Assembly: GCF_000723465.1 (NCBI RefSeq)
Contig: NZ_HF545616.1
Location: forward strand, 1,922,001-1,986,000
DNA length: 64,000 nucleotides
From: Ruminococcus bicirculans (ex Wegman et al. 2014)
Lineage (GTDB): Bacteria; Bacillota; Clostridia; Oscillospirales; Ruminococcaceae
Direction of reading: 5' to 3'
How positions within the stretch are numbered: position 1 is the stretch's first letter; each line of letters opens with the position of its first letter. A program made the position numbers and the translations under genes. Of the stretch, positions 1 through 64,000 are shown in pieces. The notes beneath the pieces were generated by a model that saw only the letters and a program-made list of their open reading frames with translations, was not told the DNA's origin and did no database searches.

Positions 1-133
1 CTATCTGAGCGTGGAGAGCGTTTCTGTCAGCGGTGGAATATACCGCAACAGTATGTATGCCAAGCTCTCGGCAGGCTCTTATAATGCGGACAGCGATCTC
101 GCCTCTGTTCGCTATCAATACTTTTTTGAACAT
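1..133 (-). CDS. accC: Acetyl-CoA carboxylase, biotin carboxylase subunit (N-terminal part)
   Basis: Only the first 44 codons are present; the gene runs off the left edge of the window. The translation begins [20 protein letters not shown], the characteristic N-terminus of biotin carboxylase (ATP-grasp family), which carboxylates the biotin carried on AccB in the first step of malonyl-CoA synthesis. The ATG lies 38 bases after the fabZ stop and has a GTGAGG ribosome binding site a few bases upstream. It is the last visible gene of the fab operon and accD/accA probably follow outside the window. The assignment is firm for the biotin carboxylase family; the fab context argues against pyruvate or propionyl-CoA carboxylase, which share this N-terminus. 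Confidence 0.9.
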
Positions 134-171
134 ATTATGCCTCACTAATTATGACTAGAATAAGAGATACC

Positions 172-603
172 TTACTTTATCGCAAAAGTTATCTCAGCGG
201 AAACAGCCTTCTTGCCGTTTACAGAAGCAAGTGCCTTTCCAACGCCGATAGGACCCTTGACTTTGATTATCTCCACCTCGATATCCAGCTTATCACCAGG
301 CACTACCTGCTGACGGAACTTACAGTTGTTTATGCCGCCGAACAGACCTATCTTGCCCTTGTTCTCAGGAAGTGAAAGCAGTGCAACTGCACCTGCCTGC
401 GCACACATCTCTACCATAAGTACACCCGGGGTAACAGGATAGTTCGGAAAATGTCCCTTGAACCAAAAGTCCTCAGCCTTTATATACTTTGTAGCCTTTA
501 CACGCTTGCCCACTTCAAGCTCGTTTACCTCGTCGATAAGCAGAAAAGGGTCACGGTGAGGGATTATTTCCATGATCTGCTCTTTATTCAAAACAACTGC
601 CAT
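172..603 (-). CDS. fabZ: 3-hydroxyacyl-[acyl-carrier-protein] dehydratase FabZ
   Basis: This 143-residue protein has the usual FabZ length and a single hot-dog fold. The catalytic helix carries HFPNYPVTPGVLMVE, with His51 and Glu65 as the expected catalytic pair. It dehydrates (3R)-hydroxyacyl-ACP to trans-2-enoyl-ACP in the elongation cycle in the cytoplasm. GGAGG precedes the ATG at good spacing. It lies 20 bases downstream of accB and 38 bases upstream of accC on the same strand, which is typical of the fab/acc operons of Clostridia. FabA-type isomerase function is unlikely because the sequence and operon position are those of FabZ. Confidence 0.97.
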   Translation of the reverse strand: MAVVLNKEQIMEIIPHRDPFLLIDEVNELEVGKRVKATKYIKAEDFWFKGHFPNYPVTPGVLMVEMCAQAGAVALLSLPENKGKIGLFGGINNCKFRQQVVPGDKLDIEVEIIKVKGPIGVGKALASVNGKKAVSAEITFAIK

Positions 604-623
604 TGTCTTTCCTCCAAATCAGT

Positions 624-1100
624 TTAGTCAAGTATCATTATGGTCTGATCGAACTCAACAGCGTCGCCGCTGTTTACGCATATCTCTCTTACCACGCCGT
701 CAAATTCGCTCTGTACTTCGCTCATTACCTTCATGGACTCGATAATGAAGATAGTGTCGCCCTTCTTTATCTTGTCGCCAACGCTTACGAACGGCTTTGA
801 ATCAGGTGACGGAGCGGCATAGAATGTTCCCACGATAGGGGCTTTAACTGCCTTGCCGCCTGTTACCGGCGCTGATGTTGCCGACGCTTCTGGTGCTGTC
901 TGGGCAGCAGGTAAAGCTGTGCCTACAGCCATTGGCATAGGCATTCCCATTGGTGCAGGAGGAGGGCATTTCTTGCCCTTTACTGTTATCACCTTGTCGC
1001 CGTCAGCTATTGTTATCTCACCGAGGTCTTTATTCTTCACGATATCGGCAAGCTTCTCTATTGTTTCAAGGTCAAACTGGCCATAAATTTTTTCGCTCAT
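624..1100 (-). CDS. accB: Biotin carboxyl carrier protein of acetyl-CoA carboxylase
   Basis: This 158-residue protein has three visible parts. There is a short N-terminal helical region, a flexible Pro/Ala/Met-rich linker at about residues 45-85, and a C-terminal biotinyl/lipoyl domain at about residues 86-158. The biotinylation motif is ESMKVM at residues 121-126, with Lys124 the expected biotin attachment site; family members more often have EAMKMM. It carries carboxybiotin between AccC and the AccAD carboxyltransferase. AAGGAG precedes the ATG. It sits directly after fabF and before fabZ in one transcription unit. Confidence 0.96.
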   Translation of the reverse strand: MSEKIYGQFDLETIEKLADIVKNKDLGEITIADGDKVITVKGKKCPPPAPMGMPMPMAVGTALPAAQTAPEASATSAPVTGGKAVKAPIVGTFYAAPSPDSKPFVSVGDKIKKGDTIFIIESMKVMSEVQSEFDGVVREICVNSGDAVEFDQTIMILD

Positions 1101-1115
1101 ATCAGTTTCTCCTTA

Positions 1116-2348
1116 TTAGTCGCACTTCTTGATACAGATAGTAGCGTTATGTCCGCCAAAGCCCAGAGAGTTTGAAAGTGCTGCATAGACAGGCATTTCT
1201 CTGTTGCCCTCAACGCAGTAGTCAAGGTCGCACTCAGGGTCAGGAGTGGTGTAGTTTATTGTCTTATGAACAAAGTCGTTCTGTACAGAAAGTGCAGTAA
1301 CGATAGCTTCCATGCCGCCTGCCGCACCAAGAAGGTGACCTGTCATAGACTTTGTGGAGTTTATGACCGTCTTTCTTGCGGCTTCTTCGCCAAGAGCAAG
1401 CTTGATAGCTGTTGTTTCATACTTATCGTTAAGACCTGTTGATGTGCCGTGAGCGTTGATGTAGTTCACCTGCTCAGGCTTCAGACCTGCTTCTTCATAG
1501 GCATACTTCATTGCATGAGCGGCAGCCTCGCCTGTTGGTGATGGGCTTGTCATGTGATAAGCGTCGCCTGTTGCGCCATAGCCTGCTATTTCAGCTATGA
1601 TGTTTGCACCTCTTGCTTTAGCGTGCTCATACTCCTCAAGGCAAAGTATGCCTGCACCCTCGCCAAGGACAAAGCCCTGTCTGTTCAGGTCGAATGGAGT
1701 TGAAGCCTTGTCAAGCTCTGTTGCCTTTGAGAGAGCCTTCATATTGTTGAAGCCGCTGAGTGCGAAATGAGAGATACAAGCCTCTGAGCCACCGCAAAGG
1801 CAAACGTCAAGATAGCCGTCCTTTATTTTTCTGAAAGCTTCGCCGATAGCGTGAGTACCCGAAGCGCAAGCTGTGGTGGTACAGAAATTATCGCCCTTAA
1901 AGCCTGTATGCATTGCAACAGTACCAGCCGCCATATTGCCTATCATCATAGGGATAAAGAAAACTGATACCTTATCAGGCTTTTCGTTGAACTTTGTTAC
2001 TTCCTTTTCGGTCATGTTAAGACCACCGATACCAACACCGATTATAACGCCAGCCTTAAATGGATCAACGTCCTTGAAATCAGAGCCAGCCATTTTAAGA
2101 GCCTGCTTTGCAGAGCAAACAGCGAACTGAGTAAATCTATCCATTCTCTTTGCTTCTTTTTTATCTATATACTCAGTGCAGTCAAAATCCTTGACAGCTC
2201 CGACTATCTTTACAGGGAAATTCTCAGTATCGAACTGGTCAACATATGAAAGACCGTTCTTGTTAGCCTTGATGTTCTCCCAGAACTCTTCTACGTTTTT
2301 TCCAAGAGGGTTTACTGTACCCATACCTGTGATAACAACTCTTCTCAT
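1116..2348 (-). CDS. fabF: 3-oxoacyl-[acyl-carrier-protein] synthase II
   Basis: This is a complete 410-residue thiolase-fold condensing enzyme of usual FabF length. The active-site Cys161 lies in TTACASG, His300 in NAHGTST and His338 in SMTGHLLGAAG, with Lys333 just before, so the C-H-H triad is intact. It elongates acyl-ACP with malonyl-ACP. The C-H-H triad separates it from FabH-type enzymes (C-H-N). AAGGAG lies seven bases upstream of the ATG. It is 91 bases downstream of fabG and 15 bases upstream of accB, consistent with cotranscription. Confidence 0.97.
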   Translation of the reverse strand: MRRVVITGMGTVNPLGKNVEEFWENIKANKNGLSYVDQFDTENFPVKIVGAVKDFDCTEYIDKKEAKRMDRFTQFAVCSAKQALKMAGSDFKDVDPFKAGVIIGVGIGGLNMTEKEVTKFNEKPDKVSVFFIPMMIGNMAAGTVAMHTGFKGDNFCTTTACASGTHAIGEAFRKIKDGYLDVCLCGGSEACISHFALSGFNNMKALSKATELDKASTPFDLNRQGFVLGEGAGILCLEEYEHAKARGANIIAEIAGYGATGDAYHMTSPSPTGEAAAHAMKYAYEEAGLKPEQVNYINAHGTSTGLNDKYETTAIKLALGEEAARKTVINSTKSMTGHLLGAAGGMEAIVTALSVQNDFVHKTINYTTPDPECDLDYCVEGNREMPVYAALSNSLGFGGHNATICIKKCD

Positions 2349-2439
2349 TTAAACACTCCTTAGTATCATTTAAAACATATCAAATCTACATTCCGTAAAA
2401 CAAATTTACATGGCGTAAGATGTCCGTCACGGTGAGTGA

Positions 2440-3174
2440 CTACATCATAAGTCCGCCGCTTATTTCTATTACCTGTCCTGTAACGTAGCTTGCGTCCTTG
2501 GAAGCAAGGAAGGATACAACGCCTGCTATCTCGTCAACTTCGCCGTAACGCTTCATTGCTATCTGATTTATCATAGCCTGCTTCTGAGCGTCTGTGAGCT
2601 TGTCTGTCATAGGGGTCTTGATAAATCCGGGGGCAACTGCATTGCAGGTGATACCTCTTGAGCCAAGCTCCTTTGCAACTGTCTTTGTCATGCCGACGAT
2701 AGCCGCCTTTGTTGCGGAATAGTTTATCTGTCCAGGGTTGCCGTAAAGTCCTGCAACTGACGCAAGATTTATTATCTTGCCTGACTTCTGTCGCATCATA
2801 ACGCTGCCCACAAATTTTGACATATTGAACACGCTCTTCTGATTTACAGCAACTACCATATCGTACTGCTCCTCGCTCATACGAGCCATAAGACCGTCAC
2901 GAGTAATTCCTGCGTTGTTTACGAGAACGTCGATAGTGCCAAAACGAGCCTTTACTGCCTTAACTGTTTCCTCTACCTGTGCATAGCTTGAAACGTCGCA
3001 GATGAACTTTTCACACTCTACGCCCTCTGCCTTTATCTTATCCATTATATCGTTATCTTCAAACATTGCCTCAGAGATATCGTTGAGAGCAATATTATAG
3101 CCGTCCTTTGCAAGTCTGAGTGCTATTGCTGCACCTATTCCTCTTGCGGAACCTGTTATCAATGCTGTTGCCAT
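2440..3174 (-). CDS. fabG: 3-oxoacyl-[acyl-carrier-protein] reductase
   Basis: This 244-residue short-chain dehydrogenase has the cofactor motif TGSARGIGAA near the N-terminus, the NNAG motif at residues 86-89, and catalytic Ser139, Tyr152 and Lys156 (YSATK). It reduces 3-oxoacyl-ACP to (3R)-hydroxyacyl-ACP with NADPH. Length and motifs are standard for FabG, and the position between fabK and fabF supports the specific call over other SDR enzymes. GGAGG precedes the start. The gap to fabK is only 18 bases. Confidence 0.96.
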   Translation of the reverse strand: MATALITGSARGIGAAIALRLAKDGYNIALNDISEAMFEDNDIMDKIKAEGVECEKFICDVSSYAQVEETVKAVKARFGTIDVLVNNAGITRDGLMARMSEEQYDMVVAVNQKSVFNMSKFVGSVMMRQKSGKIINLASVAGLYGNPGQINYSATKAAIVGMTKTVAKELGSRGITCNAVAPGFIKTPMTDKLTDAQKQAMINQIAMKRYGEVDEIAGVVSFLASKDASYVTGQVIEISGGLMM

Positions 3175-3192
3175 TTTATCTTCCTCCGTCTT

Positions 3193-4131
3193 TTACTTGC
3201 CGAGAAGCTTTTCTGCTTCTGTGAACATTTCCTCTATCATATCCTTTGCAGGCTCGATCTTCTTTACCATGCCTGCGATAGCTCCGCAGAGGAAAGAACC
3301 CTCCTCAATGTTGCCGTCCTGAACGGCTTTTCTCAGTGAACCGAGGGTTATCTCCTCGAACTCCTCAGGTGTGATAGTGCCGTTTGCTTCGCCGCTTGCA
3401 AGCTTCTTTGAGAACTTTGTCTTAACGTTTCTGCATGGGTGACCTGTATATCTGCCTGTTACGATACTGTCTGTATCCTTAGCCTTTACAACAAGTTCCT
3501 TATAAACAGGATTTATCTGACACTCCTCTGCGGCAAGGAAACGTGTGCCGAGCTGTACGCCCTCTGCGCCAAGCATGAATGAAGCGGCTATTCCTCTTCC
3601 GTCTGCTATTCCGCCTGCGGCGATAACAGGTATCTCAACTGCGTCAACTACCTGTGGTACAAGACACATGGTTGTGTTCTCACCGATATGTCCGCCTGAC
3701 TCTGTTCCCTCTGCAATAACAGCGTCAGCGCCTGCTCTTTCCATTCTCTTTGCAAGAGCAACTGACGGAACGACAGGTATCACCTTTATGCCTGCTTCTT
3801 TCCATGCAGCCATATACTTGCCTGGGTTGCCTGCACCTGTTGTTACGACAGGTACGCCCTCGTCTATAACGAGCTGAGCGAGGTCATCGGCATTAGGACT
3901 CATGAGCATGATATTAACGCCGAAAGGCTTTCCGTTTACAGCCGCCTTTGTCTGTCTTATCTGATCTCTCAGGTAGTCGATAGGTGCAGAGCCGCCTGCG
4001 ATTATGCCAAGTCCGCCTGCGTTTGAAACTGCGGAAGCGAGAGTATGCTCAGCTATCCAAGCCATACCGCCCTGAAAGATAGGGTATTTTATACCCAAAA
4101 GTTCAGTTATTCTTGTCTTTGTAGTAGTCAT
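3193..4131 (-). CDS. fabK: Enoyl-[acyl-carrier-protein] reductase II (FMN-dependent FabK)
   Basis: This 312-residue protein is an FMN-binding TIM-barrel enoyl-ACP reductase of the FabK/nitronate monooxygenase family. It shows the N-terminal YPIFQGGMAW motif, the glycine-rich ESGGHIGE segment and the AAGGIADGRG phosphate-binding segment. It performs the last step of the elongation cycle in organisms that lack FabI. The start at 4131 is chosen over an in-frame upstream ATG at 4158 because AAGGAG lies seven bases before it. No fabI is seen nearby. The gene follows fabH after a 90-base AT-rich gap; no acpP gene, often found here in relatives, is present in that gap. Confidence 0.95.
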   Translation of the reverse strand: MTTTKTRITELLGIKYPIFQGGMAWIAEHTLASAVSNAGGLGIIAGGSAPIDYLRDQIRQTKAAVNGKPFGVNIMLMSPNADDLAQLVIDEGVPVVTTGAGNPGKYMAAWKEAGIKVIPVVPSVALAKRMERAGADAVIAEGTESGGHIGENTTMCLVPQVVDAVEIPVIAAGGIADGRGIAASFMLGAEGVQLGTRFLAAEECQINPVYKELVVKAKDTDSIVTGRYTGHPCRNVKTKFSKKLASGEANGTITPEEFEEITLGSLRKAVQDGNIEEGSFLCGAIAGMVKKIEPAKDMIEEMFTEAEKLLGK

Positions 4132-4221
4132 AGTAGTTCTCCTTATTGTCAAAAGCAAATTTTATGCCATAATACATAATAACAATTTATTATGTACCGA
4201 ATATAAACTGTATATTTATTA

Positions 4222-5229
4222 TCAATACTCGAAAACAGCCGCACCATAAGTAAGTCCACCGCCGAAGCCTACAAGACAAACCTTGTCGCCTCTTTTTATC
4301 CTGCCTTCTGCAACTGCGTCGCAAAATGCGATAGGGATAGATGCGGAAGATGTGTTGCCGTAGCGGTCGATATATACCGGGAACTTGTCCATTGAAACGC
4401 CAAGGTGCTTTGCGGCAGTTTCGATTATTCTTATATTTGCCTGATGCGGCACTATCCAATCAAGGTCATCAGGGGAAATTTCGATCTTTGCACAAGCCTG
4501 CTCAACTGCATTTGGAAGTGCCTTTGTGGCAAACTTATAGACCTCTTTGCCGTCCTGCTTGAAGAAATAATCCTTTGTTTCAGGCATATCCATATCAAAT
4601 TCCTCGCTATTAGTTCTGAAAGCGTTCTCAGACTTCAAAGCACGGGAAGCAAGATACTTTGCACCGTTTCCGTCTGCGCCAAGGAAGCTTGAATATGTAG
4701 TATCCTCTGCTGTTTCAAGGACGAAAGCGGCTGCGCCGTCACCGAAAAGCACGCAGGAAGAACGGTCGGTATAGTCAACGAATTTTGAAAGCTCCTCAGA
4801 AGCCACCAAGAGAACGGTCTTTATTCCATCTCCTGTCTGGAGATATCTCTTTGCGGTATCAAAGCCGTAAACAAAGCCTGCACAAGCAGCGTTAAGGTCA
4901 AATGCGATACAGCCTATCGCGCCTATCTCTCTCTGGATAAGGCAGGAAAGTGACGGAGTGAAATAATCCCCTGTTACTGTTGTGGCAATAATAAGGTCGA
5001 TATCCTCTGCCTTTACTCCTGCGTCAGCCATTGCAGCCTTTGCCGCCATTGCTCCAAGATAGTATGTAGGCTCGCCATTTGTGATGTGTCTTTGCTTGAT
5101 GCCTGTTCTCTGAGTTATCCACTCGTCGCTTGTTTCAACGATCTTTGTGAAATCCTCGTTTGTTGCGACCATTTCAGGCACATATTTGCCTATGCCCTTG
5201 ATCTTTACGCCTGTTACTTTACTTCCCAC
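4222..5229 (-). CDS. fabH: 3-oxoacyl-[acyl-carrier-protein] synthase III
   Basis: This 335-residue initiating condensing enzyme joins acetyl-CoA (or branched acyl-CoA) to malonyl-ACP. Cys116 lies in the DLNAACAGF motif, the His lies in VPHQANIRI and the Asn in YGNTSSAS, giving the C-H-N triad of FabH. The start is a GTG, supported by AGGAGG eight bases upstream. It is the first gene of the minus-strand fab operon and is divergent from fabD across an AT-rich region of about 410 bases. Confidence 0.97.
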   Translation of the reverse strand: MGSKVTGVKIKGIGKYVPEMVATNEDFTKIVETSDEWITQRTGIKQRHITNGEPTYYLGAMAAKAAMADAGVKAEDIDLIIATTVTGDYFTPSLSCLIQREIGAIGCIAFDLNAACAGFVYGFDTAKRYLQTGDGIKTVLLVASEELSKFVDYTDRSSCVLFGDGAAAFVLETAEDTTYSSFLGADGNGAKYLASRALKSENAFRTNSEEFDMDMPETKDYFFKQDGKEVYKFATKALPNAVEQACAKIEISPDDLDWIVPHQANIRIIETAAKHLGVSMDKFPVYIDRYGNTSSASIPIAFCDAVAEGRIKRGDKVCLVGFGGGLTYGAAVFEY

Positions 5230-5642
5230 TGATTTTTCCTCCTGAAAATTCTATATTATATATTGTATATTTCCGCAATTTGTGCTATAATGTTCTTGTT
5301 CCTATGGAGCAAATCAAAATATATTATATCAAAATATAATTAGTTAATTTTTTAACTATATAACACATATCATAACATTATAATTATAAACTGTTTTTTT
5401 AGATACGTCAATAACAAATTATGAACAACTCTTGATGAATTTAAACATTTAGAGAATTTTTCACAAGTTTTAGGGCGTTAGTTAATATTATGTGTCTATT
5501 TTTGAAAATATCTTGCAAAAATTAAATCATAAAACAATAATTGAGCGTAGATAACTTTCAGAAATTTACAGATATGAGATAAGGCGGCTTTGATATTATC
5601 AGGCGGCTATGTATAAATTTAACCACAAAGGAGTAAAATTTT
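5230..5642. promoter_or_regulatory. Divergent fabH/fabD promoter region with inverted repeat
   Basis: This AT-rich stretch has no convincing gene and must hold the promoters of both fab transcription units. A perfect 7+4+7 inverted repeat, TAGTTAA-TTTT-TTAACTA, lies at 5341-5358. A further TAGTTAA half-site lies at 5479-5485. TATAAT-like hexamers occur on both strands, for example 5286-5291 and 5379-5384 on plus, but none has a clear -35 partner. The repeat is a candidate operator for a fatty-acid regulator of the FapR or MarR/FabT type; it does not match the FapR or FabT consensus as I know them, so the regulator is unknown. Confidence 0.5.
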
Positions 5643-6566
5643 ATGTCAAAAAATATTTTTTTGTTTTCAGGTCAGGGCTCACAGTATGTAGGAATGGCTA
5701 AGGAGCTTTGCGAAAAGTATGATGCTGCAAATGCGGTTTTCGACACAGCGGAAAAGGTGCTGGGATATGACCTGAGAGCAGTAACATTCGACGGCCCTGA
5801 CACTGAGCTTAACAAGACAGTGAACTCACAGCCTGCTATAATGGCTTGCTCGCTTGCCGCTTTTGAAGCCGCAAAGGCTGAGGGCATCACATTTGACGGC
5901 GTAGCAGGTCACTCACTGGGCGAATATGCTGCTATGGTAGCCGCAGGTGTTGTAACTATGGAGGACGGCTTCAAGCTCATCAAGGCGAGAGCGGCTGCAA
6001 TGCAGAAAGCCGCAGAGGCTAACAGTGGCTCAATGTATGCTATAATCGGTCTGCCTGCTGAAGAGGTCGAGAAGATATGCGAGGAAACAGAGGGCTATGT
6101 TGTTCCTGTAAACTACAACTCAGCCGTTCAGACAGTTATCGCTGGTGACACAGAGGCTTGCGAGGCGGCTGCGGCAAAGTTTGCGGAGATGAAGAAAAAG
6201 GCTATAAAGCTCAATGTTGCGTCTGCTTTCCACTCAAAGCTCATGCAGAGTGCGGCTGATGAATTTGTTGAAACTGCAAAGACAGTTGAGTTCAAGACTG
6301 CAAACGTTGATTTCTACTCAAACGTTCTTGGAACAAAGCTTGAGGACTTTTCTGCTATGCCTGATATGCTTGCCAAGCACATCGTTTCACCAGTTAAGTT
6401 CACTTCTGAGCTTGCAGAAATGGAAAAGGCAGGCTATGAAAACTTTATCGAGCTTGGTCCTAACAAGGTGCTTACGGGTCTTGTAAAGAAAACTCTCAAG
6501 GGCAAGAACGCTGTGAACATTGAGAACAATGCCACAATGGAAAAGGCTCTTGCTTCTCTGAGCTAA
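5643..6566 (+). CDS. fabD: Malonyl-CoA:[acyl-carrier-protein] transacylase
   Basis: This is a 307-residue malonyl transferase of standard length. It has the N-terminal GQGSQ motif, the nucleophile Ser91 in GHSLGEYAA, and the catalytic His in the ASAFHSKLM segment near residue 198. It moves malonyl from CoA to ACP for the condensing enzymes encoded on the opposite strand. AAAGGAG precedes the ATG. It is separated from the rest of the fab genes by the divergent promoter region, so its regulation could be shared through the inverted repeat there. Confidence 0.97.
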   Translation: MSKNIFLFSGQGSQYVGMAKELCEKYDAANAVFDTAEKVLGYDLRAVTFDGPDTELNKTVNSQPAIMACSLAAFEAAKAEGITFDGVAGHSLGEYAAMVAAGVVTMEDGFKLIKARAAAMQKAAEANSGSMYAIIGLPAEEVEKICEETEGYVVPVNYNSAVQTVIAGDTEACEAAAAKFAEMKKKAIKLNVASAFHSKLMQSAADEFVETAKTVEFKTANVDFYSNVLGTKLEDFSAMPDMLAKHIVSPVKFTSELAEMEKAGYENFIELGPNKVLTGLVKKTLKGKNAVNIENNATMEKALASLS

Positions 6567-6584
6567 AATATCGAGGGGAGAAAA

Positions 6585-7112
6585 ATGAAAAAGGCTATGA
6601 AAAGGGCTTTGCTGTTGGCATTGGCGGTGGCAATGCTTGTTTGTCTGAGTGCCTGTGGAAAATGTGCGTGGAAGATAAAGATAAACGGCAAGGATATACA
6701 GATACCATGCACTCTGGACGATATTGGCGAGGAATATGAATACACGCTGGATTATCCTTTTTCGGGGAACTCAAACGGCAAGGGGATATTCTCGGTGGCG
6801 CTTATGCAGGACGGCAGTATAATAGGCACTGTTAAGGTAGAAGCGGACAGTGTTGACAATATTGACAGGAAGTCGAAGATACGTCAGATAAGTGCGGCGC
6901 AAAGCAGTTCCGATAAAAAGGGAATGAGCATTGCAGGGGTAAAATGCGGTGATGACAAGACGGAAGTCAAAAAAGTTTTCGGAGAGCCTGACAGTCCTGA
7001 CGCAGACGCATGGAAATACAAGAAGAGGGGCTTTTGGGCGACTTTCTTTTTTGATGATGACGGCAAGGTGACAATGCTGAGCATATCAGACATTGATGAT
7101 GAAGATACCTGA
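6585..7112 (+). CDS. Small lipoprotein of unknown function
   Basis: I do not recognise the specific family. The 175-residue protein starts with a lipoprotein signal peptide: a Lys/Arg-rich N-terminus, a hydrophobic core and the lipobox LSAC with the lipidated Cys near residue 24. The C-terminal third contains GVKCGDDKTEVKKVFGEPDS, a pattern reminiscent of BamE/SmpA-like small domains in which a Gly turn is followed by a 'FGEPD' segment, but this resemblance is weak. It lies 18 bases after fabD and 18 bases before the deaminase, so it is probably cotranscribed with them. Location on the outer face of the membrane is inferred from the lipobox. Confidence 0.75.
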   Translation: MKKAMKRALLLALAVAMLVCLSACGKCAWKIKINGKDIQIPCTLDDIGEEYEYTLDYPFSGNSNGKGIFSVALMQDGSIIGTVKVEADSVDNIDRKSKIRQISAAQSSSDKKGMSIAGVKCGDDKTEVKKVFGEPDSPDADAWKYKKRGFWATFFFDDDGKVTMLSISDIDDEDT

Positions 7113-7130
7113 TAAAAGGCGGTGTATAAA

Positions 7131-7610
7131 ATGAAACGCAATGACTACATATCATGGGACGAATATTTTATGGGCATTTCACTGCTATCTGCACAGAGGA
7201 GCAAGGATTCTCACACGCAGGTAGGGGCTTGCATAGTTTCTCAGGACAACAAGATATTGTCAGTAGGCTACAACGGTATGCCTACCGGGTGTTCTGATGA
7301 TGAGATGCCGTGGGACAGGAACGGAGAGTTTCTTGACACGAAATATCCATTTGTGTGTCATGCCGAACTTAACGCCATTCTCAACCATGCGGCAGGAAGC
7401 TTACAGAATGCCAAGATATATGTTTCACTTTTTCCATGCAACGAATGTGCAAAGGCTATCATTCAAAGCGGCATAAAGGAAGTCGTTTACTGGGAGGACA
7501 AATATGCCGACACTGACGGAGTTAAGGCTTCTAAGAAAATGTTTGAGCTGACGGGGGTAAAGATACGCAGGTATATACCTACTAACCGTGAGATAACTAT
7601 AAGGCTGTAA
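7131..7610 (+). CDS. Deoxycytidylate (dCMP) deaminase family protein
   Basis: This roughly 159-residue zinc-dependent deaminase has the signature CHAELNAI (His zinc ligand and catalytic Glu) and SLFPCNECAKAI (two Cys zinc ligands). The substrate-binding GYNG and MPTGCSDDEMPW segments are typical of dCMP deaminase/ComEB, which makes dUMP from dCMP for thymidylate synthesis. The ATG at 7131 is preferred over an upstream GTG at 7122 because AAGGCGG lies eight bases before it. The neighbours (fabD upstream, aroE downstream) give no functional hint. Confidence 0.9.
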   Translation: MKRNDYISWDEYFMGISLLSAQRSKDSHTQVGACIVSQDNKILSVGYNGMPTGCSDDEMPWDRNGEFLDTKYPFVCHAELNAILNHAAGSLQNAKIYVSLFPCNECAKAIIQSGIKEVVYWEDKYADTDGVKASKKMFELTGVKIRRYIPTNREITIRL

Positions 7611-7650
7611 AAGGCAATTATCCTGCCGAAACAGTTTCAGGCGACAATGC

Positions 7651-7728
7651 GGGCGAACACTGTTCGCCCCTACTGTACATTGTGCGGTTATTAAGATTTG
7701 TGCAATAAATTGCAAGTTGCCCCTACAG
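7651..7728 (+). repeat. Interspersed palindromic repeat (one full copy and a half copy)
   Basis: GGGCGAACACTGTTCGCCC at 7651-7669 is a near-perfect palindrome followed by CTAC (7670-7673). A degenerate half copy, GTTGCCCCTACAG, follows at 7716-7728. The element lies between the deaminase and aroE. The same core recurs at seven other intergenic places in this window. There is no T tract directly after the hairpin, so it is not a classical terminator. Confidence 0.8.
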
Positions 7729-7776
7729 ATATACATTATTAATATGCGGAAATTTTTTATAAAGAAGGAATGTAAA

Positions 7777-8625
7777 ATGTCAAGAAAATACGCTATACTT
7801 GGAGAAACGCTTAAACACACTATGTCGCCTCCTATTCACGCCAGGCTTTTTGAACTAAAAAACCGTGAATACGAGTACGAGATACTGGAGGTAAAGCCTG
7901 AGGAGCTTAAAGACAAGGCGGAGTATCTTAATTCTCTTAACGGCTACAACATCACTATTCCACACAAGATAGGCATTATCGACTACACTGATGAGCTTGA
8001 CCAGTCGGCAAAGCGTTATCACTCTGTAAACTGCGTTGACAACAAAAACGGCAGGCACGTTGGCTACAACACTGACTGCGACGGTTTTCTCAGAACTGTT
8101 CGTGCAATGAATATCGACTTCACAGGAAAGATACTGCTCATAGGCTGCGGCGGAGTAGGCAGAATGATGGCAATTGAGGCGGCTCTTGCCGGGGCTGACC
8201 TTTACATTGCGGTACTGGAGAGCGATATGCCTTTGGCTAAGCAGGTAGAGAAAGAAATAAAGGCTATGAAGTCTGACGCTAGGATAACTATTGTTCTAAA
8301 CACTGAGATACCGACCGACGTTCACTACGAGCTGCTTATGAACGCTTGCCCTGTGGGAATGTATCCTAAGACAAACGCCTGCCCTGTTCCTGATGAAGTT
8401 ATAAAGGCGAGCGGTGCGGTATTTGACGTTATATACAACCCTCGTGAGACTTTGCTCATGCAGAAAGCCAAGGCTATGGGCAAGAACGCTGTCGGAGGCA
8501 TGGCAATGCTAGTTTGGCAGGCGGTTTCCGCTCACGAGATATGGGACGGCGACGAATACACAGACGAGGAAGTTCAATCTATCATAGACGAAATGGAGAT
8601 CGCTGTGGAGAAGGATTTTAAGTAA
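7777..8625 (+). CDS. aroE: Shikimate dehydrogenase
   Basis: The 282-residue product has an N-terminal substrate-binding domain with the motif GYNITIPHK containing the catalytic Lys, the DCDGF segment, and a C-terminal Rossmann domain with GCGGVGRMM. It reduces 3-dehydroshikimate to shikimate in aromatic amino acid synthesis. Start 7777 is chosen because AAGGA lies seven bases upstream; an upstream in-frame ATG at 7717 lies in the interspersed repeat. aroK follows after 26 bases, so the two steps of the pathway are probably cotranscribed. Confidence 0.94.
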   Translation: MSRKYAILGETLKHTMSPPIHARLFELKNREYEYEILEVKPEELKDKAEYLNSLNGYNITIPHKIGIIDYTDELDQSAKRYHSVNCVDNKNGRHVGYNTDCDGFLRTVRAMNIDFTGKILLIGCGGVGRMMAIEAALAGADLYIAVLESDMPLAKQVEKEIKAMKSDARITIVLNTEIPTDVHYELLMNACPVGMYPKTNACPVPDEVIKASGAVFDVIYNPRETLLMQKAKAMGKNAVGGMAMLVWQAVSAHEIWDGDEYTDEEVQSIIDEMEIAVEKDFK

Positions 8626-8651
8626 AATACATTATAATAAGGATAGTAAAT

Positions 8652-9167
8652 ATGAGACCAATATTTTTGTGCGGCTTTATGGGCTGCGGAAAATCTACTG
8701 TGGGAAAGATCTTGGCGAAAAAAATGGGCTGTCAGTGCGTTGACCTTGACAAGTATATCGAAAATACGGCAGGAATGAGCATACCTGAAATATTCGACAA
8801 ATACGGTGAGGAGCATTTCAGGAAGCTTGAAACCGAGGCTCTTGCAGCATTTGCTGACATTGGCGGCGTTGTTGCAACAGGCGGCGGAGCATTGCTTTCG
8901 GAGGAGAACGGCAATGTGGCTAAAAGATCTGGCATGGTGGTCTTTATCGACACATATTTCAACACCTGCTACGGACGCATAAAAAACGACCCTAACAGAC
9001 CTATCGCTTACAACTCCACCAGAGAACAGCTTTTAGAGCGGTTTGATTATCGAAGGCCTTTATATCTTGCCCACTCACACTATGTCATAAGCGGTGGTTA
9101 TCCGCCTATCGTCATCGCCTCTAAGATACAAAAGCTTTACAAGAGATTTGATTTCGGGCAGGGCTGA
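8652..9167 (+). CDS. aroK: Shikimate kinase
   Basis: This 171-residue P-loop kinase has Walker A GCGKSTVG near the N-terminus, the shikimate-binding DLDKYIE segment, the FRKLET segment with the substrate-binding Arg, and ATGGGALL in the middle (Walker B-like region). A lid Arg lies near DPNRPI and a further Arg in DYRRPLY. It phosphorylates shikimate to shikimate 3-phosphate using ATP. The size is usual for the family. It lies directly downstream of aroE. Confidence 0.95.
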   Translation: MRPIFLCGFMGCGKSTVGKILAKKMGCQCVDLDKYIENTAGMSIPEIFDKYGEEHFRKLETEALAAFADIGGVVATGGGALLSEENGNVAKRSGMVVFIDTYFNTCYGRIKNDPNRPIAYNSTREQLLERFDYRRPLYLAHSHYVISGGYPPIVIASKIQKLYKRFDFGQG

Positions 9168-9172
9168 TTTAG

Positions 9173-9325
9173 CTCTTCCCTGCAGGCTCGACCTTCATGC
9201 CCCCTGTTTTCGGGCTTATCGCAAACCAAGGGAGCCTTAAGCTTATGCCCGTTTATCTTGCATTTTTCTTCATACTTCTGCTTGTGATGATGTCAAAAAC
9301 GGGAAAGCTTTGTCATAATAAATAG
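9173..9325 (+). pseudogene. Relic of a major facilitator transporter C-terminus
   Basis: The frame from 9173 to the stop at 9323-9325 reads LFPAGSTFMPPVFGLIANQG and then a hydrophobic helix, SLKLMPVYLAFFFILLLVMM, ending with a short charged tail. It resembles the last transmembrane segment and tail of Firmicutes MFS permeases. There is no upstream continuation: the frame is closed at 9170, inside the gap after the aroK stop. I read it as the remains of a deleted transporter gene. An ATG at 9197 could in principle start a 42-residue peptide, but there is no clear ribosome binding site. The rest of the gap to 9509 is AT-rich and holds only the promoter of the next gene. Confidence 0.5.
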
Positions 9326-9428
9326 TACGGCTTGTGCAAACAGTACCAAATTATTTGTATCTTGGATAATCAAAAATAGCTATTTATAACGAATAATCCA
9401 AAAAATCTGCAAGCACTGATAAAAAATG

Positions 9429-9457
9429 TTGAAAATCCTTCCGACATGTTGTATACT
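9429..9457 (+). promoter_or_regulatory. Promoter of the EAL-domain gene
   Basis: TTGAAA at 9429-9434 and TATACT at 9452-9457 are separated by 17 bases, a good match to a sigma-A promoter. The predicted start of transcription is about 45 bases upstream of the ATG at 9510. Confidence 0.6.
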
Positions 9458-9509
9458 TATGATATGAAGACGTTATATTAAACTGCCATATGACAGAAGG
9501 GAGCTGCAA

Positions 9510-12050
9510 ATGGACATACAGAAAACCGTGCTTGTCGTTGACGACAGCACAACGAACCGATCTATACTTTGCGACATACTACATTCTGACTATACTGTGA
9601 TCCAAGCAGAAAATGGCATACAGGCTCTTACAAAGCTAAAAAGACAGGATAAAAAAGTTGACGCTATAATACTGGATATCATAATGCCCGAAATGGACGG
9701 ATATGAGTTCATGAATAAAATAAAGCAGGATAAAACCTTATCTCAGATACCTGTTATTATACTAACAGAAAAATCAGACAGAGACACTGAAAAGAAGGTG
9801 CTTGAAAGCGGTGCGTGGGACTTTGTTCCAAAGCCTTATGACGCTGATATTATAAAGCTAAGGCTCAAAAACGTTATCGCAAGAAGTCAGGTATCGCTGC
9901 TCAAAGAACTTAATAACGTTATGAACTACGACCCTCTTACGGAGATATATTCAAAGAATAAATTTTTCAGTGCATCAAAGGCACTTCTTAAGGATAATCC
10001 TGACAAGCAGTTCGCTTTTCTAAGACTAGATATCGACCGTTTCAAGCTTATAAATTCATTTTTCGGCACTGCGTATGGAGACAGACTACTAAAGCGTGTT
10101 GCAAAACGTATAAGAGATTTTGCAAAAACAACGGAATGCTGTACCTTTGGTAGGATAGACGCTGACGTTTTCGGTATCTTCACCCCTTATCAGGGCAAGG
10201 AAGAAACAGTAAAGCAGATAGAGCAGGCTGTTGAAGACATGAAAAAACTGTCCGCAAGCTATAACATCATGATCGTTTACGGCGTTTATGTGGTGACTGA
10301 CAGAAGCCTGCCAATATCCTTCATGTGCGACCGTGCCGCTCTTGCCGCTAAAACTGTAAAAGGGCATTATATGAAAAGCTATGCTTTTTATGATGACAAA
10401 ATGCGGCTTTCTCTCGAAAATGAGCAGAATATAATAAATGAAATGAGCGACGCTCTTGAAAACCACGAGTTTGTGCCTTACTATCAGCCTAAGTATGATG
10501 TAAAGACAAACAAGCCTGTGGGTGCGGAGGCCCTTGCAAGGTGGATACACCCTACCAAGGGATTTATCTCACCTGGTGTGTTTATCCCGATATTTGAGAA
10601 GAACGGCTTTATCTCAAAGCTTGATTTCTACATATGGGAATGCGTATGCAAACAGCTCAAGGAATGGAAAGACAAGGGAGTTCCGCTCTTCCCTGTTTCT
10701 GTAAACGTTTCAAGGGTAAACCTTTACAACCCTAATCTTTCAAAAATAATAATCGAACTTACGAAAAAGTATGACGTTGACCCTAAGTATTTCAACATCG
10801 AGATAACGGAAAGCGTTTATACTGACGACAATGTAATGATAGATGATATCACCAGTCAGCTCAGAAATAATGGCTTTACTATCCTCATGGACGATTTTGG
10901 CAGCGGCTATTCTTCCCTGAACGTACTCAAAGATGTTCAGGTGGATATGCTAAAAATGGACATGATGTTCATGTTCAAGGCAAAGTATGACGGCCGTGCA
11001 GAAACTATAATTTCTTCTGTTATCAGAATGGCCAAATGGCTCAATATCCCTGTTATAGCGGAAGGCGTTGACAGAGCGGAGCAGGTAGAATTTCTGAAAA
11101 GCGTAGGCTGTGACTACATTCAGGGTTTCTATTATTCAAAGCCTTTGCCTGCGGCAGACTATGAAAAGCTTATTTCAGATCAGGAGGAACAGCCTTTGCC
11201 TGAGAACAGGACGTCAGTAAACGACCTGCTGTGGGGCAAGAGCGGAGGATTGCTGACATATATCGACAGCATCGACCAGCCTGCTACGATATATGAATGT
11301 TTTCCGAACGGCACAGTGGTAATGGTATGTTCAAACAAGGCATTTTCACAAAAATACGGCTATGGCAGCAGTATTTACGGCAAACTCAATGTTAAGAACT
11401 GCATTGACAGCGAATGCAAAGAGAAATTCACAAGCACTGTGAACAAGGCAATAGAGAGCAAGGACAGAGCAGAATGTGTTCTCAGTATGCACGAGATAAA
11501 CGGCAAGAAGCACTGGTTCAAGACGCATTTACGATTTATCAGCGAAACAGGTGTAAGCTCTGTGCTTATAGCGTATTTCACGGACGTGACCGACATGGTG
11601 TTGACGGATAAACGCATAAACGAATATAAGAACTATATCCAAGATGAAATAGACCGAAAGCACAAGATCCTTATCGTCAGCAACAACAGCGACACACGCT
11701 GTCAGCTCGAAGAGATACTTTCTCAGGAAAATACTGTTTTCACTGCAGAAACCATTCAGGCAGGAAAAAAGCTTCTTCTTAACGAGGATATCGACCTTAT
11801 TTATTTTGACATACAGCTTATTTCCAAGGACGACGAATTTCCTCTTGACATTGATGAGAGAAGACTCCCCGTTATTGCTATAACTCAAGCTCATAGCGTA
11901 CTTAAAGGCATGACAAAATTGAAGAACAGAGTTTCAGACTTTGTTATGAAGCCGTATATAGATGAGCTGGTACGCCTGAGAACGAACAATCTTTTAAAGA
12001 TCAATATTTCAGGCAGTGCAAACGAAAAATATTTTAGCCGAACGAAATGA
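9510..12050 (+). CDS. REC - degenerate GGDEF - EAL - PAS-like - REC-like signalling protein
   Basis: This 846-residue cytoplasmic protein is a modular c-di-GMP signalling protein. Residues 1-125 form a receiver domain with Asp11-Asp12, phospho-acceptor Asp56 and Lys108. Residues 140-295 form a GGDEF domain whose signature is replaced by DADVF (residues 217-221), so cyclase activity is not expected. Residues 305-555 form an EAL domain that looks active: EALAR at 340-344, IEITES, MDDFGSGYSS and IAEGV are all present. A PAS-like region (about 580-695) precedes a second, degenerate receiver-like region (about 718-835) that keeps YFD and a Lys-Pro. The likely role is phosphorylation-regulated hydrolysis of c-di-GMP. 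No partner histidine kinase is adjacent. It is monocistronic, with its own promoter and terminator. Confidence 0.85.
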   Translation: MDIQKTVLVVDDSTTNRSILCDILHSDYTVIQAENGIQALTKLKRQDKKVDAIILDIIMPEMDGYEFMNKIKQDKTLSQIPVIILTEKSDRDTEKKVLESGAWDFVPKPYDADIIKLRLKNVIARSQVSLLKELNNVMNYDPLTEIYSKNKFFSASKALLKDNPDKQFAFLRLDIDRFKLINSFFGTAYGDRLLKRVAKRIRDFAKTTECCTFGRIDADVFGIFTPYQGKEETVKQIEQAVEDMKKLSASYNIMIVYGVYVVTDRSLPISFMCDRAALAAKTVKGHYMKSYAFYDDKMRLSLENEQNIINEMSDALENHEFVPYYQPKYDVKTNKPVGAEALARWIHPTKGFISPGVFIPIFEKNGFISKLDFYIWECVCKQLKEWKDKGVPLFPVSVNVSRVNLYNPNLSKIIIELTKKYDVDPKYFNIEITESVYTDDNVMIDDITSQLRNNGFTILMDDFGSGYSSLNVLKDVQVDMLKMDMMFMFKAKYDGRAETIISSVIRMAKWLNIPVIAEGVDRAEQVEFLKSVGCDYIQGFYYSKPLPAADYEKLISDQEEQPLPENRTSVNDLLWGKSGGLLTYIDSIDQPATIYECFPNGTVVMVCSNKAFSQKYGYGSSIYGKLNVKNCIDSECKEKFTSTVNKAIESKDRAECVLSMHEINGKKHWFKTHLRFISETGVSSVLIAYFTDVTDMVLTDKRINEYKNYIQDEIDRKHKILIVSNNSDTRCQLEEILSQENTVFTAETIQAGKKLLLNEDIDLIYFDIQLISKDDEFPLDIDERRLPVIAITQAHSVLKGMTKLKNRVSDFVMKPYIDELVRLRTNNLLKINISGSANEKYFSRTK

Positions 12051-12054
12051 TCTG

Positions 12055-12086
12055 AAAAAGTCCTCTGCGATAAGCGGGGACTTTTT
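12055..12086 (+). terminator. Intrinsic terminator after the EAL-domain gene
   Basis: The stem AAAAAGTCC (12055-12063) pairs with GGACTTTTT (12078-12086), with a T-rich 3' side. It starts five bases after the stop codon. Confidence 0.75.
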
Positions 12087-12109
12087 CTCTTATTAAGCTG
12101 TCAGCTTTA

Positions 12110-12138
12110 TTGACAAAATATACACTATCTGATATCAT
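12110..12138 (+). promoter_or_regulatory. Promoter of the 12172-12954 gene
   Basis: TTGACA at 12110-12115 and TATCAT at 12133-12138 are spaced by 17 bases. Transcription would start near 12145, which argues against an ATG at that same place as the translation start and supports the ATG at 12172. Confidence 0.65.
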
Positions 12139-12171
12139 ATAGGTATGAATGCTGAAAGCGAGGGAGAAAAA

Positions 12172-12954
12172 ATGTATCTTGACAAGTGGCGTGTGGCAAT
12201 AAGAAATTTGAAAAATTCGCTTTTTTCATATCCAAACACGGCTCAAAGCTGTTTCCCTGACCCTATCACGGACGACACAGTGTTTTACTGCGTTCAAGGT
12301 CTTGTATATGGCAGTCAAAAGTTCCCTGACGGAAAATTCATACGCAGTTCTCCTGTGACCTCGGTATACTCCGAGGACGGAAAGCTTTTTGCCAAAACAA
12401 TAAACAACGTTTATGAGCTTAAAACGCCAAGCGATTATTTTGACTGCGATATCGCTGAAAATGCCGCACAAAAAACAGGAAGCAATGAGCTTGCTGAAAC
12501 AGCTAAAATGCAGAGAGAAAAGCTCACGGCACAGCTTGATAAATTTTTCACGATCTGCCAGAGGCTTTGTGATAATGAACAGGCTGACGTTGCAAATGAG
12601 TTACCTGAAGATACTCTTGTTATATGCTATTACGGCACTGACCCACATGGAAACAAGATGTTCTACAAAAATGAAGATATGGTAGTGCCTGTTTTTGCAT
12701 ATGTGACCGTTGGGCTGGTCATTGATTCTGTGGGGCTTGCGGAAAGCGAGGAAAAGCTGGATTTATGGGATACGCTGGGGAGATATTATATTGACAGCGA
12801 GCTTATGGAGTTTTATGACTGTGACACGAAAAACCTTATTTTCTGCAATTTGACGAACTCTCCTATATATGTCACGATTTACGAAAGCTCCGCTGCTATG
12901 CTCTGTATGCCGAACACGGCTAAGATAGCTTCAAGAAAAGTAAAAGAAAAATAA
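12172..12954 (+). CDS. Protein of unknown function
   Basis: I do not recognise this 260-residue protein. It has no signal peptide or transmembrane segment and appears soluble. A central part (about residues 95-140) is predicted helical and Glu/Lys-rich. It is flanked by beta-rich stretches containing FYCVQGLVYGSQKFPDG in the N-terminal half and LVICYYGTDPHGNKMF in the C-terminal half, two segments that could be related repeats. AGGGAG lies five bases before the ATG at 12172. It is flanked by its own promoter and a strong terminator, so it is monocistronic. Proximity to the c-di-GMP protein may be coincidental. Confidence 0.7.
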   Translation: MYLDKWRVAIRNLKNSLFSYPNTAQSCFPDPITDDTVFYCVQGLVYGSQKFPDGKFIRSSPVTSVYSEDGKLFAKTINNVYELKTPSDYFDCDIAENAAQKTGSNELAETAKMQREKLTAQLDKFFTICQRLCDNEQADVANELPEDTLVICYYGTDPHGNKMFYKNEDMVVPVFAYVTVGLVIDSVGLAESEEKLDLWDTLGRYYIDSELMEFYDCDTKNLIFCNLTNSPIYVTIYESSAAMLCMPNTAKIASRKVKEK

Positions 12955-12961
12955 AACTTTT

Positions 12962-12991
12962 ATCCGTCTGAGATCTCAGGCGGATTTTTTT
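12962..12991 (+). terminator. Intrinsic terminator
   Basis: ATCCGTCTGA-GATC-TCAGGCGGAT at 12962-12985 forms a 10-bp stem with a four-base loop and is followed by six Ts. It ends the unknown gene's transcript before the xpt promoter. Confidence 0.85.
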
Positions 12992-13057
12992 ATTGCACAA
13001 TATAGAAAAGAACGTTGAAAATTAATAGAATGTTAAACTTTTAACGTGTCATAGCAA

Positions 13058-13086
13058 TTGAATAATCGTCGAAAGTGTAGTATAAT
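13058..13086 (+). promoter_or_regulatory. Promoter of the xpt-nucleoside transporter unit
   Basis: TTGAAT at 13058-13063 and TATAAT at 13081-13086 are spaced by 17 bases. The leader of about 65 bases to the xpt start is too short and lacks the conserved core of a purine riboswitch, so regulation at this point must be by another means or a repressor. Confidence 0.65.
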
Positions 13087-13156
13087 TTCCTTATATAGTT
13101 GTTTTTTGATGTAAAATAATATATTTAACTATTTTTTGTATCGTGAGGAAAAGATC

Positions 13157-13732
13157 ATGGAAATTTTAAAACAGCGTATTCTTAAGGACGGAGTAGTAAA
13201 GGAAGGAAACGTTCTCAAAGTCGATAAATTCCTTAACCACCAAATGGACGTCAAGCTTTTCAACGATATCGGTGAGGAGTTTGCAAAGAGATTTGCAGGA
13301 ACAGGCGTAAACAAGATACTCACTATCGAGTCATCCGGTATTGGCATTGCCTGCATTGCGGCACAGCATTTTAACAACTGCCCTGTTATTTTTGCAAAGA
13401 AAACTCTCAGCAAAAATCTTGACGGCGAAATGTTCGTTACTCAAGTAAAGTCCTACACAAAGGGCGTTACATATGACGTAATGGTATCTGAAAAATATCT
13501 CGGCAAGGGTGACAAGGTGCTTATTATAGACGATTTTCTTGCTAACGGATGTGCTCTTATGGGGCTTATAGATATCGTAAAGCAGTCCGGGGCTGAGCTT
13601 GCGGGAGCAGGTATCGTTATCGAAAAGGGCTTCCAGGTTGGCGGAAAGACTATCCGTGACATGGGCGTAAAGCTCGAATCTCTTGCTATCGTTGACTCTA
13701 TGGACAACGGCACTATCACTTTCAGGGACTAA
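13157..13732 (+). CDS. xpt: Xanthine phosphoribosyltransferase
   Basis: This 191-residue type I phosphoribosyltransferase has the PRPP-binding loop VLIIDDFLANGCA and the substrate segments ESSGIGIACIAA and FAKK, matching Xpt. It converts xanthine and PRPP to XMP in purine salvage. Start 13157 has GAGG eight bases upstream; an alternative TTG/ATG further upstream has no such site. After the stop, TAACGC-acaag-GCGTTA (13730-13746) can form a small hairpin without a T tract. The BMP-type transporter genes follow on the same strand, so uptake and salvage of purines are probably linked. Confidence 0.93.
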   Translation: MEILKQRILKDGVVKEGNVLKVDKFLNHQMDVKLFNDIGEEFAKRFAGTGVNKILTIESSGIGIACIAAQHFNNCPVIFAKKTLSKNLDGEMFVTQVKSYTKGVTYDVMVSEKYLGKGDKVLIIDDFLANGCALMGLIDIVKQSGAELAGAGIVIEKGFQVGGKTIRDMGVKLESLAIVDSMDNGTITFRD

Positions 13733-13777
13733 CGCACAAGGCGTTACCAATAAATATTTTATGGAGGAAGATCAAAC

Positions 13778-14929
13778 ATGAAGGTAAGACGTATTCTTGC
13801 GCTCGTTCTTTCTGCGGCTCTTGCTGTAACAGCTCTTACAGCTTGTACATCTGCTAAGGACGAAGCATCACAGAAGTCGGCTGACAAGCAGACGACAACT
13901 CTCAGCTATGACACTGTAAAGATCGGTGTTATACACATCGGCAACCCTGCCGACGGTTCAGGCTACACATATGCTCACGATCAGGGTATCGTTGGTATGC
14001 AGAAGGAGCTTGGACTTAAAGACGATCAGATCGTAAGAAAAAACAACGTATCAGACAGCGACCCTGCTGCTACAGAAACAGCTATCCGTGAGTGCATCGA
14101 GGAAGGCTGCAACATCATCTTCGGCACAAGCTGGGGCTATATGGACAAAATGGAATCCCTCGCTGAGGAATATCCTGACGTTTATTTCTGTCACGGCACA
14201 GGCTACAAGAACAACGGCAAGAACCTTAACAACTACTTCGGAAGAATTTATCAGGCAAGATATCTCACCGGTATCGTTGCAGGTATGAAGACAGAGTCAA
14301 ATCTTATCGGTTACGTTTCCGCTATGGGCAGCGAGAACTCTGAGTGCACAGGCGGTATCGACGCTTTCGCAATGGGCGTTTATTCTGTAAATCCTGACGC
14401 TAAGGTTTATGTAAAGGTAACAAACAGCTGGTATTCACCAACAGAGGAAACAAACGCTGCAAAGGCTCTTCTTTCTGAGGGCTGCGACGTTATCGCTCAG
14501 CACTGCGACACACCTAACCCACAGCTCGAGGCTGAAAGCGCAGGCAAGTGGGGCGTAGGCTACAACACAGATATGTCTAAGGACGCTCCTAAGGCTACAC
14601 TTACTTCAACTCTTTGGAACTGGTCTGCATACTACACATATCAGGTAAAGCAGATCGTAGATGGCAACTGGAAGTGTGAGAACTACTACGGCGGCATGGC
14701 TGACGGTCTTGTAGACATCGCTCCTCTGAACATGGATATCTGCACAGAGGATATGCAGAAGGCTGTTGACGAGGCTAAGGCTAAGATCGAAGACGGCTCA
14801 TTCAACGTATTTGACGGCGTTATCGAAACAAACGACGGCAAAACAGTTGGCGAAGAGGGCAAAACTCTTGACGACGCTACTATCACAGGCGGAATCAACT
14901 GGTACTTCAAGAACGTTGAGGTCAAGTAA
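13778..14929 (+). CDS. BMP-family nucleoside-binding lipoprotein of an ABC transporter
   Basis: This 383-residue protein is an extracytoplasmic substrate-binding lipoprotein of the PnrA/BmpA family. It has a signal peptide ending in the lipobox LTAC (Cys near residue 23), then the periplasmic-binding fold with KIGVIHIGNPADGSGYTYAHD, FGTSWGY and the conserved region around GYNTDM. Family members bind purine nucleosides, and the adjacent xpt supports nucleoside or nucleobase as substrate. GGAGG precedes the ATG. A strong hairpin at 14946-14990 between this gene and the ATPase probably keeps the binding protein more abundant than the transporter subunits. Confidence 0.9.
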   Translation: MKVRRILALVLSAALAVTALTACTSAKDEASQKSADKQTTTLSYDTVKIGVIHIGNPADGSGYTYAHDQGIVGMQKELGLKDDQIVRKNNVSDSDPAATETAIRECIEEGCNIIFGTSWGYMDKMESLAEEYPDVYFCHGTGYKNNGKNLNNYFGRIYQARYLTGIVAGMKTESNLIGYVSAMGSENSECTGGIDAFAMGVYSVNPDAKVYVKVTNSWYSPTEETNAAKALLSEGCDVIAQHCDTPNPQLEAESAGKWGVGYNTDMSKDAPKATLTSTLWNWSAYYTYQVKQIVDGNWKCENYYGGMADGLVDIAPLNMDICTEDMQKAVDEAKAKIEDGSFNVFDGVIETNDGKTVGEEGKTLDDATITGGINWYFKNVEVK

Positions 14930-14945
14930 TAAGGCTTAACAGCTT

Positions 14946-14990
14946 AACAAAACATTTATACGGGCGGTGCAGGTTGCCGCCTGTTTTGTT
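14946..14990 (+). terminator. Leaky terminator or mRNA-stabilising hairpin after the binding-protein gene
   Basis: An outer stem AACAAAAC (14946-14953) / GTTTTGTT (14983-14990) encloses a GC-rich inner stem (GGGCGG with CCGCC). It lies between the substrate-binding protein and ABC genes, a usual place for partial termination that sets binding-protein excess. The downstream genes show no separate clear promoter, so read-through is expected. Confidence 0.5.
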
Positions 14991-15082
14991 AATGATATGA
15001 GCATACGGCAGCAGGTAATTCTGCTGTCGGTTTCTGATGACATTAGCAAATCTAAGGAAGTTCATAAAAAGGAGCTGAAAGT

Positions 15083-16618
15083 ATGAGTGAAGAAATATCT
15101 GCTGAGATCGCTGTAAAATGCAGCGGTATAACAAAAGTTTTCGGCAGCGTGGTTGCAAACGACGGCATTGATCTTGAAGTAAAATACGGTGAGATACTTG
15201 CACTGCTGGGCGAAAACGGATCAGGAAAGACCACGTTGATGAATATGCTTTCGGGTATCTATCACCCTGACAAGGGCAATATCTACATTGCCGGCAAGCC
15301 TGAGGCGATAAATTCACCTATGGATTCTATCGAACTTGGCATAGGCATGATACATCAGCACTTCAAGCTTGTGGAGGTGTTCTCCGCCGCAGACAACATT
15401 GTGGCAGGCACAAAGGGCAAGCTTAAGAGCAAGGGCGCTGTGAGAGATGAGATAAAAAAGATATCTGAACAGCTTGGTCTTGAAGTTGACCCTGACAAAA
15501 AGGTATACAATATGTCCGTCAGCGAAAAGCAGACAGTTGAGATACTGAAAGTGCTTTACAGGGGTGCTAAAATACTTATTCTTGACGAGCCTACGGCGGT
15601 TCTTACTCCGCAGGAAACTGAAAAGCTTTTCAATATCCTGAGAAAAATGAAAGCTCAGGGCTGTGCTATCATTATTATCACCCACAAGCTGGGCGAGGTA
15701 ATGGATATATCTGACAGAGTGACCATACTGCGAAAGGGCAAGAGTGTTGAAACTGTAAACACAGCAGAGAGCAGTGAAAAGCAGCTCACTGAGCTTATGG
15801 TGGGCAAGGCGGTGGAGCTTTCAATAGAAAGACCTGAACCTGTGAACGTAAAGCCGATACTTAACGTAGTCGATCTGACGGTAAAGAACTCTGAGGGAAG
15901 CATTGCTCTCGATGACGTAAGCTTTGTTATAAACAGGGGCGAGATACTTGGTGTGGCAGGCATTGCAGGAAGCGGTCAGAAAGAGCTTTGCGAGACTATC
16001 GCAGGGCTTCAGAAGATAGAAAAGGGCGCAGTGCTTTACAACAAGGAGAACATCATAGGCAAGACACCTAAGGAGATAATAAATCTCGGCATAAGCATGA
16101 GCTTTATCCCTGAGGACAGACTTGGAATGGGTCTTATCGCTTCGGTGGGTATGACGGACAATATGCTTCTTAAAACATACAAGCAGGGCAAGCTTTGCTT
16201 TGTGGACAGAAAGCCTGCTAAGGCGCTTTCAAAGGAGCTTATAGAAAAGCTTGAAATAAAAACTCCGTCAACAGAGCTTCCTGTAAGAATGCTTTCGGGC
16301 GGAAACGTTCAGAAGGTCCTGCTTGGACGAGAGATACACAGTGAGCCTGATCTGCTCATAACCGCATATCCTGTTCGTGGACTTGACATCAACTCATCAT
16401 ATCTTATATACTCGCTTCTTAACGAGCAAAAGAAAAAGAACACGGCTGTGCTTTTCATAGGCGAGGACCTTGACGTTCTTCTGGAGCTTTGCGACAGGAT
16501 AATGGTGCTTTGTCACGGCAAGATAACAGGTATTTGTGACGCCAAAAAGGTCACAAAGGAACAGGTAGGTATGATGATGACAGGCTCGACAATGGAGGAG
16601 GTGCTGGGCATTGGCTGA
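15083..16618 (+). CDS. Nucleoside ABC transporter, ATP-binding protein (double ABC)
   Basis: This 511-residue ATPase carries two ABC domains. The first has Walker A GENGSGKTT at residues 43-51, the signature-like region NMSVSEKQTVEIL and Walker B ILILDEPTAVL. The second has the degenerate P-loop GIAGSGQKELCE and the signature MLSGGNVQKVLLGRE, as in RbsA- and NupO/YufO-type proteins. The second Walker B region reads LLITAYPVRGLD, lacking the usual DEPT, which is typical of this family. With the two permeases that follow it forms a BMP-dependent nucleoside importer. The permease gene overlaps its end by eight bases. Confidence 0.92.
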   Translation: MSEEISAEIAVKCSGITKVFGSVVANDGIDLEVKYGEILALLGENGSGKTTLMNMLSGIYHPDKGNIYIAGKPEAINSPMDSIELGIGMIHQHFKLVEVFSAADNIVAGTKGKLKSKGAVRDEIKKISEQLGLEVDPDKKVYNMSVSEKQTVEILKVLYRGAKILILDEPTAVLTPQETEKLFNILRKMKAQGCAIIIITHKLGEVMDISDRVTILRKGKSVETVNTAESSEKQLTELMVGKAVELSIERPEPVNVKPILNVVDLTVKNSEGSIALDDVSFVINRGEILGVAGIAGSGQKELCETIAGLQKIEKGAVLYNKENIIGKTPKEIINLGISMSFIPEDRLGMGLIASVGMTDNMLLKTYKQGKLCFVDRKPAKALSKELIEKLEIKTPSTELPVRMLSGGNVQKVLLGREIHSEPDLLITAYPVRGLDINSSYLIYSLLNEQKKKNTAVLFIGEDLDVLLELCDRIMVLCHGKITGICDAKKVTKEQVGMMMTGSTMEEVLGIG

Positions 16619-17717
16619 TATTATAAAAAAAGAGCCTCTTATAAGAATAGCCAAGCGTGCTGAACGCTCAAACAAGCAAAAGCTTATCATAAGGCTTCTG
16701 TCGGTGCTTCTGGCTATTTGTGCAGGCGGAATATTCATTCTTATTCTTGGCAAAGATCCGTTTTCATACTATGCGAAAATGGTAAAGGGTGCTTTTATCG
16801 GCAAGAACGCCGCAAGCCCTTTTATGCCGTTCAAAGAAACAATAAAGATAATGATACCGCTTCTTATATCTTCTCTTGGCATTACGCTTGCGTTTAAGAT
16901 GAAGTTTTGGAATATCGGTGCAGAGGGTCAGATAATAATGGGCGGAGTTTTCGCTTCATACTTCGCTCTTTATCATTACGATATGCCTCACTATCTGCTT
17001 TTCATTGTGATGTTCGTTGCGGCGATGATAGGCGGAGGACTGTACGGCATTATCCCTGCATTTTTCAAGGCAAAATTCGACACAAACGAAACTTTGCTCA
17101 CCCTTATGCTCAACTATATTGCACTTTACGTTATAGATTGGCTCACAAAGGGCGCATGGCAGGATCCTGAGTCAAAGGGATATCCTAAGATAGCAAGATT
17201 TGACCTTAACGCATGGCTTGACTCGCTAGGCGGTGTGCAGATAGGCTGGTTGATAGGTCTGGTGCTTGTGGTATTGGTATTTATCTATCTTAAATACACA
17301 AAACAGGGCTACGAGATAACTGTAGTATCAGACAGCCATGCAACAGCAAGATATGCAGGCATGAGCCCTAGCAAGATAATGATAAGAACGATGTTTTTGA
17401 GCGGTGCTATCTGCGGTATCGCAGGAATGGTACAGGCTTGCGGAACAGAACACACACTTTCAACATCTGTTGCAGGCGGAGTAGGCTTCACGGCTATCAT
17501 AGTTGCATGGCTTGCAAACCTCAATCCATTCGGCATACTTGTGGTGTCATTCTTATTCGCAGTCCTTGAAAAGGGCAGCACTGTGGTATCGTCTGAATTT
17601 GTTCTTTCACCTTACTGCTCGGACGTTTTGCAGGGAATAATCCTGTTCTTCGTGCTTGGCTGTGAGTTCTTCATCAGATACAGATTTGTAACAAGAGGAG
17701 GCAGGAAAAATGACTAG
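16611..17717 (+). CDS. Nucleoside ABC transporter, permease (YufP/NupP type)
   Basis: This 368-residue integral membrane protein has about 8-10 hydrophobic helices and the family segments KFWNIGAEGQIIMG and FDTNETLLTLMLNYIA. These are characteristic of BPD_transp_2 permeases of BMP-type transporters. The start is a TTG that overlaps the ATPase gene by eight bases; GGAGGAG lies ten bases upstream. It forms the membrane channel together with the next permease. Confidence 0.92.
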   Translation: MADIIKKEPLIRIAKRAERSNKQKLIIRLLSVLLAICAGGIFILILGKDPFSYYAKMVKGAFIGKNAASPFMPFKETIKIMIPLLISSLGITLAFKMKFWNIGAEGQIIMGGVFASYFALYHYDMPHYLLFIVMFVAAMIGGGLYGIIPAFFKAKFDTNETLLTLMLNYIALYVIDWLTKGAWQDPESKGYPKIARFDLNAWLDSLGGVQIGWLIGLVLVVLVFIYLKYTKQGYEITVVSDSHATARYAGMSPSKIMIRTMFLSGAICGIAGMVQACGTEHTLSTSVAGGVGFTAIIVAWLANLNPFGILVVSFLFAVLEKGSTVVSSEFVLSPYCSDVLQGIILFFVLGCEFFIRYRFVTRGGRKND

Positions 17718-18669
17718 ACTTATTTCATTCCTTGCCCATGCGGTATATATGGGTACTCCTCTGCTTTTCGGCACAGTAGGAGAGATACAAAACGAAAAAG
17801 CTGGACACCTTAACCTTGGCGTTGAGGGAACAATGGCAATGGGCGCTTGCGCAGGCTTTATGGTAGCATACAAGACAGGAAGCCTTTGGCTTTCCATACT
17901 TGCGGCATTTCTTATGGGTGCGCTTGTTTCCCTTATCTATGCTTTTCTTACCATAACAATGATGGCGAACCAAAACGTAACAGGTCTTACACTGACTATA
18001 TTCGGCACGGGACTTTCAAACTTCATAGGCGAGCAGATGATATCCGCTTCACCTACAGGCAACCTCAAACTGCCTGACGGAGTGATGAGCAGTCTGAAAA
18101 ACATTGACATACCGCTTCTCAGCAAGATACCTGTTCTTGGAGAGGTGCTTTTCTCACAGAACATTTTCACATATCTGAGCATTGTTATCGCTGTGATAAT
18201 GTTTATCTATCTGAAAAAGACTAAGGTGGGTCTTAACCTTAGAACTATCGGTGAGAATCCTGCTGTTGCGGACGCTGTGGGAATAAGCGTTGTGAAATAT
18301 AAATACATAAACGTTCTTATCGGCGGAGGAATATGCGGAATAGGCGGAGCGTTCTGCTCAATGGTAATAAACGGCGGTGTTTGGATGGCAAACAGCGTGA
18401 ACGGTCTTGGCTGGATAGCTGTAGCGCTTGTTATCTTCGCTGTATGGAATCCTGCAAGGGCTATTTACGGAGCGTATATTTTCGGTGCATTCATGGTGCT
18501 GAAATACTACTTCCCGAAAAACCTCGGCTTCACTGTTCCTGAGTCATTCTTTGATATGCTCCCATATCTTGTAACGGCTCTTGTTCTTATCATCACTTCA
18601 GTGAAAAAATCAAGAGAGCGTTCACAGCCACAATCCTGCGGTATAAATTATTTCCGTGAGGAGAGATAA
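17710..18669 (+). CDS. Nucleoside ABC transporter, permease (YufQ/NupQ type)
   Basis: This 319-residue membrane protein is the second BPD_transp_2 permease. It contains the family motifs GTPLLFGTVGEIQNEKAGHL and LNLGVEGTMAMGA near the N-terminus, and the LRTIGENPAVADAVGI loop that contacts the ATPase. The ATG overlaps the preceding permease by eight bases, with AGGAGGCAGG just before it. It is the last gene of the xpt-transporter unit and is followed by a repeat and a terminator. Confidence 0.92.
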   Translation: MTRLISFLAHAVYMGTPLLFGTVGEIQNEKAGHLNLGVEGTMAMGACAGFMVAYKTGSLWLSILAAFLMGALVSLIYAFLTITMMANQNVTGLTLTIFGTGLSNFIGEQMISASPTGNLKLPDGVMSSLKNIDIPLLSKIPVLGEVLFSQNIFTYLSIVIAVIMFIYLKKTKVGLNLRTIGENPAVADAVGISVVKYKYINVLIGGGICGIGGAFCSMVINGGVWMANSVNGLGWIAVALVIFAVWNPARAIYGAYIFGAFMVLKYYFPKNLGFTVPESFFDMLPYLVTALVLIITSVKKSRERSQPQSCGINYFREER

Positions 18670-18682
18670 AACGTGACGTAAC

Positions 18683-18705
18683 GGGCGAACACCGTTCACC
18701 CCTAC
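18683..18705 (+). repeat. Interspersed palindromic repeat
   Basis: GGGCGAACACCGTTCACCC at 18683-18701, followed by CTAC, is a diverged copy of the family. It lies 13 bases after the stop of the last transporter gene. Confidence 0.75.
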
Positions 18706-18730
18706 AGATAATACCTAAAGCAACATATTT

Positions 18731-18764
18731 AAAAGCTCTGCGTTTTGCAGGGCTTTTATTTTTG
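18731..18764 (+). terminator. Intrinsic terminator of the purine transporter unit
   Basis: AAAAGCTCTGC (18731-18741) pairs with GCAGGGCTTTT (18747-18757) and is followed by ATTTTT. Confidence 0.8.
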
Positions 18765-18810
18765 CCCTAGTGACAAAATGCAAAAGATGTTCATAGTCCA
18801 ATTACGATAC

Positions 18811-18838
18811 AAAAAAAGCGGGCGACCACAGGTCGCCC
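18811..18838 (-). terminator. Intrinsic terminator of trxA, built from a repeat variant
   Basis: On the minus strand GGGCGACCTGTGGTCGCCC is followed by GC and seven Ts. It lies 32 bases after the trxA stop. The palindrome resembles the interspersed repeat core but has GACC/GGTC in place of GAAC/GTTC arms, so a family member seems to have been adapted as a terminator, or the resemblance is convergent. Confidence 0.75.
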
Positions 18839-18869
18839 ATACGCTTTGTTATGTTATGATAAACTGTTT

Positions 18870-19193
18870 TTACTTCGCCTTTGCCGAAGCCACAAAAGAT
18901 TTGAGCTCCTCCTCAGGCATATAGCCGACAGTTGAAGCAACTACCTTGCCATGTTTCACAACAAAAAGGGCAGGTATGCTCGAGATACCGAAAGCGGATG
19001 CAAGCTCGTTTTCCTCGTCAACGTTGACCTTCCCCACATTTACAGAACTGTCCTCCTCAGAATACTTATCCACCAGCGGTGAAAGCATTTTGCACGGACC
19101 GCACCATGCTGCCCAGAAGTCAAGCAGGACAGGCTTTTCCGAGTGCATTACTTCATTTTCAAAATTATCCTTTGTTATGACCTTTACAGACAT
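18870..19193 (-). CDS. trxA: Thioredoxin
   Basis: This 107-residue thioredoxin has the canonical active site WCGPC (in AAWCGPCKML) and the cis-Pro segment SIPALFVV. It is a cytoplasmic disulfide reductant. It is preceded on the same strand by a small FTR-like iron-sulfur protein (17 bases away) and a flavin reductase-like protein. This suggests that the thioredoxin may be reduced from ferredoxin or flavin rather than NADPH. No NADPH-thioredoxin reductase gene is adjacent. Confidence 0.96.
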   Translation of the reverse strand: MSVKVITKDNFENEVMHSEKPVLLDFWAAWCGPCKMLSPLVDKYSEEDSSVNVGKVNVDEENELASAFGISSIPALFVVKHGKVVASTVGYMPEEELKSFVASAKAK

Positions 19194-19210
19194 TTTTCAC
19201 AGCTCCTTTT

Positions 19211-19408
19211 CTAGTCTTTGCTTTTGTAATAGAGCATACAATGGCAGAAGCCCTCAAAATTCGGGTCGGCTATCTGCTCACGGAACTCTTTGCACATACA
19301 CTTGTTTTCCTCTGTGCGCTGTATCCTGCACGGACAATAGCCACCTGTGCGTTTAAGCCCCTCTTTTATGCTCTTTACCATTTCTTTATCATCGTTAAGA
19401 CGTACCAT
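19211..19408 (-). CDS. Ferredoxin:thioredoxin reductase catalytic-chain-like protein
   Basis: This 65-residue protein has three Cys-x-Cys pairs: CPC at 25-27, CMC at 37-39 and CHC at 55-57, in the context GGYCPCR...CMCKEFRE...FCHCMLYYK. This is the pattern of the catalytic beta chain of ferredoxin:thioredoxin reductase, in which six Cys form a [4Fe-4S] cluster and an active-site disulfide. The spacing between pairs differs from plant and cyanobacterial FTR: the first gap is shorter and the second longer. It is short compared with about 110 residues in chloroplast enzymes. Being next to trxA supports a role in electron transfer to thioredoxin. That role is inferred, not shown. Confidence 0.7.
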   Translation of the reverse strand: MVRLNDDKEMVKSIKEGLKRTGGYCPCRIQRTEENKCMCKEFREQIADPNFEGFCHCMLYYKSKD

Positions 19409-19438
19409 TACTACCTATCCTTTGCAGATATGCTTAGA

Positions 19439-19975
19439 TTATTCCTTGACAAATGCCTTTACTATCTCGCCGATATACTGATAGTGATAATCCTTGTCAG
19501 AATACCATTTCTCATCGTTTTCAGTATCAACAAAGCACTCAGGCTTCATCTCCTGAACATAAGCCTTTTTGCATACAAGCACCATATCAGCTTCCGCAAA
19601 AGCTGTTACCTCCACGCCGTTTTCAGACACGAACACAGGGGTCAGACCTGTTTCCTTTGCCTTGTCGCAGTCACGTCCGCTATGTGAGCCACAGAATGAA
19701 AGTGCCTTTTTATAGCCCTCTTTGAAAAAGCTTATGGTGAAATATTCTGCCTTGTCGATAAATTCCTTTGTATATCTCTGCGGTCTTATAACTGTGGTGA
19801 AGGTGTTCTTTCCCCACATAACGCCTGCAAAGCCCCATGAAGCTGTCATTGTGTTCCAGCCACTCTCGTCGCCTGCTGTTACAAGAAACCACTCCTTGCC
19901 TATCTTTTTGTATGGATTGAAGTCAATAGCGTCAAGCTTTTCTGTTACCTCTTTGAAACCGTTGAAACTGCTCAT
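19439..19975 (-). CDS. Flavin reductase family protein (FMN-binding split barrel)
   Basis: This 178-residue protein resembles flavin reductase-like or flavoredoxin-like proteins. It shows WFLVTAGDESGWNTMTASWG near the N-terminus and a following VIRPQRYTKEFIDKAEYFTISFF segment typical of the FMN-binding split barrel. The start at 19975 is chosen over 19981 because AAGGCGG is eight bases from the former and too close to the latter. It heads a likely operon with the FTR-like protein and trxA. Its substrate is not known; an electron-transfer role in redox homeostasis is plausible. Confidence 0.8.
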   Translation of the reverse strand: MSSFNGFKEVTEKLDAIDFNPYKKIGKEWFLVTAGDESGWNTMTASWGFAGVMWGKNTFTTVIRPQRYTKEFIDKAEYFTISFFKEGYKKALSFCGSHSGRDCDKAKETGLTPVFVSENGVEVTAFAEADMVLVCKKAYVQEMKPECFVDTENDEKWYSDKDYHYQYIGEIVKAFVKE

Positions 19976-20244
19976 TTTCATTACCGCCTTTCAGTATTAT
20001 GTCAGACTTATCATACTTATTGTACACCAATATCGTATAGAAAACGTCTGAGTATATTATATATCATTTCTTATGAAATTGCAACCCCTTGAAAACCCTG
20101 AAATATTGTACAAAAATCGTTAAACAGGGCTTTTTTGTGTTGCTTTTTTTGAAGAATAGTGATATAATTGAATTAAGTATTTGTAAAGCTGTTTTTGTGT
20201 TTTTGGTTTAGCTGTTTTATTTTATGCCGTTACAATACTTGATA

Positions 20245-20414
20245 TGTATATCTTTTGAAATTTATACAGAATAAATTGTATATTGTCTAAATATATACAT
20301 TAAAAAGCCTTAAAATGTGTATAAATATAAAATTTTTATGCAAAAGCACTTGACAATGCTGTATAAAGGTGTATAATAATTTTATCGGCATGAAAGCCGT
20401 AAAAATATTATACA
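20245..20414 (+). promoter_or_regulatory. argG promoter with a cluster of TGTATA/TATACA half-sites (candidate ArgR sites)
   Basis: A good promoter lies at 20350-20377: TTGACA, 16-base spacer, TATAAT. Around it are eight TGTATA or TATACA hexamers, at about 20245, 20263, 20277, 20294, 20318, 20360, 20370 and 20409, several in inverted pairs (for example TGTATAT at 20277-20283 with ATATACA at 20293-20299). Two overlap the promoter. ArgR boxes are imperfect palindromes with TGAATA-type half-sites, so these may be operators, but the region is very AT-rich and chance matches are likely to contribute. Confidence 0.45.
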
Positions 20415-20449
20415 AACATACTTACTACATACAATGGAGGAATTTTGTT

Positions 20450-21685
20450 ATGGCAAAAGAGATCAAAAAAGTTGTCCTTGCTTATTCCGGCGGACTTGAT
20501 ACATCTATCATCATTCCGTGGCTCAAGGAAAACTACAACAACTGCGAAGTAATCGCTGTTTCAGGAAACGTTGGTCAGGGCACAGAGCTTGACGGTCTTG
20601 AGGAAAAGGCTATCAAGACAGGTGCTTCTAAGCTCTATATCGAGGATCTTACAGAAGAGTTCATCGAGGATTATGTATATCCAACAGTACAGGCTGGCGC
20701 TGTTTATGAAAACCAGTACCTCCTCGGCACTTCATTTGCTCGTCCAATCATTGCAAAGAGAATAGCTGAGATCGCTATCAAAGAGGGTGCTGACGCTATA
20801 TGCCACGGCTGCACAGGTAAGGGCAACGACCAGGTTAGATTTGAGCTTGCTATCAAGGCTTTCGCTCCTGATATGCAGATAATCGCTCCTTGGAGAATCT
20901 GGGATCTTAAGTCAAGAGAGCAGGAGATCGAGTATGCTGAGGCTCACAACATTCCTCTGAAGATAAACAGAGAAACAAACTACTCAAAGGACAAGAACCT
21001 TTGGCACCTTTCACACGAAGGTCTGGATCTTGAAGATCCTGCAAACGAGCCACAGTATGAGAAGCCGGGCTTCCTTGAAATGGGCGTTTCACCTATCATG
21101 GCTCCTGACAAGCCAACTTATGTAACTATCCACTTTGAAAAGGGTATCCCAACAGCAGTTGACGGCGTTGAGATGAACGGCAAGGAGCTTGTTACAAAGC
21201 TTAACGAGCTTGGCGGTGCAAACGGTATCGGTCTTGCTGACCTTGTTGAGAACAGACTTGTTGGTATGAAGTCAAGAGGCGTTTATGAAACACCGGGCGG
21301 AGCTATCCTTTACAAGGCTCATGAAGTTCTTGAAACTATCACACTTGACAAGGAAACTGCAAGAGTTAAGCAGTATCTTTCAATCAAGTTTGCTGACATT
21401 GTTTACAATGGTCAGTGGTTCACTCCTCTCCGTGAGGCTATGAGCGCATTTGTTACAGAAACACAGAAGACTGTTACAGGTGACGTTAAGCTCAAGCTTT
21501 ACAAGGGCAACATGATAAACGCAGGTGTAACATCTCCATACACACTTTATGATGAAGAAGTTGCTACATTTGATGAGGACAATGTTTACAATCAGGCTGA
21601 TTCAGCAGGATTCATCAACCTCTTCGGTCTGCCTATCAAGGTAAGAGCTAAGCTCGAGCAGAAGAGAAACGCTAAGAAAGACTAA
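20450..21685 (+). CDS. argG: Argininosuccinate synthase
   Basis: The 411-residue enzyme has the N-type ATP pyrophosphatase loop AYSGGLDTS at the N-terminus and the GNDQVRFE and [15 protein letters not shown] segments that bind citrulline and aspartate. It joins citrulline and aspartate to make argininosuccinate, using ATP. Start 20450 has GGAGG nine bases upstream; the in-frame ATG at 20369 lies inside the promoter. The downstream genes argH, argC, argJ, argB, argD and argF complete most of the pathway. Confidence 0.97.
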
Positions 21686-21764
21686 TAGCGTCGCTCTGGT
21701 CAACAGGTCATAAAGGTGTATAGCCTTAAAAAGTTTGTATAATATTTTTCACGGAGGTTTTGAT

Positions 21765-22199
21765 ATGTCAGATAACAACAGCATTTTTGAGCCTGCAATA
21801 GACAAGAAGGTCGAGATCTCTTATGACAGCCTGCCGAACTCCTCTTTTGAGGACGTAAACCTCGGCGGAGCAAAGTTCTCGAACGTAAATCTTAAGGAAG
21901 CCGTTTTCGATGACGTTAATATGGACGAGACACATTTCAACAACGTCAGCATGAAAGAAAGCGACTTTGCAGATATGTATATGGTAAACACAAAGTTCTT
22001 GGGCGTAAATCTCAGCAACTCGAGATTTGGCTGCTCTATCATGAACAATGTTGAGTTTAAAAATCCTGATCTTAAGAACTCACAGTTCATTCACTGTGAC
22101 CTTACAAACGTTGAGATAAACGATTGCAAGATAGACGGTCTGAAGATCAACGGCGTGGACATCCAGAAGCTGCTTGAACAGCACGAAAAGGAAATTTGA
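21765..22199 (+). CDS. Pentapeptide-repeat protein
   Basis: This 144-residue protein consists mostly of tandem five-residue repeats of the A(D/N)LXX type, for example SSFEDVNLGG, AKFSNVNLKE and AVFDDVNMDE, with Phe or Leu/Met at the centre. They run from about residue 25 to 130 and are expected to form a right-handed quadrilateral beta helix. The function of such stand-alone proteins is generally unknown; some mimic DNA and protect gyrase. The start at 21765 has GGAGG upstream. It lies between argG and argH, with a strong terminator after it, and is not known to act in arginine synthesis. Confidence 0.9.
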   Translation: MSDNNSIFEPAIDKKVEISYDSLPNSSFEDVNLGGAKFSNVNLKEAVFDDVNMDETHFNNVSMKESDFADMYMVNTKFLGVNLSNSRFGCSIMNNVEFKNPDLKNSQFIHCDLTNVEINDCKIDGLKINGVDIQKLLEQHEKEI

Positions 22200-22213
22200 T
22201 CCGCACTTATTGA

Positions 22214-22266
22214 AATGTATTGGGGCAGGATGATCCTTTGGGGTCATTTTGCCCATACATTTTTTA
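22214..22266 (+). terminator. Intrinsic terminator after the pentapeptide gene
   Basis: AATGTAT (22214-22220) pairs with ATACATT (22255-22261), enclosing a GGGGCA/TGCCC stem and an inner hairpin, followed by Ts. argH is 40 bases further on, so it must depend on read-through or a promoter in this short gap. Confidence 0.75.
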
Positions 22267-22306
22267 TATTTGATAACTTGAAATAAACATAAAGGACGGT
22301 TTTAAA

Positions 22307-23680
22307 ATGGCAGGAAAAATGTGGGCAGGAAGATTTACAAAGGAAGTTGACGAAAGAGTCAATGATTTCAATTCATCTATTTCCTTTGACGCAAGAATGT
22401 ACCGCTACGATATAGAGGGTTCTATGGCACACGCCACTATGCTTGGCGAGTGCGGTATAATCGAAAAGCACGAAAGCGAAAAAATAGTCCAGGGACTTAA
22501 GGGTATTCTTGCGGATATCGACGAGGGCAAATTACAGTTCGACCCTACTGCAGAGGACGTTCATATGTTTGTTGAGGCTGAGCTTACCAAAAGACTTGGC
22601 GACACAGGCAAAAGACTTCACACGGCAAGATCAAGAAACGATCAGGTGGCTCTTGACGTGAGAATGATACTCAGAGCCGAAACAAAAGAGATAATCGAGC
22701 TTGTGAAAAAGCTTGAACACACTATCCTTGACATTGCAGAGAAAAATCTCACAACTGTTATGCCGGGATATACTCATCTTCAAAGGGCACAGCCTATCAC
22801 ATTTGCTCACCACCTTATGGCGTATGCAAATATGCTTCTGAGAGATATTTCAAGACTTGAGGACAGCTACAAGAGAACGAACATCATGCCTTTGGGAAGC
22901 GGTGCTCTTGCATCTACAACTTACCCTATAAACAGACAGAGAGTTTGCGACCTGCTTGGCTTTGACGAGATAACACAGAACTCACTTGACGGCGTTTCAG
23001 ACAGAGATTTCTGCATCGAGCTTTGCTCAGCTATCTCACTGCTTATGATGCACCTTTCAAGATTTTCTGAGGAGATAATACTTTGGTGTTCATGGGAGTT
23101 CAAATTCATCGAGCTTGACGACGCTTATGCAACAGGCTCGTCTATCATGCCACAGAAGAAAAACCCTGATGTTACTGAGCTTATAAGAGGAAAGACTGGC
23201 AGAGTTTACGGCGATCTTAACACACTGCTCGTTATGATGAAGGGTCTGCCACTTGCATACAACAAGGATATGCAGGAGGACAAGGAAGCTATTTTTGACG
23301 CTATTGACACTGTTAAGCTTTGTCTTAAAACGTTCGATCCGATGCTTGCTACAATGAGAGTTATCCCTGAGAACATGAGAAACGCCGCAGCCAAGGGCTT
23401 TATAAATGCTACTGACTGCGCTGACTATCTTGTTAAGAAGGGTATGCCTTTCAGGGACGCTTACAAGATAACTGGCACTCTCGTTCACACCTGCATTGAA
23501 AAAGGCTGCACACTTGAAACTCTCCCATTGGAGGAGTACAAGAAGCTCACTGACAACTTTGACGAGGACGTTTATGACGCTATCAGCCTTGAAACCTGCG
23601 TAATGCAGAGAAAAGCGGCAGGCGGTCCTGCGCCTGAGTCTGTAAAAGCTCAGATAGAATATGTCAGAAATAAGCTTTGA
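22307..23680 (+). CDS. argH: Argininosuccinate lyase
   Basis: This 457-residue member of the fumarase/aspartase superfamily carries the signature [12 protein letters not shown], with the catalytic Ser in the flexible loop, and the TARSRNDQV and [10 protein letters not shown] segments. It splits argininosuccinate into arginine and fumarate. The length is usual. Its end overlaps the next gene by 20 bases, so the small membrane protein is translationally coupled to it. Confidence 0.97.
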
Positions 23681-24104
23681 TAAACACCGCTCCCCTGTTA
23701 AGGCGGCACTGCTATATCTTGTGCTGTGGGAGCTTGCGACAGTTATAATGTGGCTTTTTACGGCTAAGCTTTTTGTGATATATCCGCTGTTTGCGGTGGG
23801 ATTTACGGTGGTGTACCCTGTGTGTACATGGTGGGCTTGCTACCGACACGCTAAGAACTACGGCTTGAAATGGTATGTTGCGCCTGTGATGATAGCGGTT
23901 TCGGTGATAGAATATATCTTCGTGGAGGAAGCAAGGTCGGTAGTGCCGAACTTTATCGTACTCACTGTGTTGACCGCAGGCTTTGCCGCAGGTATTGGAA
24001 ACTGTTTTGCGGATAAGGACGCAATAAATGCCGCAAAGGCAGATAAAAAGCGTAAAAAGCTGAAAAAAGAACCTGAATACAAGAACATTCTGGACGATAA
24101 TTAA
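23661..24104 (+). CDS. Small multi-spanning membrane protein of unknown function
   Basis: I do not recognise a specific family. This 147-residue protein has about four hydrophobic segments (roughly residues 14-33, 36-57, 70-88 and 93-112) and a Lys-rich cytoplasmic tail ([16 protein letters not shown]). The ATG lies inside the end of argH, overlapping by 20 bases in another frame. The overlap and the shared strand suggest coexpression with arginine genes. A transport or regulatory role could be imagined, but nothing in the sequence shows one. Confidence 0.75.
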
Positions 24105-24139
24105 AAGTATGCAGACGGCTAAAGAGCTGTCAGCCAAAC

Positions 24140-24162
24140 GGACGAACACTGTTCGCCCCTAC
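24140..24162 (+). repeat. Interspersed palindromic repeat
   Basis: GGACGAACACTGTTCGCCC at 24140-24158, followed by CTAC, is a copy with one arm mismatch. It lies in the gap between the small membrane protein and argC. Confidence 0.75.
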
Positions 24163-24239
24163 AAAAGTTTGCATTTGCATGAGCATACAGATTATTGACA
24201 GACAAAATCATAAAGTTTTATAGAAGGATATGAAGAAAA

Positions 24240-25187
24240 ATGAAAACAAGAGTTTTTATTGACGGAAAAGAAGGAACAACGGGACTTCAGATATATGAGC
24301 GTTTTCAGAACAGAAATGACGTTGAGATAATGCTCATTGACGAGGAAAAGCGTAAGGACGTAAACGAGAGAGCAAAGATGATAAACTCATCTGATATCAC
24401 TTTTCTCTGCCTGCCTGACGCAGCGGCTATAGAGGCGGCTTCACTTTGCACAAACCCTGATGTCAGGATAATCGACGCTTCTACTGCACATAGAACAAAC
24501 CCTGCTTGGGATTACGGCTTCCCTGAGCTTTCTGAAAAGCATAGAGAGAATATCCGCAATTCAAAAAGAGTTGCAAACCCAGGCTGTTATGCAAGCGGCT
24601 TTATAAGCCTTGTTTATCCTCTCGTAAAGGCAGGAGTGCTTCCTGAGGATTATCCTGTTACCTGCCATGCAGTTTCAGGCTACAGCGGCGGCGGAAAGAA
24701 AATGATAGCCGCTATGGAGAGCGAAAATAAAACAAAGGAAATGTATTCTCCACGTCAGTATGCACTTGGGCAAAAGCACAAGCATATCCCTGAAATGCAG
24801 GCGGTGTGCGGACTTAAATATAAGCCTATGTTCAATCCGATAGTTGACGACTATTATAATGGTATGGTTGTTTCTGTGCCGCTGGTAACAAGATGTTTGA
24901 CAAAGAAGTATACACCTGAGAATATCCATGAAATAATGGCGGAGCATTATGTTGGTCAGCATTTCGTTAAGGTAATGGAGCTTGGTGGAACGGAAACGCT
25001 TCCTGACGGATTTATCGCAGCGAATACATTGGCCGGAACAAATAATATGCAAATATTCGTCTGCGGAAATGAGGATCAGATATTGCTTATGTCGAGATTT
25101 GATAACCTTGGAAAAGGTGCAAGCGGCGCAGCAATACAGAATATGAATATAATGTTGGGGATAAACGAAGCAACGGGGTTGGAATAA
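24240..25187 (+). CDS. argC: N-acetyl-gamma-glutamyl-phosphate reductase (type 2)
   Basis: This 315-residue protein belongs to the short, type 2 ArgC group. It has VFIDGKEGTTG at the N-terminus (nucleotide binding) and the active-site Cys in NPGCYASGF, followed by the SGYSGGGKKM substrate loop. It reduces N-acetylglutamyl phosphate to the semialdehyde. AAGGATATGAAGAAAA precedes the ATG, giving a weak AGGA-type site. It is followed by a GC-rich non-coding island before argJ. Confidence 0.95.
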   Translation: MKTRVFIDGKEGTTGLQIYERFQNRNDVEIMLIDEEKRKDVNERAKMINSSDITFLCLPDAAAIEAASLCTNPDVRIIDASTAHRTNPAWDYGFPELSEKHRENIRNSKRVANPGCYASGFISLVYPLVKAGVLPEDYPVTCHAVSGYSGGGKKMIAAMESENKTKEMYSPRQYALGQKHKHIPEMQAVCGLKYKPMFNPIVDDYYNGMVVSVPLVTRCLTKKYTPENIHEIMAEHYVGQHFVKVMELGGTETLPDGFIAANTLAGTNNMQIFVCGNEDQILLMSRFDNLGKGASGAAIQNMNIMLGINEATGLE

Positions 25188-25520
25188 CAAAAAAGCAAAA
25201 AACAAACCAAAAGCACCGCACAAAAAATCGCCGGTGCAGGGCGGCGTTAGCCCTGCCGAGGGACGGGGGCGAGCAGCCCCAGCGGGGGCAAAATAAAGCC
25301 AAAAGCAAAATCAAACCCAACAGGGGGCAGAGCCCCCACCACAAAAGTACGGTCTAAAAAAAGCGGCGGACAAAAAAAATAAAACAAACCGAAGTAAAAT
25401 TTCTCAACCAAGCCTAAAAACCAACAAAACTCCGCCGCTTTTGTCATTTGAACAGCGAAGCGTCTTCAAATGACTCGCCAACGGCGACAATAAGCTCCCC
25501 CACAAAGGAGAGCAATCCCC
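25188..25520. repeat. Non-coding island of nested inverted repeats between argC and argJ
   Basis: This stretch has unusual base composition: G/C-rich hairpins separated by A-rich runs. Visible structures include GCAGGGCGGCGTTAGCCCTGC, GGGGGC-aga-GCCCCC near 25323-25337, and AAAAGCGGCGGA (25359-25370) with its exact complement TCCGCCGCTTTT (25431-25442). A further pair is GTCATTTGAA (25443-25452) with TTCAAATGAC (25465-25474). Frames crossing it give low-complexity peptides with no ribosome binding site, so I do not call a gene. It could be a mobile non-coding element, a MITE-like remnant, or a structured RNA. Confidence 0.55.
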
Positions 25521-25560
25521 GACCAATGAGTGCGAATATAAAAGTGCGGAAAAAATAAGC

Positions 25561-25583
25561 GGGCAAACGCTGTTCGCCCCTAC
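25561..25583 (+). repeat. Interspersed palindromic repeat
   Basis: GGGCAAACGCTGTTCGCCC at 25561-25579, followed by CTAC, lies at the right edge of the non-coding island and 69 bases before argJ. Confidence 0.75.
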
Positions 25584-25651
25584 AGAAATAATTAATAGAA
25601 AAAATCTGTCCTGATCTAATTAGTGTGAAAATTTTGTAAGGAGTTTTGAAT

Positions 25652-26908
25652 ATGAAAGAGATATCAAAGAAAAATTTCGACGGCTATAAGTATGTAGACG
25701 GCGGCGTGTGTGCTGCAAAGGGCTTTAAGGCTAACGGTCTTTATTGCGGCATAAAGGAAAACCCTACAAAAAAACCTGACCTCTGCCTTGTGGAGTCTGA
25801 CGTTATGTGCTCTGCCGCCGGCGTTTTTACTCAGAACAAGGTCAAGGGTGCTCCTGTTACTGTTTCTCAGAAAAATCTTGCTAAAACAGGCGGCAAGGCT
25901 AAGGGCTTTATCCTCAACTCCAAAAACGCTAACACCTGTAACGCTGACGGCGAGGAAAAGGCTTACAAAATGTGCGAGATGACTGCCGCTAAAATGGGCG
26001 TTAAGCCTGAGGAAATTCTTATCGCTCAGACAGGCGTTATCGGTCAGATACTCCCTCTCGAGCCTATCGAAGCTAAGATAGACGAGCTTTATGAGGGACT
26101 TTCCTATGAGGGAAACGAAAAAGCCGCTATTGCTATCATGACTACTGATACAGTGAAAAAGGAAGTGGCTGTTGAGTTTGAGCTTGACGGCAAGATCTGC
26201 CACGTTGGCGGCATGGGCAAGGGCAGCGGTATGATACACCCTAACATGGCGACTACGCTCAATGTTATCACTACAGACTGTGCTGTATCCTCCGAAATGC
26301 TCAAAAAGGCTCTTACTGATATCGTCAAGATAACATATAACTGCCTGTCTGTTGACGGTGACCAGTCAACAAATGATACCTGTGCTGTTATGGCTAACGG
26401 ACTTGCAGGAAACCCTGAGATAACAGCCGAGGGTGAGAGCTACGAGGTGTTCAAAAAGGCTCTTTATATCGTTATGATGAACATTACAAAAATGCTCGCA
26501 AAGGACGGCGAGGGCGCAACTAAGCTTCTTGAATGTACTGTAACAGGTGCAAAAAACCTTGACACCGCTATAATCGTTGCAAAGAGCGTTATATGCTCGC
26601 CGCTTTTCAAGTGTGCAATGTTCGGTGCTGACGCTAACTGGGGCAGGATACTCTGCGCTGTTGGATACGCTGAAGCTGATTTTGACATAAACAAGGTGGA
26701 CGTTTCACTGTCATCAAAGGCAGGAGAGATACACGTTTGCCACAATGGTGCAGGCATAGAGTTCTCTGAGGAAGTGGTTAAGACCGTTCTTCTTGAGGAC
26801 GAGATCACAATAAGCGTTTCTATCGGCGACGGCAACGGCACTGCCACTGCATGGGGCTGTGACCTTACATATGATTATGTTAAGATAAACGGCGATTACA
26901 GAAGCTAA
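25652..26908 (+). CDS. argJ: Bifunctional glutamate N-acetyltransferase / ornithine acetyltransferase
   Basis: This 418-residue protein is the self-cleaving ArgJ acetyltransferase. The GMGKGSGMIHPNMATTL segment contains the autoproteolysis site between Ala and Thr, the Thr becoming the nucleophile of the beta chain. SVDGDQSTNDT and the C-terminal DLTYDYVKINGDYRS are also typical. It moves acetyl groups from acetylornithine to glutamate, making the pathway cyclic. The start at 25652 has AAGGAG eight bases upstream, preferred over a TTG six bases earlier. argB follows after 34 bases. Whether it also uses acetyl-CoA cannot be told from the sequence. Confidence 0.96.
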   Translation: MKEISKKNFDGYKYVDGGVCAAKGFKANGLYCGIKENPTKKPDLCLVESDVMCSAAGVFTQNKVKGAPVTVSQKNLAKTGGKAKGFILNSKNANTCNADGEEKAYKMCEMTAAKMGVKPEEILIAQTGVIGQILPLEPIEAKIDELYEGLSYEGNEKAAIAIMTTDTVKKEVAVEFELDGKICHVGGMGKGSGMIHPNMATTLNVITTDCAVSSEMLKKALTDIVKITYNCLSVDGDQSTNDTCAVMANGLAGNPEITAEGESYEVFKKALYIVMMNITKMLAKDGEGATKLLECTVTGAKNLDTAIIVAKSVICSPLFKCAMFGADANWGRILCAVGYAEADFDINKVDVSLSSKAGEIHVCHNGAGIEFSEEVVKTVLLEDEITISVSIGDGNGTATAWGCDLTYDYVKINGDYRS

Positions 26909-26942
26909 GACATAAAATCAGTATAGGAAAGAAGAATGAGAA

Positions 26943-27800
26943 ATGGACATAAGCAATAAAATCAGAAGTCAGATACTTATTGACGCTCTGCCGCACATTC
27001 AGAAATACCACGACAAGATAGTCGTTGTAAAATACGGCGGCAACGCTATGACAAACGCTGAGCTTAAAGAAGCTGTTATGAGCGATATCGTGCTTCTAAG
27101 TGAGGTAGGCATAAAGGTAGTTCTTGTTCATGGCGGTGGACCTGAGATAAATGCAATGCTCAAAAGAGTCGGCATTGAAAGCAAGTTCATAAACGGTCTG
27201 AGATACACTGACGCTGAAACTATAGATATCGTTAAAATGGTGCTGTGCGGAAAGGTAAACAAGGAGCTTGTTTGCGCTTTGCAGCTCCATGGCGGAAAGG
27301 CTCTCGGTCTTTGCGGCTGTGACGGGCAGATGATACTTGCGCAGAAGCTTGACAGCGAAGTTGACCTTGGTTTTGTGGGCGACATCAAAAAGGTGACGAC
27401 AAAGCCTATAGTTGACGCACTTAACAACGGTTATGTTCCTATAATCTCCACAGTTGGCGTTGGCGAGGACGGACAGTCTTACAATATCAATGCTGACACT
27501 GCGGCGGCTAGGATAGCCTCTTGCTTGAGAGCGGAAAAACTTATTCTTATGACGGATATAGTTGGTCTGCTGGAGGACAAGGACGATGATTCTACACTTA
27601 TCCCACAGGTAAACGTCAGCGATGTGCCTTATCTCAAAAAGAAAGGCATCATAAGCGGCGGAATGATACCAAAGATAGACTGCTGTGTTGAAGCCGTAAG
27701 ACGTGGCGTTAAAAAGACCACTATCATTGACGGCAGAGTACCGCACTCGATACTTATCGAGCTGCTCTCTAACGAGGGTATCGGTACACAGTTTATATAA
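26943..27800 (+). CDS. argB: Acetylglutamate kinase
   Basis: This 285-residue amino acid kinase has VVKYGGNAM at the N-terminus (phosphate binding), VLVHGGGPEIN and the ISTVGVGEDGQSYNINADTAA segment. It phosphorylates N-acetylglutamate. The GGMIPKIDC segment and overall length fit the arginine-sensitive hexameric class, but feedback sensitivity is only an inference. It sits between argJ and argD. Confidence 0.96.
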   Translation: MDISNKIRSQILIDALPHIQKYHDKIVVVKYGGNAMTNAELKEAVMSDIVLLSEVGIKVVLVHGGGPEINAMLKRVGIESKFINGLRYTDAETIDIVKMVLCGKVNKELVCALQLHGGKALGLCGCDGQMILAQKLDSEVDLGFVGDIKKVTTKPIVDALNNGYVPIISTVGVGEDGQSYNINADTAAARIASCLRAEKLILMTDIVGLLEDKDDDSTLIPQVNVSDVPYLKKKGIISGGMIPKIDCCVEAVRRGVKKTTIIDGRVPHSILIELLSNEGIGTQFI

Positions 27801-27832
27801 AATATCAATACATATTGAAAAGAGTGATAAAA

Positions 27833-29017
27833 ATGAACACCATAGAACAGTTCAACGAACACGTTATGCAGACCTATGGCAGAATAGGTCTTGTTATGGA
27901 AAGCGGTCATGGTCAGACGGCTGTGGGCGAGGACGGAAAAGAGTATATCGACTTCGGCTCCGGTATCGGCACAAACAGCCTTGGCTACTGCGACGAGGAT
28001 TGGGTGAACGCTATCTGCGATCAGGCACACAAGATACAGCACACATCAAACTACTATTACACAAAGGTACAGGCTGACTTTGCCAAAAGACTTTGTGAGG
28101 CAACAGGCTATGAGAAAATGTTCTTCGGCAACTCGGGCGCAGAGGCTAACGAGTGCGCTATCAAGCTTGCAAGAAAATACAGCTTTGACAAATACGGCAA
28201 GGACGCTGAAAGAAATATCATCATCACCCTTCTAAACAGTTTCCACGGCAGAACGCTTTGCACTCTTTCTGCAACAGGACAGGAGGTTTTCCACAACTAC
28301 TTCTTCCCGTTCGTTGGTGGATTTGAGAATGTTATCGCTAATGATATTGACGATCTTATGGACAAGCTCAACAAGCTTGACAACAAGGTTTGCGCTGTAA
28401 TGTTTGAGTTTGTTCAGGGCGAAGGCGGAGTTATACCTCTTCAGCAGAGCTTTGTAAACGCTATCATGCTTGAGTGTGCAAAGAGGGATATCCTCACTAT
28501 CGCAGACGAGGTACAGACAGGCGTTGGCAGAACCGGCAAGCTCCTCACATCTGAGCTTTACAACGTAAAGCCTGACATAACCACACTTGCAAAGGGTCTT
28601 GCAGGCGGTGTTCCAATAGGCGTGTGCCTTGCTAACAAGAAGTGCAGTGAGGTACTTGGCAAGGGTACACACGGCTCGACGTTTGGTGGAAATCCTATTT
28701 CCTGCGCAGGCGGAAACGCAGTTCTTGACAAGGTGACAAAGCCTGAATTTCTTGAAGAAGTTCGCAAAAAGGGCGAATATTTCAGAGAAAAGCTTGCAGA
28801 AATAGACGAAGTTGAGGGCGTTGACGGACTTGGTCTTATGATAGGCGTAAGGCTCAAGACAAAGAAAGCCGCTGATGTGCTCAACAAGTGCTTTGAAAAC
28901 GGACTTCTTATTCTCACAGCAAAGGACAAGCTGAGATTTTTGCCGCCGCTGAATATCTCATATGAGCAGATAGACAAGGGACTTGCTATACTGAAAAAAG
29001 TTCTTGACGAGAAATAA
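27833..29017 (+). CDS. argD: Acetylornithine aminotransferase
   Basis: This 394-residue class III PLP aminotransferase has GNSGAEANE and the PLP-binding Lys in TTLAKGLAGGVPIG, with the substrate segment SFHGRT in the N-terminal half. It converts N-acetylglutamate semialdehyde to N-acetylornithine using glutamate. The ATG at 27833 is preferred over an upstream TTG at 27815 because the family normally starts there and AAGAGTG lies before it. It follows argB by 32 bases. Confidence 0.95.
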   Translation: MNTIEQFNEHVMQTYGRIGLVMESGHGQTAVGEDGKEYIDFGSGIGTNSLGYCDEDWVNAICDQAHKIQHTSNYYYTKVQADFAKRLCEATGYEKMFFGNSGAEANECAIKLARKYSFDKYGKDAERNIIITLLNSFHGRTLCTLSATGQEVFHNYFFPFVGGFENVIANDIDDLMDKLNKLDNKVCAVMFEFVQGEGGVIPLQQSFVNAIMLECAKRDILTIADEVQTGVGRTGKLLTSELYNVKPDITTLAKGLAGGVPIGVCLANKKCSEVLGKGTHGSTFGGNPISCAGGNAVLDKVTKPEFLEEVRKKGEYFREKLAEIDEVEGVDGLGLMIGVRLKTKKAADVLNKCFENGLLILTAKDKLRFLPPLNISYEQIDKGLAILKKVLDEK

Positions 29018-29025
29018 CAAAGTGT

Positions 29026-29048
29026 GTAGGTGCGAACAGTGTTCGCCC
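29026..29048 (-). repeat. Interspersed palindromic repeat (reverse orientation)
   Basis: GTAG followed by GTGCGAACAGTGTTCGCCC is the family core in the opposite orientation. It starts eight bases after the argD stop, between argD and argF. Confidence 0.75.
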
Positions 29049-29095
29049 GTTGGCTACGCAATACTAAATAAAAATCAAATTACGGAGGAAATATT

Positions 29096-30010
29096 ATGAA
29101 ACATTTACTTAAAATGCTCGACCTTTCCAAAGAGGAAATTCTCGACATTCTCAATCTTGCAGACCAGCTCAAATACGAAAACAAAAACGGTATAGAGCAT
29201 CACATTCTCAAGGGCAAAACTCTCGGAATGATATTCCAGAAGTCCTCTACCCGTACAAGAGTTTCTTTTGAAACAGGTATGTATCAGCTTGGCGGTCAGG
29301 CACTTTTCCTTTCAAACCGTGACCTCCAGATAGGCAGAGGCGAGCCTGTTCAGGACACAGCCCGTGTTCTTTCACGTTATCTTGACGGCATCATGATCCG
29401 TACTTTTGAGCAGAAAGAGGTTGAGGATCTTGCTAAATACGGCTCTATCCCAATAATAAATGGTCTGACAGACTTCTGCCACCCTTGTCAGGTGCTTGCT
29501 GACCTTATGACTATCAGAGAGTTCAAGGGACGTTTCGAGGGTCTGAAAATGTGCTACATAGGCGACGGCAACAACATGGCAAATTCGCTTATCGTTGGCG
29601 GACTTAAAGTAGGCATGGAAGTTTCTATCGCTTGCCCTAAGGATTATCAGCCTGCTGCTGAGGTTCTTGAATTTGCCAAGGGCTACGGCGACAAGTTCTC
29701 AATGACTGACGTTCCTCTTGAGGCTGCAAAGGACGCTGACGTTCTGTTCACAGACGTTTGGACTTCCATGGGCGAAGAGGCTGAAACAGAAAAGAGAAAG
29801 ATAGCATTCAAGGGCTATCAGATAAACGACGATATCATGGCTGTTGCAAAGGCTGACGCAATGGTTCAGCACTGTCTGCCTGCTCACCGTGAGGAGGAGA
29901 TAACAGAAAAGGTATTCGAGGCTCACGCAAATGAGATATTCGAGGAAGCTGAAAACAGACTTCATGCACAGAAAGCCGTTATGGTCAAGGTAATGGGTCC
30001 GCAGGAATAA
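29096..30010 (+). CDS. argF: Ornithine carbamoyltransferase
   Basis: This 304-residue enzyme has the carbamoyl phosphate loop SSTRTRVSFE, the HPCQ motif and the ornithine-binding HCLPAHREEE. These distinguish it from aspartate carbamoyltransferase. It makes citrulline from ornithine and carbamoyl phosphate. The anabolic role is supported by the surrounding arginine genes. GGAGG precedes the ATG. It is the last gene of the arginine cluster, with a strong terminator after it. Confidence 0.97.
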   Translation: MKHLLKMLDLSKEEILDILNLADQLKYENKNGIEHHILKGKTLGMIFQKSSTRTRVSFETGMYQLGGQALFLSNRDLQIGRGEPVQDTARVLSRYLDGIMIRTFEQKEVEDLAKYGSIPIINGLTDFCHPCQVLADLMTIREFKGRFEGLKMCYIGDGNNMANSLIVGGLKVGMEVSIACPKDYQPAAEVLEFAKGYGDKFSMTDVPLEAAKDADVLFTDVWTSMGEEAETEKRKIAFKGYQINDDIMAVAKADAMVQHCLPAHREEEITEKVFEAHANEIFEEAENRLHAQKAVMVKVMGPQE

Positions 30011-30022
30011 TTCGCATATGAC

Positions 30023-30054
30023 AAAAGCCGTCCACGCTGGTGGGCGGCTTTTTT
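30023..30054 (+). terminator. Intrinsic terminator of the arginine cluster
   Basis: AAAAGCCGTCCAC pairs with GTGGGCGGCTTTT across a short loop and is followed by more Ts. Confidence 0.85.
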
Positions 30055-30093
30055 GTGTTGAACACATCAAAAAGGTCTTTGATGTGACGGGAT

Positions 30094-30124
30094 AAAAAGA
30101 TCCGCAGTCCTCAAAGAACTGCGG
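30094..30124 (-). terminator. Intrinsic terminator of the minus-strand HTH gene
   Basis: On the minus strand CCGCAGT (30118-30124) and ACTGCGG (30102-30108) form a stem followed by ATCTTTTTATC. It is about seven bases after the HTH stop codon. Confidence 0.75.
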
Positions 30125-30130
30125 TCATAG

Positions 30131-30450
30131 TTAAATAACATTTTCATTTACGATATGGTAGCTTTGCAGAATTTCTGGGTCAAACTGAATGAGTGAGATC
30201 ATTCTGCGTGCAGGACCGATAGGCTGGTTCGTACCTGTTTCCCACGCCTCAACAGTTTTTGTCGAAACTCCGATCACTGCGGCAAATACCGCCTGCGTAA
30301 ATCCCAGCTTTTTTCGGATCGCTTTTATATCTTCAGCAGATATATCAGGCAAAGGCTCTATTCTAAGAGTTGTTTTTTAGCAGAAATTTTACCTTTTTCG
30401 TAGTCAACTGCCTCGTTAAGTCCAGTAATTATGCTGTCAAACACATTCAT
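30131..30450 (-). pseudogene. HTH-domain protein split by a one-base frameshift
   Basis: The N-terminal part begins at the ATG at 30448-30450 and reads MNVFDSIITGLNEAVDYEKG and then KISAKK before running into a stop. The -1/+1 related frame continues as TTLRIEPLPDISAEDIKAIR and then a complete XRE-type helix-turn-helix (FTQAVFAAVIGVSTKTVEAW) to the stop at 30131. Joined, they give one protein of about 105 residues like the HTH antitoxin-type regulators of Clostridia. The break is at a run of six A on the minus strand (six T at 30373-30378); seven would restore the frame. It may be a real mutation, a phase-variable tract, or a sequencing error. No RelE/HigB-type toxin gene is adjacent. Confidence 0.75.
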
Positions 30451-30451
30451 A

Positions 30452-30964
30452 TTAAAGCTGGTCTCCTTCGTATTTATTATTGAAGTTGTAATATACTTTC
30501 TCATTTGGAAGCACTGCCTTAATCGGATAAACTGACATCCCAAAAGAATCTGTAAAAATAACATCTTCTCCAATATGTTTTTCAAGAAACTCATCAGAAA
30601 AATCAGATATTAAACCAATGCTGATAGCTCCATTCCTTGTAAAATTCAATCCTTCAATTTGTATACTCTTTTCAATCAAAGAACAATCTGAAGTGTGAAA
30701 AAAATTCAACAACATTTTTTGAATATCTCGTTCGATTTGAATCTGATTATCAAGATAATATCTGATTGCTTCTTCTTGTTCAAATGAAATTACAGCATCT
30801 TTTTGATTTGAGTATATACATAGATACAGGTCAAAAGTTTTATCCCATAATGTAATGATAAAGCTCTTCTTTGTGTACCAATCTGTTTTTTTAATCAAAG
30901 TTCCTAATACAGGATGCTCAATTGTAGTTGGTTTATTTTTTTTCTTTGTCTTTCCAAAAAACAT
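30452..30964 (-). CDS. Protein of unknown function in an AT-rich islet
   Basis: I do not recognise this 170-residue protein with certainty. It appears cytoplasmic, with no signal peptide. The C-terminal part (ISIGLISDFSDEFLEKHIGE and a following short beta region) resembles a small domain, DUF6985-like, found in proteins near toxin or polymorphic-toxin immunity genes, but this is a weak call. GGCGAGA precedes the ATG. It ends one base before the HTH gene starts. The base composition here is clearly lower in G+C than that of its neighbours, suggesting acquisition. Confidence 0.65.
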   Translation of the reverse strand: MFFGKTKKKNKPTTIEHPVLGTLIKKTDWYTKKSFIITLWDKTFDLYLCIYSNQKDAVISFEQEEAIRYYLDNQIQIERDIQKMLLNFFHTSDCSLIEKSIQIEGLNFTRNGAISIGLISDFSDEFLEKHIGEDVIFTDSFGMSVYPIKAVLPNEKVYYNFNNKYEGDQL

Positions 30965-30990
30965 AATCTCGCCTTTAAAATTTGTATGGC

Positions 30991-33450
30991 TTAGCCCATT
31001 ACTACCTCAACATTTACTGTTGCACCATTTTCAGCTACAGGGAGAACATTGCCCTCTACTGCCTTGCCGTCAACTGTTACGCTCTTTATGCCCTTGCAAA
31101 CGTGGTCAGGGTTCTTAACAGTGATGTTGTATGTTGCACCTCTGTACTGACGTGTTGCTGTCATGCCGTCCCACTCGTGAGGGATAGATGGATCTATCTT
31201 CAAGCCGTCAAAGTCAGCCTGTACTCCGAGAATGTACTGTGAGATAGCTACCATGTTCCATGCGGCTGTACCTGTGAGCCAGCTGTTCTTGCCCTCGCCG
31301 AATCTGCTTGCGTCCTTACCAGCTATCATCTGACCGTATACATAAGGCTCTGTCTTATGTAGATCAGATATCTCCTCGTTGAATGCAGGAGCTATCTTGC
31401 TGTAATACTCAAATGCCTTGTCGCCTCTGCCGGCATATGCTTCTGCGCAGATTATCCAAGCGTTGTTGTGTGTGAAGATACCAGCGTTCTCCTTATATCC
31501 ACCCGGATATGTGGATATCTCACCATACTGGATATAATACTTTGAGTATGCAGGGTTGTTAAGAACAAGACCATACTTTGTATTGAGGTACTTGTCGATA
31601 GAATCAAGTGTCTTGATGTCAGCGCCCTCGTCCTTGCCTATTTCAGACATAACTGCGAAGCCCTGTGGCTCGATGAATATCTTGCCCTCTTCACATTCCT
31701 TAGAACCCATTTTTGCGCCTGTGGAATCGTAAGCTCTCAGGAACCAATCGCCGTCAAATGCAGATTCCATAACGTTCTTCTTCATCTTGTCTATCTCAGC
31801 CTGTGCTGCGGCAGCTTCATCGTCCTTACCAAGGTGCTTGAGGATAGACACATAGTTAGGGCCTGTGTATGTAAAGAGTGTTGCCACCATTACAGACTCA
31901 GCTACCTTTGAGTAGCCGCCCTCGGCTGCAAACTTAGGGTTTGTATAAGTCTGGAAGCTCTCGCCCGGAGTGTCAGAGTAGCATGAAAGGTTGATACAAT
32001 CGTTCCAGTCAGCTCTCATTGCAAGTGGCAGACCGTGAGGGCCGAGGTTATTTACAATGTGATAGAATGATACCTTAAGGTGGTCGAGCATTGGCTTAGC
32101 CTTTGACTCGTCATTATCGTATGGTACCATTTCGTCAAGGATAGACCAGTCGCCTGTTTCCTTGATGTATGCGGAAACTGAAAGGATCATCCACAGTGGG
32201 TCGTCTGAGAAGTCGCCGCCGATATCGGAGTTGCCCTTCTTTGTAAGAGGCTGATACTGATGATAGCAGCCGCCGTCAGGAAGCTGTGTAGAAGCGATGT
32301 CGATGATACGCTGTCTTGCACGGTCCGGTATCTGATGAACGAAACCGAGGATATCCTGGTTTGAATCTCTGAAGCCCATTCCTCTGCCGATACCGCTCTC
32401 GAAATATGATGCGGAACGTGAAAGGTTGAATGTTACCATGCACTGATACTGGTTCCAGATATTTACCATTCTGTTTACCTTGTCATCAGGTGTGTCAACA
32501 TTGATAACGCTGAGAAGTCTGTCCCAAGTTGCCTTGAGTTCTTCAAGACCTGCGGCTACCTTTTCAGGAGTGTTATACTGCTCGATCATTGCGAGAGCCT
32601 TTTCCTTATTGATAGTAACGCCGTCAGCCTCGAACTTCTTGTCAACAGGCATTTCAACATAGCCGAGGATAAATACAAGAGTCTTTGACTCGCCCGGAGC
32701 AAGTGTTATCTTCTTATAGTGTGAAGCAATAGGTGACCAGCCGTCTGCAAATGAGTTGTTAGCCTTGCCTGCTTCAACAGCCTGTGGGTTATGGAAGCCG
32801 TTATAAAGACCGATAAATGAATCTCTGTCTGTATCATAGCCGTCTATCTCGTCATTTACTGTATAGAATGCAAAGTGATCTCTTCTGTCTCTGTATTCTG
32901 TCTTGTGATAGATAGTTGAACCTACTACCTCAACACGGCCTGTGCTGAAGTTTCTCTGGAAGTTTGTGCAGTCGTCCTGAGCGTCCCAAAGACACCACTC
33001 TGCAAATGAGAAGAATGAGAATGTTTTTTCTTCATTGCTCTCGTTTGTGAGAACTACCTGCTGAACTTCGCCGTTATAGTTCTGAGGAACAAAGAATGTA
33101 GCCTCAGCCTTAAGTCCGTTCTTCTTACCTGTGATGATAGTATAGCCCATACCGTGACGGCACTCATAAAAATCAAGCTCTGTCTTTACCGGTGACCAGC
33201 CCGGATTCCAGATAGTTTCGCCGTCTTTGATATAGAAATATCTTCCGCCCATGTCGATAGGCACGTTGTTGTAACGGTAACGAGTTATTCTTCTCAGTCT
33301 TGCGTCCTTATAGAAGGAATAGCCTCCTGCTGTGTTGGAGATAAGTGAGAAGAACTCCTGTGTGCCAAGATAGTTTATCCATGGATATGGCGTTCTTGGA
33401 TTGCTGATGACATATTCCTTTTTCACGTCATCAAAATGACCAAATTTCAT
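30991..33450 (-). CDS. Cellobiose phosphorylase (GH94)
   Basis: This 819-residue protein matches the length and organisation of glycoside hydrolase family 94 cellobiose phosphorylases. It has an N-terminal beta-sandwich beginning [20 protein letters not shown], a linker, and an (alpha/alpha)6 barrel. The general acid Asp lies in [12 protein letters not shown], and the [16 protein letters not shown] segment shapes the substrate site. It splits cellobiose with phosphate to glucose 1-phosphate and glucose in the cytoplasm. The ATG at 33450 is used, with GGTGG nine bases upstream. The epimerase-like gene upstream and the GH5 endoglucanase elsewhere in the window support cellulose or beta-glucan use. 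Cellodextrin phosphorylase is less likely, because of size and N-terminus. Confidence 0.93.
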
Positions 33451-33547
33451 CAATAATTTCCACCTTTCGTAATTTATCTATTGTTAATTAATTTCTTAAT
33501 TATAACCATTGTGAAGTGTATAGCCGTCACAAAATGATCAAGCCAAC

Positions 33548-33570
33548 GGGCGAACGCTGTTCGCCCCTAC
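33548..33570 (+). repeat. Interspersed palindromic repeat
   Basis: GGGCGAACGCTGTTCGCCC at 33548-33566, followed by CTAC, lies between the epimerase-like gene and cellobiose phosphorylase. If the two genes are cotranscribed the palindrome would be in their mRNA. Confidence 0.8.
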
Positions 33571-33622
33571 ATTTACAGAGCTGTTACATAACTCTCATTC
33601 TGCATAATGATAGTTTTTTCTA

Positions 33623-34651
33623 TTATTCAGTAAAGAATCTCTGCCAGCACTTGAATGTGTGACCCTTTGTTATCTCCCCATATCCGCTCACTTCGTTAGG
33701 CAGGCTGAGATTAGGAGAGTTTATCATAGCTGTCATTGGTTCAGGGCAGAAATATCCTTTATTGCCCTTATCGTTCCACATATTCCAGAACTTAAATTCT
33801 TTTGACACCTCGTTGCAGACTTTATGACCATTGTCAGTATCCACAACATAAGAGCCATGGAAGTCCTTACCGTCAAGCTTGTTCATGCCTGCGGTGTACA
33901 TATCGTTTGAGATATTATGCAGGGTAGGCATTTTTGTACCCTCTTTATATTCAAGGTCTTTCTTTTTAAGAGGCAAAAGCTTTTCTGTTGGCAGACATCT
34001 CTTGTCAAGCTCGCACTTTTCGATTATCGGCACGCACATTCTCATTGATTCCTCCCTGCCACCGTCGCACATTGGCGCATTAAGGCAGGTATGAGTACAT
34101 ATGGAAACAGGCAGAGCCTTGTCGCTGTTGTTTGTCAGGTATATCTCCTGCAAAAGACCGTTTTCAGAAAGCGTAAACGTATAGGATATTTTAAAATCCA
34201 CCGGAAAATAAGAATACATCTCGTCATTCTTGTCAAAGGTATAAGAAGTAACAAGCACAGCTTTTTTATCCTGTGTTGAATAACACTCTATTTCGTGTTC
34301 TCTCTTATGCACCCAGCCATGGATAAAATTATCAAGCTTTTTCTCATTTACAGGCATTTGATACACTGCGTCAGAGGTCTTTATAATGCCCTTATCAAAG
34401 CGATTAGGCAAGAAAAGAGTAGGCAGTCCCCATATCTCTCTCGCCTTATTTATAGTCTTGAGAGTGCAGTCATCACGATATCTGAACACCTCTATGCCGT
34501 TTTCCTCGTCACGAAGCCTCAGCACAGCAGCACCAAGTTTTGGTGCGATAACGCAGGAATACTTTCCCGACTGCATTCTGACACATTCCGTATCTTTAAA
34601 CATGAATTTAAGGTCTATATTATTCAAAAAAGTAACGCCCCCATAGTGCAA
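33623..34651 (-). CDS. Aldose 1-epimerase (galactose mutarotase-like) family protein
   Basis: This 342-residue protein is a member of the galactose mutarotase-like beta-sandwich fold. Visible features are APKLGAAVLRLRDEENGIEV near the N-terminus, the LDNFIHGWVHKREHEI segment with a conserved His, and the C-terminal GYFCPEPMTAMINSPNLS containing the PEP segment usual at the catalytic Glu. It may interconvert sugar anomers or act on a phosphorylated or oligomeric sugar. The start is uncertain: a TTG at 34651 follows GGGAGG at a long 12-base spacing. Its promoter carries the operator-like 12-mer also found before the endoglucanase, so it is probably controlled by the same regulator. Confidence 0.8.
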   Translation of the reverse strand: MHYGGVTFLNNIDLKFMFKDTECVRMQSGKYSCVIAPKLGAAVLRLRDEENGIEVFRYRDDCTLKTINKAREIWGLPTLFLPNRFDKGIIKTSDAVYQMPVNEKKLDNFIHGWVHKREHEIECYSTQDKKAVLVTSYTFDKNDEMYSYFPVDFKISYTFTLSENGLLQEIYLTNNSDKALPVSICTHTCLNAPMCDGGREESMRMCVPIIEKCELDKRCLPTEKLLPLKKKDLEYKEGTKMPTLHNISNDMYTAGMNKLDGKDFHGSYVVDTDNGHKVCNEVSKEFKFWNMWNDKGNKGYFCPEPMTAMINSPNLSLPNEVSGYGEITKGHTFKCWQRFFTE

Positions 34652-34690
34652 AGCGATGATCTGCCTCCCGCCTTACCATATATTTTTACT

Positions 34691-34739
34691 TAAACGATTA
34701 ACATACAATTATTATAACATAGCCCGTCGCTTTTGTCTA
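34691..34739 (-). promoter_or_regulatory. Promoter and candidate operator of the epimerase-like gene
   Basis: Read on the minus strand: TAGACA (34734-34739), 17 bases, TATAAT (34711-34716), then GTTAATCGTTTA at 34691-34702 over the expected transcription start. The same 12 bases occur in the same position relative to the -10 box in the endoglucanase promoter (60284-60295). The CG-centred sequence is of the LacI-family operator type. A separate perfect AAACGTTT palindrome lies at 34798-34805. Confidence 0.6.
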
Positions 34740-34901
34740 GTACAAAACGCAGATTTTTATATAGAATTTTAGCTGTGTTTTTTAGTAGTTTTTTACCAAA
34801 CGTTTAATGAATAATCCAAAAAAATATGACAATACTACAATTAACAGCCCGCTGACAGACGGACTGCTCTATATCTTAAACAATCAAAGGAGGAGTTTCT
34901 C

Positions 34902-35108
34902 ATGATAGATAGGATCGCACTGCTGCTTCTCATAATAGGCGGCATAAACTGGGGGCTTGTGGGCATTTTCCAGTTCGACCTTGTGGCATTTCTTTTCGGA
35001 GGCGCTGCAGCGATACTAAGCAGGATCATCTACGTTTTGGTAGCTATTTCGGCTATCTGGTGCATTTCACTGTTTTTCAAAGACAACAGACTTGTCACCG
35101 AGCAGTAG
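34902..35108 (+). CDS. DUF378 family small membrane protein
   Basis: This 68-residue protein has two transmembrane helices and the DUF378 features GGINWGLVGIFQFDLVAFLF and AILSRIIYVLVAISA. The family is widespread in bacteria (YuzA in Bacillus) and has no established function. AAAGGAGGAG precedes the ATG. It is followed by a very strong stem-loop with a T tract, so it is monocistronic. Confidence 0.9.
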   Translation: MIDRIALLLLIIGGINWGLVGIFQFDLVAFLFGGAAAILSRIIYVLVAISAIWCISLFFKDNRLVTEQ

Positions 35109-35116
35109 TCCCCTGC

Positions 35117-35231
35117 AGGTCATGACGGCAGGAGAGGGAGCTTGTTTCAGAGGGCAGCATTTTATCACGGGTTTGCCTGCTGCATATTCTAAAATCGGCT
35201 CTCTTTCCTGCTGTCATGACCTTATTTTTTT
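35117..35231 (+). terminator. Very long stem-loop terminator or structured element after DUF378
   Basis: A 25-base arm at 35117-35141 pairs with 35198-35222 along its whole length, with only three G-U wobbles, and is followed by TATTTTTTTG. The 56-base loop contains an inner GCAGCA/TGCTGC hairpin (35154-35159 and 35178-35183). This is far longer than needed for termination. Confidence 0.7.
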
Positions 35232-35408
35232 GTTTTAAACATTAAAATTTGAACATCGCAGACGCTAAAAATGGATAAGATATTTTACTTTTTTAAGTCG
35301 ATTTAAGTTCAGACCTCACGCAGATGTCATTGTTAGCATAATGTCAACGAAATATTTGTGCAAAATCCCGAATTTTCAGAAAATTAACAAGTTCTTTGCA
35401 ACTTTTTC

Positions 35409-35437
35409 TTGACTATCGCTACAAAAGAGGTTATAAT
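35409..35437 (+). promoter_or_regulatory. Promoter of a candidate small RNA
   Basis: TTGACT at 35409-35414 and TATAAT at 35432-35437 are spaced by 17 bases. Transcription would begin near 35444. No gene starts in the transcript before the terminator at 35540-35569. Confidence 0.65.
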
Positions 35438-35443
35438 TTAATT

Positions 35444-35569
35444 GATGTTAAGGATATTGAACATAATTTGTTTGATTTAACATCCGTTTTGTTGTCTCCT
35501 TTCTTTTGTTCTACACATAGTTTTTTTATTTTATTTTCTGCTGAGCACCGTTGCTCAGCATTTTTTTTT
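35444..35569 (+). ncRNA. Candidate small RNA
   Basis: A promoter (35409-35437) and a strong intrinsic terminator (GCTGAGCA-CCGT-TGCTCAGC at 35540-35559 followed by nine Ts or more) bound a unit of about 125 bases with no gene. The 5' end can form GATGTTAA/TTAACATC (35444-35451 with 35477-35484). The middle is unstructured and pyrimidine-rich and holds TCTCCTTTC at 35495-35503, complementary to Shine-Dalgarno sequences. The next gene has its own promoter at 35588-35616. I see no known RNA family. Confidence 0.5.
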
Positions 35570-35587
35570 GCCCATTTTATGCACACG

Positions 35588-35616
35588 TTGAAAAATTCAT
35601 ATTTTAGGGCTATAAT
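35588..35616 (+). promoter_or_regulatory. Promoter of the isochorismatase-family gene
   Basis: TTGAAA at 35588-35593 and TATAAT at 35611-35616 have a 17-base spacer. The leader to the ATG at 35700 is about 78 bases. Confidence 0.65.
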
Positions 35617-35699
35617 GTTACTTTATGGACTAATAAAACAATATGTCAGTTCTTACCTGTCAAAACGTTTTCGTCGTGAGAGAAAGGAGTAAATAGAAT

Positions 35700-36230
35700 A
35701 TGAGATATCTTATAGTTGTTGATATGCAGAATGATTTTGTCACGGGCAGTCTTGGTTCAAAAATGGCAGAAATGATCGTTCCTGCTGTCTGTGAAAAAAT
35801 ACGCAGTTACAAGGCTCAGGGCAGCACTGTATTCATGACCCTTGACACGCATTTCAAGGATTATCTTGAAACGCCTGAGGGAAAAAAGCTCCCTGTGGAG
35901 CATTGCATAAAAGGCACCGAGGGCTGGCAGCCTGAGACTCAGGTAGCTGAGGCTATCGGTGGAAGCGCAGAGGTCTATGAAAAAAGCACATTCGGCTCGG
36001 CTGAGCTTGCACAGCACCTTGCTGAAATAACAAAGGCAGGGGACGAGATAGAGCTTTGCGGACTTTGCACAGACATTTGCGTGGTATCAAACGCTTTGCT
36101 AATAAAAGCTTTTTGTCCTGAATGCGAGGTCATAGTTGACGCAAACGCCTGCGCAGGAGTAACGGAAGAAAGCCACAAGGCGGCTCTTGTTACAATGGCA
36201 TCATGTCAGTGCAGGATAGATAATTTTTGA
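35700..36230 (+). CDS. Isochorismatase-family cysteine hydrolase (nicotinamidase-like)
   Basis: This 176-residue cysteine hydrolase has the complete catalytic triad: Asp8 (VVDMQNDF), Lys95 (YEKSTFGS) and Cys127 (GLCTDICVVSNA). Metal-site residues usual for nicotinamidases are suggested by DTHFKDY, and the HCIKGTEGW segment matches PncA-like enzymes. A role in deamidating nicotinamide for NAD salvage is likely but not certain, since other amidases share this fold. GAAAGGAG precedes the ATG. azlC follows after 34 bases. Confidence 0.85.
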   Translation: MRYLIVVDMQNDFVTGSLGSKMAEMIVPAVCEKIRSYKAQGSTVFMTLDTHFKDYLETPEGKKLPVEHCIKGTEGWQPETQVAEAIGGSAEVYEKSTFGSAELAQHLAEITKAGDEIELCGLCTDICVVSNALLIKAFCPECEVIVDANACAGVTEESHKAALVTMASCQCRIDNF

Positions 36231-36264
36231 TTTGAGGGGGAACACCGCTTCGGTGGAATGATTT

Positions 36265-36975
36265 ATGAGTGGTTTCAAAAAAGGTCTTAAAGACGGCATA
36301 CCTATTGCTTTGGGGTATCTTTCGGTATCTTTTACATTCGGACTTCAAGGCGTAAAAGGTGGTCTGAGCTGGTGGGAAACTGTGCTTATCTCTATTTGCA
36401 ACGTGACCTCGGCAGGTCAGTTCGCAGGGCTTGACATTATGCTGTCGGGGGGCGGTTTCTGGATAGAAATGGCTTGCGCTCAGTTTATAATCAACCTGAG
36501 ATATGCACTTATGTCCATATCTCTTTCACAGAAAGCTGACAAGTCACTGTCGGGAATACACCGCTGGCTGGTAGGCTTCGGAGTGACAGACGAGATATTT
36601 GTCATGGCAATGGGAAATATAGGTGAAGTTTCAAGGCAGTATATGTATGGGCTTATCGCTTTACCTGTAGCAGGCTGGTCGCTGGGGACTCTTATAGGTG
36701 CGGCGGCAGGAAAAATACTTCCTGAGATAGTCATAAGTGCACTTAGCATTGCAATATACGGAATGTTCCTTGCAATAATAATACCGCCTGCAAAGAAAAA
36801 CAAGGGCATTGCAATGGCGGCGATATTTGCGGCTCTTCTTAGCTGTTGTTTCAAGTGGCTGCCTATTCTTAATAAGGTATCCGGAGGATTTTCCATAATA
36901 ATCTGCACCGTTCTTTCCGCAGGAATAATGGCGGCTCTCATGCCTGTGAAAAATGAGGAGGACGGTCAATGCTGA
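36265..36975 (+). CDS. azlC: AzlC family branched-chain amino acid permease
   Basis: This 236-residue membrane protein starts with KKGLKDGIPIALGYLSVSFTFG, the typical AzlC N-terminus, and has NVTSAGQFAGLDIM and FIINLRYALMSIS segments. With AzlD it exports branched-chain amino acids or related compounds. GGTGG lies eight bases before the ATG, beside a small CACCGC/GCGGTG-like hairpin. azlD overlaps its end by seven bases. Confidence 0.93.
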   Translation: MSGFKKGLKDGIPIALGYLSVSFTFGLQGVKGGLSWWETVLISICNVTSAGQFAGLDIMLSGGGFWIEMACAQFIINLRYALMSISLSQKADKSLSGIHRWLVGFGVTDEIFVMAMGNIGEVSRQYMYGLIALPVAGWSLGTLIGAAAGKILPEIVISALSIAIYGMFLAIIIPPAKKNKGIAMAAIFAALLSCCFKWLPILNKVSGGFSIIICTVLSAGIMAALMPVKNEEDGQC

Positions 36976-37289
36976 GTATAAGAGATTTCTTCATTTATCT
37001 TTTCATTATGGCAGGAGTGACCTATCTTATTCGTGCCCTGCCGTTGGTGATATTCAAGGGCAAGATAACAAATAGATTTGTGCAAAGCTTTCTTTACTAT
37101 GTGCCATATGCTGTGCTTGGAGCAATGACTTTCCCGTCCATACTTTTCTCAACGGGGAACCTTGCGGCTTCCATAGCAGGACTTATAACAGCCTGCGTGC
37201 TTGCATTCAAGGAAAAAAGCCTTATTATAGTTGCGGCATTTGCCTGCCTTGCAAGCTTCTGCGTGATACTTATTTGTCAGCTTATCTAA
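36969..37289 (+). CDS. azlD: AzlD family branched-chain amino acid transport protein
   Basis: This 106-residue protein has three or four hydrophobic segments and the family motif ATYLIRALPLVIF-like (here VTYLIRALPLVIFK), then SFLYYVPYAVLGAMTFP. It is the small partner of AzlC. The ATG overlaps the azlC stop region and is preceded by GAGGAGG, showing translational coupling. Confidence 0.93.
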   Translation: MLSIRDFFIYLFIMAGVTYLIRALPLVIFKGKITNRFVQSFLYYVPYAVLGAMTFPSILFSTGNLAASIAGLITACVLAFKEKSLIIVAAFACLASFCVILICQLI

Positions 37290-37291
37290 AT

Positions 37292-37317
37292 GTAGGGGCT
37301 GGCGTCCTCGACAGCCC
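37292..37317 (+). repeat. GTAGGGGC-type palindromic repeat variant
   Basis: GTAG followed by GGGCTGGCGTCCTCGACAGCCC is a palindromic element with the GTAG flank of the main repeat family but a different core. It begins three bases after the azlD stop and abuts a relic of a phosphoketolase gene. Confidence 0.6.
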
Positions 37318-37415
37318 ACTGGCTCATGCAGGACAAGCTTGTTGAACACAAGCAGTATATTGCTGAATATGGTCTTGATATGCCTGAGATCAGAGATTGG
37401 AAATGGGATATCTGA
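37318..37415 (+). pseudogene. Relic of the phosphoketolase C-terminus
   Basis: From the repeat to the stop at 37413-37415 the frame reads (ATG at 37326) MQDKLVEHKQYIAEYGLDMP and then EIRDWKWDI. This is the characteristic C-terminus of xylulose-5-phosphate/fructose-6-phosphate phosphoketolase (EHKxYIxxxGxDMPEIRxWKW). The upstream roughly 750 codons are missing; the similarity begins right at the edge of the palindromic repeat. A terminator that would have served the full gene follows. It is a deletion remnant, not a functional gene. Confidence 0.8.
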
Positions 37416-37448
37416 TAAAAAAGCCTTTCTATTAATTAAATATACCCA

Positions 37449-37491
37449 CACAAAAAGGGACTTCCGTTTATTCGGGAGTTCCTTTTTTGTG
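37449..37491 (+). terminator. Intrinsic terminator (probably inherited from the phosphoketolase gene)
   Basis: ACAAAAAGGGACTTCCG pairs with CGGGAGTTCCTTTTTTGT. It is nearly symmetrical, so it could act on both strands. It now ends the azlCD transcript. Confidence 0.8.
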
Positions 37492-37493
37492 CA

Positions 37494-37524
37494 TAAAAAT
37501 ATCCCCCGCCTTGCGACGAGGGAT
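37494..37524 (-). terminator. Intrinsic terminator of the Bax inhibitor-1 family gene
   Basis: On the minus strand ATCCCTCG pairs with CGGGGGAT and is followed by ATTTTTAT. It lies about 20 bases after the stop codon at 37547. Confidence 0.65.
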
Positions 37525-37546
37525 AAAAAAGTGCTAAGTCTATAAA

Positions 37547-38338
37547 TTACTTTCTGTTGTTTGCTATCTTTGCAAGGAGATTCAGTATTTTAAGATAAAG
37601 ATAAATAACGCCTACGATAAGACCATAGCTTGCATACCATTCATACTGAGCAGGAAGCCCCTGTTCAACTGTCATCTGGATAGTTTCAAAATCGCACATA
37701 AGAAGCGCTGCGGCGATAAGAACGCCAATAACAGCGAAAAGTATGCCGATAGGGCCGTTGTTTATTGCAACGATTGAAGTGTAGATAGCTGAATGAGGTG
37801 CGAGCCATGCAAGAAGCATGAAAAGCAATCCGCCTATGATAGAGACCCAAAGGCAGGTAATAAGAGCAGTTTTCATTCTGCTTCCCACACGAACGCCCTT
37901 TGAATAGATAACTGCAAGCACTGCAACTGTGAGAAGCGTCAGTGTAACGGCTTCAACTATTATGCCTTTCCACTGCATTGCGTAGATCATTGACATAAAG
38001 GTGAGGGCATATCCCATGCCTGCGGAATAGATAGAGCCTGTTACCGCCGTTGTTTTCGGAGCGAATGAAGCCACAAGTCCTGCTATTGCTGTTGCGATAA
38101 TAGCGCCGACAAAGATAGCATACTCAGTGGAAAAAGCCTGCGCACCACCGCCGAAGAAGTTGTGAATGTAAAAATATGCTCCCATGCCTGCGGCGAAAAC
38201 TGCAACAAAATACAAGGTCTTCATTGCAATGCCCTTATAGCTTGCCGCCTCCATGCCGTAAGTGGACTGTGCAAAAGAGCGCAGCTTTTTAACTCGTGGA
38301 TTTGAATAGCTTTCAGAAAAATTATTATAATCGTTCAT
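37547..38338 (-). CDS. Bax inhibitor-1/YccA family membrane protein
   Basis: This 263-residue protein has a short Asn/Ser-rich cytoplasmic N-terminus and about seven transmembrane helices, followed by the ASYGLIVGVIYLYLKILNLL C-terminus typical of the bacterial YccA-like group of the BI-1 family. The related BsYetJ acts as a pH-dependent calcium leak channel. That a Ca2+-type P-ATPase is encoded divergently next door is suggestive of calcium handling but not proof. The start at 38338 has AAGGAGG seven bases upstream, preferred over an ATG at 38380. Confidence 0.9.
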   Translation of the reverse strand: MNDYNNFSESYSNPRVKKLRSFAQSTYGMEAASYKGIAMKTLYFVAVFAAGMGAYFYIHNFFGGGAQAFSTEYAIFVGAIIATAIAGLVASFAPKTTAVTGSIYSAGMGYALTFMSMIYAMQWKGIIVEAVTLTLLTVAVLAVIYSKGVRVGSRMKTALITCLWVSIIGGLLFMLLAWLAPHSAIYTSIVAINNGPIGILFAVIGVLIAAALLMCDFETIQMTVEQGLPAQYEWYASYGLIVGVIYLYLKILNLLAKIANNRK

Positions 38339-38574
38339 GAATTTGCCTCCTTTATTTTTTTCGCCAATATTTATTTTCATGGCTTATATACTATTATACA
38401 TATTTTCTTAAAAAAGTCAATATGATTTTTCAGGCAACAACGCAAGGTTCTTTTTTGGGACTTGTCCGCATATGATGTAAGCAAAGGCAAAAGCACTGAA
38501 AAATCTTGTGCAGTCAAAACGTTTCGCACAATGTTATCAAGGCTATGCCAAAAAATCGGAAAGGAAGATACATT

Positions 38575-41256
38575 GTGCTGGATATACTTGAAAAGAAGCT
38601 TACGGAAAACCAGACCACAAGAAAGGGGCTAACAACTGCGGAAGCTGAAAAGCGGCTCAGTACGGACGGAGAGAACCGCCTTGCCAAAAAGAAAAAGACC
38701 TCTGCGGCGAAAATTTTTGCAGGACAGTTTCATGACGTTATGGTGATGATACTTCTTGTGTCGGTGGTGATATCCGTAGCACTTGGGCAATATGCTGACG
38801 CTGTGCCTATCGTGCTTATAGTTATCATTAACGCTGCGCTGGGATTTATTCAGGAATACCGCTGTGAAAAAACTCTGGAAAAGCTTGAAAACATGACCGC
38901 TCCCACCGCCATGGTATATCGTGACGGCAGGCTTGTGAAAATTCCTGCATCGGAGGTCGTGGCAGGAGATGTTTTTACTCTCGAAGCAGGTGACAGAGTG
39001 CCTTGCGACGGCTACATAAACTCATCAAGGGCGTTATCATGCGACGAATCTGCACTCACTGGCGAAGCTGTGCCTGCGGTAAAGAAATGCCGTACATCTG
39101 AGATAGATTTTACCGCTTTGAACAAGGATTACATGGTATACATGGGAACAGTTGTCACAAAGGGCGTTGGCGAGGTCACGGCGGTGGCAACAGGTGAGCG
39201 AAGCCAAATGGGCAGGGTCTCAACCATGCTTGATGAGATAAAAGAGCCTGAAACTCCATTGCAAAAGAAACTCGGAGAGCTTGGCAGAACTCTTGCTATC
39301 ATCTGCCTTGCAGTGTGCGTGGTAGTCTTTATTGCAGGCGTACTAAGGGGCGAGCCTGTTCTCAATATGGCAATGACAGGAATAACCATAGCCATTGCCG
39401 CAATACCTGAAGGCTTGCCTGCCACTGTGACTATAGCGCTTGCCCTTGCGGTCAGAAAAATGCTAAAGCGTCAAGCACTTGTACACAGGCTTCATTCAGT
39501 GGAAACTCTTGGCTGTGCCACTGTTATCTGCACTGACAAGACAGGCACTGTGACAATGAACAAAATGACCGTCACTGATATTTTCACCTGCACCGAGAAA
39601 AGCCGTGCTTACGGCGTAACAAAAGAGGGAGCAAGCTTTGATGACAAAGCCCTCAAAGCATGGGAAAGCCCTGACCTTGGCAGGATACTTTTGTGCGGTG
39701 CAGCCTGCAACAACGCAAGGCTATGCCCGCCTGAAAAGATAAAAAAGCGTGACAGGGGCGGCAGGCAAAGCGAGCTTTGTGCAGAGGGCGACCCTACAGA
39801 AACAGCTATACTCATAGCCTGCGCAAACTCAGGTATAAACGTCAGCTCCCTTGGTTACAGACGAACTGACGAGTTTCCATTTGAAAGTGAAACACGCTCC
39901 ATGACGGTAATATGTGCTGACGAAAAGGGAGTCACAACGGCATTCAGGAAAGGCGCTTTTGACGTTATCATAAAAGAATGCAGCCACGTTTTTTCTGACA
40001 GCGGCGAGCTTATACCATTTGGCGGAGCAATGAGAAAACAGGCTTTTTACAAGTGCGATGAATACGCTTCAAAAGGTCTGCGTGTGATAGCATTTTCACA
40101 GCAGGTGGACGGGGAATGGGCTTTTCTTGGACTAATGGCAATGAAAGACCCTCTCAGGGCTGAAGCCGCAAAGGCGGTGGCGGAATGTCAGCGTGCAGGC
40201 ATAAAGACAGTTATGATAACAGGCGACCACAAGCTCACTGCCCAGGCTATTGCAAAAGAAGCCGGCATTATGAAAGCAGGCTCTATCGCTTTGACAGGCG
40301 ACGAGCTTGACAGAATGGACGACAAACAGCTTGACGAGGTAATAGAAAACTGCCGTGTGTTCGCAAGGGTGACACCTGAACACAAGCTCAGGATAGTAAA
40401 GGCATTCAAAAGCCGTGGGCACGTTTGTGCAATGACAGGCGACGGGGTAAACGACGCACCTGCTATAAAAGAAGCCGACATAGGTGTATCAATGGGAATA
40501 TCAGGCACAGAGGTCACAAAGCAGGCGGCTGACGTGATACTTCTTGACGATAATTTTGCCACCCTTGTGAACTCCGTTGAGGAGGGCAGGACCATATATC
40601 AGAACATAAGAAAATTCGTGCGCTACCTTATTTCCTGCAACATAGGCGAGGTCATAACAATGCTCGGTGGAATTTTAATGGGGCTTCCAATGGTACTGCT
40701 TCCAGCGCAGATACTTCTTGTAAACCTTGTTACAGACAGCCTGCCTGCAATTGCGCTGGGGCTTGAGCCTGCGGAAAGCTCGGTAATGAAAAAGCCCCCT
40801 AGAAAAGAGGACGACAGCTTTTTCAGCGGCGGACTTATGTGGCATATCGTCATAAGAGGGCTTCTTATCGGTATCTGCACCCTTGCAAGCTTCACTGTTC
40901 TGCTCACTAACACCCATTCTCTCGGCACTGCAAGGACAGGTGCGCTTATAACACTTGTACTTAGTCAGCTTATCCATGTGTTTGAATGTAAATCGGAAGA
41001 TAAGACGCTTTTCACTGTGCCTTATCTTTCAAACCCATTCCTGCTTTTCTCTGTATTCATATCAGCGGCAGCGCTGTTTGCAGGCATATGGCTCCCTGTT
41101 CTGCAAAAGGTATTTTTCACAGCCGTTCCGAGCCTTGGAGAGTTTCTTGTGGCGGTGGCAGCGGCGGCTATCGTGCCTGTTGGGGCAGGCATAATACCAA
41201 AGCTTTTTATGGGCAAAAAATCTCCTGACGTAACAGTGAACGCCCCGCAGGGATAG
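38575..41256 (+). CDS. Calcium-transporting P-type ATPase (P2 type)
   Basis: This 893-residue protein has the full P2-ATPase layout. It has an N-terminal cation ATPase domain, paired membrane helices, the actuator motif LTGEA, the PEGLP motif in M4 (AIAAIPEGLPATVTIALA), phosphorylation site DKTGT, and hinge TGDGVNDAP. The C-terminal transmembrane bundle includes NLVTDSLPAIALGLEP. The motifs match SERCA/PMCA-like bacterial Ca2+ pumps. The start is taken as GTG at 38575, with AAGGAAG seven bases upstream; upstream in-frame ATGs (38506, 38545) have poorer sites. A 25-codon uncertainty at the N-terminus remains. It ends in a terminator shared with the end of the convergent ECF operon. Confidence 0.92.
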   Translation: MLDILEKKLTENQTTRKGLTTAEAEKRLSTDGENRLAKKKKTSAAKIFAGQFHDVMVMILLVSVVISVALGQYADAVPIVLIVIINAALGFIQEYRCEKTLEKLENMTAPTAMVYRDGRLVKIPASEVVAGDVFTLEAGDRVPCDGYINSSRALSCDESALTGEAVPAVKKCRTSEIDFTALNKDYMVYMGTVVTKGVGEVTAVATGERSQMGRVSTMLDEIKEPETPLQKKLGELGRTLAIICLAVCVVVFIAGVLRGEPVLNMAMTGITIAIAAIPEGLPATVTIALALAVRKMLKRQALVHRLHSVETLGCATVICTDKTGTVTMNKMTVTDIFTCTEKSRAYGVTKEGASFDDKALKAWESPDLGRILLCGAACNNARLCPPEKIKKRDRGGRQSELCAEGDPTETAILIACANSGINVSSLGYRRTDEFPFESETRSMTVICADEKGVTTAFRKGAFDVIIKECSHVFSDSGELIPFGGAMRKQAFYKCDEYASKGLRVIAFSQQVDGEWAFLGLMAMKDPLRAEAAKAVAECQRAGIKTVMITGDHKLTAQAIAKEAGIMKAGSIALTGDELDRMDDKQLDEVIENCRVFARVTPEHKLRIVKAFKSRGHVCAMTGDGVNDAPAIKEADIGVSMGISGTEVTKQAADVILLDDNFATLVNSVEEGRTIYQNIRKFVRYLISCNIGEVITMLGGILMGLPMVLLPAQILLVNLVTDSLPAIALGLEPAESSVMKKPPRKEDDSFFSGGLMWHIVIRGLLIGICTLASFTVLLTNTHSLGTARTGALITLVLSQLIHVFECKSEDKTLFTVPYLSNPFLLFSVFISAAALFAGIWLPVLQKVFFTAVPSLGEFLVAVAAAAIVPVGAGIIPKLFMGKKSPDVTVNAPQG

Positions 41257-41260
41257 CAAA

Positions 41261-41298
41261 AGACCGACAGGGCGAAAGCTTTGTCGGTCTAATTTTTT
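41261..41298 (+). terminator. Terminator between the P-ATPase and the convergent ECF operon
   Basis: AGACCGACA (41261-41269) pairs with TGTCGGTCT (41282-41290) and is followed by AATTTTTT. It overlaps the stop codon of the last ECF operon gene. On the minus strand a short TTTTGC follows, so it may also end that transcript. Confidence 0.8.
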
Positions 41299-41975
41299 AA
41301 TCCATATTTTTTATCCAGCCTTTTAAATATCCTGCCAAAAGGTTTTGATAAAACCAGCAGGAAGAACACGTTGGAAACTGCGTATATAAGGGTGAAAAAG
41401 GCTGACGAGCCAACAAGGGCAAGGTATCTGCTGAGAATAAAGGCGTTATCAGCCCACAGACAGCTCCACAAGTCCATGATAAGAGAGAACGCCGTTCCTG
41501 AGATTATGCCGAAGGTAACAAGGAATGGCTTGCTTTTTATAAGCTTATCAGCCAACATTCCTGCAAAATATCCTGTCAGACCCCAAACCAGCATTTGAAA
41601 AGGCGTCCACGCACCTTGTCCGAAATAGAAGTTTGAGATAAGTGCAGTCATTGCGCCTGTCATAAAGCCCGATTCTCTTCCCATATAAAGGGCGGTGATA
41701 ATGACTATAGCGGTGCAGGGCTTAAAGCCCGGCAGAAAGCTGAAAACTATCCTGCCGAAAACGGATAATGCGGTCATGGCGGCTATTATCACAAGCTGTG
41801 TGCTGTCGGAGTGCTTTTTCTCAAAGTGGAGAAAATAGCCTGCCACGGTAAGAATGGCAAGTGCGGCGGTGACGAAAGAATAGAAGCGTTCTCTGAAAAA
41901 CATTATGCCGCCAAAGCACACAAGGGGTATGACAAGAAGATAGATAAGCCCTGACACAAGTTTTTTACTGCTCAT
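41289..41975 (-). CDS. ECF transporter S component (candidate cobalamin-specific)
   Basis: This 228-residue protein has about seven hydrophobic segments. These include VIIAAMTALSVFGRIVFSFL and VIITALYMGRESGFMTGAMT, which show the pattern of ECF S components: an Ala-rich helix 1 region and a substrate-loop region after it. It lies last in the operon, directly after the ECF ATPase, with which it overlaps by 11 bases. The S component decides the substrate. The cobalamin riboswitch at the head of the operon suggests cobalamin or a precursor, like CbrT, but the sequence alone does not prove it. Confidence 0.82.
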   Translation of the reverse strand: MSSKKLVSGLIYLLVIPLVCFGGIMFFRERFYSFVTAALAILTVAGYFLHFEKKHSDSTQLVIIAAMTALSVFGRIVFSFLPGFKPCTAIVIITALYMGRESGFMTGAMTALISNFYFGQGAWTPFQMLVWGLTGYFAGMLADKLIKSKPFLVTFGIISGTAFSLIMDLWSCLWADNAFILSRYLALVGSSAFFTLIYAVSNVFFLLVLSKPFGRIFKRLDKKYGLKN

Positions 41976-43605
41976 ATTGACCTCTTTTCACCATTGCGAG
42001 CCGTTCTCTTACGGCTGTTGACGTCACCGCACCACTGAAAAAGCCCCTTGTGAGCCTTGCGGCGGCGGTGGTGTAAAAGCGATTTTGGGAGAAAAACTCC
42101 ACGGCATTATCCTCTGCGACTATCTTCCCGTCAAAAAGAAGTCCGCACCTGTCGCAGTATTGTGCGGCAAATTCAAGGTCATGGGTCACGAGAAGTATCG
42201 TCCTGCCCTCGTCTTTTAAGCCCAAAAGAATATCACCAAGAGCCTTTTTGGCGAAACTGTCCATGCCCTTTGTACACTCGTCGAGGACTATTATTTTCGG
42301 GTCAGCAAGAAGAATTTTTCCAAAAGCACATTTCTGTATCTCGCCGCCGCTGAGATCCCAAGGGTGGCGGTCAAGGAGATGTTCTATGCCCATGCGCTGT
42401 GAAACATTTTCCACTGTGACTTTGTCACCGCTTTGCAACAGATCCTCACGGACGCTTTCTTTTACAAACATTGTCACAGGCTCTTGTGGCAAAAATGCAA
42501 GCATTTCACGGAAAAGCGAGCCGTTTTTATAGGCTTTCTGCTTTTTGCCAAAAAGGGATACAGCACCCATATAAGGCTTGCAAAGTCCGCATATCACACG
42601 CAGGAGCGTTGATTTTCCACCTCCGTTTGAGCCTAAAAGCCCATAGCACTCCCCTTTTCTGATACCAAGGTCACAGCCTTTGAGGATATCGGGGGAGTTT
42701 TTTTCATATCTCTGCCACAGGTTTTTGCACTGCAGGGCATAAGGCTCAGCACGTTCTGTATCAGTGACAGCCTGCTTTGGAATATCCGTCACACCAAGCT
42801 TTTCAAGCTTCGCCCTGCCTTGTCTTACATTGAGGGGCAGGTCGTCGCAAAGCCTTGCGAACGCCTTGGCGGTTTCGGGAAGAAAGCCCTCCAGAGCGTT
42901 CTCCACAAAATATTTTGCGATCAAGGCAGGCGTACCGAAAAACTCGGTTTTGCCATTTGAGAGATACAAAATTTTGTCGCAGGAGTCAAAAAGCTCCTCA
43001 GGGTCATGCTCGGCAATGATGATAGTCATGCCCATTTCTTTGTTAAGGCGGTCTAAAATGCCAAGAAGCTCCCTTGCGGCAACGGGATCGAGCTGTGCGG
43101 TAGGCTCATCAAGAAGCAGGATATCAGGGTCTGTGACCATGACAGAACACAGAGCGACGAGCTGTTTCTGACCGCCCGAAAGTGTGGAGATATCCCTGTC
43201 ATAGAGCGGCTCGATACCGAAAAAAGCCGCCATTTCACCAACACGGCTTTGTATCTCACCACTTTTCACACCAAAGCTTTCAAGCCCGAAAGCAAGCTCT
43301 GCCGATACTTTGTCGCATACCGTCTGGCTGTCAGGGCTTTGCATTACAAAGCCTATCTTTTCGGCACTTTCTCTATCAGAAAGCTCACTTCTGTCCTTAC
43401 CCATAATGGTGATGTTTCCAGAAAGCTCGCCCCTTGGGGAAAGCTCTCTTTTCAGAAGCCTGAGCAAAGTAGATTTTCCGCTTCCCGAAGCACCGCAGAG
43501 CATTATTTTTTCGCCTTTTTTCACTGAAAAAGTGCAGTCAGAAATGGCATAGTCCGTGCTTTCGTTATATTTGAAAGCTACATTTTCGCAAGACAATATT
43601 TCCAT
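41965..43605 (-). CDS. ECF transporter fused ATPase (EcfA-EcfA')
   Basis: This 546-residue protein fuses two ABC ATPase domains. The first has Walker A CGASGSGKSTLL (about residues 37-48), signature LSGGQKQ and Walker B ILLLDEPTAQLD. The second has Walker A GSNGGGKSTLLRV, signature DLSGGEIQKCAFGK and Walker B IIVLDECTKGMD, where Cys replaces the usual Pro. Two fused ECF ATPases occur in several Firmicutes vitamin transporters. AAAGGAG precedes the ATG. It lies between the genes for EcfT and the S component, overlapping both, which shows translational coupling. Confidence 0.93.
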   Translation of the reverse strand: MEILSCENVAFKYNESTDYAISDCTFSVKKGEKIMLCGASGSGKSTLLRLLKRELSPRGELSGNITIMGKDRSELSDRESAEKIGFVMQSPDSQTVCDKVSAELAFGLESFGVKSGEIQSRVGEMAAFFGIEPLYDRDISTLSGGQKQLVALCSVMVTDPDILLLDEPTAQLDPVAARELLGILDRLNKEMGMTIIIAEHDPEELFDSCDKILYLSNGKTEFFGTPALIAKYFVENALEGFLPETAKAFARLCDDLPLNVRQGRAKLEKLGVTDIPKQAVTDTERAEPYALQCKNLWQRYEKNSPDILKGCDLGIRKGECYGLLGSNGGGKSTLLRVICGLCKPYMGAVSLFGKKQKAYKNGSLFREMLAFLPQEPVTMFVKESVREDLLQSGDKVTVENVSQRMGIEHLLDRHPWDLSGGEIQKCAFGKILLADPKIIVLDECTKGMDSFAKKALGDILLGLKDEGRTILLVTHDLEFAAQYCDRCGLLFDGKIVAEDNAVEFFSQNRFYTTAAARLTRGFFSGAVTSTAVRERLAMVKRGQYEQ

Positions 43606-44444
43606 TTTATGCTCTCCTTTACTTCAAGAATAAACGGGAAAGCGCATAGTAATGCGAACATTCCCACAGGAAAAACGCTGTTTTCAAGCTTTATCACAGG
43701 GTAAAAAGCGGCGGACAGCTCGCCCTTTGCGGAAAAAATCAGCACCAATGCAAAGATAACTGAAAAAGTCGCCACAAAAATGCCGTCCCATGCTCTGAAC
43801 TTGAACGAGTGTGCAAAGCTTCGTTTCTGGATACCATAGCCACGGGCTTTCATTGAAGCGGCTGTGTCCGCTCCCCTTTCAAGCGTGCCTGCACAAAGGG
43901 CTGTGAACACTGTGCAGTCTTTTTTCAGGCGGTCAAAACGGCTGTCGGAGATGTTCGCACCAGAGCAATTCAAAGCGTCCAAAAGCTGTCTGTGAAGCCT
44001 TTTGAGCTTTGGGATAAAGCCCATTGTCATTGTTATCACAAGGGCGGCTTTTGGCGTTTTTCGACCAAAAATGTATAGGAGCTTTTCCCTTGTAAGCACC
44101 TTTCCAAGAGCTTTGCACCACATTATCACAGCGGTGAGGGATAAGCCGGCGGTCAAGCCATAAAAAAGGGCTTCCTTTGTGTAAGCCTTGCCGTTTACGA
44201 AAAACAGCGGCGTTACGCCCTTATGTGAAAAAAGTGGATTTGTGACAGTCAAAACGGCGGTAAGAAAGCTGTAGAAAGCAAGGTCTGATGCGGTCTGTCT
44301 ACAGCTTTGAGTTACGGCACAGAACAGGAACGCTCCCACTGCCGAGCATATACCAACGGCTGGTGAAAAGCAGAACATTGTCACCGCAAGCACAGCCGCA
44401 AAATACACAAGGGCGGTCAAAGGGTGAAAAGCTGACAACCTCAT
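43578..44444 (-). CDS. ECF transporter transmembrane component EcfT
   Basis: This 288-residue membrane protein begins with AFHPLTALVYFAAVLAVTMF, typical of EcfT, and carries MKARGYGIQ with the Ala-Arg-Gly coupling motif that contacts the ATPases. It links ATP hydrolysis to toppling of the S component. The start at 44444 follows AAGGAGG at seven bases; it overlaps the DUF4430 gene upstream by four bases. Its end overlaps the ATPase gene by 28 bases. Confidence 0.93.
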   Translation of the reverse strand: MRLSAFHPLTALVYFAAVLAVTMFCFSPAVGICSAVGAFLFCAVTQSCRQTASDLAFYSFLTAVLTVTNPLFSHKGVTPLFFVNGKAYTKEALFYGLTAGLSLTAVIMWCKALGKVLTREKLLYIFGRKTPKAALVITMTMGFIPKLKRLHRQLLDALNCSGANISDSRFDRLKKDCTVFTALCAGTLERGADTAASMKARGYGIQKRSFAHSFKFRAWDGIFVATFSVIFALVLIFSAKGELSAAFYPVIKLENSVFPVGMFALLCAFPFILEVKESIKWKYCLAKM

Positions 44445-44971
44445 TTCACCGCCTCCTTTGTGTAGTCGCAAACGTAGTAAAACTCCACGCTGTCACCATC
44501 ATGGAGGACATACTGTGAACAGCCCTTATCGGGGCTTTCGCCATTTACAGTGTAGGTCCACCCTGAGGACGGACCGCAGGAAAACTCGTAGATATTGTTT
44601 ATGCCACGGACATACACAGTGTTGTAAATATTATCCTCTGAGCCTTGATAATCAAGGGGTATCTTCCCGCACCTTGTAGCTTTTTCCAACAGATCAAAGG
44701 CGGTGTCGCCCTCACGGAGGACATATTTTTCCGCAGGCATAACAATGCCGTCTGAGGGAACATAGCACTCGTCTCGGAGATTTTTGTCAAGCATATAGTA
44801 ATTATCCAAAATATCAGAGCAATCCACTGTCAGAGTGACAGTGTGAGCGGCATTTGCGGTATCGTCGCTGTGCAGGCTGTAATACTCGTCAACGGATTGA
44901 ATATCAACGCCCTTTATGACCGCTGCCGCTGCTAAAATTATGACTATGAGCAGAGCGATATCCTTTTTCAC
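44441..44971 (-). CDS. Membrane-anchored DUF4430 protein (transcobalamin beta-domain-like)
   Basis: This 176-residue protein has an N-terminal transmembrane anchor (about residues 5-21) and then an extracellular region. Within it is a DUF4430 module at about residues 85-168 with EGDTAFDLLEKATR, the GPSSGWTYTVNGESPDKG core and the LHDGDSVEFYYV strand. The GWxYxVNG and DGDxVxxxY pattern is the hallmark of this domain, which belongs to the fold of the C-terminal (beta) domain of animal transcobalamin and intrinsic factor. It sits between the transglutaminase-like gene and EcfT with four-base overlaps on both sides. It may dock cobalamin, or a surface carrier, at the S component. Confidence 0.85.
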   Translation of the reverse strand: MKKDIALLIVIILAAAAVIKGVDIQSVDEYYSLHSDDTANAAHTVTLTVDCSDILDNYYMLDKNLRDECYVPSDGIVMPAEKYVLREGDTAFDLLEKATRCGKIPLDYQGSEDNIYNTVYVRGINNIYEFSCGPSSGWTYTVNGESPDKGCSQYVLHDGDSVEFYYVCDYTKEAVK

Positions 44972-46989
44972 TTTTCTGCTCCCTTCTGACCTTTGAGCTT
45001 TTTGGCTTTCTTTGCCTGATCTGCGAAATTTTTAACCACTGCTATTTCCTCTTTGATTATCTCGAGCCTTGAAAATCTCGCCTTTTCGTATATTTTCTCG
45101 CACTCTGCAAAGCTTTCCGCCATATCAGCGCCAAAGGTCTTTTTTATGCTCTCGGAAAGCTCCCTTGGCGTATGGTCTGAGAAATCCCTGCCGCAAAGCT
45201 TTTTTCTGCCTGCAAAGAACAGCTTCTCCACCTTTTTGCTGTCAGGCAGAGCGGCAAACTTTCTTTTTCTTACCAAAGCTATTATTGCCACAATAAGGCA
45301 GAGTATAAGTATTACCGCACCGATTACGATATATACCGCATAGCTTTTCTCCGCAGGTTTAGTCTTGTTCTCCTCAAAGATCTCTTCCCTTGGTTTGTCC
45401 TCGTCCTCGGGAGCAAGGGCTTCGCCGCCTTGGTTGGTGGGCTTTGCTTTTACAGAGCTGTCGTCAGTTTTTATCATGCCAACATAATCGGGGCAGACCT
45501 CGAAAGGCTGCCAGCCTATGCCGTCTTTGTAATACTCCGCCCAATAGTGGAGCTGTTTTGAAGTGACGGTCAGGGCTGAGTTATCTGTAAGGCCTTTGGT
45601 CATATCTGATGTGATAAAATATCCTCTGCAAAGCCTAGCAGGAACGCCCTTTGCACGGAAGATCTTCACAGCAGCGGCAGCAAAATCCTCCTCGCCACCA
45701 CGGCAAGTTACCTCAAGCATATCTGCAAAAGAGCTTTCGCCCCCATAGGTCTTTGACCTGTCAAGCACTGCGTCTGACACAAAAAAGCTTAGCATATCAG
45801 ACCGCAGTTTACCCTGAGGACCTTGCAGATCAAAATGGTTTGCGGCAAGCTGTTTGTCCTCGGCTGATATGTCAAGGCAGGTGGAATAAACATAGTCACG
45901 ATAACCCTTTTCTGCGGCAAGATAATCCGCAGGCTCAGAAGTACGCAGGGTATCAAATGTGCCAAAAGGCTTTGTGAGATAGCCTTCCGACACCGCAAGC
46001 CTGTAATAGCTTTTGGTGTTCTCAAAGCTTCCGCCTATTATCTTTGGGTCGGAAAAAGCGTTCTCTGCGGCGGTCATACCATAGGTATAAAGGGGCTTTC
46101 CGCCATTTTTGATGTTTACTGTAACATTGCCGCTGTCGGATATACCAAGGGCATTGTCAAGCAAAGCGGTCTGAAAAGCCGGTGAGAAATCAAGCTTATC
46201 AAGCCAATAAAACTCGTCTGAGTAGGCATATTTCTCCTCACCGCTAAGCTCCCCCCACACGCCGTTAGTTTCTTTCTCAAAACGGCTCTCCAGAAGATAC
46301 AATGGCTGTGGGTGCTCCATTATGATCTCATACTCACTTTTCGTATTAAAGCGATCGGCAAAGGCAAAGTTGGAAAGCTTATCAAAAAGCCCTGTCAGGC
46401 AGGCTATAAGCACTGCGCAAAATGCTGTAAGTATAAGCACAAAGGGCTTCAAATCGCCTTTTATGCTGCCGAAAAACGTCAATGCAAGGATACCTAGCGC
46501 CACTTCTGCAGTGGCATAGTACAGAGGAATATCAATAAAGATACCTGCGCACAAAAACAGCGCAAGCATTGCCACTGTAAAAACTCTGCTGTCAAGACGG
46601 CTGAAAATGCTCTGCACTGTGGAAACTATCACTGCACCCACGCAAAGAGCAAACAAAGGGTCTGAACTTTTTTCCACAAGCATTTCCACTACTCCTGCGC
46701 TTTTACCGTGGGCGGTCAAGACGCAGTTCAAAAGCCCTGCAAGGCTTGTTAAAAACTTCTTGTGGAATATCACCGCCGACAGTAGTGCGGCGAAAAATGG
46801 TATAGGCAAAGTCTTTTTTGATACTCCTGCAAGGGCTGTCAATATGCACACACCTACCAGGACAAAGGCTCGCCAGCCCATACCAAGCGACAATGACAGC
46901 AGGAGCATTGTCACTGCACCAAAAAGGCTCTGCATGATATAAACACCCTTTGAAAAGTGCTTTTCCACATAGCAAACACTAGCTGTCAA
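44968..46989 (-). CDS. Membrane protein with inactive-looking transglutaminase-like domain (TgpA type)
   Basis: This protein of about 673 residues has six or so N-terminal transmembrane helices (to about residue 205), an extracellular part with the transglutaminase-like domain, one more helix near residue 555 and a cytoplasmic helical tail. The core fold is recognisable at FAAAAVKIFRAKGVPARLCR and QLHYWAEYYKDGIGWQPFE. The catalytic Cys position (normally G-x-C-x-D-F-A) reads GGEEDFA, so Cys is Glu, and the later Asp of the DPT-like segment is Glu. The catalytic His is kept. The start is taken as TTG at 46989 with AGAGGTG six bases upstream. It follows DUF58 and MoxR genes, a common trio. A scaffold rather than an enzyme role is inferred. 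Confidence 0.85.
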   Translation of the reverse strand: MTASVCYVEKHFSKGVYIMQSLFGAVTMLLLSLSLGMGWRAFVLVGVCILTALAGVSKKTLPIPFFAALLSAVIFHKKFLTSLAGLLNCVLTAHGKSAGVVEMLVEKSSDPLFALCVGAVIVSTVQSIFSRLDSRVFTVAMLALFLCAGIFIDIPLYYATAEVALGILALTFFGSIKGDLKPFVLILTAFCAVLIACLTGLFDKLSNFAFADRFNTKSEYEIIMEHPQPLYLLESRFEKETNGVWGELSGEEKYAYSDEFYWLDKLDFSPAFQTALLDNALGISDSGNVTVNIKNGGKPLYTYGMTAAENAFSDPKIIGGSFENTKSYYRLAVSEGYLTKPFGTFDTLRTSEPADYLAAEKGYRDYVYSTCLDISAEDKQLAANHFDLQGPQGKLRSDMLSFFVSDAVLDRSKTYGGESSFADMLEVTCRGGEEDFAAAAVKIFRAKGVPARLCRGYFITSDMTKGLTDNSALTVTSKQLHYWAEYYKDGIGWQPFEVCPDYVGMIKTDDSSVKAKPTNQGGEALAPEDEDKPREEIFEENKTKPAEKSYAVYIVIGAVILILCLIVAIIALVRKRKFAALPDSKKVEKLFFAGRKKLCGRDFSDHTPRELSESIKKTFGADMAESFAECEKIYEKARFSRLEIIKEEIAVVKNFADQAKKAKKLKGQKGAEK

Positions 46990-47006
46990 AATTGTCACCT
47001 CTTTTA

Positions 47007-47975
47007 CTATTTTATCTCGATAACACGGCTTATGCCGCTTCTTTCAAACAGCTCTGAAAACTCCGTCAGCCGCTCTTTTCCCTGCTCAGGCTGTGAAGAA
47101 AGAAGGCTGTCCAGAGCGACAGTGAAGCTGTCTGCGCTGTCGATATGCTCGAAAACTTTTCTCTGCTGAGAAAAGCTGTAAAACGCCATGTAATGCCCTA
47201 TACCGCCGTCTGAAAGATACATTGAAAGGCTCAGTGCCTTTGCGGCAATGCGGTCATAATCCGTTGCGAGGACATTTCCGCCTGTTTCAACGTAGATACA
47301 AAGGCTGTCAGTAACAGGCTCGCCATATTCACGGACGTAGATATCACCAAGGCGGAAGGACAGTTTCCAGTGCACCGATTTATAGCTGTCCCCCTGACGA
47401 TATTCTCTTATTCCGATAGGCTCGCTGTGGTCAAAGCCCTCGTTTTCATTGCTGAAAAAGTCGCTTTCAAGGGCTTCCTTGAGATTTGCTTCCTCGCTCT
47501 CATCTATCTCTGCAGCATCAGGCATTATGTTCACACTGCCCTTTATTTCGCACTGCGCCTTTTTCCATGTTAGCCCTGTAAAGTCAAAGGCTCTAAGTGT
47601 CAGAAACTCTGCTTTTATCTTTCCGCAGGTGTCGCTTTTTACAGTGATATCCACCTGAACAGGCTCTCCGCTGATGATAAAATGCACCTTTATATCATCG
47701 CACTGTCCTGTGAGCATATTTCTAAGCCGCAGTTTACCGCTGTATTCGCCGCAAGTTCCTGTGAAGATAAATTTTAGGCTCATGTCCTTATTTTTCAAGC
47801 CTGTGCCGTCGCTTACCAGTGTTGCAGACAGCTTTTTCTTCGAGAATATATTTACACATACTGACAATACAAAAAGCACTGCGCACAACCCAAGCACCGA
47901 TATGCCAATGGGCTTTTTCAGCACAAAAAGCAGTATGCCCAAAGCTGTGCAAAGACAGAAGCCTAGCCTCTTCAT
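47007..47975 (-). CDS. DUF58 domain-containing membrane protein
   Basis: This 322-residue protein has two N-terminal transmembrane helices, a beta-rich region and the DUF58 core, IGIREYRQGDSYKSVHWKLS, followed by the DIYVREYGEP segment. DUF58 proteins have a von Willebrand A-like fold and nearly always accompany MoxR ATPases and often transglutaminase-like membrane proteins. The group is thought to help assemble or mature surface complexes. The ATG overlaps the MoxR stop by four bases, and the next gene follows after 17 bases. Confidence 0.9.
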   Translation of the reverse strand: MKRLGFCLCTALGILLFVLKKPIGISVLGLCAVLFVLSVCVNIFSKKKLSATLVSDGTGLKNKDMSLKFIFTGTCGEYSGKLRLRNMLTGQCDDIKVHFIISGEPVQVDITVKSDTCGKIKAEFLTLRAFDFTGLTWKKAQCEIKGSVNIMPDAAEIDESEEANLKEALESDFFSNENEGFDHSEPIGIREYRQGDSYKSVHWKLSFRLGDIYVREYGEPVTDSLCIYVETGGNVLATDYDRIAAKALSLSMYLSDGGIGHYMAFYSFSQQRKVFEHIDSADSFTVALDSLLSSQPEQGKERLTEFSELFERSGISRVIEIK

Positions 47976-48904
47976 CTGCGTTTTTCCTCATTCTCAGGAC
48001 ATTTTACGCTTTTAATTATCTCGTCAAGCACACTTTCTGCCGCAAGTCCTGATAGCCTGCCCTTTGCAGAAAGTGATATCCTGTGGCTGCAAACATGGGC
48101 AAAAAAATCTCTTACGTCCTGGGGAACGACATATTCTCTGCCCTTATAGCACGCCCACGCCTTTGCTATCCTGCAAAGTGCCAAAGCACCTCTTGGGGAT
48201 ACGCCCAGAGAAATATTTTCATTATGCCTTGTGGCGTCGCAAAGGTCTGAGATGTAGTCATAAACGCTGTCGTCAACAAAAACAGTCTTTGCCTTTTTCT
48301 GCATTTCTATAAGCTTTTCAGCGGTGCAGACGGCTTTCACATCTGCCAGTGGGTCTGAACTGCTTCGGTCTGACATTATGCTTCGCATTGCCGCCTTGTC
48401 AGGATAGCCCATTGAAAGCTTTATCATAAATCTGTCAAGCTGTGAAACAGGCAGTGCCGCCGTGCCAACTGTGCCTGTAGGGTTTTGTGTTGCTATCACT
48501 GCAAAAGGCTCAGGCAGAGGATATGTTCTGCCGTCAACTGTGCAGGCCCGCTCCTCCATGACCTCCAAAAGGGCAGATTGTGTCTTGCCTGAGGTTCTGT
48601 TTATTTCGTCTGCAAGAAGTATATTCGTCATTGCCGCACCGCTGTGAAAAGTAAATCCCTGCGCCTGTCTGTCAAAAGCCGTATAGCCTGTGATGTCGGA
48701 AGCCACAGTATCAGGGGTGAACTGTATCCTCTTTGTTTCAAGCCCCAAAGCCTTTGAAAACGCCACCGCAAGAGTAGTTTTTCCCACGCCCGGAACGTCC
48801 TCCATAAGCACATGACCCTGCGCCAGAATTGCGGCGAACACCATATCCACCACTTCGTCCTTACCGATTATGACCTTTTTCACTTCATCTGTTATCTCAC
48901 GCAT
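47972..48904 (-). CDS. MoxR-family AAA+ ATPase
   Basis: This 310-residue AAA+ protein has Walker A DVPGVGKTT at residues 36-44, Walker B NILLADEINR, and sensor-like ATQNPTGTVGTAALPVSQLDR. The C-terminal lid has the SPRGALALCRIAKAWA region of MoxR proteins. MoxR ATPases act as chaperones for metallo- or surface-protein complexes together with DUF58/VWA partners. The start overlaps the stop region of the preceding toroid gene by 13 bases. Its presence within a cobalamin-riboswitch operon is unusual and points to maturation of the surface proteins encoded with it. Confidence 0.93.
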   Translation of the reverse strand: MREITDEVKKVIIGKDEVVDMVFAAILAQGHVLMEDVPGVGKTTLAVAFSKALGLETKRIQFTPDTVASDITGYTAFDRQAQGFTFHSGAAMTNILLADEINRTSGKTQSALLEVMEERACTVDGRTYPLPEPFAVIATQNPTGTVGTAALPVSQLDRFMIKLSMGYPDKAAMRSIMSDRSSSDPLADVKAVCTAEKLIEMQKKAKTVFVDDSVYDYISDLCDATRHNENISLGVSPRGALALCRIAKAWACYKGREYVVPQDVRDFFAHVCSHRISLSAKGRLSGLAAESVLDEIIKSVKCPENEEKRR

Positions 48905-50622
48905 TTTTTACCCTTCTTTCTTACCACTGTGAAAACTCCCACTGCGCACAGCACCGCTGCCGCAGATATCACATACACTGTCACGTTTTTATCCTCCGCC
49001 TCTTTTATTATCTCGTCGGCAGAAGTGACCTTTTTCCGCTCGCTTTCAGGAAGCTTTTTTATCCTCTCTGCGGTCTTTTCCAAAAGCTCCTTTTTGTCTT
49101 TTCCAACACTATCAACAGGATAAAGCTCACGGCTTATGATACTGTTAAGGTCTGATATCTCACTGTAAAGCTCGTTAGCCTTGGCGTTCATTTCTTCAAG
49201 CTCTGATATTATCTTATCCCTGTCGGAAAGGCTCTCATCAGCCTTTGCATGGACTAAAAGCACAGCCGTAGCAGTGCAGTCCCCCGAAGTAACACCGTTT
49301 TTTCTCAGGGCTTCAAGCTTGTTCCTGTCGCTTTTTGTAAAGCCTTTCTTGCCCTTATATATTTCCGTTTTCTCGATACTGTATACACAACCGTTTCCAT
49401 GGTCTGTCTGTGCAAGCTCCACTGTGAAAGCCCTGTCGCTCAAGGTCAGGCTGTATTTTTCTGCCGCATTTTCAAGCTCTGCACCGTATCTCACATATGT
49501 GCGTTCGTCACAATCAAGGTCATTGAAAAGCTTCAAGGCTTTTTCTGCGCTCTCCTCGTCTGAGATATCCGAAAGCCTGCCGTTTATGCCGTCAAGCTTT
49601 TCACGCTGTAGAACTGAAAGCTCCTCTCTCATATCGTAAATACGTCGCATCGTAAGTTCAAAACGCTTTTGTGCCGCAAGTGCGCAAAGCGCCTGCCCTG
49701 TGGCAAGCTCGTCAGAATCGCCGCCCTTTTCATGTGAAAATCCACCGTCGCTGTTCTGATAGGAAAGCAGGGCGGTCAAAAGGTCGGAACTTTTCACAAA
49801 ACGGTTGTCAGCTTCGGGGTCGATACCAAGTGAACAAAGTGCTATTACTACCTGCGAATCAGCTTCTGCGCTTCCGAACGTACCTGAGCTGTCCTGCTTG
49901 CCGCTTAGATACTCCACCGCTTTGTCAACGCTTTTTCTAACATCGTCACGGGAAAAATCATTGTAATATGGGGCGATCGCCTGCAAAGCCATTGCGGTGA
50001 TGTCGATATCGCTTTCACCTTTTGACAGCGAAAAGCCACCATCGGTATTCTGCGAAGAAACTATCTTGTCAAGTATACGCTCTCTGTCAAACTCTGCACC
50101 CTCTGGGGTCTTGTAGCCCATTGTATCAAGGGTCAAAAGTGCAAATATCCATCCGTTAAGGCCCTGTTTGCCTACGGAATTATTTTCATCTCTGCCGTAA
50201 ACACCGCCTTTTACAAGGTCTATGCCCCCAAGGTCGGCAGGGTCGCCTCCCATTGCGGAGGCTGTTATAGCGCACCTCTGCCACTCGGTAGCGTTGTCGG
50301 TATCTGAAAGAGCTTTCACACGCTGAGAAAGTGCAGTGAGATAAGCCTCATAGTCCTCCTCAAAACCAAAGCGTGAAATGCCTATGGCTAGCCAATCGGA
50401 GCTTCCTTTGCCTGCGTTTTGCAGAAAATCCCCCGAAAAAATGCTCTCGTCCTGAGAAATGCCCATTTTGTCACGCTGCCACTGACAGACCTTTTCTGCG
50501 CTTTCAGTTATCCTGTCCCTTTTATCTGCGTTATCTGCATTCACCGCAGGAACATTTGTCAGAAGCATTACTGCCCCTGCAAACACCGCCACTAATCTGC
50601 CAAGAAAACCTCTCGTTTTCAA
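48892..50622 (-). CDS. Secreted, membrane-anchored alpha/alpha-toroid protein (terpenoid cyclase/prenyltransferase-like repeats)
   Basis: This 576-residue protein has a signal peptide (cleavage expected after NVPAVNA), then an alpha/alpha-toroid repeat region with QNTDGGFSL, QDSSGTFGS and QNSDGGFSH repeats (about residues 130-330). A helical stretch follows, and the C-terminus has a transmembrane helix (about 548-566) and a basic tail. These repeats are also the fold of the alpha domain of transcobalamin and intrinsic factor. Start TTG 50622 is preferred over ATG 50649 because TAGGAGG, overlapping the previous stop, is six bases upstream. With the DUF4430 proteins it could form a split transcobalamin-like receptor; this is inference. 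No cyclase catalytic DxDD motif was seen. Confidence 0.85.
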   Translation of the reverse strand: MKTRGFLGRLVAVFAGAVMLLTNVPAVNADNADKRDRITESAEKVCQWQRDKMGISQDESIFSGDFLQNAGKGSSDWLAIGISRFGFEEDYEAYLTALSQRVKALSDTDNATEWQRCAITASAMGGDPADLGGIDLVKGGVYGRDENNSVGKQGLNGWIFALLTLDTMGYKTPEGAEFDRERILDKIVSSQNTDGGFSLSKGESDIDITAMALQAIAPYYNDFSRDDVRKSVDKAVEYLSGKQDSSGTFGSAEADSQVVIALCSLGIDPEADNRFVKSSDLLTALLSYQNSDGGFSHEKGGDSDELATGQALCALAAQKRFELTMRRIYDMREELSVLQREKLDGINGRLSDISDEESAEKALKLFNDLDCDERTYVRYGAELENAAEKYSLTLSDRAFTVELAQTDHGNGCVYSIEKTEIYKGKKGFTKSDRNKLEALRKNGVTSGDCTATAVLLVHAKADESLSDRDKIISELEEMNAKANELYSEISDLNSIISRELYPVDSVGKDKKELLEKTAERIKKLPESERKKVTSADEIIKEAEDKNVTVYVISAAAVLCAVGVFTVVRKKGKKCVR

Positions 50623-50632
50623 CGATATCCTC

Positions 50633-52594
50633 CTACCATGTTTTGTCATAGCTATCCTGTGAACCTGTTATATCTCTTCCGTAGGCAACTGTGAACGCAA
50701 GCCTAACAGTGTCGCCGTCGGTGAAGTTCACCTTGCCCATGCCGTATGCAGGCATATTGCCGTTTACAGTGTACACCCAGCCTGAGCCGTAGGTGTAGTC
50801 AAATTCTCCAAGGCTGTCGGCATACTGTGTGTTGCTGTCTGCAATGCCATCATTTTTTATAAGCTCCGCAAGCTCGCTGTTTACTGCTCCACCTGAAAAC
50901 GCACCGCTTTTGTGTATTCGGCTTAGATATCTCTGATCGCCCTTGCCTGTAAAGTCACCTGTGAAGCCGTTTTGCTGAAGAAAACGCTCTATAACGTCAA
51001 CGCCTGTGTCCCCCTCGTATATTGCCACCTCAGAGCCTGCGGCAAGCTGTCCAAGCCCTATGGTATCAGCGTCAAAGCTCATTGTTATAACGCCTGTCTG
51101 CTCGCCCTTTTGTGCGCTGACAGAATTTATGGTATAGGCATGATCCGCATATCTGCCCTCTGGGTCATACACCCTTATTTCAAGAAGATTTGCCCCGCCT
51201 GAAAGCTGGAGATAATAGGCTGAGTTCCTGTCCTGTGCGATACACTCAACAGAAAACCCATTGAGCCAGACCTCGGTCTTGTCGGCATATATCCTTCCGC
51301 CCTGATAGTCCTGTGCGTTAAATCTTAGGGTGAAGCCCGAGCCTTTCACTGTCTGTCCGTTGGTGACGTTTATATACGTTATCTCAGGTCTTGTGGTATC
51401 GTCAGCAATGGGTACATAGGTGACAGTGAAATATCTGTCTATATTTTTGTCACCGTCTTTTGCATAAAGCCTTATACGGTTATCACCGCTTTGGAGGGTG
51501 CAGGTATAATTATCTCTGCCCGAAAGCTTTTTGCCGTTTAGAATAACGCTTAGCTTTGCACTGCCGCTTTGACCTTTCATTCTCGCATAGAAGCTAAAAT
51601 CGGCGTCATTTACAGTGCGGTCATAAAGGTTGGTATCGATGGAAAACTCCGCAGGAGTGTATTTTATCTTAAAGCTTTTTTCAGCCTTTGAGCCGTCCTT
51701 TTCCGCAGAGAGAGTTATAGTATTCTCGCCCTCAGAAAGCTGTGCGGTAAAAGTTTCACCACCGGAAAGCTTTTCACCGTTGACTTTAACCGTCATAGGT
51801 ATTTTATCACTGCCGTAAAAAGCTGTGGCTGAAAATGTTATGCTTTCTGTGTCAGTATCCTTATCCGCAAGGTCGGTATCAAAGGTTATCTCCTTTTTGT
51901 CAAAATAAACTGTATAGTCCTTATAAGCCCTTTTCACCTGACCGCTTTTGTCGGTATAAGTGCAGGCAACACGGATAGTGTTTTTTCCTGCGTGAAGGGT
52001 AACGCTGCCCGAAAACTGATTTACAACGCTGTCGTTCACAGTGACCTGAACTTTTTGCACTGTGAGAGCCTTGTTTTTATGTGTTATTGTGAACTTATAA
52101 AGTGGCTTTTTTACACGCTCGCCCTCTTTTATAGAGGTGGTGAAATATTCTGTGTCAGTGTTCTTTGTAACAGTTTCGGTCTTGCTGTCAGGCTTTTTCT
52201 TTACCTCGTCAGATTTATTTTCACCTTGGGCATTTATGGTAACATTCGTGTTCTCGCCATTTACTGTCGGGGAATTTCCGTCGATTTTGTCAGCCTGCGG
52301 AGAGCTTTCTGTTGTATCTGTATTGCTGTCGCTACTATCAGTGTTATCACTGTCATCTGCCTGTGAGCTGTCCATATCTGAGCTTTCGTCCTTTGGCTGA
52401 GAGCTTGTTTCATAGCCCTCTCCGCCCTGTCCGTCCTCCTCCGCAAGGCTTTCAGACAGTGCTGAAAACGGATTTTCAGGGGTCTTATAACTGCTCATAT
52501 TATAAAAACGCATACACAAAAAAGCCGCTGCGATAAAAAACGCCGCTGCTGACAGCATTATTATTTGCCTGTTTTTTTGTGTATGCTTTTTCAT
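50633..52594 (-). CDS. Anchored multidomain surface protein with C-terminal DUF4430 domain
   Basis: This 653-residue protein has an N-terminal transmembrane anchor (about residues 10-28). A long acidic Ser/Asp/Thr-rich linker (about 45-130) comes next, followed by three or four Ig/cadherin-like repeats of about 80 residues with recurring 'GENTITLSA' or 'GDNRIRLYA' strands. The C-terminus is a DUF4430 domain (about 530-640) with GSGWVYTVNGNMPAYG and FTDGDTVRLAF. The linker would let the C-terminal domain extend through the cell wall. Start 52594 has GTGAG seven bases upstream. The next gene's ribosome binding site overlaps its stop. A weak hairpin at about 52620-52655 separates it from the gene before. 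Confidence 0.87.
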   Translation of the reverse strand: MKKHTQKNRQIIMLSAAAFFIAAAFLCMRFYNMSSYKTPENPFSALSESLAEEDGQGGEGYETSSQPKDESSDMDSSQADDSDNTDSSDSNTDTTESSPQADKIDGNSPTVNGENTNVTINAQGENKSDEVKKKPDSKTETVTKNTDTEYFTTSIKEGERVKKPLYKFTITHKNKALTVQKVQVTVNDSVVNQFSGSVTLHAGKNTIRVACTYTDKSGQVKRAYKDYTVYFDKKEITFDTDLADKDTDTESITFSATAFYGSDKIPMTVKVNGEKLSGGETFTAQLSEGENTITLSAEKDGSKAEKSFKIKYTPAEFSIDTNLYDRTVNDADFSFYARMKGQSGSAKLSVILNGKKLSGRDNYTCTLQSGDNRIRLYAKDGDKNIDRYFTVTYVPIADDTTRPEITYINVTNGQTVKGSGFTLRFNAQDYQGGRIYADKTEVWLNGFSVECIAQDRNSAYYLQLSGGANLLEIRVYDPEGRYADHAYTINSVSAQKGEQTGVITMSFDADTIGLGQLAAGSEVAIYEGDTGVDVIERFLQQNGFTGDFTGKGDQRYLSRIHKSGAFSGGAVNSELAELIKNDGIADSNTQYADSLGEFDYTYGSGWVYTVNGNMPAYGMGKVNFTDGDTVRLAFTVAYGRDITGSQDSYDKTW

Positions 52595-52691
52595 AATATT
52601 CTCACTTTTCATATCACAGAAAATGCCCGCCCCCTGAAAATAGAGGGCGAGTATCCTGCAAAATAACTTATATCTTAATTGTCTTAATTTT

Positions 52692-54752
52692 TTACTTTCT
52701 CTTTCTTGAAACTGTAAGAGCTCCGCTGATAAGAAGTGCAAGACCTGCTACGCAAACGCCTGCTGTCGCACCTGTGTTAGGGTTAGCCGCACCTGCGTTA
52801 TTTGCTGTCTTTGATGAGCTGTCAGCCGCCTTTGATGTGTCAGCACTGCTTACTGACTCTGTGGCTGATGAAGTGGCAGAAGATGTATCCTCAGAGTTTG
52901 CAGAAGATACTGTGCTTTCGGAAGATACGTCAGATGAGCTTACAGAGCTTTCTGCTTCTGATGAAGAGCTTGGTGTCTTGAGTTCTTCAAGCTTTTCCTC
53001 TGCGGCCGTAAGAGCGTCAACATTGCCTACATATTCCTTAAGGTCGCCAAGAGCGTCATAAGCGACTCTTGCTGCCTTGATGTCATTCTCGCTGTCAAGT
53101 GTTATCTCGCCAAGATCACTGATAAGCTTCTCAACAGCCTTTACGCTGTCATAATCCTCTGCTGCAAGAACTGTTACGTTGATAGTTGTTTCAACAGGTG
53201 AAACGGCAACGCCTGTTGTGTTTGCAGCACCCTCTTTTGTCTTATCTCTGTACATACCATACTTGTATGTAACAGTAACGAAATCATCGTCTGCTGTAAG
53301 AGCTGTATCGTCGATAGTCACATAATCTGTAACGTCTTTCTTCACACCGTTTTTGAGAACTGCGTAAACCTTCAAGTCGGAAGCGTCATAAGCTTCGCCC
53401 TCTTTGCATACGGTCTTAGCATTCTCGGTCACAAGCTTTTCCACCTCTGAGCCGACAGCCATTATGTAGCCTGAATCGTTCTTGAAGTAGATAGTGCCGT
53501 TTTCGTCTGCAACAAGGTCAGCTATAGCATACTGTGCCTGAGCACCCGTTGGTGTGAAAAGTGACGGAGCTGTTTTCTTTCCGTTTACTATCTGAGCGTC
53601 AAGAACTTCTGTTACGCCCTTTTTATCCTTTACATAGCGGATAGCGCCTGCTGATGCGTTCTCTGAGAAGTAAACATAGTTATAGCCGTTCTCATTCACA
53701 ACGCCAAGACCTGAGGTCTGTGGATAGCCCTTTGTTTCTGCCTTGTATGCTATCTCAAAGCTGTCAAGGTCGATAACTGCAATAGCACTGCCCTTATAGT
53801 CGCCCCAGCCTGAGCCGTTTACGCCAACATAAGCTCTGCCGTTAAGAACTGTAGGAGTTGATGTGCTTGCGCCACCAAGTGGAATGCTGTCAAGCTTTGT
53901 GAAATTGCCCTCATCGTCTATTGTTGCCTTATAGAAATAGCCGCCGTTAGATGTGAAATAATAAGCGTCTGTATCCTTATCGTAAGAAATAGTGCTTCTT
54001 ACTCCTCCGCCTACTGTATACTCAGTATCTATAACGCTTCCTGAGTTTTTGTCAAGAGTAACTACTCTTGCAGGGTCGGTAGTGTTTGCCTTTGCATTTT
54101 CCATGCCGAGAACGACAAAATCATCAGTTGCATATGCGCCTGCCCAATAGAAACCGCTTTTGTTTGTGAATGTCCACTTTGGTGACTTCTCTTCATCTGT
54201 TGTGTCAGGATCTTCGTCCTTAACGTCTATGCAAACATACTGATCGTTTTTTCCTGAACCATCGTTGCAGAAGCCTGTGTAGATACAGCCGTCATTATAG
54301 TAGATAGGGCTTACAGACTGACCGCCAACGCTGTCCTTGTATACCCACAGCGACTCGAGGGTGTCAGCGTCAAATGCCTGAATTCCGCCGTTAAAGGCTG
54401 AGAATATCATGCCGTCTGCATAAGTAACAGGCTGGATAGCGTAGCTGTTTGTGCCTGCTCGCTGTCCAACAACTGAATCCACAACGCCCGTTTCCTTGTT
54501 CATTCTCATGAGCTTGTCGCCAGATGTATAAACGATATCATCTCCAACGATAGCCACAGGCGACGGACCATCGTTCCAGCTTTTTCCTACCTTAGTTGCC
54601 CAGTTAAGCACTGCGTTATCCGCACTGTCAGGGAGGACTGATGTTGTTACGTTGTTGTTTGTTCCGTCTGAAACAAATGCGCTTACACACACGCTCAGAC
54701 TAAGAGCAGTCGCAAGAGCGAAGCTGGCTGTTCTCAAAATTTTCTTCTTCAT
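52692..54752 (-). CDS. Secreted beta-propeller protein with cell-wall sorting signal
   Basis: This 686-residue protein has a signal peptide and a PQQ/WD-like beta-propeller region (about residues 45-450), with repeats such as DDIVYTSGDKLMRMNKETG, NGGIQAFDADTLESLWVYKD and GSAIAVIDLDSFEIAYKAET. An Ig-like domain, a small helical bundle and a Ser/Asp-rich spacer follow. The C-terminus has a sorting signal: NPNTG in place of LPXTG, a hydrophobic helix and SRKRK. Sortase anchoring is therefore likely. It is the first gene after the cobalamin riboswitch. Start 54752 has AAAGGA upstream. In Bacteroides, BtuG, a beta-propeller, binds cobalamin at the surface; the same role here would be an analogy, not demonstrated homology. 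Confidence 0.87.
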   Translation of the reverse strand: MKKKILRTASFALATALSLSVCVSAFVSDGTNNNVTTSVLPDSADNAVLNWATKVGKSWNDGPSPVAIVGDDIVYTSGDKLMRMNKETGVVDSVVGQRAGTNSYAIQPVTYADGMIFSAFNGGIQAFDADTLESLWVYKDSVGGQSVSPIYYNDGCIYTGFCNDGSGKNDQYVCIDVKDEDPDTTDEEKSPKWTFTNKSGFYWAGAYATDDFVVLGMENAKANTTDPARVVTLDKNSGSVIDTEYTVGGGVRSTISYDKDTDAYYFTSNGGYFYKATIDDEGNFTKLDSIPLGGASTSTPTVLNGRAYVGVNGSGWGDYKGSAIAVIDLDSFEIAYKAETKGYPQTSGLGVVNENGYNYVYFSENASAGAIRYVKDKKGVTEVLDAQIVNGKKTAPSLFTPTGAQAQYAIADLVADENGTIYFKNDSGYIMAVGSEVEKLVTENAKTVCKEGEAYDASDLKVYAVLKNGVKKDVTDYVTIDDTALTADDDFVTVTYKYGMYRDKTKEGAANTTGVAVSPVETTINVTVLAAEDYDSVKAVEKLISDLGEITLDSENDIKAARVAYDALGDLKEYVGNVDALTAAEEKLEELKTPSSSSEAESSVSSSDVSSESTVSSANSEDTSSATSSATESVSSADTSKAADSSSKTANNAGAANPNTGATAGVCVAGLALLISGALTVSRKRK

Positions 54753-54824
54753 TCTTTTCTGTCCTTTCGTTGATACACACTGTTCCGCCGTCAATGCACT
54801 TTTTATGAACACCCCGACCACAGC

Positions 54825-54858
54825 AAAAAATGCCTTTCCGCCGAAACGAAAAAGCATT
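54825..54858 (-). terminator. Terminator in the riboswitch leader (expression platform)
   Basis: On the minus strand AATGCTTTTTCG and CGGAAAGGCATT (plus 54847-54858 and 54829-54840) form a 12-bp stem with G-U pairs and a six-base loop, and further Ts follow. It is about 75 bases downstream of the riboswitch core and 70 before the first ATG, the place expected for ligand-dependent termination. Confidence 0.7.
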
Positions 54859-54934
54859 CTATCCGCTTTACTGCCTGCACAGCGATAAAGCAGACCGTCA
54901 TCTTCATCGCCCAAGACAGAAATAGTCAACGAAA

Positions 54935-55072
54935 ACACAGCAGATACCTGACTTATGACAGCACACAAAAAGCCTGTCAAACACAGTAATGGCGGTTGTG
55001 CAGGATTTGGACCTGCTTCCCTGACGGCAAGGCTTTTGCCCTGACACGCTCTACTCAGCTAACAACTTTTCA
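54935..55072 (-). promoter_or_regulatory. Cobalamin riboswitch
   Basis: Read on the minus strand, the leader contains the conserved cobalamin aptamer core. It has GGGAAGCAGGT (plus 55011-55021 region) with AAATCCTGCAC, then GCCATTACTGT (ending at plus 54983), and the 3' B12-box-like AAGTCAGGTATCTGC (plus 54940-54954). The order and spacing match the known cobalamin riboswitch pattern (GGGAA...GGTG.AAATCC...C.GC..CTACTGT...AGTCAGGAYACCTGC). The exact ends of the aptamer are approximate. The ligand subclass (adenosyl- or methyl/aquo-cobalamin) cannot be told. It controls the ten-gene operon downstream. Confidence 0.9.
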
Positions 55073-55104
55073 AACTGTGCTTTCTTAATATTCACATCAT
55101 GATA

Positions 55105-55133
55105 ATTATACCATATCGCTATGGATTATTCAA
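55105..55133 (-). promoter_or_regulatory. Promoter of the cobalamin-riboswitch operon
   Basis: On the minus strand TTGAAT (plus 55128-55133) and TATAAT (plus 55105-55110) are separated by 17 bases, giving a near-ideal sigma-A promoter. Transcription would start near 55098, about 25 bases before the riboswitch. Confidence 0.8.
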
Positions 55134-55229
55134 TAACCTTTTTACACCACTAATAAGTCCGATACAACGCCGTTTTTGTGGCATTTTCATAAACTCATAG
55201 ACTGAAACTTTGTTGGATATAGTTTTAGA

Positions 55230-56981
55230 CTATACCCTCAGTTTCTCCTCCAGCTCCGTGTCAGGCTTGACAGTGATAGTGTAGTTGTTTGTAAAAATAA
55301 CCATGCCCGGCTTTGAGCCGTTTGGCTTTTTCACGTTTCTTATGAAAGTGTAGTCAACGTCCACCCTGGAGGAATTTCTTCCCTTTGAGTTGCAGGCGGC
55401 GATTATTGCCGCTTCCTCTATTGTCCTGTCAGGTGGCATTTCTCCGTCGCAGGTGACGATAACGTGGCTTCCTGTGATATCCTTGACGTGGAGCCAAAGG
55501 TCAGTTTTCTCTGCTTCCTTGCAGGTGAGGCGGTCGTTCTGTTTATTGTTCCTGCCTACCCTTATTTCATATCCGTCAGAAGAACGGTATTTTATAGGCG
55601 GCAGAGCCTTTGGAGGCTTGCCCTTGAACTTTGAGCGCTTTACATAGCCCTCCTGAAAAAGCTCCTCACGAAGCTCGGCTATATCTCCCTCCGTCTGCGC
55701 CCTCGTTAGAGAATCGAAAACAGAATCCAGATACTTGACCTCCTGCTCGCCCTCTGCAATAAGCACAGTGAGCTTTTTCTCTGCGGTGTCGAGCTTTCTG
55801 TACTCCTTATAATACTTCTGAGCGTTCTGTGTTGGCGTAAGCCTTTTGTCAAGTGGTATCTTCACTGTAGGGCAGTTCTCGTCATAAAAGTCCTGCACCT
55901 CGGCATACGCCATGCCCTTTTGGAGCGCATAGAGATTTGAAGTGATAAGGTCACCGTAAATACGGTATTTTTCCCTGTCCTTACACTCTTTAAGCTCCTC
56001 ACGCTGATTTTGCACACGCCTTTGAGTTCTCTCGGAGGTGTTTATAAGAAGCTTGAAAAGGTCGTTGGCTTTCTGCTTTATTCTTGAAAGGGAGTCCCTC
56101 TCCGCATAGAAATAGTCCAGAAGAACACTTGGCGACTCAAAGCTTTTTGTCACCATGAGCGCACCATACTGCGTTATATCGCAGAAGCAGAAATCTTTGA
56201 GATTGCCCTCTTTTGTTTTCAGCACTGTGTAGACGTTAGTGCCCTCATTTATGCTGTCACGGACTTTCGAGAAATAAAACCACAGCCTGTCTGCAGTGTC
56301 TCCGCTTAGCTGTTGGGCTGTTATCTCAGCACCTCTTGCCGCAAAGAACACAGCTTCCCTTGCGAACACTGGCGAAATGCCCTCAAGCGTTTTCATTATT
56401 GCCTTTGAAAGCTCCGCCGTGGGATTTTCAGCTATCTTTGCCAAAAGCTCTTCCTTTGTGCAGTCAAGAAGATTCAGCCTTTGCTCTCTTGGGGGCAAAG
56501 TATACTGCGCACCGGGAAGAACCATTCTCACTGATGACATTTCCTGTCCCACACGCTTTATGCTGTCTATTATCCTGCCGTCCTCACGATAGAGGATAAG
56601 ATTTGAACGCCTGCCCATTATCTCCGCCGCAAGTGTGAGATTCACCCTGTCGCCCATTTCGTTGGTGGCTTCAAAGTCAAAGAAAAGTATACGCTCAAAG
56701 CCGTCCTGCCTAATGGCAGTGAGTCTGCCCCCTGCAAGATGCTTTCTCATGAGCATACAGAACATAGGCGGTGTTTTCGGATTTTCTATATCCGCCGTTG
56801 TTATATGGACCCTTGCCGAGCCTGCACCTGTGCTGAACATAAGCTTCTGCGCACCCTCTTTAGTGCGGATAGTCATTATAAGCTCCTCTCGTGAAGGCTG
56901 GTGTATCTTATCCACCCTGCCGTCAATAAGAGGGTCAAATTCTTTTCTGAGCAAGCTCAGATAGATTCCGTCCAATGCCAT
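55230..56981 (-). CDS. rqcH: NFACT family protein (RqcH / fibronectin-binding A-like)
   Basis: This 583-residue protein has the NFACT-N domain beginning LDGIYLSLLRKEFDPLIDGRVDKIHQPS, a helix-hairpin-helix and coiled-coil middle (about residues 290-430), and the NFACT-R domain with RSSDGYEIRVGRNNKQND and LWLHVKDITGSHVIV. RqcH binds obstructed 50S subunits and adds C-terminal Ala tails to stalled peptides. The older name FbpA refers to fibronectin binding seen in pathogens. It precedes no related gene on this strand; the Nif3-like gene is 16 bases upstream. Confidence 0.93.
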   Translation of the reverse strand: MALDGIYLSLLRKEFDPLIDGRVDKIHQPSREELIMTIRTKEGAQKLMFSTGAGSARVHITTADIENPKTPPMFCMLMRKHLAGGRLTAIRQDGFERILFFDFEATNEMGDRVNLTLAAEIMGRRSNLILYREDGRIIDSIKRVGQEMSSVRMVLPGAQYTLPPREQRLNLLDCTKEELLAKIAENPTAELSKAIMKTLEGISPVFAREAVFFAARGAEITAQQLSGDTADRLWFYFSKVRDSINEGTNVYTVLKTKEGNLKDFCFCDITQYGALMVTKSFESPSVLLDYFYAERDSLSRIKQKANDLFKLLINTSERTQRRVQNQREELKECKDREKYRIYGDLITSNLYALQKGMAYAEVQDFYDENCPTVKIPLDKRLTPTQNAQKYYKEYRKLDTAEKKLTVLIAEGEQEVKYLDSVFDSLTRAQTEGDIAELREELFQEGYVKRSKFKGKPPKALPPIKYRSSDGYEIRVGRNNKQNDRLTCKEAEKTDLWLHVKDITGSHVIVTCDGEMPPDRTIEEAAIIAACNSKGRNSSRVDVDYTFIRNVKKPNGSKPGMVIFTNNYTITVKPDTELEEKLRV

Positions 56982-56997
56982 TTTACTTACCTGCTTT

Positions 56998-57759
56998 TTA
57001 TATTACTTCAACTATATCCCTGTTGCTTACGGCTATCTCTACTCTCAGATCACTGAACTTGTTTTTCAGCTCACCAGCGATAAACTCGCAGAAGATATTT
57101 TCCGTATAGAAATGACCTGCGTCTATAACAGAAACGCCCATATTCTCGCCGTCTATAAAAACGTCATGCTTTACGTCACCTGTCAAAAGCACCTGACAGC
57201 CTTTTTCTGCTGCATCAGCAAGGAACGAACCGCCTGAACCTGAGCACACTCCCACACGACTTATCTCACGCTCGCCGCCGCTGAAACGGACTACTCTACA
57301 GCCGAGAACGTCCTTTGCTCTCTGTGCAAGCTCACGGACATTCATGCCGTCACACTCGCAGACATATCCACAGCCAACGCCATGCTCCTCATGCAAAGCG
57401 CTCTCGGGTTTTAGACCCAACATTTTGCAAAGCACGTCATTCATTCCGCCCTCTGCGGAGTCGAAATTTGTGTGCATGGAAAGAGCGTTCTTTCCTCCTG
57501 CCGCAAGTATCACAGCAGGGTCGTTCGGCACGAGGGTCTTTAGTCCTCTGAAAATAACAGGGTGGTGGGTGAGAACAAGGTCAAAGTCACGCTGACAGGC
57601 TTCTCTTGCCACCTCTGCGGTGCAATCCAGTGCCACCAGCACACTCCTTACCTCTGCGGACATTTCTCCCACGTTAAGACCGCTGTTGTCATAGCCCTCC
57701 TGCAGGCGGTATGGGGCTAAATCCTCTATAAAACTATAAATATCATAAACTGTCGTCAT
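56998..57759 (-). CDS. Nif3-like dinuclear metal center protein
   Basis: This 253-residue protein has the family's metal-binding features: VLTHHPVIFRG with the His pair, the LSMHTNFDSAEGGMND segment, GVCSGSGGSFL, and the late VIDAGHFYTEN with another His-Glu set. It belongs to the Nif3/YqfO/GTP cyclohydrolase-1 type 2 family of hexameric dimetal hydrolase-like proteins, whose function is not settled. Start 57759 has AAGGAG nine bases upstream. It overlaps no gene but lies 23 bases after trmK, with which it is commonly paired. Confidence 0.93.
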   Translation of the reverse strand: MTTVYDIYSFIEDLAPYRLQEGYDNSGLNVGEMSAEVRSVLVALDCTAEVAREACQRDFDLVLTHHPVIFRGLKTLVPNDPAVILAAGGKNALSMHTNFDSAEGGMNDVLCKMLGLKPESALHEEHGVGCGYVCECDGMNVRELAQRAKDVLGCRVVRFSGGEREISRVGVCSGSGGSFLADAAEKGCQVLLTGDVKHDVFIDGENMGVSVIDAGHFYTENIFCEFIAGELKNKFSDLRVEIAVSNRDIVEVI

Positions 57760-57782
57760 TTTTGTCAGCTCCTTTTTGTGTG

Positions 57783-58445
57783 TCAAAGTCTGTCAAGCTC
57801 GCTCTGTGCAAGCTTAACAAGCCTTTCTCCCAGCTCCTTTTTGTCCTCGGACTTCATCATTCCGCTGCCTGCAACAAAAATTCTTTTTGCCTGCCTTGCG
57901 ATATACTCTTTCCCCTCGCCCTCAGGCTTAACAAAGCCGAACTGCAAATATCTGTCATCACATTCATAAGACGGAGTTTTGCCTGTATACACCGCCTGCA
58001 TGACAGAATATGCAAACTGACCCTCTGTGCAGGCAAGCTCTTTTTTCACCTCAAAGCCGTTGGCATAAAGCCACTTTCTAAGCACGTCCCATTTTGTCAT
58101 AGGCTGTAAAACGAGGTTCACTCCGTTTTTCACCCACGGACATTTTTCAAGCAGTCTTGCAATAAGCTCACCGCCCATGCCCGCCATAACAACGTCCGTT
58201 ATGCCCTCTGGGTGAACATTGTCAAGTCCGTCTGAAAGCACCGTTCCAATGCGGTCTGAAAGCCCCTCACGATTGATATGCTCCTCAGCCGACTTTAGCG
58301 GCATTGGTGCAACATCACAAGCCAGAGCCTTTTTGCACATATTTTCCTTTATCATAAAGCAGGGCAGATAGCCATGATCTGTCCCCACGTCGCATACAAA
58401 ATCTCCCGTACAAAGCTTTGCACAGGTCACAAGTCTTTTATCCAA
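57783..58445 (-). CDS. trmK: tRNA (adenine(22)-N(1))-methyltransferase
   Basis: This 220-residue class I SAM methyltransferase has motif I FVCDVGTDHGYLP, DVAPMPLKSAE, and the VVMAGMGGELI motif of TrmK. It methylates adenine 22 in the D-loop of some tRNAs. The start is TTG at 58445, supported by TGGAGG six bases upstream. Pairing with the Nif3-like gene downstream is a common arrangement in Firmicutes. Confidence 0.92.
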   Translation of the reverse strand: MDKRLVTCAKLCTGDFVCDVGTDHGYLPCFMIKENMCKKALACDVAPMPLKSAEEHINREGLSDRIGTVLSDGLDNVHPEGITDVVMAGMGGELIARLLEKCPWVKNGVNLVLQPMTKWDVLRKWLYANGFEVKKELACTEGQFAYSVMQAVYTGKTPSYECDDRYLQFGFVKPEGEGKEYIARQAKRIFVAGSGMMKSEDKKELGERLVKLAQSELDRL

Positions 58446-58460
58446 AGCTTTCCTCCAAAG

Positions 58461-58502
58461 AAAAAATCGCCGCTCGCCCCCTGAAAAGGCGGCTGGGCGG
58501 CG
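58461..58502 (-). terminator. Intrinsic terminator of the DUF1858 gene
   Basis: On the minus strand CGCCGC (58497-58502) pairs with GCGGCG (58468-58473) around a GC-rich inner stem and is followed by ATTTTTT. It lies between the DUF1858 gene and trmK. Confidence 0.75.
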
Positions 58503-58519
58503 AAAATAGTTCCAAACGC

Positions 58520-58723
58520 TTATTCTGCAAAGTGCTTGTTGAGCTTTTCGAGCATTTCCTCAACAGGAACGCCATGAACAGCACAAGCCTCCTCAAGAGT
58601 TTCGCCTCTTGACGCTGGGCAGAACAGACAGTGCATACCCATTTCCATAAAGTATGGTGCTGTATTTTCATCAGCGTCCATTATATCGCCTATAATAGTA
58701 TCCTTTGTAACTGTGAATGCCAT
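58520..58723 (-). CDS. DUF1858 domain protein (hybrid-cluster-protein-associated redox disulfide domain)
   Basis: This 67-residue protein is a stand-alone DUF1858 domain with ITKDTIIGDIM-like N-terminus (here VTKDTIIGDIMDADENTAPY) and a Cys-x2-Cys in GMHCLFCPASRGETLEEACA. Family members are linked to hybrid cluster protein and nitrosative or redox stress, probably by a reactive disulfide. No hybrid cluster protein gene is nearby. GGAGG precedes the ATG. A separate terminator follows, so it is monocistronic. Confidence 0.9.
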   Translation of the reverse strand: MAFTVTKDTIIGDIMDADENTAPYFMEMGMHCLFCPASRGETLEEACAVHGVPVEEMLEKLNKHFAE

Positions 58724-58901
58724 TTTATATTCCTCCTATCATGATAGACCACGCACCGCAAACGCTTTGCGTTATACCTATATTATAACCAATCCTGCGA
58801 AAAAAAGCAAGTCTTTTTTATGGCAATACCTCACAAAGATCGTGCGTCAGATGCGTAGTCAAATTTTTTTGTCAGATTTTTGTGCGGTGTTGCCTTATAT
58901 A

Positions 58902-60071
58902 TTATAATGTATCTCCCTTATCAACATTTATAACAGCGTTGTATCTTCCGTCAAATTCTGTGAGCCGTTTTGATATTTTTGCTTTTACCTCGCTGTCTGA
59001 AAGTCTGAAATCAAAAGGCACTACCACGTCAAAGATAAGATTTTCACGGTTTTCTCCCTTTGTCATTCTGAAATCGTGTATGCTAAGGCATTGGTCGATA
59101 GACTTCACAACGTCTGTTACTATCTTTTTAGTTTCGATAGTTTGCTCGTCATGATCTGCCACCGGATCCATATGTATAGACACTGCGCAGTGATATTTTT
59201 CTTTCATGCTATCCTCAAGATCGTCTATAAGCTCATGAGCCGCCATAAAGTCCATTTCACATGGCACTTCAGCATGAAAGGAGATAACGGTATTCCCTAC
59301 GCCATAATCATGTATGAGCAGATCATGGATACCGATTATCTCAGGAAAGCTCGTTGCGGTATCAACAATATCCTGAACGAACTCCTTATCGGGCTTTGAG
59401 CCGAGAAGCGGCGAAACGCTGTCCTTACAGGTCATGAAGCCTGAGCGGAAGATAAAGAGAGCAACGAGAACGCCCATATAGCCGTCTATGTTTATGCCCG
59501 TGAACGCAGAGAATACCATTGCAAGCATAACAGCTCCTGTTGCGGCGCAATCGGAAAGGCTGTCAGCGGCAGAGGCGAAAAGCGAGGTGGAGTTTATCTT
59601 CTTGCCAAGCTTTCTATAGAAATACCACATCCAAAGCTTCACAGCCACAGAGCAGCCAAGTATCACAAAGGTCATTACCGAGAAAGCAAGCTTATCGTGG
59701 GCAAAGATCTTTGAAAAAGAAGATTTTCCAAGCTCAATGCTCATCATCATTATAATAAACGAAATGACAAGACCTGAGATATACTCCATTCTGCCATGAC
59801 CGAAAGGGTGATCTTCGTCTGCGGCTTTGGCTGCCATTTTAAATCCCACCAGCGACATTATAGACGAGCCTGCGTCGGACAAGTTATTGAAGGCGTCCGC
59901 CATAACGGACACAGCCCCTGACACAAATCCTGCAATAAGCTTACCGAGGAAAAGCATGATATTAAGGACTATACCAGTACATGAGCCTAGGTAGCCATAT
60001 TTTTTTCGGACGTTTTTATCTTTCACGTTATCTCTGTCTTTTATAAATAATCTTATAAGAAGTGCTGACAT
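58902..60071 (-). CDS. Cation diffusion facilitator family transporter
   Basis: This 389-residue protein has six predicted transmembrane helices and a cytoplasmic C-terminal metal-binding domain. Typical CDF motifs are VMADAFNNLSDAGSS in helix II and HPFGHGRMEY, with the helix V SAADSLSDCAATG motif. The metal-site residues in helices II and V read D-N and D-D-type (DAFNN, DSLSDC), closer to Mn/Fe than Zn transporters, but selectivity cannot be fixed from this. GGGGA precedes the ATG. No other gene shares its transcript. Confidence 0.92.
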   Translation of the reverse strand: MSALLIRLFIKDRDNVKDKNVRKKYGYLGSCTGIVLNIMLFLGKLIAGFVSGAVSVMADAFNNLSDAGSSIMSLVGFKMAAKAADEDHPFGHGRMEYISGLVISFIIMMMSIELGKSSFSKIFAHDKLAFSVMTFVILGCSVAVKLWMWYFYRKLGKKINSTSLFASAADSLSDCAATGAVMLAMVFSAFTGINIDGYMGVLVALFIFRSGFMTCKDSVSPLLGSKPDKEFVQDIVDTATSFPEIIGIHDLLIHDYGVGNTVISFHAEVPCEMDFMAAHELIDDLEDSMKEKYHCAVSIHMDPVADHDEQTIETKKIVTDVVKSIDQCLSIHDFRMTKGENRENLIFDVVVPFDFRLSDSEVKAKISKRLTEFDGRYNAVINVDKGDTL

Positions 60072-60244
60072 ATGAATATCCCCTTTTGTTTACCAAAGTA
60101 AACTTATAAGTTTATCTACTATTATAACACATAATATTACAAAATCAAGTGCAAATGCTTATTTATATGGATATTCGCCGCAGCAGGCAATATGCAGCCA
60201 CTTATTTCTCATCTCAACCACATAATAAAATTTTCTTTTCACTA

Positions 60245-60295
60245 TTGAAAAAATTTGTGCAGTGTGCTATAATAGTCATTGGCGTTAATCGTTTA
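60245..60295 (+). promoter_or_regulatory. Endoglucanase promoter with candidate operator
   Basis: TTGAAA (60245-60250), 17 bases and TATAAT (60268-60273) form the promoter. GTTAATCGTTTA at 60284-60295 follows at the expected transcription start. The identical 12 bases lie in the same place in the epimerase-like gene's promoter. ATGTAAACG, read on the other strand, matches the half-site of LacI-type cellulose regulators such as GlyR3. Confidence 0.65.
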
Positions 60296-60327
60296 CATAC
60301 GCAAAAAGGAAAGAGGTTATATAAAAA

Positions 60328-61605
60328 ATGAGAAAATTCATATCAAGAGCTGCGGCTCTGCTGCTGGCAGGAGTTATGACAGCGGCTGTGGCAGGCTGCG
60401 GAAAAAACTCCGACAGCGAGGCAAAAGACACAGCAAAGAAGTGGACAGAGCTTGACCAGACACAGATAACAGAAGCCATGGGGCTTGGCTGGAACTTAGG
60501 CAATCAGCTTGAAGCTTCCAGCGGTGGGCTGCCAAGCGAAACTTGCTGGGGCAACCCTGAGATAACCAAAGAGCTTATCGACACTATAAAGGCGCAGGGC
60601 TTCAAGACAGTAAGAATACCTGTTTCTTATCTTGACATGATAGGCGACGGTCCTGACTACAAGATAGACACTGACTGGCTGGACAGAGTTCAGGAGGTCG
60701 TTGACTATGTTGTTAACAACGATATGTTCGCTATAGTTAATATGCATGGTGACGGATATTACACTGTTGACCACAGTTGGTTGCTTTGTGCTGAAGACGA
60801 TGACAAGCAGACCGAAATAAAAGACAAGTACGGCAAGGTTTGGACTCAGATAGCAGACCGTTTCAAGGACTATGACCAGCACCTTATCTTCGAGTCCATG
60901 AATGAGGAATTCAACAACGATTACGGCAAGCCTGACGAAAAAGCATATGATAACATCAACGCATACAATCAGATATTTGTTGACTCAGTGAGAGCAACAG
61001 GTTCAAACAATGAAAAACGCTGGCTGCTTCTCCCTGGTTGGAACACCAATATCGAATACACAGCAGGAGATGATTACAATTTCAAGATACCGACCGACAA
61101 GGGCTGCAAGGCTGACGGCAAGCGTATCATGATATCAGTTCACTATTATGACCCATTCAATTTCACTATTGACGAGAACAAGACCGCAAAAACTCAGTGG
61201 GGCAAATATGCGGTAAAGAATTATGACAACTGGGGTCAGGAGGATTATGTTGACAGCCAAATGGCACTTCTTAACGAAAAGTTTGTAAGTCAGGGTTATC
61301 CTGTTGTTATCGGCGAATTTGGTGCACAGGACAAGACAGAAAAGTTTGCAGACTACAATGAGTTCAGACGCTACTGGTCTGAATATCTTATCAAGGCGGC
61401 AAAGAAAAACGGCGTTGTTTGTGTATACTGGGACAACGGCTACAACGGCAACAAGGGCTTTGGCATCATAAACAGATTTGACTACACTATCACACAGCCT
61501 GACCTTATCGCAGGCATGATGAGAGCCATAAACTCCACAGACGATTATGAGATCCCGTCACCGGCAGGCTACACAGAGGTCAGAAAGAGCGCAAAGGCTT
61601 CATAA
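60328..61605 (+). CDS. GH5 family endoglucanase, lipoprotein
   Basis: This 425-residue protein has a lipoprotein signal (lipobox AVAGC, Cys24) and a single GH5 cellulase (beta/alpha)8 domain from about residue 40. Features are GLGWNLGNQLEA, VRIPVSY, the acid/base Glu193 in ESMNEEF and nucleophile Glu329 in VVIGEFGAQ. It hydrolyses beta-1,4-glucan at the cell surface. No carbohydrate-binding or dockerin module is attached. The products could feed the cytoplasmic cellobiose phosphorylase encoded at 30991-33450. It stands alone between its own promoter and terminator. Confidence 0.93.
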   Translation: MRKFISRAAALLLAGVMTAAVAGCGKNSDSEAKDTAKKWTELDQTQITEAMGLGWNLGNQLEASSGGLPSETCWGNPEITKELIDTIKAQGFKTVRIPVSYLDMIGDGPDYKIDTDWLDRVQEVVDYVVNNDMFAIVNMHGDGYYTVDHSWLLCAEDDDKQTEIKDKYGKVWTQIADRFKDYDQHLIFESMNEEFNNDYGKPDEKAYDNINAYNQIFVDSVRATGSNNEKRWLLLPGWNTNIEYTAGDDYNFKIPTDKGCKADGKRIMISVHYYDPFNFTIDENKTAKTQWGKYAVKNYDNWGQEDYVDSQMALLNEKFVSQGYPVVIGEFGAQDKTEKFADYNEFRRYWSEYLIKAAKKNGVVCVYWDNGYNGNKGFGIINRFDYTITQPDLIAGMMRAINSTDDYEIPSPAGYTEVRKSAKAS

Positions 61606-61639
61606 GTTTTTCACACGCAAATATGCTGATACATTTGCA

Positions 61640-61659
61640 GGGGCGAACAGCGTTCGCCC
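61640..61659 (-). repeat. Interspersed palindromic repeat (reverse orientation)
   Basis: GGGGCGAACAGCGTTCGCCC at 61640-61659, preceded by GCAG instead of GTAG, lies between the endoglucanase stop and its terminator. Confidence 0.75.
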
Positions 61660-61683
61660 GTTTGATCTGCATGATGAAATAAT

Positions 61684-61714
61684 AAAAGCAGTACCTTTTT
61701 GGGTACTGCTTTTT
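61684..61714 (+). terminator. Intrinsic terminator of the endoglucanase gene
   Basis: AAAAGCAGTACC pairs with GGTACTGCTTTTT across a TTTTTG loop. Confidence 0.85.
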
Positions 61715-61749
61715 GTTTGTGTCTTACGAAACGAGAGGGGACGAATTGC

Positions 61750-61772
61750 GGGCGAACGCTGTTCGCCCCTAC
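61750..61772 (+). repeat. Interspersed palindromic repeat
   Basis: GGGCGAACGCTGTTCGCCC at 61750-61768, followed by CTAC, lies seven bases from the stop of the JAMM peptidase gene, at the 3' end of the sulfur operon. It is the second copy within 130 bases. Confidence 0.8.
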
Positions 61773-61778
61773 TTTTTG

Positions 61779-62189
61779 CTATTCTATCACAAGTTCCTCT
61801 TTTGTGGAATCCGTTCCCTCGATATGGAAAGAATTGAGCACAGGCTCATCTTTGTTCATAAGTGAGAGTATCATATAGCTTGCGGTCTTGTCATAAGCAA
61901 GCCTTTTATCCTCATCAGAAGGACGAGAAGGTGACTCAGGGTGTGAGTGCCAGTTGCCCAGAGGAACAAGTCCCTCTGCCCTCATATCCTTGATAGCAGC
62001 AAGCTGCTCCTTAGGGTCAAGAGAAAAATGCTCGTTTGAGTGGTCTATGTTCGTGAGAAGATAGACCTTTTTTATTATCTTGTCACTGCCCTCTTTTACT
62101 CCGCCGATAAGACCGCAGGCTTCGTTCGGAAGCTCGCTTTCAGCGTGGTGCAGTATCTTTTCATAATCGCTTTTGCTTAGTTTTATCAT
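61779..62189 (-). CDS. JAMM/MPN-family metallopeptidase of a sulfur-carrier operon
   Basis: This 136-residue protein is a single JAMM domain (Mec/RadC-like, M67). Glu23 lies in PNEACGLIGG, and the zinc motif HSHPESPSRPSDED gives His81, His83 and Asp94. Such enzymes remove amino acids or peptides from the C-terminus of sulfur-carrier proteins (for example Mec acting on CysO, QbsD on QbsE). The start overlaps the E1-like gene by four bases. It is the last gene of a coupled operon with a carrier, E1-like enzyme, TusA and sulfite reductase-like protein. Its likely substrate is the carrier encoded at 62998-63204. Confidence 0.9.
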   Translation of the reverse strand: MIKLSKSDYEKILHHAESELPNEACGLIGGVKEGSDKIIKKVYLLTNIDHSNEHFSLDPKEQLAAIKDMRAEGLVPLGNWHSHPESPSRPSDEDKRLAYDKTASYMILSLMNKDEPVLNSFHIEGTDSTKEELVIE

Positions 62190-62998
62190 AGATGTACACC
62201 GTCACATTCTGCCTGTTCATAGTCGATAAGCTCTGTGATAGTAGGGTGCTCGCCGCATACTGCACAGCCCTTTGTATCCTGAGGGAGCTTTACCTTTCTG
62301 AACTCCATTTTAAGTGCGTCATAAGTAAGCAGATAACCTGTGAGAAGGTCGCCGACACCAAGGATATACTTGATAGCTTCCATTGCCTGCAGGCTTCCTA
62401 TAACACCACCCATTGCGCCGATAACGCCTGCCTGCTTGCAAGTAGGAACAGCGTCCTTCGGAGGTGGGTTCTTGAACACGCATCTATAGCATGGTCCCTG
62501 ACCTGGAACATAGGTCATGAGCTGACCCTTAAATCTGATGATACCGGCGTGTGAAAATGGCTTTTTAGCCATTACGCAGGCGTCATTGATAAGAAACTTT
62601 GCAGGGAAATTATCAGTACCGTCGATAACGAAATCATAGTCCTTGATTATATCCATGATGTTCTCGCTGTCGATAAAGGTGCGGTATGTATTCACCTTAA
62701 CGTCAGGATTGATAGCCTCCATTGTTTCCTTTGCGGAAAGAACCTTTGCCTTGCCAACGTCCTGAGTTGTGTGAATGATCTGTCTTTGCAGATTTGAGAG
62801 ATCTACCTCGTCCGCGTCTGCAATGCCGATAGTGCCAACGCCTGCTGCGGCAAGATACATAGCGGCAGGTGCGCCAAGTCCGCCTGCGCCTATGATAAGA
62901 ACCTTTGCGTTAAGAAGCTTTTTCTGTCCCTTTGCGCCAACCTCTTTAAGAATGATGTGGCGTGAGTAACGCTCAAGCTGTTCGTCTGTAAATGCCAT
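62186..62998 (-). CDS. E1-like sulfur-carrier adenylyltransferase (ThiF/MoeB/HesA family)
   Basis: This 270-residue protein has the nucleotide-binding GAGGLGAPAAMYLAAAGV, the SNLQRQI segment and DGTDNFPAK, as in ThiF/MoeB. Two Cys pairs, CYRCVF and GCAVCGEHP, are suited to zinc. It would adenylate the C-terminal Gly of the carrier protein encoded next to it. It starts one base into the carrier stop codon (TAATG) and overlaps the JAMM gene by four bases. The partners (TusA, thioredoxin, sulfite reductase) favour sulfide or persulfide incorporation over molybdopterin synthesis. Confidence 0.93.
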   Translation of the reverse strand: MAFTDEQLERYSRHIILKEVGAKGQKKLLNAKVLIIGAGGLGAPAAMYLAAAGVGTIGIADADEVDLSNLQRQIIHTTQDVGKAKVLSAKETMEAINPDVKVNTYRTFIDSENIMDIIKDYDFVIDGTDNFPAKFLINDACVMAKKPFSHAGIIRFKGQLMTYVPGQGPCYRCVFKNPPPKDAVPTCKQAGVIGAMGGVIGSLQAMEAIKYILGVGDLLTGYLLTYDALKMEFRKVKLPQDTKGCAVCGEHPTITELIDYEQAECDGVHL

Positions 62999-63204
62999 TA
63001 CTGTCCGCCTCCCATGAAGTAAAGAAATTCTACAACGTCGCCGTCTTTAAGAACTGTGCTTTCAAAAGCACCGCTCTCTACAAATTCGTCATTGATAGTT
63101 ACTGTAACGTACTGTGGTGTTTCAACGTTCTCGTCGATAACGAGCTGTGCCACTGTAAGTCCCTCTGCAACGTCCTTTTTATTGCCTGCTACTGTTATAG
63201 TCAT
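62998..63204 (-). CDS. ThiS/MoaD-like sulfur carrier protein
   Basis: This 68-residue beta-grasp protein has MTITVAGNKKDVAEGLTVAQ and the C-terminal DGDVVEFLYFMGGGQ. Sulfur carriers end in GG after activation; here one Gln follows Gly-Gly-Gly, so removal of that residue (by the JAMM enzyme) may be needed. Start 63204 has AAGGAG eight bases upstream, better than an ATG six bases earlier. The stop overlaps the E1-like gene's ATG. Thiazole synthesis is less likely because thiG and thiH are not present. Confidence 0.88.
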   Translation of the reverse strand: MTITVAGNKKDVAEGLTVAQLVIDENVETPQYVTVTINDEFVESGAFESTVLKDGDVVEFLYFMGGGQ

Positions 63205-63216
63205 ATCCATTTCTCC

Positions 63217-63534
63217 TTAATCTATTGAATTTATTGTTTCGGCAAGCTGTGCTTTCTTTACAGCTCCCGTAAGTCTTGCTTTTTCTGCTCCGTCCTTGAA
63301 GAACACAAGTGTCGGAACGCTTGTGACGTTATATTTCTGAGCGGTTTCCCCGTCAAAGTTGATATTGAGCTTCACAAGCTTTATGCCCTCAGGGTTCTCC
63401 TCCTCAGTTTCCGCAAGAAGCGGTGACATTCGCTTACATGGAACGCAGGAATCTGAATAGAAATCTGCGATAACAAGCTTTCCTGCCTCGTTTATCTCGC
63501 TCTCGAAAGTATCCTTATTTGCTCTTACTGACAT
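63217..63534 (-). CDS. Thioredoxin-like protein with CVPC active site
   Basis: This 105-residue protein has the thioredoxin fold with the active site SCVPCKRM in place of WCGPC and the cis-Pro segment TSVPTLVFFKDG. The Trp and Gly changes suggest a different redox potential or partner. It overlaps the TusA stop by one base (TAATG) and is followed at 12 bases by the sulfur carrier. It may reduce a persulfide or disulfide in the pathway. It is distinct from the canonical TrxA at 18870-19193. Confidence 0.92.
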   Translation of the reverse strand: MSVRANKDTFESEINEAGKLVIADFYSDSCVPCKRMSPLLAETEEENPEGIKLVKLNINFDGETAQKYNVTSVPTLVFFKDGAEKARLTGAVKKAQLAETINSID

Positions 63535-63779
63535 TAATCTCCCACCTTTTGTACAATAAGGTCATAAGTGCCGTCCTCATTGTCAATGAGCTTCAATATC
63601 TTGTGACCCTCTTCCTTAATGCTTCTTGGAACGTTCTGAACAGGCTCGCCGTCATTCATTTTAATGGAAAGTATCTGTCCGTCGTCAAGCTCCTCAAGAG
63701 CTACCTTTGCCTTAACGAATGTTGTCGGGCAAACCACTGTGGTGATATCCACTGTATCGTCTATTTTAAAATCAGCCAT
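63534..63779 (-). CDS. TusA-family sulfurtransferase-like protein
   Basis: This 81-residue protein has the TusA motif VVCPTTFVKAKVALEEL with the reactive Cys near residue 16. TusA-type proteins relay persulfide sulfur. Start 63779 is preferred over one at 63875 because the family begins there and the upstream extension lies in the sulfite reductase-like gene. It overlaps that gene by eight bases (ATGGCTGA). The position suggests delivery of reduced sulfur to the carrier system. Confidence 0.93.
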   Translation of the reverse strand: MADFKIDDTVDITTVVCPTTFVKAKVALEELDDGQILSIKMNDGEPVQNVPRSIKEEGHKILKLIDNEDGTYDLIVQKVGD

Positions 63780-64000
63780 TGTTATAAACCTCCAGTATAG
63801 TATTTGTAAATTTCTCTCTGCCCACTCTGTCGATAGTGAACTTGAATCTTTCGCCAGCTTTTGCGTTATCGTCAAAGAACTGTATAGCGGTATCGCAAAT
63901 CTTCATAAGAGTTTCCTTATCCTCGATAAATGGGATAACAGTTTCGCCCTTGTTGATATGGTTGCCGAAAAGTCCGCCGAATGAAACTATATAGCCGTGG
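63772..64000 (-). CDS. Sulfite/nitrite reductase-like hemoprotein (C-terminal part)
   Basis: Only the last 75 codons are present; the gene starts beyond the right edge. The translation HGYIVSFGGLFGNHINKGET and then VIPFI, ending FTIDRVGREKFTNTILEVYN, matches the C-terminal domain of siroheme sulfite/nitrite reductase-like proteins. It ends with AATGGCTGA overlapping the tusA start. Assimilatory reduction of sulfite to sulfide is likely, given the sulfur-carrier genes. The Cys cluster ligands cannot be examined in this window. Confidence 0.8.
   Translation of the reverse strand, partial: HGYIVSFGGLFGNHINKGETVIPFIEDKETLMKICDTAIQFFDDNAKAGERFKFTIDRVGREKFTNTILEVYNNG

What the first reader, a model, noticed from the sequence alone, without database searches (positions are those of the whole stretch)
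41289..55133. Cobalamin-riboswitch operon that couples an ECF transporter to split transcobalamin-like surface proteins
One promoter and a cobalamin riboswitch precede ten close or overlapping genes: beta-propeller with sorting signal, DUF4430 surface protein, alpha/alpha-toroid protein, MoxR, DUF58, transglutaminase-like membrane protein, a second DUF4430 protein, EcfT, fused EcfA and an S component. Animal transcobalamin and intrinsic factor consist of an alpha/alpha-barrel and a DUF4430-like beta domain. Here these folds occur as separate surface proteins in a B12-controlled operon with a vitamin transporter. A surface capture and import system for B12 in a Gram-positive gut bacterium, partly analogous to BtuG/BtuB of Bacteroides, is the best explanation. 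I know of no described system with this whole gene set.
Basis: partly seen in the sequence, partly recalled or inferred. Interest (0 to 1): 0.93.

Follow-up and report, generated by a model that had tools for sequence, protein, structure and literature searches.

The report
Bacterial intrinsic-factor-like vitamin B12 importer operon
A bacterium carries a set of genes, probably controlled by vitamin B12, whose surface proteins are relatives of the two-part human B12 carriers intrinsic factor and transcobalamin and lie next to a B12-type membrane pump, which suggests how such bacteria capture B12; the core idea was predicted in 2007 and still awaits a bench test as far as could be found.

Summary
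All ten genes are present on the minus strand, seven of nine junctions overlapping, behind a promoter-like site and a cobalamin-riboswitch leader. The leader scores 27.7 bits (cut-off 31.5), but its core is nearly identical to above-cut-off riboswitches in three of the four named loci that share the full ten-gene order.

The gene set is conserved: of 75 named loci (the best kept of 107 confirmed), 60 have toroid + EcfT + EcfA and 52 a same-strand cobalamin riboswitch. The S component's only clear solved relative is CbrT, a proven B12 transporter subunit (profile E 1.9e-17). In 11 of 40 family stretches the toroid and DUF4430 parts are one protein joined by a membrane hairpin; in the window they are two proteins. 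The predicted structure of a fused relative matches intrinsic factor, transcobalamin and haptocorrin as its top 15 PDB hits, across both domains. The genome has one MetH-like protein over the B12-binding cut-off, no CbiD and no BtuC-type permease.

Best explanation: a membrane-tethered, intrinsic-factor-like B12 trap feeding a CbrT-type ECF importer. B12 scavenging by such operons was proposed in 2007, so this is a new variant, not a new kind. B12 binding and transport are untested.

The parts
55105..55133 (-). promoter-like site TTGAAT-17-TATAAT with TG before the second hexamer
   Evidence: 1 found, 0.9 expected by chance in shuffles
54922..55073 (-). cobalamin riboswitch aptamer (divergent)
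   Evidence: 27.7 bits, below cut-off 31.5; same place and core as the above-cut-off riboswitches of L072, L073, L081
54825..54859 (-). terminator-like hairpin with U tract between aptamer and first gene
   Evidence: -15.2 kcal/mol, z -4.6 (string picked by eye); hairpins of other sequence at the same place in three relatives. Not listed by the consensus scan
52692..54752 (-). secreted, NPXTG-anchored BamB/PQQ-type beta-propeller protein
50633..52615 (-). surface protein: N-terminal membrane segment, cadherin-like domain, C-terminal DUF4430 (start inferred)
48892..50649 (-). alpha/alpha-toroid protein with N-terminal hydrophobic (signal-like) segment and C-terminal membrane helix
47972..48904 (-). 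MoxR AAA+ ATPase
47007..47975 (-). DUF58 membrane protein
   Evidence: (19.6 bits, below its cut-off of 23.4)
44968..46998 (-). membrane protein with transglutaminase-like domain
44441..44971 (-). DUF4430 (transcobalamin-type beta-grasp) protein with N-terminal membrane helix
43578..44471 (-). EcfT (CbiQ-like) membrane coupling protein
   Evidence: (23.8 bits, just below 25)
41965..43605 (-). fused double ECF ATPase
   Evidence: TIGR04520 311 bits, cut-off 315, two stretches
41289..41975 (-). S component of the CbrT family (predicted B12-binding subunit)

Best explanation
This is a B12-repressed uptake operon for cobalamin/corrinoids. When B12 is scarce the leader lets transcription pass a terminator. 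The cell then makes wall- and membrane-anchored surface proteins, among them a toroid protein and a DUF4430 protein that are the two halves of an intrinsic-factor/transcobalamin-like clamshell, each held to the outside of the membrane by one helix. The clamshell traps B12 between its halves and passes it to a CbrT-type S component, and EcfT plus the fused EcfA ATPase drive import. The vitamin would serve the cell's MetH-like methionine synthase. Shown here: gene set, family relations, fold of a fused relative, conservation, riboswitch association. Inferred: that the two halves pair, bind B12 and hand it to S; that the riboswitch is an OFF switch; the roles of the propeller and of MoxR/DUF58/transglutaminase (perhaps assembly or maturation of the surface complex).
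For: S component: best PDB relative 6FNP chain A, 1.6e-7 with the single sequence (next 3kih, a lectin, 0.0097) and 1.9e-17 with the family profile (only other hit up to E 1: 4HZU_S, 1.1e-4); 6FNP is the solved ECF-CbrT B12 transporter. Fused relative L141: Foldseek ranks 1-15 are intrinsic factor, transcobalamin and haptocorrin, 549-579 alignment columns with gaps, so both domains are spanned; terpene cyclases follow from rank 16 over fewer columns. Toroid + membrane hairpin + DUF4430 as one ORF in 11 of 40 family stretches and 1 of 75 named loci; hydrophobic segments of the split window proteins match the hairpin. Same-strand cobalamin riboswitch in 52 of 75 named loci, 47 of them within 1 kb of the next operon gene, and in 12 of 26 family stretches with DUF4430/ECF neighbours against 0 of 14 without (Fisher p 0.003). 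Own genome: one B12-binding-domain protein over the cut-off, MetH-like, no FecCD/BtuC permease, no CbiD, DUF4430 only in this operon.
Against: The window's riboswitch is below the Rfam cut-off and lacks one base against relatives. L107, with the same ten-gene order, and L096, with the first six genes before its contig ends, show no cobalamin riboswitch. In the family, 8 of 19 EcfT + EcfA stretches have none at the locus, and four of those genomes (G055, G065 of the same genus, G071, G113) have none at all at E <= 0.1. The DUF4430 profile found no transcobalamin chain in the PDB by sequence, and toroid profiles found terpene cyclases. The whole-protein superposition is poor (rmsd 23-24 A, TM 0.28-0.49; pTM 0.60), so domain placement is not shown. 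No B12-contact residues were mapped. Pfam's best S-component name is a riboflavin one. The MetH match is below NCBIfam's cut-off (403.9 against 1010.9).
Confidence: 0.86

Rival explanations
1. The system imports corrinoid precursors or other cobamides (for example cobinamide) rather than B12 itself.
For: Homology cannot fix the corrinoid; PMC6593275 says members of both B12 transporter families, CbrT's included, import both B12 and cobinamide (passage).
Against: No CbiD in the genome; late salvage genes were not searched. It differs from the main reading only in the ligand.
Confidence: 0.25
2. The S component carries riboflavin or another vitamin, and the leader is coincidental.
For: Pfam ECF-ribofla_trS is above its cut-off (37.0 against 26.7).
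Against: The PDB profile search finds CbrT at 1.9e-17 and lists only one other chain up to E 1; cobalamin riboswitches recur at the operon in 52 of 75 loci.
Confidence: 0.04
3. The toroid protein is a terpene cyclase or prenyltransferase-like enzyme unrelated to the transporter.
For: Sequence searches alone give terpene cyclases and prenyltransferases first.
Against: With the fold, intrinsic factor and transcobalamin outrank cyclases; fusion to DUF4430; ECF neighbours in 60 of 75 loci.
Confidence: 0.03
4. The operon is right but the window's own riboswitch has decayed and no longer responds to B12.
For: 27.7 bits, one base missing in a stretch conserved in relatives (GGATATC to GGTATC), shorter peripheral region; it is the only hit in the genome.
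Against: The core is otherwise nearly identical to relatives, and a terminator-like hairpin is kept.
Confidence: 0.15

Closest known systems
Transcobalamin-clade SLBB proteins of low-GC Gram-positive bacteria (Burroughs et al. 2007, PMC1796856)
   Same: Secreted toroid + beta-grasp proteins, a second paralogue in the operon, CbiO/CbiQ genes, lack of key B12 synthesis genes, proposed B12 scavenging, propeller fusion (abstract, passages, part 1 of section 7 and the reviewers' section seen).
   Different: The main text does not contain riboswitch, MoxR, DUF58, transglutaminase or S component; hairpin-tethered and split forms are not described in the parts seen.
ECF-CbrT of Lactobacillus delbrueckii (6FNP, PMC5997447, passages)
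   Same: S component homologous, with EcfT and ECF ATPases.
   Different: CbrT shares an ECF module with FolT2 and acts as the binding protein itself; here the S gene has its own EcfT/EcfA and candidate extracellular binding proteins beside it.
Animal intrinsic factor, transcobalamin, haptocorrin
   Same: Two-domain toroid + beta-grasp fold.
   Different: Bacterial forms are membrane-tethered and sit in an importer operon; 10-14% identity; the window has the halves as two proteins.
BtuG/BtuH/BtuB of Bacteroides (PMC6143338 seen in a search listing only; PMC8941943 passages)
   Same: Surface proteins in riboswitch-bearing B12 transport loci; some have propellers.
   Different: Outer-membrane system of Gram-negatives; here an ECF importer, and the propeller is BamB/YxaL-like.

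Membership tests
Cobalamin riboswitch RF00174 | Score at or above the Rfam gathering cut-off | tested here: not met
   27.7 against 31.5 bits
Cobalamin riboswitch RF00174 | Full-length aptamer match with conserved core | tested here: met
   Model 1-189, E 5e-5; core shared with above-cut-off riboswitches of L072, L073, L081. I call it riboswitch-like by its place and core.
Cobalamin riboswitch RF00174 | Ligand response | not testable with these tools
   needs in-line probing or a reporter
CbrT-type ECF B12 transporter | S component homologous to CbrT | tested here: met
CbrT-type ECF B12 transporter | EcfT and EcfA present | tested here: met
   in the window EcfT is just below the CbiQ cut-off and EcfA just below the TIGR04520 cut-off
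CbrT-type ECF B12 transporter | B12 binding and transport | not testable with these tools
   bench
Transcobalamin clade of SLBB proteins | Beta-grasp domain with two-strand insert after the helix | tested here: met
   Model of fused relative L141: helix 498-509, then strands 513-515 and 521-524, then 537-542 and 561-567 (reading the two short strands as the insert is mine). The window protein aligns at 50% but was not modelled
Transcobalamin/intrinsic factor two-domain fold | Alpha/alpha toroid joined to this beta-grasp domain | tested here: met
   In fused relatives; in the window the two are separate proteins
Transcobalamin/intrinsic factor two-domain fold | B12 sandwiched between the domains | not testable with these tools
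   contact residues and complex not modelled
BtuG | BtuG-type propeller | tested here: inconclusive
   BtuG not among the 50 Foldseek rows shown of 1313 at E <= 0.001

The most novel reading that the evidence does not exclude
An ECF transporter that, unlike the usual type whose S component alone captures the substrate, depends on a dedicated extracellular binding protein: a membrane-hairpin-tethered bacterial intrinsic factor that hands B12 to a CbrT-like S component, with a MoxR-DUF58-transglutaminase module that builds or services the surface complex. Animal B12 carriers would be the released descendants of such a bacterial receptor (a transfer from Gram-positive bacteria to animals was itself proposed in 2007).
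Probability: 0.4. Interest if true: 0.85.

Novelty: new variant of a known kind. Interest (0 to 1): 0.64.

Why it matters
Identifying B12 transport systems in numerous gut genomes is called an open problem (PMC6593275, passage). This operon, found in Clostridia and Bacilli including cultured species, gives a complete and testable gene set: regulator, two-domain trap, S component and pump. It would show an ECF importer working with an external binding protein, and it ties human intrinsic factor and transcobalamin to a living bacterial counterpart.

Tried and rejected
The default Rfam scan listed nothing; the leader appears only with the E-value setting. Sequence-only PDB searches with toroid and DUF4430 did not reach transcobalamin; the fold search did. 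The first genome-contig scan, with the toroid alone, found no relative; a six-sequence alignment worked. The first two alignments of fused + toroid + DUF4430 rows were wrong, with toroid C-termini pulled onto the DUF4430 columns; DUF4430 rows were removed until it was right, so 16 of 56 such rows were used. The BtuG analogy was tested by fold and not borne out in the rows shown. Literature searches for a described system of this kind turned up PMC1796856 as the only paper describing such proteins in such operons; the library holds open-licence papers only. A search for the host species with B12 showed no paper naming it among the 20 listed of 876.
Full report
WHAT IS THERE. The window lies at G000:C1:1922001-1986000 of a 2,968,500-base genome in two contigs, C1 being 2,240,877 bases. 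Two replicons of that size recall Ruminococcus bicirculans; that name is my recollection, no call gave it. The ten genes claimed are present on the minus strand; seven of nine junctions overlap by 4-31 bases. Domains are as claimed. Three identities are weak in the window alone: DUF58 (19.6 bits, cut-off 23.4), EcfT (23.8, cut-off 25) and the propeller (no Pfam hit; seen only in the model). All three are backed by relatives.

THE LEADER. A full-length cobalamin aptamer match lies at 54922-55073(-), 27.7 bits, E 5e-5, below the cut-off of 31.5; it is the only one in the genome. Four named loci have the full ten-gene order: L072, L073, L081 and L107. The first three have above-cut-off riboswitches (38.2, 58.6, 37.0 bits); L107 has none that was found. 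The alignment of the window with those three shows a shared core, one base missing in the window (GGATATC to GGTATC) and a shorter peripheral region. All four of these leaders carry a hairpin with a U-rich run between aptamer and first gene, different in sequence: -13.5 to -15.8 kcal/mol, z -2.6 to -4.6 (strings picked by eye). This fits transcription termination in high B12. The consensus scanner did not list the window's hairpin.

CONSERVATION. In 148 genomes of the family, 45 (the window's included) have a toroid match. I fetched 40 stretches from 38 of the other 44 genomes; six genomes were not followed. EcfT and EcfA relatives lie in 19 of 40 stretches, and in 11 of 40 the toroid and DUF4430 parts are one ORF. 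A second search gave 75 named loci, the best kept of 107 confirmed relatives (80-locus limit), from Clostridia (many MAGs), Bacilli (Siminovitchia, Lysinibacillus, Pseudogracilibacillus, Sporosarcina, Caryophanon, Kurthia), Anaerovorax and Desulfosporosinus. The two sets overlap: L075 and L125 have the contig lengths and contents of G094:C45 and G059:C1, many MAGs look like close kin, and two loci (L092, L143) share a genome, so the counts are not independent. Of the 75, 60 have toroid + EcfT + EcfA, all 60 with a DUF4430 protein, 51 also with the S component; 21 have MoxR, 18 MoxR + transglutaminase-like, 16 MoxR + DUF58; one (L141) has toroid and DUF4430 of the D2 type in one ORF. The MoxR module sits between toroid and second DUF4430 gene in L072, L073, L081, L107 and L118, but after the ECF genes in the Bacilli and in L082. 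The different placement argues for a functional link rather than one inherited accident.

RIBOSWITCH ASSOCIATION. Family: 39 of the 45 genomes were scanned; 32 have a match at E <= 0.1, 29 over the cut-off. A same-strand riboswitch lies in 12 of 40 stretches (one, L059, below cut-off). All 12 are among the 26 stretches with DUF4430/ECF neighbours and none among the 14 without (Fisher p 0.003; classes set by hand). Of the 19 EcfT + EcfA stretches 11 have it; of the 8 that lack it, four lie in genomes with no match at all (G055, G065, G071, G113). Named loci: searches placed hits. I accepted same-strand hits with the AG(T/C)C(A/G)G core in their last 60 bases, because contig numbers could not be matched to records; this gave 53. 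A direct scan confirmed L113 and did not confirm L132, which I dropped: 52 of 75. In 47 of these the next operon-gene homologue starts within 1 kb. Of the 23 loci without one, ten (L076, L077, L085, L092, L112, L114, L126, L131, L133, L142) have their first homologue within 700 bases of the locus edge, so a leader may lie outside. L096, with the first six genes of the window's order before its contig ends, has none, nor has the same-genus genome G065.

THE TRAP. Fused relatives read hydrophobic N-terminus, toroid, two membrane helices with a short basic loop, DUF4430. In the window the toroid protein ends in one membrane helix and the DUF4430 protein starts with one. So the split falls in the loop, which the charge pattern suggests is cytoplasmic, and both domains would stay outside. 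The AlphaFold model of the fused relative L141 (pLDDT 81.1, pTM 0.60; toroid mostly above 90) has two short strands after the beta-grasp helix, as the transcobalamin clade is defined (PMC1796856, passages). Against 350,542 PDB chains its first 15 matches are intrinsic factor, transcobalamin and haptocorrin (E 4.7e-8 to 7.7e-6) over both domains; terpene cyclases follow. The overall superposition is poor (rmsd 23-24 A, TM 0.28 to 0.49), which I put down to the unplaced linker. By sequence alone the link to transcobalamin was not found. The window's own two proteins were not modelled; they align at 44% (toroid) and 50% (DUF4430) to L141.

THE PUMP. The S component's best PDB relative is 6FNP chain A (1.6e-7; family profile 1.9e-17, only other hit 4HZU_S at 1.1e-4). 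6FNP is the ECF-CbrT vitamin B12 transporter (PMC5997447, passages). Pfam names the family riboflavin-type, but the profile search lists no further S component up to E 1.

THE HOST. One B12-binding-domain protein over the cut-off, an 800-residue MetH-like ORF (TIGR02082 403.9 bits over the part held, below its cut-off); no FecCD permease of the BtuC type; no CbiD (one marker only); DUF4430 only in this operon. Of other importer families only FecCD was searched genome-wide; NrdJ, BtuM, other S components and salvage genes were not.

THE PROPELLER. Model pLDDT 83.9, pTM 0.85; the best PDB matches are designed propellers, BamB and YxaL; BtuG is not in the 50 rows shown of 1313 at E <= 0.001. Nine relatives were aligned; four of them are parts of 1470-1789-residue ORFs, of which one, L121, was scanned and also bears DUF4430. 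A propeller fused to this beta-grasp domain was reported for a Clostridium protein in 2007.

PRIOR WORK. Burroughs et al. 2007 (abstract, passages, part 1 of section 7 and the reviewers' section seen) predicted B12 scavenging by such proteins in operons with CbiO/CbiQ. The main text contains no riboswitch, MoxR, DUF58 or transglutaminase. [quoted passage not shown] A 2019 survey calls identification of B12 transport systems in numerous gut genomes an open problem (PMC6593275, passage). My searches listed no experimental study of this operon in the open-licence library.

VERDICT. Real, conserved, and very probably a B12 uptake system; a new, more complete variant of a kind predicted in 2007. 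What is new here, as far as these searches show: recurrent riboswitch control, the CbrT-family S component, the hairpin-tethered and split forms of the trap, and the MoxR-DUF58-transglutaminase partner module.

Noticed in passing
L032:4464-7637, L034:4366-8214, L042:1229-7225: These relatives' operons open with a very large toroid protein (1057, 1282 and 1998 residues), ending in a hydrophobic, sorting-signal-like tail, in the place where the window has the propeller; this suggests a relay from wall to membrane (tails read by eye).
   Followed up: partly
window 54901-54916 (-): A 16-base block TCTTGGGCGATGAAGA just downstream of the aptamer is invariant in the window, L072, L073 and L081 and was not found at the leaders of the other loci held; function unknown.
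   Followed up: partly
L072:18885-19547: The S component loses homology after about residue 200; probably a frameshift in that MAG.
   Followed up: no
L134 (Desulfosporosinus sp. PR): Two toroid-EcfT-EcfA sets in tandem, in a genome with 14 cobalamin riboswitch matches.
   Followed up: no
L121, L139, L142, L088: The propeller is embedded in 1470-1789-residue ORFs; in L121 it is joined to DUF4430 and Ig-like domains.
   Followed up: partly
window 38506-41256 (+): A large cation-transporting P-type ATPase-like gene lies convergent to the operon, 32 bases from the end of the S gene (identity by eye).
   Followed up: no
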